Source: a virus. From it: a stretch of 32,831 nucleotides of DNA. The position numbers and the translations under genes are program-made. A model generated the notes under the pieces. That model saw nothing but the letters and a program-made list of their open reading frames with translations. It was not told where the DNA came from and searched no databases. The stretch covers positions 1-32,831 of IMG/VR virus record IMGVR_UViG_3300007609_000060. One strand, given 5' to 3'. Below are positions 1 to 32,831 of this stretch, piece by piece (position 1 is the first letter of the stretch; every line of letters begins with the position of its first letter).

Positions 1-846
1 CCTGCAAAAGTCAAACGTCTCGGTATTGTACAAACTATAATTTCTAACATCTTTACAGAATCAGGTGACATACAGAATTTAGAAAACATTGTGTTCGATC
101 AACAGAACGGTGACGCACAGGTTATTACACCTGGATTCGATTATGGTGTATTATTGTTAAAATCAAACAACGGACAACCGTACGATTATAATGTTACACT
201 GTTGGATAAAACAGATATTGTACAACGAGCAACGGAATTAGGATTGGAAACAAAACTAGGCGATGAAGTCAATTGGGAATCTATCCTAAATATCAAAGGT
301 GGAATTAGGCCGGGCAGTAACATATACTTTACACAACCTAACGGATATGATCTTGTAGGAACATATGCAATCAATCCCGTAAATCCCGACACGCTTGTGG
401 TTACATTTGATAGCGATACTATACCTACAAATACACTAATACCTAGCACGGTTACAGGTGTAGAAGCAAGAGGTACAATAGATGCTATTGTTAATCCTTT
501 GACATTTAATCCTGTTAAAAACTGGGGCAGCTTAGGTGATATTCCAGTAGGAACTAGATATTTGCTATTAGAAACAATAGGCGATCCGAATAATGTTGAT
601 GGTCCAGAAGGCTGGAAAGGCACAGACGGAAGCACACAAACAAGTTATAGATTAGTAGCTAACAGTATTGTAGAATGGGACGGCGCTCGCTGGACAGAAA
701 TATTAAATCCAAATACTGCACCTACTCCGTCGTACATACAAAATCTCCGCACAGGTATCCAATACAAGTGGGACGGAGAACAGTGGCTCAAGAGTTTCGA
801 AGGTGAATATGCACCAGGTTTCTGGCGATTTGATGTAAACGCATAA
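1..846 (+). CDS. 3' part of a probable virion structural protein (5'-truncated)
   Basis: The reading frame is open from the first base of the window, so the true start lies upstream; the first GTG (91) need not be a start. I do not recognise the family. The visible 281 residues are soluble and beta-rich, with no signal peptide or membrane segment. The C-terminal 60 residues carry two W-D-G-x-x-W units (EWDGARW, KWDGEQW) like the short beta units common in T4-like structural proteins, and the protein ends in a hydrophobic/aromatic tail (FWRFDVNA). It is followed after 11 nt by the Nudix-fold gene on the same strand. A baseplate, neck or tail structural role is inferred from context only. Confidence 0.6.
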   Translation, partial: PAKVKRLGIVQTIISNIFTESGDIQNLENIVFDQQNGDAQVITPGFDYGVLLLKSNNGQPYDYNVTLLDKTDIVQRATELGLETKLGDEVNWESILNIKGGIRPGSNIYFTQPNGYDLVGTYAINPVNPDTLVVTFDSDTIPTNTLIPSTVTGVEARGTIDAIVNPLTFNPVKNWGSLGDIPVGTRYLLLETIGDPNNVDGPEGWKGTDGSTQTSYRLVANSIVEWDGARWTEILNPNTAPTPSYIQNLRTGIQYKWDGEQWLKSFEGEYAPGFWRFDVNA

Positions 847-857
847 TAACTAATATT

Positions 858-1241
858 ATGCAACAGCGAGCCGGACTATTATTTCTAGCAAAATCTACAG
901 AACGACTACTACTGATTTTAGAAGATCAAAAGTGGACCGTTCCTACATTTCCAAGAACTAGCACACTATTAGCTGATGCTGAAGAACTTCTAACTAGTTA
1001 CAGTCGTGGTAAAATCCTTCCTATAGAATTATATTTGAGTCAAGATAGAGGATTTGAGTACGGTACATATGTTTGTTTAGTAGAAGATGAATTTTTAACA
1101 ACAGCAAGCTCTACAATATGCTGGAGCAGTTTAAATAAAATGCCAAAAAATTTACACAACGGTTTAAAAAACACATTAAATAATAATCTAATCAGAACCA
1201 AGATAGAAACAATTATGGAGTTGGAAAATGGTATCTCTTGA
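858..1241 (+). CDS. Nudix-fold protein with degenerate catalytic box
   Basis: 127 residues. The N-terminus (AGLLFLAKSTERLLLILED, then W-T-V-P) matches the opening strands of Nudix hydrolases, and the C-terminal part (YGTYVCLVEDEF, CWSSLNKMPKNLHNGL) matches the later strands and the W-x-x-L-x-x-x-P-x-x-L-H-x-G region of phage Nudix proteins. The helix that should hold the metal-binding Nudix box (G-x5-E-x7-R-E-x-x-E-E) is replaced by TFPRTSTLLADAEELL, which lacks the Arg and most of the Glu residues. It may therefore bind rather than hydrolyse nucleotides, or be purely structural. The ATG has no strong ribosome-binding site; the previous gene stops 11 nt upstream. The 3' end overlaps the next gene by 14 nt. 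Confidence 0.65.
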   Translation: MQQRAGLLFLAKSTERLLLILEDQKWTVPTFPRTSTLLADAEELLTSYSRGKILPIELYLSQDRGFEYGTYVCLVEDEFLTTASSTICWSSLNKMPKNLHNGLKNTLNNNLIRTKIETIMELENGIS

Positions 1242-1503
1242 AAAGAGTGAAAAATTTCAGAATGAATATAATGAATATAGAAAAAAAATTGATGCATTAG
1301 ATAATATGAGAGTTAAAGCAGAATTAGAAGGGTTATTAGAAAAATTAATTGCAGAAATTCGAAATATCGATCGACAGCATCAATTACTGGTTAATCGAAA
1401 TACATTAGCTGATATTACAGCCGATTCTAAACATAAAGTTGTAGACATTAGAAGAAAAATTGCAAAGCTTTTAGAAGATTATGATCGAGCAAAAGTTAAA
1501 TAG
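1228..1503 (+). CDS. Small coiled-coil protein
   Basis: 91 residues, highly charged (Lys/Glu/Arg/Asp) and almost entirely predicted helical, with heptad-like spacing of Leu/Ile through the middle (KAELEGLLEKLIAEIRNI). No Cys, signal peptide or membrane segment. The start is supported by a GGAG sequence about 10 nt upstream, inside the end of the Nudix-fold gene, which it overlaps by 14 nt, suggesting translational coupling. I do not recognise the family. Small coiled-coil proteins beside T4-like structural genes are often assembly or scaffold factors, but that is inference. The stop codon lies inside an 8-nt tail-to-tail overlap with the next gene. Confidence 0.65.
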   Translation: MVSLEKSEKFQNEYNEYRKKIDALDNMRVKAELEGLLEKLIAEIRNIDRQHQLLVNRNTLADITADSKHKVVDIRRKIAKLLEDYDRAKVK

Positions 1504-2359
1504 CTGAAAAACTCTTAATTGTTATTGCTCCGACCATAACGCCGTGTACTGAACATTGATATCTATAGTTAGGTGGTGAAGTAGTACTGATTGGTATTTT
1601 CCAATATAATGTTCCGCTAGTTTTTCCTTGGGCATCTGCTCCAGTACTTACTGTTCCAGTTGTAGACACATGAATTAATCCTGTATTAAAATTTGTACCT
1701 GTAGAATCTTGTATTAAAAATGGGTGGCCTGGAATATTAAGGTTAAATGCAATTGTTGTTCCGCTTATTGTAAAAATTGTCGGATTATCACTAGTGCCGT
1801 ATTGATCAAATCTGTAAGCACTTGCGCCGTTATTTGATACTGCTAACATAGTAATAGCTGGCAAGTAAAATCTATCCACGGTTAAAGATGCAGAATCATC
1901 TAAATCAGTAAATGAAGATGCCCCAGAAGAACCTGAATAGTTTATAGTTAGTGTGTCACCAGAAACGGCTGTAGATATACTAGATCCTCCAGCTATAGTA
2001 AGTGTATCTGTTGAAGTATTAGCCGTTGTGCTTCCACTATCTCCTTCTACGGTAGCAAATAAATTTTGCTCAACACCATCGCCGCCTCCAGACACTGTGC
2101 TTCCTATGGTTACTGTATCAGTATCAGCATCGGTAGTAATAATAACATTAGATCCTGCAACTAGTGTTAATGTATCGTTTGTCGAATCTGCTACTACATT
2201 GCTTTGTCCATCGACTGATATTATATTAAAAGAATTAGGAATTGATGCGGCAGTCGAGGAACTTACAATGTTCCATGCAGTTCCATCAAACTGCCAGGTA
2301 ACGTCGCCTTCGCTATATGTATCGTCTGTTTGTGGGTCTGTTGGAAAGTTTAGTGCCAT
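1496..2359 (-). CDS. Fibre-like structural protein with C-terminal cupredoxin-like domain
   Basis: 287 residues. Residues 1-35 hold a W-Q-F-D-G-T-A-W unit typical of phage fibre N-termini. Residues 40-150 are Thr/Ser/Asp-rich beta repeats (DTLTLVAGS, DTVTIGS, DTLTIAGG, DTLTINYSG) as in fibre shafts. From about 150 a separate domain begins, ending in NIPGHPF (His212) and QCSVHGVM (Cys269, His272, Met275). In cupredoxins one upstream His plus a Cys-x2-His-x(2-4)-Met loop bind type 1 copper; the loop here has the spacing of amicyanin. AAGGA precedes the ATG and a late-promoter-like motif lies 18 nt upstream. Fibre role and copper binding are inferred; the ligand pattern is directly visible. Confidence 0.75.
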   Translation of the reverse strand: MALNFPTDPQTDDTYSEGDVTWQFDGTAWNIVSSSTAASIPNSFNIISVDGQSNVVADSTNDTLTLVAGSNVIITTDADTDTVTIGSTVSGGGDGVEQNLFATVEGDSGSTTANTSTDTLTIAGGSSISTAVSGDTLTINYSGSSGASSFTDLDDSASLTVDRFYLPAITMLAVSNNGASAYRFDQYGTSDNPTIFTISGTTIAFNLNIPGHPFLIQDSTGTNFNTGLIHVSTTGTVSTGADAQGKTSGTLYWKIPISTTSPPNYRYQCSVHGVMVGAITIKSFSAI

Positions 2360-2377
2360 TTTAATTCCTTAATAATA

Positions 2378-2385
2378 TATTTATT
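2378..2385 (-). promoter_or_regulatory. T4-like late promoter motif AATAAATA
   Basis: Read on the minus strand the motif is AATAAATA, 7 of 8 matches to the T4 late consensus TATAAATA. It overlaps the last codons of the protease gene and ends 18 nt before the ATG of the cupredoxin-type fibre. The same spacing is seen at three other motifs in this window. Confidence 0.5.
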
Positions 2386-4417
2386 TTTTAAATCGCAATC
2401 CGCTGACACGCAGGTTAGAAAAAACTTTTCTTTCCCCTGGTATGAATCTCTGATCTATATTTGCCTGGTATATAACCTTTGCTGGGCCGCCTTCTAAACT
2501 TTCGTAATCTTCCCAATTTGCGTCAGTAGGAGTTGTTGATTCTACGCCGTAATAAAAGTCACTGGCATCCTGATTTTGCAAAGATTCCAACCATTCTAAC
2601 ATTTCTCTCCAAGTCCAATCTCTGTTATGTTCTAACACGGTAGCAAGCAGTCCGCAAGCTACTGGACAGGCGGCACTTGTTCCGCCAAACGCACAGTCGT
2701 GTGCTGTGCCACCATTAAATGTTAATCCATTATATGTATCTGGCCTTGGGCCTTCATTAGTATAAGTTTTGTTTGCCGCTAGTGTTCCATCAGCAGGAGC
2801 ATATAGATCTATACCGTTTCCTCTATCACTATAGCTTACTTTAGATTCTAATCCTGTGTTAAAATCATCATCTAATGCACCTATGTTAATAGTTTTATAT
2901 TGTATTAATCCGTTCTCGTCGGTATACATTCCGCCTTGTTGAGGGAATCCTCTTCGATTTGTAGTCCCAAATACATTTACACCAAACTCAGTGAAGTTAG
3001 AATCTGCTAAACTCCCGCCATCTGTGTCTGTAATATAATTATCATAATCTGGATGATCTGATTGTACTTGTTTTTGGTTGCTGTTTCCTGAAGCAACTAC
3101 AAAAATAACTCCGCTGTCGATAAGCTCGTCTTGGGCAGTAGTTAGTGAGTTAGTTTTCATTTCTGACTTCCAACGACCAGTGTCTCCTTGTGTGCCCATA
3201 TGAGAAATAAACAACGGTTCAGAAGTATACGAGTTATTAGCAGATGCACGATGAGTATAATAATATGTACTACCGCCTGGATCTTTGTTAGCTCTATATC
3301 CCCAGCTGTTAGACATTATTGTAGGATCTTTTGTGTTATACTCTGAGTTTACTGGTTTTAGTTGATGAAATAGTTTTGTTAAATCGAATCCTTGTTCGAT
3401 TCCACTGCCATAACTTCCATATAAATCTAATGTCCATTTATTGGCATTATAAGCCCAGCCTTGTGTTCTACCAAATGTAAGAGCACCGCAAGGTGTTCCG
3501 TGCTCACCTTCAGATATCGGTCCAATGGTAATTGGTTGTTGGGTATTATCTCCGCTGGTATTTAATCTTGTATAGTTACTGCTAATAATAACAGTACCAG
3601 CATCGGCAAACTTACTGCTTCTCTGACTAGCATTACTCCACCATGTTCTTGCTACGCTTTCAACTGGGACTCGAGTACTATCCCAACGAGTTGTTAATCT
3701 ATTGTCTGGATCAGCGTCGAACCACTCTGGGTCAATATAGTAAGGTGAATCTAATACCAAATCTAACACATCACAAGTACCATTGCCCGGAAGTAAGTTT
3801 CCTCCGGTGTAACCATTTGGATTTTCCACACTTGTTTGACTATCTGATGAAAGAACACAATTGTTTTGAAATTCTGGATGTCCTATCCACATTCCTTCGT
3901 CTGCTACTACAACATCTACATTCTTTCCTGTACCGTATTGTTGTATATTGGTGTTAACTACAGCACTGTCAGCTAAAGATCCATCTACCCAAGGATCTAA
4001 AAATTGTTGGCAGCGTGTTAATTGATATCCAGTTCTATTTGAATCTGTAGCATCTGGACTTCCTGGAAGAGTATCTGATGTTTCAAATTCTCTATAATTC
4101 TTTATAGATCCAGAATATCTAGATAGTAGAGGAGGAGCTGTCATTTGAAGTTCTTTTGGTGGAGGAGCAAACTCTTCCGGATATTTAGAATAGTCTATAT
4201 TAATAAATTTTACTCTAGAATCTTGTTTTAATTCGTTGGCTTCATCTTCAGTAAGTAAATAAGTACCTCTTGTAGGACTATGAGGCTTATCATCCTCAAC
4301 TCGGACTGCTCTTGTCGGAACTGCTTCGTATTGATTTCCATCATTTATCAACTCTTGATGTAGTTCAATCCACTCTTCGGTGGTATGCGTTCCTAATTGG
4401 TAAAATTTTTCCGACAT
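2381..4417 (-). CDS. Subtilisin-like serine protease (peptidase S8 family)
   Basis: 678 residues with the catalytic elements of subtilases in the right order: Asp173 in VVVADEG, His306 in GEHGTPCG, the oxyanion Asn445 in VVASGNSN, and Ser581 in GGTSAACPVACG; SNSWG (369-373) matches the substrate-binding strand. The gap between Asp and His (about 130 residues) is far longer than in subtilisin and must hold an insertion. Residues 1-90 could be a propeptide or virion-binding segment. There is no Sec signal peptide, which fits an enzyme packed into the virion or acting in the lysing cell rather than exported by the host. It lies between two fibre genes, 8 nt after the upstream one, with AAGG before the ATG. 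Substrate unknown: fibre maturation or digestion of host surface protein are both possible. Confidence 0.85.
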   Translation of the reverse strand: MSEKFYQLGTHTTEEWIELHQELINDGNQYEAVPTRAVRVEDDKPHSPTRGTYLLTEDEANELKQDSRVKFINIDYSKYPEEFAPPPKELQMTAPPLLSRYSGSIKNYREFETSDTLPGSPDATDSNRTGYQLTRCQQFLDPWVDGSLADSAVVNTNIQQYGTGKNVDVVVADEGMWIGHPEFQNNCVLSSDSQTSVENPNGYTGGNLLPGNGTCDVLDLVLDSPYYIDPEWFDADPDNRLTTRWDSTRVPVESVARTWWSNASQRSSKFADAGTVIISSNYTRLNTSGDNTQQPITIGPISEGEHGTPCGALTFGRTQGWAYNANKWTLDLYGSYGSGIEQGFDLTKLFHQLKPVNSEYNTKDPTIMSNSWGYRANKDPGGSTYYYTHRASANNSYTSEPLFISHMGTQGDTGRWKSEMKTNSLTTAQDELIDSGVIFVVASGNSNQKQVQSDHPDYDNYITDTDGGSLADSNFTEFGVNVFGTTNRRGFPQQGGMYTDENGLIQYKTINIGALDDDFNTGLESKVSYSDRGNGIDLYAPADGTLAANKTYTNEGPRPDTYNGLTFNGGTAHDCAFGGTSAACPVACGLLATVLEHNRDWTWREMLEWLESLQNQDASDFYYGVESTTPTDANWEDYESLEGGPAKVIYQANIDQRFIPGERKVFSNLRVSGLRFKK

Positions 4418-4425
4418 AGTCTACC

Positions 4426-5628
4426 TTAAATTAAATTAGTCCAGCTGCCGTTTTCATAACCTTGAAATTTATTGAGTGTTGTGTTATATATAACATCGCC
4501 ATTTTGAGCAACAAGTGCATCTCGTTGGGCGGTAGTAAATCTAGCCATTCTTATTGGGCCTGTTGTAAGATCTACTCTAGTTCCAGCATCTAGATTAATT
4601 TCGTTATCTGATACAATTTCTGGAGTTCCTGACCCTTGGCTGGAAATTTCTCCAGTTAGTGTTAAATCTGTAATAAACGCTCTTTCAGTAACTAAATCGT
4701 TTTCTACCGTTAAATCACTCTGCATAGTAATTGCAGGTGTTACTGTGATTGCAGACGAATCGGTTGTATCTATGTTTGTTCCTGTAAACGAAAAACTTCC
4801 TAGTGATACATCGCCGGGTTGCCAACGACTATTAGATGTATTCCACAGTAATGCTTGACCGTCAGTTGCACTAACCTGTGATAAAGCATAAGTGTTTAAT
4901 TCGCTAGTACTAGTATCTACTAATAATGTCGAATCATCTCCTAAAATTGTAGAACTTATTGTTGCAGGTACACCAATATCAGATTGATCAGCAAGCTCTA
5001 CCCAATTTCCTGCGTGGGCATAATATGCTTTTCCTGTAGCATGAACATGTGCAAACATTCCATGATAGGTACTAGCATCGGGTAAATCTCCTAAACTAGA
5101 ATACACATTTGCAAATAAAATTCTATTAGCTCCGAAATCATAGGTGCCTGATACATAAGGGTCGCCTATAACATCTGCGAACGACGGAAGTGTCGGTTTA
5201 TTATTTAAGTCGTCATAGTCTCCACTAAATGCAGGAAATGCTGGTTGTATCCATTGTTCAGAATCACCATCGTCGATATATACATATAAGGCACCGTTAG
5301 TGGTGTTTAACCATAAGTTGCCATTTTCTGGGGATACAGGTAAAGATTCGCCTACAGTTACGCTGGTACTTCCACTACCAGCAATACTGCTTCCGTCGCT
5401 GGCTGATATTCCTGCCGATGCAGCTTTTGCTGCAAAATCACTGTCAGAAATGTTACTTAAATCGGCTCTGGCTAAATCAAGTCCTCCCTTAGTAACACCG
5501 TCAAATAATGTTAAACTATTATTTTCTCGATCCCAAAATAACTCACCTCTAGATCCAACTCGTCTCGATAGGAATCCCGATTCTCTAGGAATAATTCTAA
5601 TAAAATTAAATGTTTCTGTACTAGGCAT
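4426..5628 (-). CDS. Tail fibre protein with receptor-binding-type N-terminal domain
   Basis: 400 residues. Residues 15-60 (GELFWDRENNSLTLFDGVTKGG) match the G-E-L-x-x-D-x-x-x-x-x-L-x-x-x-D-G-x-T-x-G-G signature that opens many phage fibre and receptor-binding proteins. The middle holds fibre-type units (GNLWLNTTNGALYVYIDDG, SGDYDDLNNKPTLP) and beta repeats. The C-terminus has ARFTTAQRDALVAQNGDVIYN then a K-F-x-G-Y-x-N-G-S-W-x-N-L ending, a frequent fibre-tip motif in marine phages. It is first in a three-gene minus-strand run (fibre, protease, cupredoxin-type fibre). A late-promoter-like motif lies 20 nt upstream. Long or short tail fibre cannot be decided. Confidence 0.8.
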   Translation of the reverse strand: MPSTETFNFIRIIPRESGFLSRRVGSRGELFWDRENNSLTLFDGVTKGGLDLARADLSNISDSDFAAKAASAGISASDGSSIAGSGSTSVTVGESLPVSPENGNLWLNTTNGALYVYIDDGDSEQWIQPAFPAFSGDYDDLNNKPTLPSFADVIGDPYVSGTYDFGANRILFANVYSSLGDLPDASTYHGMFAHVHATGKAYYAHAGNWVELADQSDIGVPATISSTILGDDSTLLVDTSTSELNTYALSQVSATDGQALLWNTSNSRWQPGDVSLGSFSFTGTNIDTTDSSAITVTPAITMQSDLTVENDLVTERAFITDLTLTGEISSQGSGTPEIVSDNEINLDAGTRVDLTTGPIRMARFTTAQRDALVAQNGDVIYNTTLNKFQGYENGSWTNLI

Positions 5629-5648
5629 ATATAATCTCGTTTATAACA

Positions 5649-5656
5649 TATTTATC
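5649..5656 (-). promoter_or_regulatory. T4-like late promoter motif GATAAATA
   Basis: On the minus strand the motif is GATAAATA, 7 of 8 to the T4 late consensus, ending 20 nt before the fibre ATG at 5628. It lies in the 173-nt divergent intergenic region 5629-5801, where promoters for both directions are expected. Confidence 0.55.
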
Positions 5657-5744
5657 AATAACTACGGTTTACAGTTAATGCTAGGATAATTAATAATGTA
5701 AAAAGATACACAATCTTTAAGTAATTGTATCAAGAAATAAAAAT

Positions 5745-5774
5745 TTGACTTTTTTTGTTTCTTAACTGTATATT
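5745..5774 (+). promoter_or_regulatory. Putative sigma70-type promoter for the plus-strand gene pair
   Basis: TTGACT (5745-5750, 5 of 6 to TTGACA) and TATATT (5769-5774, 5 of 6 to TATAAT) are separated by 18 nt in an AT-rich stretch. Transcription would start near 5781, about 20 nt before the ATG at 5802, and AAGGA (5790-5794) gives a good ribosome-binding site. This host-like promoter differs from the TATAAATA-type motifs on the other strand and suggests early or middle expression. AT-rich DNA gives such matches by chance, so confidence is moderate. Confidence 0.45.
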
Positions 5775-5801
5775 ATAACTATATCATACAAGGATACACA
5801 C

Positions 5802-6416
5802 ATGCAGATGATACCAATTTTCGGCACCTGGGTAGGAGTAGCACCAATACACAGCTTAAATATACAGAGTGCGTTAGAGTATGTGCAAGTATGTGATGAG
5901 GAATATGCATATGGCGGTGATAATGGTAGCGTAACTGTAACACAGAGATTGCTCGATGCTGAAATATTTAAGGATGTGAAACTAGAGTGCGAAATATTAT
6001 CACATGAATATGCGAGACAGCAAGGGCATCAAGTAGAAGCAGTAAGGATTACTAGTTCGTGGGGCAATACACTTAAAAAGAATGAGCCAATACATGTTCA
6101 TATGCATCCTAACAGTTATGTAAGTGGTGTATTTTATCTAACAGACGGTGCTCCTTTGAACTTTCATAGCCCTTTTCAAACAGAGGATCTATTCACACTT
6201 AGACCATTAGTACAATGGGAGGAACATAACGAATGTACTTGGCAAGTACTCAAATTACCAATCAAGGCTGGTTATGCAATATTGTTTCCTAGTAGACTAA
6301 AACATCATGTAGATATGAATACAAACGACTATAGATATTCCGTTGCGTTCAATACAATGCCAACGGGGTCAATAGGCGATAGCACAAAAGAATTAAACAT
6401 AGTTGAGGTAAAATAG
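5802..6416 (+). CDS. Putative 2OG-Fe(II) oxygenase (TIGR02466-like)
   Basis: 204 residues. The N-terminus (MIPIFGTWVGVAPI) fits the x-L-F-P-T-P-x-Y opening of this phage/bacterial family. The iron-binding region HVHMHPNSYVSGVFYL (His98, 100, 102) is followed by the distal block LFPSRLKHHV (His168/169) and an Arg178 in DYRYSVAFN suited to bind the 2-oxoglutarate carboxylate. Family members are presumed to hydroxylate a protein, sugar or small molecule; the substrate is unknown. It is followed after 1 nt by an SGNH-like gene on the same strand. Four more oxygenase-like genes with the same F-P-x-x-L-x-H distal block lie on the opposite strand within 5 kb. Confidence 0.8.
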   Translation: MQMIPIFGTWVGVAPIHSLNIQSALEYVQVCDEEYAYGGDNGSVTVTQRLLDAEIFKDVKLECEILSHEYARQQGHQVEAVRITSSWGNTLKKNEPIHVHMHPNSYVSGVFYLTDGAPLNFHSPFQTEDLFTLRPLVQWEEHNECTWQVLKLPIKAGYAILFPSRLKHHVDMNTNDYRYSVAFNTMPTGSIGDSTKELNIVEVK

Positions 6417-6417
6417 C

Positions 6418-7293
6418 ATGCCAACATTACACACATTTGGTTGCAGCATTACACAGGGTTTCGCACTTCCAGACGTGGTACGACCGCCACTCACAGCAGA
6501 AGAAGAATCGGCACTAGACAGACCTAGCCATTGGTCAGATGAGCACATACTAAAACCAAGCAAACACGCTTGGCCGGCAGTACTCGGCGATCTGCTTAGT
6601 ATGCCAGTGGTTAATCATGCGCGACGCGGAAGTTGTTTCCAGCAGATTGCAAGGCAGTGTGCAGTTGCCGCGGACGAAATACAGAGTGATGATCTAGTAA
6701 TTGTTATGTGGACATACCTAGGTAGAATAAGCATGCAATGGCCTGCAAGAACTTCAGTTCCATTACATCATTACATAGATGCCAAGAAGAGCTGGAGCAC
6801 CTGTATGTGGCCTGGATTCAATAAACTATTTGGACTAAGCCCAAGCAAGGCTAGTGCTATAGGCAGTAATATTGTAAGTCCCGTTGATGATCAATTGTAC
6901 ACATACATACATGAAAGCACACAATATGCATTCAATCCATTAGGAATATATGACAGATTTCACAACTATCTATTGCTACAGATTATGACTGACGGATTCT
7001 TAAAGTCAAAGGGCGCAAGAGTCATGCATCTAAGTGTCGAGGCTGAACCATACTTGGAACAACTAGAGAGTGCTGCTAGGAATCTTGATCCTTCTCTGCA
7101 GGAACCGTGGGAAATTCCAAATCCTAGAGATTGGTATGAAATTGCGGTTGATCATAACAGTTGTGAAGTAATACTTGATCCCAGTATACCTCCAGCAGAG
7201 AATGATATGCATCCAAGCGTGACACATCATAAAAATTTTGCTAATCATATCTATCAAGAATATTTTTTAAATAATTCGACTCTTAATATGTAA
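6418..7293 (+). CDS. SGNH/GDSL-fold hydrolase-like protein
   Basis: 291 residues. Block I is FGCSITQG near the N-terminus (Ser10), in the place of the usual G-D-S-x-T, with Cys for Asp. The C-terminal catalytic block is ENDMHPSVTHHKNFANHIY, giving Asp263 and His265; the Asp-His spacing is one residue shorter than the usual D-x-x-H. SGNH enzymes act as esterases or O-acyl-transferases on sugars and lipids. No signal peptide or membrane segment, so a cytoplasmic or virion role is likely. The start lies 1 nt after the oxygenase stop, giving a two-gene unit. The 3' end overlaps the convergent HAD gene by 27 nt. The protein at 9763-10491 has a matching C-terminal block. Confidence 0.7.
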   Translation: MPTLHTFGCSITQGFALPDVVRPPLTAEEESALDRPSHWSDEHILKPSKHAWPAVLGDLLSMPVVNHARRGSCFQQIARQCAVAADEIQSDDLVIVMWTYLGRISMQWPARTSVPLHHYIDAKKSWSTCMWPGFNKLFGLSPSKASAIGSNIVSPVDDQLYTYIHESTQYAFNPLGIYDRFHNYLLLQIMTDGFLKSKGARVMHLSVEAEPYLEQLESAARNLDPSLQEPWEIPNPRDWYEIAVDHNSCEVILDPSIPPAENDMHPSVTHHKNFANHIYQEYFLNNSTLNM

Positions 7294-7887
7294 CGAATCT
7301 GTTACTATATTATTTTTTGCATCAATATCAGGTAAAGAAGAAGCAAACTCCCATAAATTATCAAATATCAAAGTTTTTTTCTTAAGATTTTTGTAAGTAA
7401 ACTTTTTTATCGTTTTCTCTGTTTCTTCACCGTACCCAGTGCGCACTAATACAGGAGTAGCCTTTATTTTTTCTGCTGATTTTAAATCAGTTAGCTTATC
7501 ACCAACATAGAAGCCACCTTTAAATTTTAAATTGCATTCAGCTTCTGCTTTCTTAAACATTCCAACATTAGGCTTAGCAAAGAAGTCGTCTTTGAAATTA
7601 GTATGACTATAGTAAATTCCGTCTATACTTGCGCAGCCGGCCTGACCTAGCAGATTAAGCATATAATCATGCACAGTAGCAACTTGATCTGTAGTCATTA
7701 TACCTTTGCTAACTCCAGCTTGATTAGTTAATACAACAATATTGTATCCTTTTCTTCTAAGAAGTGCAACAGCTTCCAAACTGTTTTCAATAGGAGTAAA
7801 CTGTCCAGGATTGGTAACATAAGTACCTAAATCTTCATTTATCGTTCCGTCTCTGTCTAATCCAATTGTTATTGATTTTTTAGTCAT
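7267..7887 (-). CDS. HAD-superfamily phosphatase, GmhB/HisB-N-like
   Basis: 206 residues with all HAD motifs: LDRDGTIN (nucleophile Asp11, acid Asp13), VLTNQAGV (Thr54/Asn55), Lys105 in AKPNVGMF, and VGDKLTDL (Asp130, Asp134). Overall order matches D-glycero-D-manno-heptose 1,7-bisphosphate 7-phosphatase (GmhB) and the histidinol-phosphatase domain of HisB. The Cys-x-His ... Cys-x-Cys zinc loop usual before the motif III Lys is missing: the segment is YYSHTNFKDDFFAKP with one His and no Cys. A sugar-phosphate phosphatase fits the operon, but a polynucleotide 3'-phosphatase cannot be excluded. Last gene of the minus-strand run; overlaps the plus-strand SGNH gene tail to tail by 27 nt. Confidence 0.8.
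   Translation of the reverse strand: MTKKSITIGLDRDGTINEDLGTYVTNPGQFTPIENSLEAVALLRRKGYNIVVLTNQAGVSKGIMTTDQVATVHDYMLNLLGQAGCASIDGIYYSHTNFKDDFFAKPNVGMFKKAEAECNLKFKGGFYVGDKLTDLKSAEKIKATPVLVRTGYGEETEKTIKKFTYKNLKKKTLIFDNLWEFASSLPDIDAKNNIVTDSLHIKSRII
7290..7318 (+). terminator. Weak terminator-like hairpin after the plus-strand pair
   Basis: GTAAC (7290-7294) and GTTAC (7301-7305) form a 5-bp stem with a 6-nt loop, followed by an AT-rich stretch and T6 at 7313-7318. It overlaps the stop codon of the SGNH gene and lies inside the convergent HAD gene. The stem is short, so this is tentative. Confidence 0.25.
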
Positions 7888-7903
7888 AATTGTTAACTCT
7901 TTA

Positions 7904-8569
7904 TCACGTCGGGTCTATTCTAATGTTACCTGACACACTTATTCTATAGTCGTCTGATGTATAAAACGGATATACGATGTGCTGAAGACTAGCCGGAAAC
8001 ATAAGTATAGTTCCTTCAAAAGTCTTATCAACAGGTACAGCCAGGTTTTTTATTTTTCCTAGTACGTCATTATATACAAAACAAAATTTAGATGTATAAA
8101 AATTATCTTTATGATTATCACTGGTCCCTGAGATTAACGGAAAATAATTTACTTCGTCTTCTAAGTTATAAGGTATTTTAAGCCATATAACAAAGCTTAA
8201 CGCCCCTGAATGATGATGTATAGGATTAAACTCGTGTTTTTTTTGTTTGTTGACCCATAAACTATCTAGATATAAATTATACGAGTTGCATTTAGATACT
8301 TCTTCAAACTCATCCAAATGCCCCGGATTAGATTCGGTCCAAGATTTCGCTATAGATAATAACCAATTTTGAAAATAATTCTTTACATGATCCAAAGAAT
8401 ACTCTTCCTTAATATGTCCTTGTAGTCTATGGTTGTAGGGTTCAGAGTCCTTAGAAAGTTTATCTATTTCTAAATTTAAAATATTTTGTAATTCTACAGG
8501 CATTCGAGATTCAATAAATCTAAGATTGGTAAAGTCTCTAATCGATGCCCAATGTGTATCATCGGTCAT
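7904..8569 (-). CDS. Putative 2OG-Fe(II) oxygenase-like protein
   Basis: 221 residues. Iron-site candidates are PIHHHSGALSFVIWLKIP (His118-120) and the distal block MFPASLQHIVYPF (His197), followed by Arg209 in DYRISVSGNI, matching the R-x-S-x-S-x-N-I ending of its neighbours. The first half is helical and unlike the other paralogs. The start is supported by GAGGAAAA about 8 nt upstream. Together with the genes at 8588, 9145 and 10504 it forms a set of diverged relatives in one operon, 16 nt before the HAD gene. Substrate unknown; whether it is active is inferred from the retained His/His/Arg. Confidence 0.7.
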   Translation of the reverse strand: MTDDTHWASIRDFTNLRFIESRMPVELQNILNLEIDKLSKDSEPYNHRLQGHIKEEYSLDHVKNYFQNWLLSIAKSWTESNPGHLDEFEEVSKCNSYNLYLDSLWVNKQKKHEFNPIHHHSGALSFVIWLKIPYNLEDEVNYFPLISGTSDNHKDNFYTSKFCFVYNDVLGKIKNLAVPVDKTFEGTILMFPASLQHIVYPFYTSDDYRISVSGNIRIDPT

Positions 8570-8587
8570 TATAAAAATTTTCCTCTA

Positions 8588-9145
8588 TTAATCGTAAAGT
8601 CTATCAGCATCACTATCTTCTATCAATACATCCATATTCCACGAAATAATTGTTTTGATTTCTTCTGTATTATTATTCGGAGCCCTATGGATTACCCAGC
8701 TAGGAAATGTAATAATATCACCTTCTCGCACGTCAAAAGTGTGAATATTTTTTGTAACAGGATTTATCCATTCTGTTTGTGCTTTATCTTCCGGTAAGTT
8801 TACATAATATACATTTGTAAAGTTGTTACTGTGTGTATGCCATGCATGCTTGCCACCCTTTGCATACTGCTGAAACCAAAGTTCCGTAATTCCAAATGTT
8901 TGGTACCCCATAGTATTACACCATTCGTTGAGATGAACAGCAAGAGGAATATTTATAATTTTTAGCCATTCTCTGTCTCCGTCATACCTTGCTGTATTCC
9001 AGTCACACCTGACAATATCGCTATCAGGCGCAGTGATATGTTCTGCATCTTCTTGCCTTAGAATAGCATCTAGTATTTGTTGTTTTAGTTGATCGTGTTC
9101 TCTAAAAGGTTTAATACTTAAAGGAAATGGTATGATATTGTCCAT
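8588..9145 (-). CDS. 2OG-Fe(II) oxygenase-like protein, Arg site altered
   Basis: 185 residues. The jelly-roll region has KHAWHTHSNNFTNVYYVNLP (His100, 103, 105) and the distal block TFPSWVIHRAPNN (His153). This closely follows the H-x-H-[PS]-N pattern of the TIGR02466-like protein at 5802. At the place of the 2-oxoglutarate-binding Arg the sequence reads EEIKTIISWNM, with Lys164/Thr165. It may use a Lys, bind another co-substrate, or have a changed activity. The ATG shares one base with the stop of the upstream oxygenase-like gene (TAATG), indicating translational coupling. Confidence 0.7.
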   Translation of the reverse strand: MDNIIPFPLSIKPFREHDQLKQQILDAILRQEDAEHITAPDSDIVRCDWNTARYDGDREWLKIINIPLAVHLNEWCNTMGYQTFGITELWFQQYAKGGKHAWHTHSNNFTNVYYVNLPEDKAQTEWINPVTKNIHTFDVREGDIITFPSWVIHRAPNNNTEEIKTIISWNMDVLIEDSDADRLYD

Positions 9146-9759
9146 TAGTACAAATCGCCCTGTCTTTTGATTATTATATTTGATGAAAACACAACTCTTG
9201 GTTCAGTTGTTTGATTATAATATACATAGTGCTCAAGACAAGACGGAAATATAATCAATAATCCTTCTTTCATTATAGGCTCAAAAGTATTTGGATACTG
9301 ATTCATTGGGTCCAGTTCTAGATATTTTAAATGGTTTGAAAAGTTAGGTGTTCTAAAAACAAACTGTCCTGCTTCCGGGCTTGACTGTTTTAATACAACC
9401 ACAGACGAAAATGCCGGTACATTGGTTGTTATATGATTGTGCAACTGTTGGTGATCGTATTGATTGTAAACATTATACCAAGTTTGCATTTCGACTGTGT
9501 ATTGAAATTTAAATAAGAATGAATCTATATAATCTTGAATATAAGGTCCGGGAAGTAATGTGTCATTCCATTTTTTAAAAAAATCAGCATCACCCCAGCG
9601 TTGTGATGAATTTTTAGAAATTCTACTGGCGCTACCTTTATATTCATCGTCTTCTCCATTTAGTGTTAATGGAAGATAATGATCTTGTAGTGTCTTTAGA
9701 TCCGATGCATCTAATTCTAAAATGCCTACAGGATAGCCTTCGAGATGTATTTTTAGCAT
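9145..9759 (-). CDS. Putative 2OG-Fe(II) oxygenase-like protein
   Basis: 204 residues. The proximal site is QQLHNHITTNVPAFSSVVVL (His107, His109). The distal block IFPSCLEHYVYYN (His177) is followed by Arg188 in EPRVVFSSNI, so both His sites and the Arg are retained. The N-terminal 90 residues diverge from the paralogs, consistent with a different substrate. It starts 3 nt after the SGNH-like gene ends and shares one base with the next gene at TAATG. The target is unknown; late expression from the promoter at 13925 is inferred from the uninterrupted run of genes. Confidence 0.7.
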   Translation of the reverse strand: MLKIHLEGYPVGILELDASDLKTLQDHYLPLTLNGEDDEYKGSASRISKNSSQRWGDADFFKKWNDTLLPGPYIQDYIDSFLFKFQYTVEMQTWYNVYNQYDHQQLHNHITTNVPAFSSVVVLKQSSPEAGQFVFRTPNFSNHLKYLELDPMNQYPNTFEPIMKEGLLIIFPSCLEHYVYYNQTTEPRVVFSSNIIIKRQGDLY

Positions 9760-9762
9760 ATT

Positions 9763-10491
9763 CTAAATATCATTCCTACTATATATATTAGTTTCGAACC
9801 CAGTTGTAAGATCTACTTTTTCAAAAGTGTCAAAAAAGTTAATTATTTTATTTGCCAAAATTTTATGATTAACTTCTGAAAAATGATTGAATCTATAATC
9901 TCCAGTTTTATTGTAGTATGCTATAGCCGTCTTTTCACAGTCAAATTCTAATCCTGATGCTTCACACAAGCTTCCTTCTACTCCTTTAATATTGTGGAAT
10001 CCCGGAAGTATCAAACACTTAATGTTTTTTTTGCCATATAATTGGGTCCTAAGTGATAATGAGTCAAGAAACATATTGAAGCGTATTAAGGGGCGTTTTT
10101 CGAAATACAGGTGTCTTTTATACATTTCCAGTGCTTCGTATTCTTTTTTGGTAACCTCAACATCTGGCGTCAAACTGATTCCTAGATTAGTCGCTAGGTA
10201 TGGTTTATTTTCAAAGAACCATTCTCTATACATAGAAGTCAACTGTATTATGATACAATCTCCATCCTTAAAAAATGGTTCTTTTTCGAATAGTTTATAA
10301 TAAATGTAATCATTAGAGCACCCTAGTACTGCGTGATTCTCATATTCGCTATTTCCATATATGCTTTCGTTAACAATTGTGGTCCAATTCTTTTCCAAAG
10401 GCAGATATGTTATAGGAGTTCCTTTAGGTCCAAAAACTTCATTTCTATGAGAATCGGGAATTGAAAAACTATCTCCAAAAACGTGCAACAT
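9763..10491 (-). CDS. SGNH-fold protein
   Basis: 242 residues. Block I is MLHVFGDSFSIPD (Asp7, Ser8), a near-standard G-D-S motif. A further glycine/Asn block appears in VLGCSNDYIYY. The C-terminal block is RFNHFSEVNHKILANKI, which aligns with DMHPSVTHHKNFANHI of the plus-strand SGNH protein (shared H-x-S-x3-H-K-x2-A-N-x-I), so the two are probably distant relatives. The usual Asp three residues before the catalytic His is not in place, so activity is uncertain. Candidate role: sugar O-acylation or de-acylation within the operon. AGAGAG precedes the ATG; 12 nt separate it from the upstream oxygenase gene. Confidence 0.65.
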   Translation of the reverse strand: MLHVFGDSFSIPDSHRNEVFGPKGTPITYLPLEKNWTTIVNESIYGNSEYENHAVLGCSNDYIYYKLFEKEPFFKDGDCIIIQLTSMYREWFFENKPYLATNLGISLTPDVEVTKKEYEALEMYKRHLYFEKRPLIRFNMFLDSLSLRTQLYGKKNIKCLILPGFHNIKGVEGSLCEASGLEFDCEKTAIAYYNKTGDYRFNHFSEVNHKILANKIINFFDTFEKVDLTTGFETNIYSRNDI

Positions 10492-10503
10492 ATTTTCTCT
10501 CTA

Positions 10504-11130
10504 CTAATTTACAGTGATACCAGTTTCTAACAAGATATTAAAAGACAAACTAATACGGTCCTCGTTAGTTGTATTTTCATTAACGCTATGATCCAAGAAT
10601 CCAGGAAACAACAGTAGTCTACCCTGCTCCGGAGGGAATGAATTCTCGTGTGCAAACGAGCTTCCGATTGGATTACATTTTAATGCCTTATGCGAATTCC
10701 TAAAAACTATGTCACCATCCTTACCGTTTGTTTTAAACCAATACACTCCGCTAATATGGCTAGTTCCGTGATCGTGAATGTGAGAAGAAAGTCCAGTCTT
10801 GGTTAGTGAAAGCCATGAAGTTTCGATTGCTGTTTTATAATTTGGCTTAACATTCATCGCTGCCATATAATTGTAGCAATGATGCATAATAAATTGCGTA
10901 ACAGCTTTCATATCTTTAGACTTTAAAATATTTTCAATAAAATTTCCTTTATTAGATAGATACTGCGAAGAACTATTCCAATTTGGGTTTTGTCCCCACT
11001 GATCTTTCGTATAGAGTTCGTCAACTACAGTCTGTAGTTCGGCTTGTACATCTGTATATTCCGTGTTTTCTAGTTTGTATGTATAAAGAGGGGTAGGAAA
11101 TAATGTAAAAATTTGTCCCTGAGAGTCCAT
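10504..11130 (-). CDS. Putative 2OG-Fe(II) oxygenase (TIGR02466-like)
   Basis: 208 residues and the clearest family member here. The N-terminus IFTLFPTPLYTYKL is typical of the family. The iron site is SSHIHDHGTSHISGVYWFK (His117, 119, 121), the distal block is LLFPGFLDHSVNENTTNEDR (His181, Arg192), followed by ISLSFNI. All expected metal and 2-oxoglutarate ligands are present, so I expect an active hydroxylase or oxygenase; the substrate is unknown. Two nt separate it from the carbamoyltransferase upstream, placing it third in transcription order in the modification operon. Confidence 0.8.
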   Translation of the reverse strand: MDSQGQIFTLFPTPLYTYKLENTEYTDVQAELQTVVDELYTKDQWGQNPNWNSSSQYLSNKGNFIENILKSKDMKAVTQFIMHHCYNYMAAMNVKPNYKTAIETSWLSLTKTGLSSHIHDHGTSHISGVYWFKTNGKDGDIVFRNSHKALKCNPIGSSFAHENSFPPEQGRLLLFPGFLDHSVNENTTNEDRISLSFNILLETGITVN

Positions 11131-11132
11131 GA

Positions 11133-12956
11133 TTATTCTCGTTCGTTATGATTTATATTTACTAACATTTTTGTTGCAGGAAAATAGATGTAATTAATTC
11201 CTGAATTGTAAAGAGTACGCATTGCATCATCGATAGTTTCTACTAATGGTTCACCACCTAGATTAAAACTTGTATTAAAAAGTGCAGGCACTCCTGTTTG
11301 ATTTTTGAATTCTTTAATTAGATTATACCAATGAAAGTTTTGTTCCTCTGTTACAGTTTGAATTCTACAGGTGCCGTCTATGTGTATAACTGCTGGTATT
11401 TTTTCTTTTACACCTGATTGGCAATTAACTGCATACATCATACTTGGAGAATCTTCCATACCGCGCAAATCAAACCAGTCATGTACATCATCATGCAGCA
11501 CCGATGCGGCAAACGGGCGGAAGTATTCACGCTTCTTAACCAAATTAACAAAATCCTTACCATCTGGATCTGTTGGATCATACATTAGTGAACGATTACC
11601 TAATGCTCGAGGTCCACTTTCACCTCGTTCTTGATACAATGCTACAATGTTTTTCTGTCTAATAGTGTCGATGACTTGTTCGTAATCGACATTGTATTCT
11701 ATAGTGCCGTCGTATTTTTTAGCACATTCGACAATTTTTTCTTCTGTTATGTGTTGTACCGGACCTAAAAATAAATTTTCATCTTTTGATCTTACTTTTG
11801 TATCTTGAGATGTTTTATAGTAATGATAAAATGCTGCACCTATAGCTGTACCTGCATCGTTCGAAACAGGTTCAACATATATCTTTACGTCTTTCGGTAA
11901 ATGCTTTAAAAAGAAATAATTAGCAACACAATTTAGAGCATAGCCGCCGCTAATAACAATGTTTTTATTGCCGGTTCGTTCAATTGATTTTAAAATTAAA
12001 TCAAGCACTAATTGTTGTGATTCTACCTGAACATTATACGCCATATTTCGTCGTGACGGCAGTAATGTAACATCTTCTGCATCTGATTTTTGTAAAAGTT
12101 CATTGGCTTTATTTTTTTGATTTTCATCATTTGGGTCTGTAACAGCATTAACTATTTCATTAGGGTCGTAAAGTCTGTCTCTAATTTCCGGAAATTGCGA
12201 ATCATCAACCCATGCTCCATTTGGATATGTATTAGTAAATAGATCTTTATTACCGCCAAAATTACCATAAATCTTAGGTGCTTTGTTCGGTTCTCCATAC
12301 GGAAACAAACCCATAGTTTTACCCGCTTCTATTGAGTCGAATCCACAAAATCTAGTTACCGCTTCGTATGCTTTAACAATACCTGCTTTATCGTTAATTA
12401 TAACTTCTGTACCATTGCCGTCACTATTATAGTGTTCAGTACTCCAAGGTCCGTTGCCTCCAAAATGCTTGTACACTTCCTCGAAGTTTGCAGGGTATGA
12501 ACAATCATATATACTTTCAACTTCAAACATAGTTTGGCCATCAGGACGTTCAATAAATGTGCCTGCGCCGTCGACAATAACAGCACTTGCTTTCTCAAAT
12601 CCAGATCTATAAAACGCGGCGGCCGCATGACTTCTATGATGTTGATCGTGATATTTAAATACTTGGGTATCGACATCGTCGATTAATCTCAACTTCCTAG
12701 CAAGTGCAGAATACACATCTTGCCTTACATAATCGTTCATCGGCTCGTCATGATCTTGTGTGTGAGATATTGCCAAATAATCGATCTTGTCAGTATAATC
12801 AAGAATTTTGACCATACTCGCGAGCGGTCCGCCGTCATATTTTTGGCGAGATAATCTTTCTTCTTCGATTGCAAATACAATTTCGCCATCCTTTAAAAGG
12901 CATACGCCTGCGTTGTGTCCTCGAGCAATGCCTGCTATATAACCTGTTTTTTCCAT
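11133..12956 (-). CDS. NodU/CmcH-family O-carbamoyltransferase
   Basis: 607 residues, full length for the family. N-terminal Kae1-like part: IARGHNAGVCLL (His14; usually G-H-D-A-S), HHRSHAAAAFYRSG (His106 and His110, metal-binding H-x3-H), VIVDGAG (Asp129). C-terminal part: GGYALNCVANYFFL, VSNDAGTAIGAAF, RGESGPRALGNRSLM and FRPFAASVL, all family signatures. The enzyme moves a carbamoyl group from carbamoyl phosphate, via carbamoyl-AMP, to a hydroxyl on a sugar or other acceptor. Known acceptors include Nod factors, antibiotics, LPS heptose (WapO of Pseudomonas aeruginosa) and, I recall, 5-hydroxymethylcytosine in phage DNA. Its ATG shares one base with the stop of the GT9-like gene. Confidence 0.93.
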   Translation of the reverse strand: MEKTGYIAGIARGHNAGVCLLKDGEIVFAIEEERLSRQKYDGGPLASMVKILDYTDKIDYLAISHTQDHDEPMNDYVRQDVYSALARKLRLIDDVDTQVFKYHDQHHRSHAAAAFYRSGFEKASAVIVDGAGTFIERPDGQTMFEVESIYDCSYPANFEEVYKHFGGNGPWSTEHYNSDGNGTEVIINDKAGIVKAYEAVTRFCGFDSIEAGKTMGLFPYGEPNKAPKIYGNFGGNKDLFTNTYPNGAWVDDSQFPEIRDRLYDPNEIVNAVTDPNDENQKNKANELLQKSDAEDVTLLPSRRNMAYNVQVESQQLVLDLILKSIERTGNKNIVISGGYALNCVANYFFLKHLPKDVKIYVEPVSNDAGTAIGAAFYHYYKTSQDTKVRSKDENLFLGPVQHITEEKIVECAKKYDGTIEYNVDYEQVIDTIRQKNIVALYQERGESGPRALGNRSLMYDPTDPDGKDFVNLVKKREYFRPFAASVLHDDVHDWFDLRGMEDSPSMMYAVNCQSGVKEKIPAVIHIDGTCRIQTVTEEQNFHWYNLIKEFKNQTGVPALFNTSFNLGGEPLVETIDDAMRTLYNSGINYIYFPATKMLVNINHNERE

Positions 12957-13897
12957 TATTTTTTTCCTAAGGTAGTTCTTATCTGCTCAATAATTTTATT
13001 AATTGTATCTTTGCTGAGTTTCATTAGATTTTCATTGTGTCTATCAATTCTAACATCCACTACAACTCTTAATGGAGAATACAATCTTTGCCCTTCACCG
13101 TTATCTATTATTTTAAGAGTGCTACTATCAGGATACGAAATATTTTCAGGGAATGTACTTCCTATGACTACTGTGCCTGGTTTTTTTAGAGCATGCACAA
13201 CATGCTGACCTACCGAGTCACATCCTAGGAAATAATCAGCAGCATTAATAATGCCAGTCCATTGTAATAAACTAGCTTGTTCCGGAAGCATTACATTAAG
13301 TGCTTTTTCTGTGGGTATTTTTAATTCGCTCATTAGAATGACGGCATAGTCTTTATTCAACTCTTCAAGTATTGTTATAATATCGCTAACTTCGAACGAT
13401 CTGCCACTTTCATCAACAATAACTCCGCCGTGCATTGTAGCAGTAGATCCAAATGGCTGAAATATTATTACCTTTTCTTTTTTAAAATGCCTTCTTGCCT
13501 CGTTAACTAATTCCTCTCCTGTTGCGATATCTTTTTTACCAATAAAAAGATTATTATATTCTTTTGTTTTTGGAATAGTTTCGGGTGGAACATCATAATT
13601 AATCAACATATCAAAGGCTTGAACTAGATTACATCTTTGAGTAAAATACGCATTAAGTTTATAAGGTTCAGGAGTAATAATCTCTCTGTCTTTTAATTTT
13701 TCAAAAAGATTTGGATCGTTAGCAGGAAATACATTAGATGTTAATATTTTACTAGTTAAGTATAGATCTATCCAGCCTTCGACAACGATAACTGCTGTTG
13801 GGTCTATATGTTGTACGTGGTGTTCAAGGGCGGGGATGGCGCAGAGAACTCTACCTGCGCCACCGTTTATAAAAAATGCTTTTTTCATTAATATCAT
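12956..13897 (-). CDS. GT9/heptosyltransferase-like glycosyltransferase
   Basis: Up to 313 residues. The N-terminus KKAFFINGGAGRVLCAIPALEHH follows the G-x-G-D-x-L-x-x-x-P-A-L opening of GT9 (ADP-heptose:LPS heptosyltransferase) enzymes. The C-terminal half has VIIFQPFGS, then IINAADYFLGCDSVGQHVVHAL and GSTFPEN, matching the donor-binding D-S-x-x-x-H-x-A-x-A-L ... G-x-T-x-P pattern. Donor and acceptor are not known. Two starts are possible: ATG at 13897 has AGAGG only 2 nt away, while ATG at 13888 has it 11 nt away and gives MKKAFF; I prefer 13888. It is first in the operon, behind a hairpin and a late-promoter-like motif. Confidence 0.7.
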   Translation of the reverse strand: MILMKKAFFINGGAGRVLCAIPALEHHVQHIDPTAVIVVEGWIDLYLTSKILTSNVFPANDPNLFEKLKDREIITPEPYKLNAYFTQRCNLVQAFDMLINYDVPPETIPKTKEYNNLFIGKKDIATGEELVNEARRHFKKEKVIIFQPFGSTATMHGGVIVDESGRSFEVSDIITILEELNKDYAVILMSELKIPTEKALNVMLPEQASLLQWTGIINAADYFLGCDSVGQHVVHALKKPGTVVIGSTFPENISYPDSSTLKIIDNGEGQRLYSPLRVVVDVRIDRHNENLMKLSKDTINKIIEQIRTTLGKK

Positions 13898-13924
13898 AAC
13901 CTCTGCGAATTGCTGTTGCTATGA

Positions 13925-13932
13925 TATTTATT
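13925..13932 (-). promoter_or_regulatory. T4-like late promoter motif AATAAATA
   Basis: On the minus strand the motif is AATAAATA, 7 of 8 to TATAAATA, ending 27 nt before ATG 13897 (36 nt before 13888). It lies in the 83-nt gap between the adhesin and the glycosyltransferase gene and would drive the whole eight-gene modification operon late in infection. Confidence 0.5.
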
Positions 13933-13965
13933 TTGCCAATTAACTGGTAGTTAATAATGTGGCAA
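13933..13965 (-). terminator. Stem-loop after the adhesin gene
   Basis: Inverted arms TTGCCA/TGGCAA (13933-13938 and 13960-13965) enclose a second pair ATTAACT/AGTTAAT (13939-13945 and 13949-13955) with a 3-nt loop and a 4-nt bulge, 13 paired bases in all. It begins 15 nt after the adhesin stop. On the minus strand it is followed by AATAAATATC rather than a T run, so it may be a weak terminator or an mRNA 3'-end protector. Confidence 0.4.
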
Positions 13966-13980
13966 GTTTATTCTACACCC

Positions 13981-14808
13981 TTACCTGTAAGTAATTCTTA
14001 CTAAGCCGCCAGCGCCAAAGGAACCCCAACATGCGTTTCGTGACGATGTTACATGACCTGCGCCGCCACCACCAGGGAAGGCCGCGTGTGCTGAACAACA
14101 AGCCAAGTTACCTGTGCAAGGATGCTTACCTCCCACTCCATGTGATGCAAAAAATGGCCCTGAAGGAGAACCTGCGACTGAGAAGTGGTCTGCACAACAG
14201 TTGTACTGTCTGTTCATTGAACCTGCTGTGCCTCTAAATACCATATCAGCTCCATATCCTGCTTCGTTACAGGCATTTGCTTGCCAAGTATTATTATATA
14301 TTCCTCTATTACACTGGACATTACCAATGTGACAGTTATAACAGTTTGACACTTTGTCCCAAATAGTCGGACCACCCATGCCGCCAGTTGCGCAAAAGTT
14401 ACTTAGTCCTGTACCCGTAACATAACTTCTACACCCATGTCGATTATTTACATTACACCGACAGCAACAACTACAAGCTGATGATCCAGCAGCACACACA
14501 GTGTATGTGTCGCCGTCGTTAAACCCGTGTACTGATTTTTGTAAAGTTTTTACGGCATAATTACCACCTTGGCCACCAATGCCAAAATCGTTGTCGCCGC
14601 CTGATGAGCCACCAGGACCGCCACCGCTTAATATTTCAAACTTTATCGATGTGATTCCGTTTGGAACAGTCCACTGGCAACATCTACCTCCGTTACAAGG
14701 AGACCACCAATCTGTATCATAAACATATAGTTCAAAAGCTTCAGGAATTTTACATTGATGTTGGTTATTACTAAAAATGATACCTTGGTTTGATAGTTGT
14801 ACTGGCAT
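13981..14808 (-). CDS. Cys/Gly-rich putative receptor-binding adhesin, copy A
   Basis: 275 residues with 22 cysteines (8%), including ACSCCCRC, CC pairs, NCYNCH and ACCSAH. Gly-rich loops (SGGGPGGSSGG, GIGGQGG, PGGGGAGH) and the ending GSFGAGGLVRITY resemble Gly-rich fibre-tip adhesins of marine T4-like phages; such loops can form the polyglycine II stacks known in gp38-type adhesins. No signal peptide, so disulfides would have to form after lysis; metal binding is the alternative. It is about 90% identical, without gaps, to the protein at 15536-16363 (about 26 substitutions by hand, all 22 Cys kept). Its ATG shares one base with the stop of the chaperone gene, and AAAGGG gives the ribosome-binding site. 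Confidence 0.75.
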   Translation of the reverse strand: MPVQLSNQGIIFSNNQHQCKIPEAFELYVYDTDWWSPCNGGRCCQWTVPNGITSIKFEILSGGGPGGSSGGDNDFGIGGQGGNYAVKTLQKSVHGFNDGDTYTVCAAGSSACSCCCRCNVNNRHGCRSYVTGTGLSNFCATGGMGGPTIWDKVSNCYNCHIGNVQCNRGIYNNTWQANACNEAGYGADMVFRGTAGSMNRQYNCCADHFSVAGSPSGPFFASHGVGGKHPCTGNLACCSAHAAFPGGGGAGHVTSSRNACWGSFGAGGLVRITYR

Positions 14809-15524
14809 TATTCAACACCCTTTGGGAATTGTCCGATTGCATCATTATCTTCCTCAGTTCTATCAGCAATCATAATTACTGGTACTTCTGGGTCATTAAA
14901 GTTTGGATCAACACCTTCATCCGGTGCTATAGGGAACCTTACCAAATATCCAGGAACTCCGTCCCATTCATTTGGCATGTTTCTAAGTTTTTGTCTATAA
15001 TCACTCCATTGTTGCTTTAATGATGCAGGCATGTCTTCTGCAAGCTTACCGTCACTCATATATAATCTATGATTTCTTTCCTCTCTAAGGAAATTCCATG
15101 ATCTGTCTCTATCAAATTCAACAAACTTTAACGGTGCTTTATAATCATTGTATAATGCATATTCATCATACACTTCTGCAATATGGCTTGGATCAGGAAG
15201 TATAGCATTTGGTTGATCCTCAGGCCCAACTTTAACTTCGTAAACTTTTGGTGCTTCTATGCCGCCCCATAGCAGTGCAATTTTTATGATGTTTTCGTCA
15301 GTATTTGCACTTAGAACTTCTCTTCTAAGATGCAATGGTAATGGGCAATCAGGTTCCTCGTCCGGACTGTGAGTTTCTTCTAAATACCCAGTTTCTTTAT
15401 TGACCCAACATATTATCTCAGAAGGGCCATTATATACCTGAGTGCTTGTCTTTCCTAACTTAGTTTCGGTAGAATACAGTTCGTCTGGTATACTATAAGT
15501 TAGTGTTTTAGTTATATTTTCCAT
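14808..15524 (-). CDS. Tail-fibre/adhesin assembly chaperone-like protein
   Basis: 238 residues. Residues 143-200 carry the signature of phage tail-fibre assembly (TAC-like) proteins: W-x-F-L-R-x-E-R-N-x-x-L (143-154), SDGK (157-160), W173, YRQKLRNMP (176-184) and a final x-x-F-P. The first 120 residues are acidic and unlike known domains I can name (IALLWGGIEAPKVYEVKVG). It has a strong AGGAG site 8 nt before the ATG and sits between the two adhesin copies, directly coupled to copy A. That placement matches other phages in which the adhesin and its assembly factor are adjacent. No membrane segment. Confidence 0.7.
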   Translation of the reverse strand: MENITKTLTYSIPDELYSTETKLGKTSTQVYNGPSEIICWVNKETGYLEETHSPDEEPDCPLPLHLRREVLSANTDENIIKIALLWGGIEAPKVYEVKVGPEDQPNAILPDPSHIAEVYDEYALYNDYKAPLKFVEFDRDRSWNFLREERNHRLYMSDGKLAEDMPASLKQQWSDYRQKLRNMPNEWDGVPGYLVRFPIAPDEGVDPNFNDPEVPVIMIADRTEEDNDAIGQFPKGVE

Positions 15525-15535
15525 ATGTTTTCTCC

Positions 15536-16363
15536 TTAACTATAAGTAATTCTTACTAAGCCGCCAGCACCAAAACTGCCCCAACATGCATTCCGTGACA
15601 TAGTTGAGTGACCTGCACCGCCGCCACCTGGGAAAGCCGCGTGTGCTGAACAACAAGCCAAGTTACCCACACAAGGGTGCTTACCTCCCACTCCGTGCGA
15701 TGCACTAAATGGCCCTGAAGGGGAACCTGCTACAGAAAAGTGGTCCGCACAACAGTTGTACTGTCTGTTCATTGACCCTGCTGTGCCTCTAAATACCATA
15801 TCAGCTCCGCGTCCTGCTTCGTTACAGGCATTTGCTTGCCAGCTGCTGTTATACAATCCTCTATTACACTGTACATTACCAATGTGACAGTTATAACAAT
15901 TTGACATCTTATCCCAAATGGTCGGACCGCCCATACCACCGACTGTGCAAAAGTTACTTAGTCCTGTACCCGTAACATAACTTCTACAACCGTGTCGATT
16001 ATTTACATTACATCTACAGCAACAACTACAAGCTGATGATCCAGCAGCACACACAGTGTATGTACTGCCATCTGTGAATCCGTGTACTGATTTTTGTAAG
16101 GTTTTTACGGCATAATTACCACCTTGGCCACCAATTCCGTAGTCAAAATCGCCACCTGATGAGCCACCAGGACCTCCACCGCTTAATATTTCAAACTTTA
16201 TCGATGTAGTTCCGTCTGGAACAGTCCACTGACAACATCTACCTCCGTTACAAGGAGACCACCAATTTGTATTATAAACATACAATTCATAACCTTCGGC
16301 AATCTTACATTGATGTTGGTTATTAGCGTAAACGATGCCTTGGTTTGATAGTTGTACTGGCAT
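15536..16363 (-). CDS. Cys/Gly-rich putative receptor-binding adhesin, copy B
   Basis: 275 residues, a gap-free paralog of copy A at about 90% identity with the same 22 cysteines, Gly-rich loops and ending. Differences cluster in residues 10-35 (IVYANN, AEGYELYVYNTN) and at scattered loop positions (DFDYGIGG, TVGGMGG, HSTMSRN). These may tune binding while the Cys scaffold is held constant. Its ATG shares one base with the stop of the S74 fibre gene, so fibre and adhesin are translationally coupled. Stop to chaperone start is 11 nt. A host-recognition role is inferred from composition and position. Confidence 0.75.
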   Translation of the reverse strand: MPVQLSNQGIVYANNQHQCKIAEGYELYVYNTNWWSPCNGGRCCQWTVPDGTTSIKFEILSGGGPGGSSGGDFDYGIGGQGGNYAVKTLQKSVHGFTDGSTYTVCAAGSSACSCCCRCNVNNRHGCRSYVTGTGLSNFCTVGGMGGPTIWDKMSNCYNCHIGNVQCNRGLYNSSWQANACNEAGRGADMVFRGTAGSMNRQYNCCADHFSVAGSPSGPFSASHGVGGKHPCVGNLACCSAHAAFPGGGGAGHSTMSRNACWGSFGAGGLVRITYS

Positions 16364-17235
16364 TATTCTGCTCCTCCCTTAATTGTATCTAATTCTTCTT
16401 TTAGAATTTTTATAGATTCTATCAATAACGGAATTATTTTATCATAATTAACAGCAAGATACCCATCTTCTCTTTCAACTACTGCCGAAGGTAGAGCCTC
16501 TTGCACTTCTTGAGCAATAACTCCTACATCGAGCTCTGTTCTTTCTGGATACATTTCTTTTGCAACACTATTCCAGTAGTATTGATATCCTGAAATTTTT
16601 GAAAGTTTTTCTAAACTGTTATCGATCTTTGAAACATTTTCTTTTAATCTTATATCTGATGATGCATAGGCAACTACATCGGCGCCTGCATATAATGCAC
16701 CACTTAATCCAATTCCTCCTGTAACTATTATAGTTCCAGTAGTTGTCGATGTTGATGCAGTGCCGCCACCTAACGATAACGATCCTGTGCTTGGCTGGAA
16801 TGATAATTTTGTTGTGGATATACGAGCATCACTGATACCGCCAGATGAGGTCGGAGTAATAGTAAGATAATGTGTGGCAGCATCGTCGTTGTTATCTGTA
16901 ATTGTTACACCTGGATTTGCCCAGCTTAATGTTCCGCTGCCGTCTGTAGATAATAGCTGTGCTTCGGTGCCGTCTGTTGCTGGCAGGGTCCAAATTAAAT
17001 CGGCAGTCACGGTATCAGGTGCTTTAAATCCAATGTAGTTTGAACTATCACTGTCTGCAAATCTTAAATTACTTGCGGCTAAAATTTCAAAATCTTTTAA
17101 AGATTGAATAATACCTGTGCCGTCTGCATCTAACCTCAAGTTAGAATCTACTTCTACAGATCTTAATGTGTTATCATCGAAAAAGTTAAATCCAAAACCG
17201 CCTGGATTAATACCGCTCGAAACTCTTCTTCCCAT
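16363..17235 (-). CDS. Tail fibre protein with C-terminal S74 intramolecular chaperone
   Basis: 290 residues. Residues 20-190 are fibre-type beta sequence (NLRFADSDSSNYIGFKAP, IWTLPATDGT, GQLLSTDGSG-like units, TGGIGLSGALYAG). The last 100 residues are a peptidase S74 domain: ASSDIRLKENV holds Ser193 and Lys198, the five-residue spacing of the self-cleaving Ser-Lys pair of endosialidase-type chaperones. GVIAQEVQEALP and AVNYDKIIPLLIESIK are further signatures. The domain helps the fibre trimerise, then cuts itself off. The adhesin copy B follows with a one-base stop/start overlap. AAGGGAAA precedes the ATG. Confidence 0.9.
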   Translation of the reverse strand: MGRRVSSGINPGGFGFNFFDDNTLRSVEVDSNLRLDADGTGIIQSLKDFEILAASNLRFADSDSSNYIGFKAPDTVTADLIWTLPATDGTEAQLLSTDGSGTLSWANPGVTITDNNDDAATHYLTITPTSSGGISDARISTTKLSFQPSTGSLSLGGGTASTSTTTGTIIVTGGIGLSGALYAGADVVAYASSDIRLKENVSKIDNSLEKLSKISGYQYYWNSVAKEMYPERTELDVGVIAQEVQEALPSAVVEREDGYLAVNYDKIIPLLIESIKILKEELDTIKGGAE

Positions 17236-17253
17236 AATTATTTCCCTTGTAAG

Positions 17254-17261
17254 TATTTAGC
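17254..17261 (-). promoter_or_regulatory. Late-promoter-like motif GCTAAATA
   Basis: On the minus strand the motif is GCTAAATA, 6 of 8 to TATAAATA, ending 18 nt before the S74 fibre ATG at 17235 and overlapping the stop of the gene upstream. It is weaker than the other motifs, but the spacing is the same. Confidence 0.4.
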
Positions 17262-17585
17262 TTATACTAGCGAAGTTTCTATGCCCATCGCTATAGCATT
17301 AACACTAATAGTGTTAGATCTTACAACAATTTTTTGTCCTGCTGCTAACACAATACCTGTTCTTTCTAACACACCATTTCCAAGAATTGTTGCATCATAT
17401 TCTATATATTCTGCATCTGTTGGTGTGTCAGCTGCCGAAACTGCAATTCTCACAGCTACTGATGATGCATTTCTATTTGTTAAGTTTATGGTAGCCACAC
17501 AGAATGTATCTGCAGGACAAGTATACACTGTGGTATCTGTCGCTGCTGCTAAATCTGATGGTGTACCTATTACGCCTGTTGCCAT
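17262..17585 (-). CDS. Small beta-sandwich virion protein
   Basis: 107 residues, almost entirely beta in character: VYTCPADTFCVATINLTNRN, VAVRIAVSA, GNGVLERTGIVLAAGQKIVVRS. The pattern (pocket strand, N-x-x-x-x-x-x-V-x-I-x-V-S, then L-x-x-G-x-x-I-x-V) recurs in the 110-residue protein at 31444-31776, so the two are likely distant paralogs lying on either side of the giant fibre genes. No catalytic motif, signal peptide or membrane segment. AGGAG lies 7 nt before the ATG. A capping or connector role for fibres is inferred. Confidence 0.65.
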   Translation of the reverse strand: MATGVIGTPSDLAAATDTTVYTCPADTFCVATINLTNRNASSVAVRIAVSAADTPTDAEYIEYDATILGNGVLERTGIVLAAGQKIVVRSNTISVNAIAMGIETSLV

Positions 17586-17597
17586 TATATTCTCCTA

Positions 17598-20500
17598 TTA
17601 TACTAAAAAGTAATTCCACGCTATTGGGTATCCAGTTACAGGGCCTTTGAAGTTAAACTTACCTCGCATGTTAATAACTGATCCGTCGACTGTTCGTATT
17701 TGATTAGTATTTATAAATACCGATCCAGCCGTTACACTATTCACATTAAGTGATGCACCACCGCCGCCAATCTGTGACGCAATGAATGCTCTAATTGCTC
17801 GCTGTGTTGGTACAACACTATCCGAGTCAGCTGTAAAGAATGGGTCTGAACTAAACTCATCAATACTTGCTGATCCACCGCCTAGTGTAACTTCACCCAA
17901 CGATAGTTCTTGTAGACCTGCAATATTAAATGCATCAGCATTCAATGTTGCAACACCAGTTGACTGTTCAATTGTGAACAAATCACCAACTCGGAAGTTA
18001 CCATCCTGGTCCGTACTTGTATAGAATACACGACCACCGTTTCCTTCTTTAGTTTCTTGAGCCGGGATTGGGTCTTGTGTCGGTGTTCCTGGATAGTTTG
18101 TTTCTTCAAAGCTACCAGTACCAATGTCTAGGAAGTCGTGTCCTGTTAGTCGTACTTGACTAAATCTAATTCTAGTTGTAAGACTAGTGCCATTTTCAGG
18201 AGCTTCTTGAATTGTTAATTCTGGACTTACTTGGAAGAATGCTGTATATGCACCGTCGTTCTGTCCTAAGAAGGTTAACACATTTACAAGTTTAAATGTT
18301 CGATTTGGTAAGTGACCAAATACAATATTTGATCCGGGTACCGGACGCTGGCTTAATCTTCTAACAAATATGAATGCTCCTGGTTGATAGAAATCAGCAA
18401 ATCCGTTACTATTATCGTCATCAACCTCAGCATTAGCACTTGTGTATTCTTGTCCTCTATCTACAAAACTAGGCGTAGCTAATGCTCCTTTGCCTACTCT
18501 AACTTCTACCGGTAGTTCAAATGTGTTATTTGGATCAGTAACTGTCATAGTCGGAGCAGTATCATATCCTGAACCTGGTTCTGTTAATCTAATTACAAAG
18601 ATCTTGGTTTGTGCTACAAAAGCTCTTGCTCGTGTAGTTGCGCCTGTTCTAATCTTAACAGCATGATCGCCATTATCGTTCTGGAACGCTAACCAATATC
18701 CTGTTTTTTGAGGATTACCAAATACAATAGCATTATAACCATCGTTTTGTATTCCGCCGGCTGTTGGTATACTTTCGTCAGTCCAATATAATCCGTTTTC
18801 AGACTTCATTACAAACTGATATCCAGTCTGTCCATTTAAAGTAGCTGTAGCTATGAACAATCCTTGTCCATATCTAACTCTTTGATAACCTGCAGGATCA
18901 TTAGAATCTGGAGATCCGACAGTCATTGCTGTCCAAGTTTCGCCGTCGATGCTGATAGCACCATTATTGCTATCGCTAGCAACTGCTACGAATGCTCCAC
19001 GACCCCATGTTACGCTGGTCCATGTACTGTTAGCAGGTAAGTCTTCTTGTGTCCAAGTTTCACCACCGTCATCTGAATATTCTACAGCATCAGTATTACC
19101 TGTTTTAACAGCAACAAATTTACCCATACCATATGTAACATCAACAAACCCTGTGCTATTTAATGTACCTGTAACATCCCATACTTGGCCGTCTAAAGAT
19201 ATTGCAACTGTGGTACTATCGCTAGCTATTGCAACAAAACGACCGTTACCGAAAACTACTCTTGTCCAAGATGCACTTACTGGTAAACTTGATGAGAACC
19301 AGTTAATACCGTCTGCACTCCATGCTGCTCTTGTTCCGCCAGTAGCAACCGCAACAAATCTTGATACTTTTAGATCTGAAGATCCGTCATCAATTAATCC
19401 TGATGCGACGCCAGTCCAGTTAGTGGTAGGTAATGGTAAGATACGAGTGGACCAATTTTCACCGTCGGTGCTAGTAAATATACCGTTTCCGCTGTTTGAT
19501 TTATTTGCAACAAATAGGCCGTTTAATCCGAAACCTTCTTGATCATATTCAAGAATTTCACCGGTTACACTGTTAATTGCTGTAATCGTAAATGTAATAT
19601 CGTTAGTAGGTGTTTCTCCGCCTAAACTTGTACCTAGAATCTTAAATGTTTCTAGTCTAGAATAATCTAGTCCACCGTCTGTTAATGTAATAATATACTT
19701 CGAACCGTTACGAACTACATCAAATGTAGCGCCAGTTCCAATTCCTGTATAACTTGTAGGTGATAATCCAGTATAGGTTGCGGCAGTTTCACCGAATGTT
19801 GCATCAACCCAGTCTCCTACTTGTGGTAATTCTAAACTGTCTGCTTGGAATCCTGGACTTGTAAAACTAATTGCAGGCTCCATTACATATGTCGAACTTG
19901 CATTTGGACTTACAATTGTTGTTCCTGGAACTACATGATCCCATCCAGATTGGCCGTCACTTTCTCTTACAACATTGGCTAGTTTTGTACCTGCATTATA
20001 TGTACTAACGATACCAAATTGTCCTTGACCAGCTCCGCCGTCAACAAAGACTTTCATACCAACATATGCAGAACTTACTTCTTGGTCTACCGCAGCCAAT
20101 GTTATACTTGATGTTGTACCACCTTGTGCTGTGTTAGCATTTGTTAAATACCCATCACCACCGAACTGCCCACTCGAATCGTCTCCAAGATCAATCAATC
20201 TAACCTGGAACACTGCATCATCACGGAACTCGTCTGCTTCAATATCAACATTTACGCCGCCACCTGTAATAGTGTATGCTACTTCGGTGTAATCGTTACC
20301 AGCATGGTCAAATTCAAAATTGAAAATATCGTCGCCGTTTGTATTTGCGGACCCAATAACTGCATTAAATCCACTCTTATTGTCAATTACCGCAGTATTT
20401 GGTATTTCGTCTGCATCAAATCCTTCTGCTACTGCGCCAAAGTCTCCATACGAACAGTTACCATTAGTACCACGAATACGCCCACCTGATTCTGATAAGT

Positions 20501-23500
20501 AACCAATGTGTGCATAATATGTAAATACAGACACAAGTTCTGCTCTTCCGTTATTTGATACCCAAGCACCTATACCGTCGCTGATTACTTGCGTAAAGTC
20601 ATTTGATACAATACTATCATTACCGCCATTGTGCAAACTTCCATCAATTTTTTGACCAATTGCCGCTGTGCCGAATGTGGTTACACCTTGAACATACGGC
20701 GAACGAGTTAAGATCCATCCTCTATAATCATCTGGGCCCCAACCTGGATCTAACGAGCAGTATGCTCCAGCACTTACACGACTTGTACCATATTCATTTT
20801 CAGGTAGTAAGTCACCAGTTAGTTCTACCAGTGTTTGGTTACGAACTCCAGTTGCATTTCGTAGATAATAGCAATCTTCTTCAAGTGATCCTACTACTGC
20901 ATTAGCATAGTATCTTGCAGCATACAATGACTTATAGTTACCTGGGAACTTAATATCGTATTTAAGAGCATCAATATAAGTGTTAACATCTCTTAAACAT
21001 AATGCATTATTGTAATATAAACTTACAGTAAATGACCCTACTGTTTCGACGTCGAAGTCTCCGCCGGCTGATATATCTAAAGGTGATTGTGCATTTCTTG
21101 TCTCAGCAATTGTAATAGTTTCGCTGTCAATAACATTTTGAACATAGTATGTTACACCTGTTTGGATTCCACTAGTCGTGGCTCCTGTAAAGCGAATTGC
21201 TGTGTTTCTACTCATCCAGCTAGTGTCGCTTACATTGATGTAATCTGTAGAATCTTGTGTAACAGTTACTGTCGAAGTATATGTGTTCGCAATCCAGTTA
21301 TCAATTTCTGAAACAATAAAGTCTCTGTTTCTTTCTAGTTGCAGAACAGCATATTGTCTGTTACGAATACCGGTACTACAGTTGTCACCTTCGAGCGAGC
21401 CAGTGTAGATAATATCATCAATAATGGTCATTAATGATTCAATTCTAGCCTGTGCAGTTGTATCTCCGCCAACATTCGCTAACGCTTCAGTTTTAGCATT
21501 TGTCAAAGCATCTCTAGTAATTTGCTTTTGATTTAAAGTAAACACTTCGGCTGCTGACGATCTCAAGTAAGAATACCCAGCTTTAATGCTTTGGAAGTTA
21601 CTATCAAGCATAAAGTCAAAACTTACAGCTTCAAGAATTAATCTTAAATCTCTGATACACTTGTTTTGTATGTATAAGATTTTAGTTCTATTACCTTTAG
21701 TGCTAGTAGCACTTGGATATACAAATTCTCTTGTTTCGCCTGATGAAGTACAGGATACTGTGATATTTGTAATATCTACAACGTCACCAGCTTCTAAACC
21801 GTGATCTGTAGATGTGGTCACTGTTGCGTACCCTGTAGATTCATTATAGACAAAGTTAGTGATATTTACATCTGTATCATCTGCTTTGGTTACTACACCG
21901 CCGCTAACATATGTGTGAGCAATGTCATTTTTACCTACATAGACTATAAAATCGTCGTTGGTTAATCCATTTAATCTTACAACAAAATCTATATGGTAGG
22001 CTACTTCATTCAAGTCATCAATGACATTTTCGATAATAGTTTCACGAGCTGCACTCAATGTTTCTGCCGCCGTAATAAGAGCAGTAGTGGACCCAACACC
22101 GTCGGCAACTGCTGGATAATCAATCTTGTTAGCTGTAATAGATAATCCAGTGCCATTAGTTAAAGTATATGCGCTTCCACCAAATGTCTCAGAAACTGTA
22201 AATGTGTTACCAGCAGGAGTACTTGCAATCCAATATCTCGTATTTTTAACGAATCCGTTTTCTGTGCTTCTAACAACAATTAAATCGCCGACCTGTAAGT
22301 TATGGGTAGCAGATGTTGTAACCACATTACTAGCAATAGTAGTAATAGTAACACTAGGCCAGTTGTCAGTCCCGCCATTTACAAGGTTTCTAATAATATC
22401 TATTGCGCCGTTTGTAAATGTGATACTGGCTGCAGATCCAGCAGTATCTACAAATTGAGGAACTGCGGTTTGTAGTGGTGTTGGTAATAATATCGCGCCA
22501 ATAACACTTTGTAGTCTTGATTTTAAGAAGTCGTATGCGGCAACTGTAGCACTAAGTTCACTTGTGCTAATCAATCTCTGCCCTGCATATCCTTCATAGT
22601 ATGCTAACCCTGCATTCAAACTTTGACTATATCCGCCATAAGTTAAATCATAAGCAACAGCATCAACGATATACCCAACATCTTGTCTACATTTTGTTCT
22701 GCTGTACTTTAGATCTGGGTAGTTTGCGGCTATAAAAGCAATAACTTCTTCTTTTAGAAACTCTTTGTTTTCTACAACTAATTTTCTAGCATCGCCATAC
22801 CCTACAAGATATGAATCGTTGTATCCGACTGGGTCGGTACTAGATGCCATATGTGTAGTACCAATTCTAAAATCAATATTTTGTTGGATCGATCTTACAA
22901 GTTGTGTAACGGCATCTTGCTCTAATGTATCAGCATACGGCCATTCTCTACTTTGAACTTCGGTATTTCCGACGCTTTCTGTAACTTCGTTACCTACTAC
23001 AATGTCGTTTACGATAGATTCTAATCTACCTAATGCACCAATACTATACTTGGCATCTGTTTTATCGACAGAACTAATTGCAGGCCCAACATTTGTTCCT
23101 CTAAGCTCATCACCTAGTATACATACACCTTCTGGAACAATAATCGGCAATACTTCTCGATACTTACCAGTGCTGACCATAATTGCAACTTCATCAAAAT
23201 TTCTAGCAGGAATTCTGCTAGTATCGCCATCGTCTATTGCATTTGTTATAATAGTTGTTAATGTTTGTATTCTTGGAAGTGCTGTTGCTTCTGCTGTAAT
23301 AGAAGCATCAAAATATTGAGTAACAATAGCTGTAGAGTTATCTCCATTTGTATTTTGATAATTAACACTAGGAGCTTCTTGATCTAATACATTAGAAATT
23401 AATGTCAGCATATAATTATAAGCTGCTAATGACTGGGCTTCCTCTCCAGCTAAACCAGGATATGCGCCTGGAGTGTCTTCGACAATGCCGCCTACTAGTG

Positions 23501-25442
23501 AGTTTGCAGCTCCTCTAGTTTTTACATTGCCGCCATGAGTCATATCATACACTAATGCATCTAGCACAAAACCAACATCTCGTTCGCACTTGTAATCCTC
23601 GTAATCAAAATTTTCCCAGATACTGCCAGGTGTGGCATTAGCAATTTGATTTTGGATATATTCAGTAACTTCTCGTTGGATAAAAACTCTGTTAAGTTCT
23701 ATCAATGTGCGAGCATTAGGGTTTTTAACACCTTTTTCTACTTGTTCACAAGCATATCGAATTGTTTTCCATGGCTTGTCTTTAGTTAATCCACCTATAG
23801 GAGCAGGTTGATCTACCCCGTTAGTAGCAACATAGTAAACATTTTCTACAGCTCCTAAACTAACCCATTCAGGAATTGAATCATCACTAACTCTTAAGAC
23901 TTGACCTTCTGTTCCAATAGGCAGTCTAGTAGGTCCAGAACCACTATAATATACAAGATCTCCTTGTGTTGTAAGAACTGATATTTCACTACCAATTGCA
24001 ACTACATTCCAATATGTTCCTGTAACATCTTGATCTGGTCTGCTGTTATCTGCGCCGCCACCTTCAGCTACTATAGACGATCCGTCATCCTGCTCTGAAC
24101 GATGCTTTTTAATACAAATATATGCATTAGCACCAAATCTAATTGCATCTCCAATTTCGTATTCTACATCATCCTGCCATTCGCCTTGCCATGCAATTCC
24201 ACTAACAAGTCTTTGATAAAAATTTACATTTGCAGGATGAGCTGAAGCAAATACAGTCATTCCTCCAGTATCTGTTGTAACATCTGTGGTACTAACAAGA
24301 TCTTCATCATTAGAAATTATAATTTCTGTAGCACTTACTACTTGTTTTACATAATAAGTTGCACCTGGATTTATATCGCCAAACGATGTGCCAGTAAAAC
24401 GAATTGCCATACCTACAACCATTCCGGCTGAGCTCGTTACAGTAATTCTATTAGTTGCATCAGCAGTTGCGCTTGCAAATGTGCCGATAGACGGAGAATC
24501 GATTGTAGCTAGATAAGAATATCCGTTTACTCTTACAATAGATCCTACTTTATAACTAGTTTCGATACTCCAATCGTTTTCAAATCTCAAGCCTTCTGAG
24601 AATAAATCCCAATCACTTTGCCCAGGTGTTGTAGGAGTGGTATTACTATGATTTGTTTTGGCAACATATTGGTTACCGCCATAACGAACAATATCGCCAG
24701 GTTGATAAACAGTAGAATCGCTCCAATCGTCTTCGAATTCAAAGCCTTCGACAAACTGACTCCAACGATTAGCAGTGACATCTGTTTCGAAAACTGTATC
24801 AGGAACATGATTAACTGTGCAGATCCATAAGCCTGCACCATATTTAACTACATCATTTACTCGGTATTTTGTAGTTCCGCTTGACCAGGTTTCTCTATAT
24901 TTTAGTCCAGGATTGATTACCTGCCACTTTCCAGAATCTTCAGCAAGACCGTCAATACCGCTAGTGTCACTTAATGCACTTTGATGAGTTTCTCGACAAA
25001 TATAAGTAATTCCGCCATAAGCTACTACATCATTTTTCTTATATTGAGTATTAATTGCCCAGTTGCCCTGCCAAATAAAACTTTCAGCAAATACATCCCA
25101 CTTATCTTGGTCAGCTTCTAAACTTAAGGCAGAATCAGAATTTGATGTGTGCGGAGTATTACAAATATAAGTGATGCCACCATAGAGTACAATATCGCCA
25201 TCGCTATAGAATGTGTCAACATCCCAATCGCTTCTCCACGATTGGCCATCTGACATCAAATTCCAATTTGATGGGACTATATTAAGATCCTCATAAAAGT
25301 CTGAAGTGTCTGATGTATGACCTACTTGACAAATATAAACCTTGCCAGCATATCTAACAACGTCATCAACAAAATATGTAGTAGACGGTGCCCACTCATC
25401 TTTCCATACAAATCTAATTCTACCTAATCTAAATTCTGCCAT
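17598..25442 (-). CDS. Giant tail fibre/virion protein (2614 aa) with seven N-terminal repeats
   Basis: Residues 1-486: seven carbohydrate-binding-module-like repeats, W-x(6-8)-Y-x-x-x-D-x-V-x-Y-G-x-x-Y-I-C-x3-H, with a linker inserted in the sixth. Near 540-565: YYVATNGVDQPAPIGG and KPWKTIRYACEQ, the start of a beta-helix-type region. Four helical K-C-x-R-D-V modules lie at about 617-650, 917-950, 1261-1295 and 1481-1520. A block at 1562-1690 (SLDPGWGP, AIGQKIDG, HNGG, ISDGIGAWV) is shared with the 1860-aa paralog. Six Asp-box-like units (S-x-D-G-x-x-W) lie at about 1985-2225. The C-terminus (GHDFLDIGTG, STDQDGNFRVGDLF, SVVPTQRAIRAFI) is a fibre-end signature. A perfect TATAAATA motif lies 19 nt upstream and GGAG before the ATG. 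Fibre role is by family resemblance; catalytic activity is not shown. Confidence 0.85.
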   Translation of the reverse strand: MAEFRLGRIRFVWKDEWAPSTTYFVDDVVRYAGKVYICQVGHTSDTSDFYEDLNIVPSNWNLMSDGQSWRSDWDVDTFYSDGDIVLYGGITYICNTPHTSNSDSALSLEADQDKWDVFAESFIWQGNWAINTQYKKNDVVAYGGITYICRETHQSALSDTSGIDGLAEDSGKWQVINPGLKYRETWSSGTTKYRVNDVVKYGAGLWICTVNHVPDTVFETDVTANRWSQFVEGFEFEDDWSDSTVYQPGDIVRYGGNQYVAKTNHSNTTPTTPGQSDWDLFSEGLRFENDWSIETSYKVGSIVRVNGYSYLATIDSPSIGTFASATADATNRITVTSSAGMVVGMAIRFTGTSFGDINPGATYYVKQVVSATEIIISNDEDLVSTTDVTTDTGGMTVFASAHPANVNFYQRLVSGIAWQGEWQDDVEYEIGDAIRFGANAYICIKKHRSEQDDGSSIVAEGGGADNSRPDQDVTGTYWNVVAIGSEISVLTTQGDLVYYSGSGPTRLPIGTEGQVLRVSDDSIPEWVSLGAVENVYYVATNGVDQPAPIGGLTKDKPWKTIRYACEQVEKGVKNPNARTLIELNRVFIQREVTEYIQNQIANATPGSIWENFDYEDYKCERDVGFVLDALVYDMTHGGNVKTRGAANSLVGGIVEDTPGAYPGLAGEEAQSLAAYNYMLTLISNVLDQEAPSVNYQNTNGDNSTAIVTQYFDASITAEATALPRIQTLTTIITNAIDDGDTSRIPARNFDEVAIMVSTGKYREVLPIIVPEGVCILGDELRGTNVGPAISSVDKTDAKYSIGALGRLESIVNDIVVGNEVTESVGNTEVQSREWPYADTLEQDAVTQLVRSIQQNIDFRIGTTHMASSTDPVGYNDSYLVGYGDARKLVVENKEFLKEEVIAFIAANYPDLKYSRTKCRQDVGYIVDAVAYDLTYGGYSQSLNAGLAYYEGYAGQRLISTSELSATVAAYDFLKSRLQSVIGAILLPTPLQTAVPQFVDTAGSAASITFTNGAIDIIRNLVNGGTDNWPSVTITTIASNVVTTSATHNLQVGDLIVVRSTENGFVKNTRYWIASTPAGNTFTVSETFGGSAYTLTNGTGLSITANKIDYPAVADGVGSTTALITAAETLSAARETIIENVIDDLNEVAYHIDFVVRLNGLTNDDFIVYVGKNDIAHTYVSGGVVTKADDTDVNITNFVYNESTGYATVTTSTDHGLEAGDVVDITNITVSCTSSGETREFVYPSATSTKGNRTKILYIQNKCIRDLRLILEAVSFDFMLDSNFQSIKAGYSYLRSSAAEVFTLNQKQITRDALTNAKTEALANVGGDTTAQARIESLMTIIDDIIYTGSLEGDNCSTGIRNRQYAVLQLERNRDFIVSEIDNWIANTYTSTVTVTQDSTDYINVSDTSWMSRNTAIRFTGATTSGIQTGVTYYVQNVIDSETITIAETRNAQSPLDISAGGDFDVETVGSFTVSLYYNNALCLRDVNTYIDALKYDIKFPGNYKSLYAARYYANAVVGSLEEDCYYLRNATGVRNQTLVELTGDLLPENEYGTSRVSAGAYCSLDPGWGPDDYRGWILTRSPYVQGVTTFGTAAIGQKIDGSLHNGGNDSIVSNDFTQVISDGIGAWVSNNGRAELVSVFTYYAHIGYLSESGGRIRGTNGNCSYGDFGAVAEGFDADEIPNTAVIDNKSGFNAVIGSANTNGDDIFNFEFDHAGNDYTEVAYTITGGGVNVDIEADEFRDDAVFQVRLIDLGDDSSGQFGGDGYLTNANTAQGGTTSSITLAAVDQEVSSAYVGMKVFVDGGAGQGQFGIVSTYNAGTKLANVVRESDGQSGWDHVVPGTTIVSPNASSTYVMEPAISFTSPGFQADSLELPQVGDWVDATFGETAATYTGLSPTSYTGIGTGATFDVVRNGSKYIITLTDGGLDYSRLETFKILGTSLGGETPTNDITFTITAINSVTGEILEYDQEGFGLNGLFVANKSNSGNGIFTSTDGENWSTRILPLPTTNWTGVASGLIDDGSSDLKVSRFVAVATGGTRAAWSADGINWFSSSLPVSASWTRVVFGNGRFVAIASDSTTVAISLDGQVWDVTGTLNSTGFVDVTYGMGKFVAVKTGNTDAVEYSDDGGETWTQEDLPANSTWTSVTWGRGAFVAVASDSNNGAISIDGETWTAMTVGSPDSNDPAGYQRVRYGQGLFIATATLNGQTGYQFVMKSENGLYWTDESIPTAGGIQNDGYNAIVFGNPQKTGYWLAFQNDNGDHAVKIRTGATTRARAFVAQTKIFVIRLTEPGSGYDTAPTMTVTDPNNTFELPVEVRVGKGALATPSFVDRGQEYTSANAEVDDDNSNGFADFYQPGAFIFVRRLSQRPVPGSNIVFGHLPNRTFKLVNVLTFLGQNDGAYTAFFQVSPELTIQEAPENGTSLTTRIRFSQVRLTGHDFLDIGTGSFEETNYPGTPTQDPIPAQETKEGNGGRVFYTSTDQDGNFRVGDLFTIEQSTGVATLNADAFNIAGLQELSLGEVTLGGGSASIDEFSSDPFFTADSDSVVPTQRAIRAFIASQIGGGGASLNVNSVTAGSVFINTNQIRTVDGSVINMRGKFNFKGPVTGYPIAWNYFLV

Positions 25443-25461
25443 TTCTTACTCCGCTATGATG

Positions 25462-25469
25462 TATTTATA
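25462..25469 (-). promoter_or_regulatory. T4-type late promoter TATAAATA
   Basis: Minus strand TATAAATA, a perfect T4 late consensus, ends 19 nt before the ATG of the 2614-aa fibre in a 32-nt gap. GGAG lies between motif and start. This is the strongest promoter call in the window and implies a phage late sigma factor (gp55-like) encoded elsewhere. Confidence 0.7.
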
Positions 25470-25474
25470 ATATT

Positions 25475-28400
25475 TTAACTAGTCTTGTTAGGATCATCAG
25501 CAAATGATCTAAAGAAGAACTTTTGTCCCAAAATATATCCTTGTATCTGTCCTTGACCAGTACCGTCGTCATTTTCTAGTGGTTCGCCGCCTGCACTGAA
25601 ATCCAGTGTATTTGAAAAATTAACAAAGCTTCCAATAGTTGAACTTATTTCAGCCGGACCTACTTTTACCGTACCAGCAATAAAACTAGCTGTAGATAAT
25701 TCTGATCCACCAACACTTAATCTATTTTGTAAAAATGCTTTAATAGCTCGCTGTGTTGGGACAACATTGTTAGAATCTTCTGTAAACAAAGGATCTGTTG
25801 AGAATTCTCTAATAACAACTCCCGAACCACCTACTCGGATTCCACCAAGATTTAACTCTGTTAAACCTTCTAAGTCAAAGAATTGCGCACTAATAGTTAC
25901 AATACCCGTTGCTTGTTCTACAGCAAATAGTTCACCTGTTCTAAAGTTACCATCTTGATCCGTACTTGTATAGAATACTCGCCCTCCATCAGTTTCAGTA
26001 ACTTCATTTTCTGGACTACCTGTAAAAAACGCGCCGCTAGCATAAATTTCTGGATAATTTGTCTCTGTAAAGTTGCCAGTGCCGATGTCTAGGAAGTCAT
26101 GACCTGTTACACGAACCTGACTATATCTTTCTCTTAAAATTAGGCTCGTACCATGTTCAACCGTTAAACCTTCATTGTTGTTCCAACTTGGATCAATACT
26201 AAATCTAGCTCTTAACTTGCCATTAGGCTTTTCGCCTAATTCAGTAACTGTAACTACTGTGTAAATTTCATTAATTCCGTTAAATATTAACTGTGTTCCA
26301 GGTCCTGGGTAAACTTCTAATTCATCTAAAGTTATTTCATTTCCAATTTCAATAACATCTGCAAAACCATTACCGTTAACAGTTACTACTGTAGATGAAG
26401 TTCTAAACCCTTGTCCTCTATTGATCCAACTCGGTTGAGCTAATACTCCTTCCCCAATTCTTGCATCAACAAATATTTCGCTGGTATTGTTTGGATCTAT
26501 TGTAGTTAATGTAGGTGAAACTGCATACCCTGAACCCGGCTCCCAAATTCTAATTTCGCTGACTCTGCCTGCAGCAACAATGATTCTAGCTAATGCTCGT
26601 GCGCCAGTGAATACTCTGTTCGCAGTTTGAGAAACTCCGTTTGGTAACACGACCCACATTCCTGTATTATTCTGCAATGACGAATCACCTAGTGTAATAT
26701 CTGGATTACCAAATGCCAAAATGTTCCATTCGAGTTCAGATGTTAAAAATCTATTAGTCCACACAATACCGTCATACGAAGTAGCACAATATTTTGTTGG
26801 ACCGTCCACTTCGTCGCCGCCAATAAGTGCGTTATCTCCAGTATCACATACTGCAAAGAAAACTCCTTGCGCATACTTAATATTATTCCAACTCATTATA
26901 GTGCTTTCGTCAGGTTTGGGCATCTCCGCAGAATACCAAAATTCTCCATCTAAACTATATGCAACGTCAGCTTGTCTCGATACGGCAACAAATCTGTTAT
27001 TACCATAAGCAACATTTACCCAATCTCTTTGAGTCGAATCGTCAATAACATCCATTACATGCGGAGTCCAGGTTATTGTATTTGATACTGAATTGTAAAC
27101 ACCTTCAACAGAAATATTATTACTGTTTGCTACAGCAACAAATTTATTTTTACCGTATGCAATGCCAATCCATTCATTAAATGTCGAGTCACCAAAGTTT
27201 GCAATTGTAGAAGCAGTCCAAGTTTCACCGCCATCGATACTAATTGCTGCTTTATCTGCGTCGCCTGCAACCGCTACAAAAACTCCATCACCGTGCGTTA
27301 CGGCATTCCAACTAGCCGAAGATGGCATAGAAGATAATGACCAATTAATACCATCTAGTGAATATGCAGCGTTATCTGAACCGTTTTGTATTGCTACAAA
27401 TCTATTATCTCCAGCTGCCAAACATTTCCAATTACCACTTCTCGGTAATCCACCTGTCTCAGAATCTGATGTCCACGTTTCGCCGTTTAATGAATACGAG
27501 GTAACTCTTCCAACGGCCGGAACTGCTACAAATCTACCAGTTCTGCCTTTCCCATCAAACGCAAAGCTAGTAATACTATTTGTACTATCGTCTGAAATAC
27601 TAGTTACGGTTATTGTTATATCATTATCAGGGCTGTTGCCTCCTAAATTGGTTCCAGATACTGTCACTACATCTCTTACAGCATAACCGGCGCCGCCATC
27701 ATTAATAGTTACAGCATAATCTCTGCCATTTTTAATAACATTAAATGTTGCAGCTGCAGGAACTAAACCGTCTTGTTCCTCAACTTCTCCTGTGCCTACT
27801 TGACTAATAACATTAGTATATGTTTCAGTAGTTTCGCCGTAAACAATATTAGCCCAAACTGTCCCGACCTCTAAATCTACCGCAGTAGATGTAAATCCAG
27901 GATCATTAAATATGGGTCTCGGTTCTAATCGATATGTAGTTGAAGTATCCAGTATCGGTGCAACCGGAGTTCCAGGAGTAACATGATCCCATCCTACGAC
28001 GCCGTCGCTTTCTCTTCTTACATTTAACACTTTAGATATGTCATTATAACTGTCAACATATCCATATTGACCTGTACCTGTACCTGATGTAATAATAACA
28101 CGAAGTCCGAGTATTTCTGCTTCTGTACTTTCTTCATTGGTTGCAAGCGTAATTGTTGTAAGGCCGCCTGCCTGAGCATTGTTACCTACTTGGGTAAATC
28201 CGCCGCCTCCAGGAAATCCAGAATCTAATGGATTGATCAATCTTACATCAAATACTCCATTATCACGAAACTCGTCATTGACTACTTCTGCATTTACCCC
28301 AGCACCGGTAAATGATGTTGTAGCTTCAGTATACCCTTGACCAGCATTGTTGTATTCTAAAATAAGAATTTCGTCGTTAACTTCACCAGCAAATGCTGAA

Positions 28401-31057
28401 ACTACACTGGCTTGCTGATTTCGATTATCAACTACAGCAGATCTTGGTATTTCGGTTGGGTCAACTCCTGTTGCATATGCACCATAATTACCGTATGAAC
28501 AGTTACCATTTAATGAGCGAATAATTCCACCGTTTGTAGCAAGATATCCTACCTGAGCATAGTATGTGAATACACTTACAAGCTCTGCTCTACCGTTGTT
28601 TAAAACCCAAGCACCGACGCCGTCTGATATAATCTGTGTAAAATCGTTGCTTACAATAGATTTGTTTCCGCCATTGTGTAAAGCGCCGTCGATCTTTTGT
28701 CCGATTGCAGCATACCCAAACGTTGCTAGACCTTGAATGTAAGGCGATCTTGTTAAAATCCATGTGCTTTCGTCAGCTGGACCCCAACCTGGATCTAAAC
28801 TAACAAAAGCTCCGCCAGTTGGTCTTTGGAATAACTCAAAAACGCCTGTTGGGTTTAAAGTTCCTTCAAGACCTTCAACTGTTAGTGCTCTTACTCCACT
28901 AGCATCTCTAACATAAAACATATCATCAGTTTTAGACCCCAATACAGCGTTACGATAATATCGTCCTTCTAATATTGTTTTATAAGTTCCAGGATATGTA
29001 ATATCATAAATCCATGCATCTATATATCTACGAAAATTGGTTTTGAATAATTCTCTATCAAAGGAATAATTTGGAAAAGTAAATGCAACTACTGCCTCGG
29101 CCTCTTCTGCTAAAAACTCTCTGTTAGCTGTTAAAATTCTAGCTAAATTTAATAAATCTGCATCAGTAGTAGCATTGTTTGAACCTGTTAAAGTAGGATT
29201 AGTTCCTAAACCGTTGATGTAAAATGTTATGTAATTAATTAAATTACTTGCTAAACTTTGAACTTCGACAGCTGCATCTGCTGACGATGTTACATCATTA
29301 GTTTCAATAGTTTCAAAATCCCCAATTTGTATTAACACATCATCAGTTAAAAATACTTGTTCTTGTGTATTTCCTACAGTTTTTGTTATAGTACTACCCA
29401 ATGCTAAAGCTGGAATAATAGTAGACACTCTATTAATAGCCGAAATTGTATAACTAATATCATTAGCTAATGCCGCTATAGGTTGATTTGGTTTAATAGT
29501 AGTAGTACGTTCTTCGTGTCCCCTAACCGCAGTTTTAACAGGTACAATTATTGGTAAAATTTCTTCGTATTCTCCTGCTTGAGCATAAACTGTAGTATCT
29601 CCATCAAATCCATCATTGGCTCTTTCACAAGCAAATCGAATAGTTTTATATGGTTTAAATGGATTTATTCCTCTATTTGGGTCAAGTTCGTCATCTACGC
29701 CATTCGGTGCTACATAGAAAAATCTAGTACTGTTACCCCAAACTTTATAGTTTAAGTTATCATTTTCATTGGCAACTAAAATTTCTTCAGGATTTCCGAT
29801 TGGAACATCTGTAACATCAAAAGTACTACCGTCGCCGGTTCTTCTTCTTGAAAGACCAAATGTAATCAAATCGCCTTTAGCGGTCATTGCTGTTTTTTCA
29901 GCAGCCAATAATATTAAATCCCAATAATCTATGCCATTTCCATTATCACCTGGATAATTCTCTAAACTGGCTGTATGAGCAAAGTTACAGCTATATGCAC
30001 TGCCGTCAAATAATACAATATCTCCCACAAGATAAACAGTTTCTTCTTCCCAGTAATTTTTCCATTCTGTACCAGGTACTATAATTTCCCAACTTCCGCT
30101 GTCAAGATAAGTTAATGTACTACCATCGCCGGTTGTGTCTTGCTTTGCAACATATAGTATTCCGCCAATTCTTACTAGATCGCCTGTTTTATAAGTTTCC
30201 GTAGCAATCCAATTTCCTCGAGGATTAACGGCATTTGATAAAAGAGTCCAATCTGTCGATCCAGATGGTAATGTATAATTTGCGGGATTACTGTCGACAT
30301 TATTAGTTAACGAATAATATAGATATCCACCATGTTTTACAACATCGCCGATCTGATAAACTGTAAGATAATTCCACTCTCCGCCAAATTCTTGTCCGTT
30401 AAATTCAATATCCCAAACAGCATCGTCAAATGTTGATTCAGAAGTGTGTCCAGTATTGCATCTATAAACAGATCCACCGTATTTTACGAGATCATTAACA
30501 GCATATCTTGTTGCTGTGGCCCAAGCAGATCTATATTCTACACCAGAATAAACAATTTGCCATTTACTTTGATCATCTTCTAGCGCACTGCCTGCAGTGT
30601 GCCCGCTAACGCAACGATAAACTGTTCCGCGATATCTTACAATATCATTTAAACCATATATTGTTCCAGATACCCATATGTTATTCCACTTAGACGATAG
30701 CGCATAAATTGTCCAATTGGATAACTGACTATTAAAACTGCTTGAAGTGTGAGACGTTTCCGCAAGATAAACAGCCCCTCCAAATAATACAATATCACCA
30801 GGATTATAAAGAACACCAGTTTCCCAAGCATCTCGCCATTGATAACCGTCGGTCATTTTAACCCAGGCTGGCTGTACAACTGTATCGCCAACAGGTACAA
30901 ATGTTAAGTCTGATTGGAAAGCTGTAGCTGTGTGTTGTCTAATACAAACCCAAGAGCCGGCGCCAAACCTAACAACATCATCTTTATTATATGTTGTTGC
31001 CGTAGACCATGTGCCTCGCCAAGTATATCTAATTCTGCTTATCTTAAATTCAGCCAT
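25475..31057 (-). CDS. Giant tail fibre/virion protein (1860 aa), paralog of the 2614-aa protein
   Basis: Residues 1-388 hold seven carbohydrate-binding-module-like repeats in the same order and register as the paralog. FFYVAPNGVDDELDPNRG and KPYKTIRFACERAN (about 447-480) open the beta-helix-type region. There is only one helical module (about 668-708, NFRRYIDAWIYDITYPG), against four in the larger protein, which explains most of the length difference. The shared block SLDPGWGP ... ISDGVGAWVLNNGRAELVSVF lies at about 753-880. At least five Asp-box-like units follow in the region around 1170-1500 (SYSLNGETW, AYSLDGINW, ISIDGGETW, AYSLDGEFW, SYDGIVW). The C-terminus matches (GHDFLDIGTG, TDQDGNFRTGELF, VVPTQRAIKAFL). 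AGGA precedes the ATG; 14 nt separate it from the gene upstream. Confidence 0.85.
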   Translation of the reverse strand: MAEFKISRIRYTWRGTWSTATTYNKDDVVRFGAGSWVCIRQHTATAFQSDLTFVPVGDTVVQPAWVKMTDGYQWRDAWETGVLYNPGDIVLFGGAVYLAETSHTSSSFNSQLSNWTIYALSSKWNNIWVSGTIYGLNDIVRYRGTVYRCVSGHTAGSALEDDQSKWQIVYSGVEYRSAWATATRYAVNDLVKYGGSVYRCNTGHTSESTFDDAVWDIEFNGQEFGGEWNYLTVYQIGDVVKHGGYLYYSLTNNVDSNPANYTLPSGSTDWTLLSNAVNPRGNWIATETYKTGDLVRIGGILYVAKQDTTGDGSTLTYLDSGSWEIIVPGTEWKNYWEEETVYLVGDIVLFDGSAYSCNFAHTASLENYPGDNGNGIDYWDLILLAAEKTAMTAKGDLITFGLSRRRTGDGSTFDVTDVPIGNPEEILVANENDNLNYKVWGNSTRFFYVAPNGVDDELDPNRGINPFKPYKTIRFACERANDGFDGDTTVYAQAGEYEEILPIIVPVKTAVRGHEERTTTIKPNQPIAALANDISYTISAINRVSTIIPALALGSTITKTVGNTQEQVFLTDDVLIQIGDFETIETNDVTSSADAAVEVQSLASNLINYITFYINGLGTNPTLTGSNNATTDADLLNLARILTANREFLAEEAEAVVAFTFPNYSFDRELFKTNFRRYIDAWIYDITYPGTYKTILEGRYYRNAVLGSKTDDMFYVRDASGVRALTVEGLEGTLNPTGVFELFQRPTGGAFVSLDPGWGPADESTWILTRSPYIQGLATFGYAAIGQKIDGALHNGGNKSIVSNDFTQIISDGVGAWVLNNGRAELVSVFTYYAQVGYLATNGGIIRSLNGNCSYGNYGAYATGVDPTEIPRSAVVDNRNQQASVVSAFAGEVNDEILILEYNNAGQGYTEATTSFTGAGVNAEVVNDEFRDNGVFDVRLINPLDSGFPGGGGFTQVGNNAQAGGLTTITLATNEESTEAEILGLRVIITSGTGTGQYGYVDSYNDISKVLNVRRESDGVVGWDHVTPGTPVAPILDTSTTYRLEPRPIFNDPGFTSTAVDLEVGTVWANIVYGETTETYTNVISQVGTGEVEEQDGLVPAAATFNVIKNGRDYAVTINDGGAGYAVRDVVTVSGTNLGGNSPDNDITITVTSISDDSTNSITSFAFDGKGRTGRFVAVPAVGRVTSYSLNGETWTSDSETGGLPRSGNWKCLAAGDNRFVAIQNGSDNAAYSLDGINWSLSSMPSSASWNAVTHGDGVFVAVAGDADKAAISIDGGETWTASTIANFGDSTFNEWIGIAYGKNKFVAVANSNNISVEGVYNSVSNTITWTPHVMDVIDDSTQRDWVNVAYGNNRFVAVSRQADVAYSLDGEFWYSAEMPKPDESTIMSWNNIKYAQGVFFAVCDTGDNALIGGDEVDGPTKYCATSYDGIVWTNRFLTSELEWNILAFGNPDITLGDSSLQNNTGMWVVLPNGVSQTANRVFTGARALARIIVAAGRVSEIRIWEPGSGYAVSPTLTTIDPNNTSEIFVDARIGEGVLAQPSWINRGQGFRTSSTVVTVNGNGFADVIEIGNEITLDELEVYPGPGTQLIFNGINEIYTVVTVTELGEKPNGKLRARFSIDPSWNNNEGLTVEHGTSLILRERYSQVRVTGHDFLDIGTGNFTETNYPEIYASGAFFTGSPENEVTETDGGRVFYTSTDQDGNFRTGELFAVEQATGIVTISAQFFDLEGLTELNLGGIRVGGSGVVIREFSTDPLFTEDSNNVVPTQRAIKAFLQNRLSVGGSELSTASFIAGTVKVGPAEISSTIGSFVNFSNTLDFSAGGEPLENDDGTGQGQIQGYILGQKFFFRSFADDPNKTS

Positions 31058-31071
31058 TATTTAATCCTATT

Positions 31072-31434
31072 TTACGATGATACGCCTGTGGGATACTCGT
31101 ATCCTCTATTAATTCTTTGTACTAGTCTACCTTCTTCATCGATGTAATAAAAAATACTTCTATTATCCCAACGATATTGAGGATATATTAAATTTTCAAA
31201 TTCAATTTCATGATCGAGAGATATTCCTTCAAAGTAATCAATACCCTCTTCAAAATCTTCAAATGTTTCTGCCGGATCACCTGGAGCATTTACTTCTACA
31301 ACATCTTGATCAATAACTAAATCAACCCTTACTAAAAATAATTCTCCATCATCATTTCTTCTCAATCCATAGAAATATCTAGTACCTTCGCCTAAAATGT
31401 CGTCTGGATTTCTACCTAAATAATAGTTTGACAT
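31072..31434 (-). CDS. Small acidic protein of the fibre cluster
   Basis: 120 residues, strongly acidic (ETFEDFEEGIDYFEG) and aromatic (IYPQYRWDNRSIFYYIDEEG). The N-terminus NYYLGRNPDDILGEGTRYFYGL resembles openings of small structural proteins, but I do not recognise the family. No Cys, no signal peptide, no membrane segment. AAGGA lies 8 nt before the ATG. It sits between the small beta-sandwich protein and the 1860-aa fibre in a co-directional run with gaps of 14 nt or less, so a fibre-associated structural or assembly role is likely by context. Confidence 0.6.
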   Translation of the reverse strand: MSNYYLGRNPDDILGEGTRYFYGLRRNDDGELFLVRVDLVIDQDVVEVNAPGDPAETFEDFEEGIDYFEGISLDHEIEFENLIYPQYRWDNRSIFYYIDEEGRLVQRINRGYEYPTGVSS

Positions 31435-31443
31435 AACAATTCC

Positions 31444-31776
31444 TTATGATATCTCTACATAACTTACAACAGCATCAATACTATCATCAACATCACTCTG
31501 TATACGAAGCCCAGCTGTTTCTGGCAAAATTAATTTTTCGCCTTGTGTAATTAATTTTAAACTAGTATTTGGAGGTATCGGTATTGATCTTACATAATTT
31601 CCTTGCGTTGAGTTTTCATCAACAACAAATACATTTACTACTACAGTATCATATTGTGTAACATTTGATAAGTTACATCCGATGACAGTAGCTCTAACTC
31701 CTAAAGGAATTTGCACTACATCGACTGGAGCTATTCCTATGTTTGTATTAACTGCATGTCTAAAAACTGTTGGCAT
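31444..31776 (-). CDS. Small beta-sandwich virion protein, likely paralog of the 107-aa protein
   Basis: 110 residues with the same strand pattern as the protein at 17262-17585: VVQIPLGVRATVIGCNLSN, YDTVVVNVFVVDE, SIPIPPNTSLKLI, GEKLILPETAGLRIQSD. Overall sequence identity is low, so the relation is tentative. No catalytic motif or membrane segment. AGGA lies before the ATG and the upstream fibre gene stops 4 nt away. It may be a connector or cap at the base of the giant fibres. Confidence 0.6.
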   Translation of the reverse strand: MPTVFRHAVNTNIGIAPVDVVQIPLGVRATVIGCNLSNVTQYDTVVVNVFVVDENSTQGNYVRSIPIPPNTSLKLITQGEKLILPETAGLRIQSDVDDSIDAVVSYVEIS

Positions 31777-31780
31777 TTCT

Positions 31781-32831
31781 TTATCCTAACATTAATGCAA
31801 ACGACGCTGATATGTCATTTGCTTGAATTTCTGATACCGCGCCACTTGCGCCTGCAGGACTTGCCCAAGTACTACCATTCCAAATTTCTAATGCTCTAGA
31901 ATTTGTGTTGTATCTTGTCATTCCTAATACAGCATATGCTGAAGGTCTTTGTGCATCGTTTCCTCTAGGAGGAACAAATCCGTTTGTTGTATCAATTTTA
32001 AAATAACCAGTTCCACTTTGTAAAATCTGTGTGATTTGATTATTTGCAACATTTTCAATTACATTGCCAGTTATTTTAAAATTACCTAATTGTACTCCGC
32101 CTGTACCGTTACCGTATAGAATTAAATCTAATCCAGTATCAGTAAAAATTTCGTTGTCTCTAAAACTAATATCACCTACATCTAATGTAGGAGTATTAAA
32201 CGAACTAGTGTTAAAGTTGTTAACATATATGTTATTCCATCTTAATCCTAGAGATCCGATATCGTAAATATTATCAGTTTCTGGAATTAAATCAGATGTT
32301 ATACTAGCATTAATAGTAATAGTGTCTGTAAGTTCGTCGCCTATAGTAATGTTTCCGCCAATGGTTACATTACCATCAGTGTTGACATTCCCAGTAACAT
32401 ATAAATTTCCGTTGATAGTTGTTGACGAGTTAACAACTATCTCTCCTGATCCGTTTGGTGTTAGTTCTAAATCAGCATTACTATTAATAGTTTTAATAGT
32501 GTTGCCTATAACTTCAATATCGTCGATTTGCAATCTAGAGTTATAAACAACAGCTTCGCCGCCAGCGGCAGTAAAATTAATAGTTGAAGCAGAGGTACTA
32601 ATAGTGTTACCAGTAATAGTTAAATTACCGATATCTAATTGATTATCTACAGTAAGGTTTGTACTACGGGTTGTACCGTTAACATCGAGGTCAGTCGTAG
32701 GAGCAGAGTTGTTAACACCTATTCGAGCGTTGTTAACATCTAAATAGAGAAGGTCTGTCTCAAATGCTAAATCGACGCCATCGCGTACCAGATTAGCCTT
32801 TAAGAGCGGACCACTAATACGACCAATCGCC
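31781..32831 (-). CDS. Tail fibre protein, 5'-truncated by the window end
   Basis: The reading frame stays open from the TTG at 32533 to the last base, so TTG is not the start; about 349 residues are visible. The hidden upstream part reads as fibre sequence (KANLVRDGVDLAFETDLLYL, ARIGVNNSAPTTDLDVNGTT), a signature of marine T4-like fibre proteins. The rest is short beta repeats (NGNLYVTGNVNTDGNVTIGG, TDNIYDIGSLGLRWNNIYV). The C-terminus GMTRYNTNSRALEIWNGSTWASP is the same fibre-tip motif type seen in the 400-aa fibre at 4426-5628. It leads the visible part of the minus-strand fibre run. Confidence 0.8.
   Translation of the reverse strand, partial: AIGRISGPLLKANLVRDGVDLAFETDLLYLDVNNARIGVNNSAPTTDLDVNGTTRSTNLTVDNQLDIGNLTITGNTISTSASTINFTAAGGEAVVYNSRLQIDDIEVIGNTIKTINSNADLELTPNGSGEIVVNSSTTINGNLYVTGNVNTDGNVTIGGNITIGDELTDTITINASITSDLIPETDNIYDIGSLGLRWNNIYVNNFNTSSFNTPTLDVGDISFRDNEIFTDTGLDLILYGNGTGGVQLGNFKITGNVIENVANNQITQILQSGTGYFKIDTTNGFVPPRGNDAQRPSAYAVLGMTRYNTNSRALEIWNGSTWASPAGASGAVSEIQANDISASFALMLG

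Follow-up and report, generated by a model that had tools for sequence, protein, structure and literature searches.

Why would a phage tail protein end in what looks like a blue-copper protein? The question is raised by a stretch of viral DNA of 32,831 nucleotides (IMG/VR record IMGVR_UViG_3300007609_000060), which is referred to as the window in the following. Positions 1496..2359 of its minus strand hold a gene for a protein of 287 aa, whose assignment as a tail protein comes from the ORF list, a PHROG match and viral homologs. The original prediction, made from the sequence alone, had read the end of this fibre-type protein as a cupredoxin fold with a complete type 1 copper ligand set, and we followed it up with structure prediction, fold and profile searches, and an analysis of homologs.

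Architecture of the tail protein

The protein begins with a motif of 34 residues (2258..2359, minus strand, as are all features of this gene), which is common to related fibre-type proteins and has a mean pairwise identity of 57% among full-length homologs. It is followed by a Thr/Asp/Ser-rich, shaft-like repeat region (residues 35–145; 1925..2257), recognized by its sequence and by identity comparison, and by the candidate cupredoxin domain, which comprises the C-terminal ~140 residues (~146–287; 1499..1924) and is delimited by an AlphaFold2 model, PDB fold matches and a profile search. In the PHROG profile search, residues 95–284 match the tail family phrog_677 with E=7.6e-49, and homologs of the protein occur in at least 80 viral loci.

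The presumed copper ligands are His212 in the sequence GHPF (1724..1726), Cys269 in C-S-V-H-G-V-M (1553..1555), His272 (1544..1546) and, in the axial position, Met275 (1535..1537). The residue numbers of the original prediction are exact in the ORF translation, and the amicyanin-type Cys-x2-His-x2-Met spacing that it described is borne out by sequence and alignment.

A predicted cupredoxin fold

An AlphaFold2 model of residues 142–287 reached a mean pLDDT of 86.7 and a pTM of 0.82. In this model, a strand begins right after His212, the last strand but one terminates at Cys269, and His272 and Met275 are located within, or at the close of, the loop leading into the final strand; this predicted arrangement of strands and loops is the cupredoxin layout, with all four residues in the canonical loops. 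The model thus gave no sign of a fold with dispersed residues, which would have spoken against the original prediction. A fold search of the PDB, proposed as a check along with the prediction, gave modest E-values (3e-4 to 3e-3) and TM-scores of about 0.4–0.6, and among the 50 matches listed, all were cupredoxins, copper oxidases, copper nitrite reductases or the copper domain of cytochrome oxidase.

Profile searches point in the same direction. A profile built from 18 relatives (alignment A1), whose distant members share 26–35% identity with the window domain, found the plastocyanin 1b3i as its best PDB match (E=1.8e-5), followed by nitrite reductase, amicyanin, auracyanin and rusticyanin, and when aligned to 1b3i, the phage ligands H, C, H and M coincide with the H, C, H and M of plastocyanin. 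Masking the four ligand columns (X) left seven PDB matches at E<=1, of which six were cupredoxins, the best with E=0.0033. The masked profile thus still finds cupredoxins, if weakly, and the likeness consequently goes beyond the ligand motif. For the window domain itself, Pfam gave no match, and neither did NCBIfam at E<=1, including its amicyanin model TIGR02657; among the 18 relatives, Pfam Copper-bind weakly matches 11 and TIGR02657 weakly matches eight. Both hallmarks of the cupredoxin superfamily, the β-sandwich fold and the conserved His, Cys, His and Met in canonical loops, were found by model, profile and alignment. Judged from model and sequence, residues ~146–287 are a cupredoxin (blue-copper-type) domain with an amicyanin-like loop spacing, as had been predicted for this fibre-type protein.

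Among characterized cupredoxins, the window domain shares with amicyanin both the fold and the Cys-x2-His-x2-Met loop. It differs from it in being fused to a phage tail protein and in having Pro where amicyanin has Asn, directly after the first His; no methylamine-utilization context was seen around the phage domain. Plastocyanin likewise has the same fold and ligand types, but its loop reads Cys-x2-His-x4-Met, a two-residue insert relative to the window domain that is visible in the 1b3i alignment. Cyanophages are known to carry a plastocyanin, PetE, as a separate gene of about 324–369 bases (PMC3037559). Whereas this soluble PetE is encoded by a stand-alone gene, the window domain is part of a longer, 287-aa fibre-type tail protein, and a captured host-type plastocyanin of the PetE kind is ruled out by the x2 spacing together with the fusion architecture.

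Conservation of the ligand site

The original prediction had staked itself on the conservation of these residues in homologs, and all four were kept: the positions of His212, Cys269, His272 and Met275 are invariant across 53 distinct close homologs, as are the same four ligands in the mixed alignment A1. A wider set comprises 214 unique domain sequences, 199 of which retain the complete ligand set. Among the 15 exceptions, 11 are gapped at ligand columns and were counted as fragments or partial matches; of the other four, which include the second ORF of L167, three were inspected (L125, L123 and L004). The losses in L125 and L123 look like degenerate extra tandem copies, and the exception in L004 is a second sub-type of the domain that is shifted by one residue in the alignment. 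This sub-type, also cupredoxin-like (HPLNFSAD...YYWCxNHxxMG), occurs in fibre-type proteins of L004 (2743-3987, plus strand), L007, L042 and L060, and in the latter two it shares an ORF with the first type.

As A1 was too diverse for a pattern scan, sub-alignments were used instead. A few further C..H..M motifs, missed by the profile, occur in ORFs of the loci analysed; those inspected likewise stand in cupredoxin-like contexts, which, together with the conservation of the ligands, rules out a chance motif. The motif cysteine is the sole cysteine in 147 of the 199 domains that bear Cys-x2-His-x2-Met, and Cys269 is the only one in the entire 287-aa protein by residue count; with no second cysteine, a role in an intramolecular disulfide is ruled out for the window protein. 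As read from these alignments, the four-ligand site is under selection.

The Pro after the first His is also invariant in the domain family. In plastocyanin and amicyanin, Asn is usual at this place, and by sequence comparison the second shell of the putative copper site thus differs from theirs. Since the type 1 site of multicopper oxidases likewise contains His-Pro, the Pro does not rule out copper. Taken from model and alignments together, phage tails probably carry copper via this domain.

A C-terminal module of tail proteins

The domain is much more widespread than was first supposed. It forms the end of cyanophage proteins named gp9, of a minor tail protein, of a short protein named PetE and of subtilisin-like (S8) proteins, and it lies close to the end of a Bellamy tail fibre and of an Actinomycetia phage protein. 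In 176 of 199 ORFs, a count from a permissive list that includes weak secondary matches, the last domain match ends no more than 25 residues from the C-terminus. The genome of P-SSM2 alone has five matches at E<=0.01, and a fold search of viral models in BFVD returned gp9, S8, proximal tail fibre and S74 proteins. The domain accordingly moves among phage tail proteins, such as gp9, fibres and S8 proteins, as a module that usually takes the C-terminal position, and its carriers are hundreds of aquatic, mostly marine, phages.

Among the carriers is cyanophage gp9 (baseplate wedge tail fiber connector; phrog_677, T4-GC 398), which has the same C-terminal domain as the window protein. The two are not alike over their full length, as the window protein matches phrog_677 only at positions 218–411 of 412. 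A copper-type domain is named in none of the gp9-type annotations.

Related domains are also found in cellular organisms. Secreted proteins of Bacteroidota (L254-L259), some with collagen-like repeats before the domain, end in it, and secreted gammaproteobacterial proteins (L263-L273) have a more distant form, in which His-Asp replaces His-Pro; both groups have signal-peptide-like N-termini. A pattern scan of genome contigs yielded two loci, and in the classes to which these belong, a profile search at E<=1e-10 found the domain in 8 of 247 and 14 of 229 genomes.

The domain might be purely structural and, holding copper, another soft metal or no metal, stabilize a C-terminal cap or aid assembly without host contact. 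The conserved domain closes many tail proteins that are unrelated to each other, and gp9-type copies lie among baseplate genes, as one would expect of such a part. On the other hand, a metal-free cap would have no use for four invariant ligands, one of them a lone cysteine, and the domain is also found on secreted bacterial proteins; we regard a purely structural role as rather unlikely, though the strongest of the competing explanations considered here.

Association with subtilisin-like proteins

The gene for the 287-aa protein is the last of three co-directional genes, separated by gaps of 8 and 21 bases. The block begins with a fibre-like protein of 400 aa (4426..5628, minus strand; phrog_9729 tail fiber, E=3e-21; phrog_677, E=1.7e-13), followed, directly upstream of the 287-aa gene, by an S8 subtilisin-like protein of 678 aa with Asp173, His306 and Ser581 motifs (2381..4417, minus strand; Pfam Peptidase_S8, E=1.2e-14; phrog_9158, E=1.4e-91). 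The nearest isolates, judged by this S8 protein, are cyanophages with about 42% identity. The family phrog_9158 itself unites S8 protein and domain, its positions 5–559 matching the S8 gene and 591–695 the cupredoxin domain.

Elsewhere in the window, two near-identical glycine- and cysteine-rich proteins of 275 aa (13981-14808 and 15536-16363, both minus strand), one of which matches Gly_rich_2, lie on either side of a gene that weakly matches tail-fibre assembly, and two giant tail-fibre proteins (17598-25442 and 25475-31057, both minus strand) carry four and five CBM_5_12 carbohydrate-binding stretches. A cargo block at 5802-13897, which includes a 2OG-Fe(II) oxygenase (5802-6416), several putative look-alikes and a carbamoyltransferase (11133-12956), is suggestive of surface or fibre modification.

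S8 proteins and the cupredoxin domain are also neighbours in S-SSM7 and S-SCSM2R; in S-SSM7, the S8 gene is followed by a gp9-named protein, in the same order as in the window. In S-H9-1, the two are fused. In a relative of the window's S8 protein on a MAG contig labelled Gammaproteobacteria (L091, 4576-6984, plus strand), the domain, at about residues 465–607, is inserted between the catalytic motifs, and the S8-type proteins of L098 (863-3937, plus strand) and L125 (464-3586, plus strand) contain a row of up to five cupredoxin matches; one extra copy in L125 has lost a ligand His. In one viral scan, the S8 serine motif was present in 74 of 82 domain ORFs. Given the adjacency here and the fusions elsewhere, the S8 protein is, as far as gene order and protein architecture tell, a partner of the cupredoxin-domain tail protein.

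Does the domain then exist for the sake of the protease, to target, hold or regulate the subtilisin-like protein on the tail? Fusion, insertion and adjacency all speak for this, but an S8 gene lies within the fetched DNA in only 21 of 80 window-family loci, and the 59 loci without one, an upper bound given the short contigs, fit it poorly, as does P-RSM4, where gp9 stands beside baseplate genes and no S8 gene is annotated nearby. We find such a dedicated role highly doubtful. We are equally sceptical of the proposal that the site cycles between Cu(I) and Cu(II) during host contact, as an electron carrier or redox switch: it would make use of all the type 1 ligands, and the relatives of the domain among blue-copper proteins are electron carriers, but neither the window nor the annotated gene neighbourhoods examined showed a partner oxidoreductase, and the fusions are to fibres and S8 proteins instead.

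A possible role in surface contact

Among homologs of the 287-aa protein, mean pairwise identity is higher in the domain (64%) than in the preceding shaft (49%), and this speaks against a strain-specific receptor tip. The reading that we tentatively prefer, while holding it for somewhat short of an even bet, is that the domain is a conserved module for surface contact, clamped by copper, rather than the hypervariable host-range determinant of the tail; that copper is bound, that the domain is exposed on the virion and that it serves in contact are all inferred. The tail protein would be made metal-free in the host cytoplasm, and a single copper ion would enter its pre-formed site in the periplasm or once the cell has lysed. 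This ion would clamp the sandwich into a stable, conserved surface module, which may then make generic, non-strain-specific contacts to the cell surface and work alongside the subtilisin-like protein of the tail. The identity difference and the several copies per genome count in favour of generic contact, and the occurrence on secreted bacterial proteins in favour of extracellular use; the many domain copies with no S8 gene in the fetched DNA count against a contact module partnered with S8.

For a more specific form of contact, the closest idea in the literature concerns iron. HxH motifs of phage tail fibres have been proposed to bind iron, and iron on the tail fibres of marine phages has been proposed to serve in host attachment (PMC11705849). 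These motifs resemble the domain described here in being a metal site proposed on tail proteins; metal, ligands and fold are all different. By analogy, tail-held copper could be a lure that is recognized by a metal-uptake or copper protein of the host, and the conservation of the ligands would fit this. Bacteria and phages with different hosts share the domain, though, which is a poor fit to a single receptor, and a metal lure appears distinctly unlikely to us.

The most far-reaching claim, that aquatic phages use a real copper-loaded type 1 site in infection, for a copper-dependent attachment or a redox step coupled to the tail-borne subtilisin, is in our estimate unlikely.

Implications

What had been predicted for a single fibre-type protein is a module that moves between tail proteins of several kinds and is linked to a subtilisin-like protein. 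The cupredoxin fold as such is already known; its use as a conserved phage tail module was not found in open-access papers, which, judged by titles and abstracts, contain no description of a cupredoxin or blue-copper tail domain of phages, although it may be mentioned elsewhere. Many ‘hypothetical’ and ‘gp9’ proteins could now be re-annotated. Metal on the tails of marine phages has so far been discussed for iron, and a conserved blue-copper-type site that recurs within genomes on the tail proteins of aquatic phages, cyanophages among them, raises the question of whether phages carry and use copper. If a copper-loaded site is indeed used in infection, virions would make up a widespread oceanic pool of copper-binding protein that has so far gone uncounted.

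Follow-up and report, generated by a model that had tools for sequence, protein, structure and literature searches.

A cysteine-rich, probably disulfide-braced version of a glycine-rich adhesin in a virus related to marine cyanomyoviruses

The question raised by this locus is why two neighbouring viral genes, placed among tail-fibre genes, encode proteins so rich in cysteine, given that a phage virion protein would be made in a reducing cytoplasm. T4-like viruses rank with the most abundant marine viruses, and host recognition by marine cyanophages is, to our knowledge, largely unknown. The window, i.e. the whole stretch of 32,831 nucleotides analysed here, corresponds to IMG/VR record IMGVR_UViG_3300007609_000060, and its features around the two genes (copies A and B) are listed in the table. 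As a whole, these proteins are probably a cysteine-rich version of a known glycine-rich adhesin, braced by disulfides; the cysteine feature itself is real, strongly conserved and widespread.

Table. Features of the window in and around the adhesin block (coordinates in the window)
Feature	Coordinates	Strand	Remarks
Linked carbamoyltransferase	11133..12956	(-)	PF16861 E 7e-55, PF02543 E 2e-28
Linked downstream gene, weak glycosyltransferase-9 similarity	12956..13897	(-)	PF01075 E 0.074, under the cut-off
Copy A, paralog of copy B	13981..14808	(-)	22 Cys at the sites of copy B; 26/275 residues differ
Tail-fibre-assembly-type chaperone between the copies	14808..15524	(-)	Cys-poor; Phage_tail_APC in the C-terminal part
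Copy B, predicted Cys/Gly-rich tip adhesin	15536..16363	(-)	275 aa, 22 Cys
Predicted fibre-tip protein, C-terminal Peptidase_S74 (intramolecular chaperone)	16363..17235	(-)	Directly upstream of copy B
2614-aa ORF in fibre position	17598..25442	(-)	Upstream of the adhesin block; assigned by position and length
2OG-FeII_Oxy_5 ORF	5802-6416	(+)	
2OG-FeII_Oxy_5 ORFs	7904-8569, 8588-9145, 9145-9759, 10504-11130	(-)	

Cysteine makes up 8.0% of both copies, at identical positions and with a CSCCCRC motif at residues 112–118; the other tabulated ORFs of the window range from 0 to 2.1%, and the Milano phage paper (PMC10811340) gives 0.9% for T4 proteins and 1.4% for Milano proteins. The coordinates, the 22 shared cysteines, the CSCCCRC cluster and the 26 differences reported in an earlier note on this DNA were all confirmed. 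That note had also read strong selection on the cysteines from the two copies. Purifying selection does act on the pair overall (dN 0.062, dS 0.434). As the chance of 26 differences in 275 sites sparing all 22 cysteines is 0.10 (hypergeometric), the pair alone hardly demonstrates selection on these residues, and the two-copy comparison was rejected as proof; strong selection on most of the cysteines is instead borne out by conservation among the relatives.

These relatives were collected by overlapping scans of IMG/VR viral contigs (38, 79, 13, 79 and 1 loci), six-frame ORFs of at least 150 aa from 216 loci and the window being searched with two profiles. A tblastn search of the phage collection with the window protein gave no match at E 1e-5, and relatives in that collection surfaced only with a diverged homolog as query. 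A total of 327 distinct homologs was obtained, split into 127 closer to the window (lineage 1) and 200 closer to S-SSM7 (lineage 2). Homologs lacking many cysteines, named in the earlier note as counter-evidence, were looked for, and none of the 306 full-length relatives (21–36 Cys), some of them found through Cys-containing peptide patterns that bias towards Cys-rich matches, has fewer than 21. In two of the scans, one of the two patterns used was free of Cys (GAGGL and GGGP types), and neither scan brought up a Cys-poor relative. The median is 24 Cys in lineage 1 and 28 in lineage 2, with maxima of 35 and 36, respectively, and the Cys share is 6–12% in the family, or about one residue in ten.

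Cultured cyanomyoviruses possess two to three such genes per phage, all annotated 'hypothetical protein': PSSM2_304 and PSSM2_306 in P-SSM2 (36 Cys each), S-SSM7_114–116 (29, 28 and 30), Sf-FS3_97–99 (28, 28 and 25), SXBG_00224–226 in S-CAM1 (36, 31 and 25) and T040910_100–102 in S-CAM3 (36, 35 and 24). Like those of the window, these genes (24–36 Cys) lie between the fibre and carbamoyltransferase genes, although the S-SSM7-type proteins share only about 33% identity with those of the window. The cultured viruses also carry psbA, which is present in 7/7 lineage-2 or cultured records and absent from all 13 window-type records examined, two of them of 186 and 127 kb. From this distribution, the window virus is related to marine cyanomyoviruses, and a cyanobacterial host is not evident for it. 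A protein peculiar to the window virus can thus be rejected, and the cysteine content that the earlier note called exceptional is so in degree; the two copies are nothing unusual within a large family, in which cultured relatives have more cysteines. P-SSM2 also encodes a Gly_rich_2 protein of the ordinary sort (PSSM2_126), whose 485 residues include 2 Cys. Two contigs binned as Actinomycetota and Euryarchaeota MAGs (L135 and L136) carry the phage gene order of the adhesin block with three Cys-rich genes each (24–35 Cys), and are probably mis-binned phage DNA.

Conservation was then read from 80 non-redundant lineage-1 sequences (median identity 54%) and 169 lineage-2 sequences, five short fragments and near-identical rows (22/102 and 21/190) having been dropped. 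Twelve of the 22 window cysteines occur in 80/80 lineage-1 sequences (105, 112, 114, 115, 118, 126, 139, 156, 159, 166, 204 and 237), followed by C43 (79/80), C231 and C260 (76/80), C205 (75/80) and C238 (74/80), while C180 (70/80), C116 (65/80), C44 (48/80), C19 (31/80) and C38 (7/80) are less kept. The claim that all 22 are invariant was therefore rejected. At the column level, the median conservation of Cys is 0.99 vs. 0.61 for non-Cys/non-Gly columns in lineage 1 (p 6e-7) and 0.997 vs. 0.60 in lineage 2 (p 2e-8). Concerning Gly columns, Cys is equal to them in lineage 1 (p 0.31) and higher in lineage 2 (p 0.009).

In a MAFFT alignment at about 33% identity, 14 Cys columns are common to both lineages (window positions 43, 44, 105, 112, 115, 118, 126, 139, 156, 180, 204, 205, 231 and 237). 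This core is complete in 91 of 96 sequences, with 13 cysteines present in four and 12 in one, in a set for which 13 of 79 lineage-1 rows were hand-picked, every one of them with Cys at 44 and 180. As these two sites are less often Cys in the wider lineage 1, the core is to be taken as 12–14. Each lineage adds near-invariant cysteines of its own: 114, 116, 159, 166 and 238 in lineage 1, with 260 aligning near 245/246, and 49, 77, 82, 223, 242 and 246 (L141 numbering) in lineage 2. With the 14 core cysteines and the lineage-specific sets, the family reaches up to 36 cysteines in a single chain.

As for the nature of the protein, both copies match Pfam Gly_rich_2 (PF21722; 36.8 bits for A and 37 bits for B, cut-off 24.3) and, over the whole domain (residues 25–275), phrog_4205 (E 2e-54 and 7e-54, respectively), whose function is not assigned in PHROG. 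Single-protein searches with copy B and with the chaperone found no significant match, and a profile search of PDB sequences (profile A2) found none. An AlphaFold2 monomer model of copy B made with 79 sequences (pLDDT 76.9, pTM 0.76) is weak at 114–118 and 165–173, the former, within CSCCCRC, being its poorest part (pLDDT < 50). Over model residues 22–275 it matches the Pam3 tail fibre (7ypx_A; Z 18.2, rmsd 3.2, 196 residues), followed among solved structures by the Bxb1 tail tip (Z 13.1) and the LTK/ALK glycine-rich ectodomains (Z about 8.4). In a viral structure library, proteins of S-CAM3 and P-SSM2 and Gp38 of Synechococcus phage syn9 were matched. A lineage-2 protein modelled with 96 sequences (pLDDT 82.6) matches Pam3 as well (7yfw_a, Z 16.3, rmsd 3.1, 188 aligned; 7ypx_A, Z 17.0, rmsd 7.5). 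Gp38 of S16 or PP01 was not among the solved-structure matches listed for either model.

Both models have the TNF-like sandwich and distal glycine-rich loops of the Pam3 type, and an adjacent assembly chaperone is present (PF16778 in 14808–15524). Glycine-dominated loops (39% in Pam3) were not found in residues 61–268, where Gly makes up 21% and Cys occurs 18 times. Of the glycine loops, the central ones remain, at 61–83 and as GGGG near 246–249, and 18 of the 22 cysteines fall within 105–260; loop 61–83 contains 12 Gly and no Cys, segment 107–127 two Gly and six Cys. On the strength of this predicted fold and of the gene context, the adhesin identity put forward in the earlier note is well supported.

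Concerning that context, the ORF between the copies matches PF16778 (E 4e-8), phrog_9740 (E 3e-33) and phrog_4912, tail fiber assembly (E 2e-7), and the ORF upstream of copy B matches PF13884 (E 1e-16), with tail proteins as best PHROG matches. Further upstream, the syntenic counterpart of the 2614-aa ORF is annotated 'tail fiber-like' in P-SSM2 and S-SSM7. This ORF and that at 25475–31057 (1860 aa) have similar starts (MAEFRLGRIRFVW... and MAEFKISRIRYTW...), from which the two would probably be paralogous fibres. The neighbourhood was surveyed in 20 records, namely four cultured phages and 16 viral contigs, two of which are the window and its near-identical 57-kb partner (G001). All 20 have phrog_4205: 2 of them hold a single copy, 11 hold two copies and 7 hold three. 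The assembly-chaperone family is present in 19 records and lies at most 700 bp from an adhesin in 18; in P-SSM2 and S-CAM1, its place is occupied by a similar-sized gene without a chaperone match. A carbamoyltransferase is located at most 4 kb from the adhesin block in 20/20 records, a linkage which points to some sugar modification connected with the tip or with the surface of the host; carbamoyltransferases are listed among cyanophage genes (PMC3037559). In the records read, a glycosyltransferase-like gene stands between the carbamoyltransferase and the adhesins, and for homologs of that gene the order, taken from translations, matches in P-SSM2 and S-SSM7.

The arrangement of the block varies. 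Record L087 (4992–8033) combines neighbouring adhesins of two kinds, one of lineage 1 and one lineage-2-like, with a chaperone-like ORF and a further ORF that occupies the chaperone position, and the adhesin/chaperone alternation occurs twice in three records (G005–G007), so that the adhesin–chaperone unit duplicates and shuffles. Five window ORFs match 2OG-FeII_Oxy_5 (E 4e-10 to 5e-17) in a 5.3-kb stretch adjoining the carbamoyltransferase; related oxygenases clustered beside tail-tip genes are unusual. In Sf-FS3, a gene annotated 'prolyl 4-hydroxylase' adjoins the adhesins. The ORFs 6418–7293 and 9763–10491, without Pfam match, start with FGCSITQG and FGDSFS, presumably resembling SGNH-hydrolase starts.

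Whether the cysteines pair was approached through their gains and losses. In lineage 1, sites 42 and 44 are either/or: among 80 sequences, Cys is at 44 in 48, at 42 in 31, at both in none and at neither in one. Being alternate residues of a predicted strand (42–47), the two are expected on one face. The rule is lineage-specific, since the lineage-2 equivalents are both Cys (81/83 and 83/83). Sites 119 and 180 behave similarly (10/80 and 70/80, both in 0/80), as do lineage-2 sites 107 and 137 (ORF L132_5030; 124 and 34 of 169, both in none, neither in 11), where 25 sequences with both would be expected under independence and the Cys was swapped on 12 branches; of 18 lineage-2 rows displayed, 4 carry Cys at 137, and these have Trp at 107. 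By Fitch parsimony with a rough branch-length null, four lineage-2 column pairs were swapped on at least three branches vs. 0.5 in the null (1/500 reaching four). Far-apart cysteines were also gained together in lineage 1 (94+186 and 117+259, two sequences each); three of the five co-gain pairs involve an insertion in 11 sequences and are not leaned on.

Even Cys counts are in no clear excess (47/80 in lineage 1, p 0.15; 90/169 in lineage 2, p 0.44), and an even net change per Cys-event branch is no more frequent than in the null (14/44 and 28/111, respectively). From these odd counts and odd net changes, many members must hold unpaired or inter-chain cysteines. The swapped and paired changes thus favour pairing, while the lack of an even-count excess does not; to judge from these sequence patterns, a core is likely to be braced by disulfides, while some cysteines would be free or inter-chain. 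As no phage DsbA-type oxidase was found in 13 records (a control matched in 8), oxidation would be spontaneous or host-driven. Evr1_Alr oxidase had no match in 15 records, with its control silent too, and glutaredoxin, found in 7/13 records, all of the psbA type, was counted neither for nor against.

The same either/or sites would suit a metal site no less than a disulfide, and the first alternative is a tip braced by metal, with Cys groups (CxxC at 115–118, CSCCCRC) holding Zn, Fe-S or Cu(I). The CxxC at 115/118 is indeed common to both lineages (95/96 and 94/96), and a CHC motif whose His is conserved (H199, 166/169) occurs in lineage 2. However, CSCCCRC is lineage-specific (C114 in 0/83 and C116 in 1/83 lineage-2 proteins), the CxxC at 156–159 is not kept in lineage 2 (C159 equivalent, 4/83), and gains two at a time make no four-ligand site. 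The earlier note had pointed to His residues near the cysteines as possible ligands; most of these are not conserved (H160 50/80, H124 65/80 and H229 of KHPC 59/80), apart from H241 (78/80), which weakens the proposal. Metal bracing is considered unlikely.

A little less probable still is a redox latch, in which disulfides would keep the tip inactive or protected until reduction or thiol exchange at the host surface triggers attachment. The odd and varying Cys numbers would leave free thiols for it, and in phage Milano, which has an inter-subunit disulfide network in its sheath and baseplate, contraction needed both reductant and denaturant (PMC10811340). Against it, the most conserved cysteines form a core, which fits a scaffold rather than a switch, and a scan of window ORFs showed no gene for a redox partner. 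Very improbable, finally, is a Cys-rich protein that is secreted or stays in the cytoplasm and has no more than its gene position in common with the fibre. The lack of proteomic detection in the source passages covered would fit it (PMC3037559 reports virion proteomics of S-SM1 and tabulates the S-SM1, Syn9 and S-PM2 proteomes); the Pam3 fibre-tip fold and the chaperone so close by in 18/20 records speak against it.

The preferred reading is a tail-fibre tip adhesin in which disulfides, formed once the protein has left the reducing cytoplasm, brace the outer loops; it is considered fairly probable. Disulfides arising after lysis were among the roles suggested in the earlier note, and this suggestion is plausible and the one favoured here. 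In the mechanism that we infer, as regards virion location, disulfides, oxidation timing and role in specificity, the tip would be of the Pam3 gp24 kind, a TNF-like beta-sandwich with glycine-rich loops reaching towards the host, in which the central glycine loops would stay and the remaining loops bear cysteines. The chain would be made in the reducing cytoplasm, where the neighbouring fibre-assembly chaperone would help its folding, and after lysis, in oxygenated seawater, the cysteines would form disulfides replacing the glycine-lattice loop bracing of ordinary relatives. Such bracing would free other loop residues to vary for receptor choice, and the tandem copies would provide several tips of differing specificity. 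A bolder version is put forward only tentatively: across the whole tip class, a dense Cys network may replace most of the glycine lattice, the chain folding in the reduced state in the cell and locking only once it meets seawater, so that the attachment organ would mature after lysis and be redox-sensitive.

The literature on cyanophage tail fibres, on Cys-rich or disulfide proteins and on virion proteomes, as far as its texts were available, yielded no account of Cys-rich cyanophage tail tips, and 'cysteine' does not occur in the available portion of PMC10665884; cysteine chemistry at the attachment tip of a phage seems not to have been previously studied. Likely tip adhesins can now be named in P-SSM2, S-SSM7, S-CAM1, S-CAM3 and Sf-FS3, where they are still 'hypothetical'. 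If true, a bacterial virus would be the source of a rigid scaffold braced by Cys and bearing variable loops, and if the disulfides form only after release, virion maturation would take place outside the cell.

Among known systems, gp24 of Pam3 (chaperone gp25; PDB 7ypx) shares with the window proteins the TNF-like and glycine-rich tip domains and the adjacent chaperone gene; its glycine-rich domain is distal and receptor-facing, and the neighbouring chaperone holds it as assembly proceeds (PMC9608196). The two differ in that identity is 18%, glycine reaches 39% of that domain vs. 21% of residues 61–268 in the window protein, and the window copies are without a long N-terminal helical domain; 'cysteine' and 'disulfide' are absent from the main text of the Pam3 paper (PMC9608196). 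The TG ectodomain of ALK/LTK has the same TNF-like and glycine-rich arrangement (Z 8.4, up to 10.2), although these are animal receptor domains with 12–17% identity and no functional link is claimed. The T2-type gp38 of Salmonella phage S16 and of PP01 is likewise a glycine-rich tip adhesin with exposed recognition loops, but it is built as a poly-glycine II sandwich, with no Cys role described in the portion of the source available (PMC12892980). Agrobacterium phage Milano resembles the window virus in its unusually Cys-rich virion parts, where cryo-EM and mass spectrometry demonstrated disulfides; these link sheath and baseplate subunits, and the Milano structural proteins contain 2.1% Cys vs. 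6–12% in the adhesins described here (PMC10811340).
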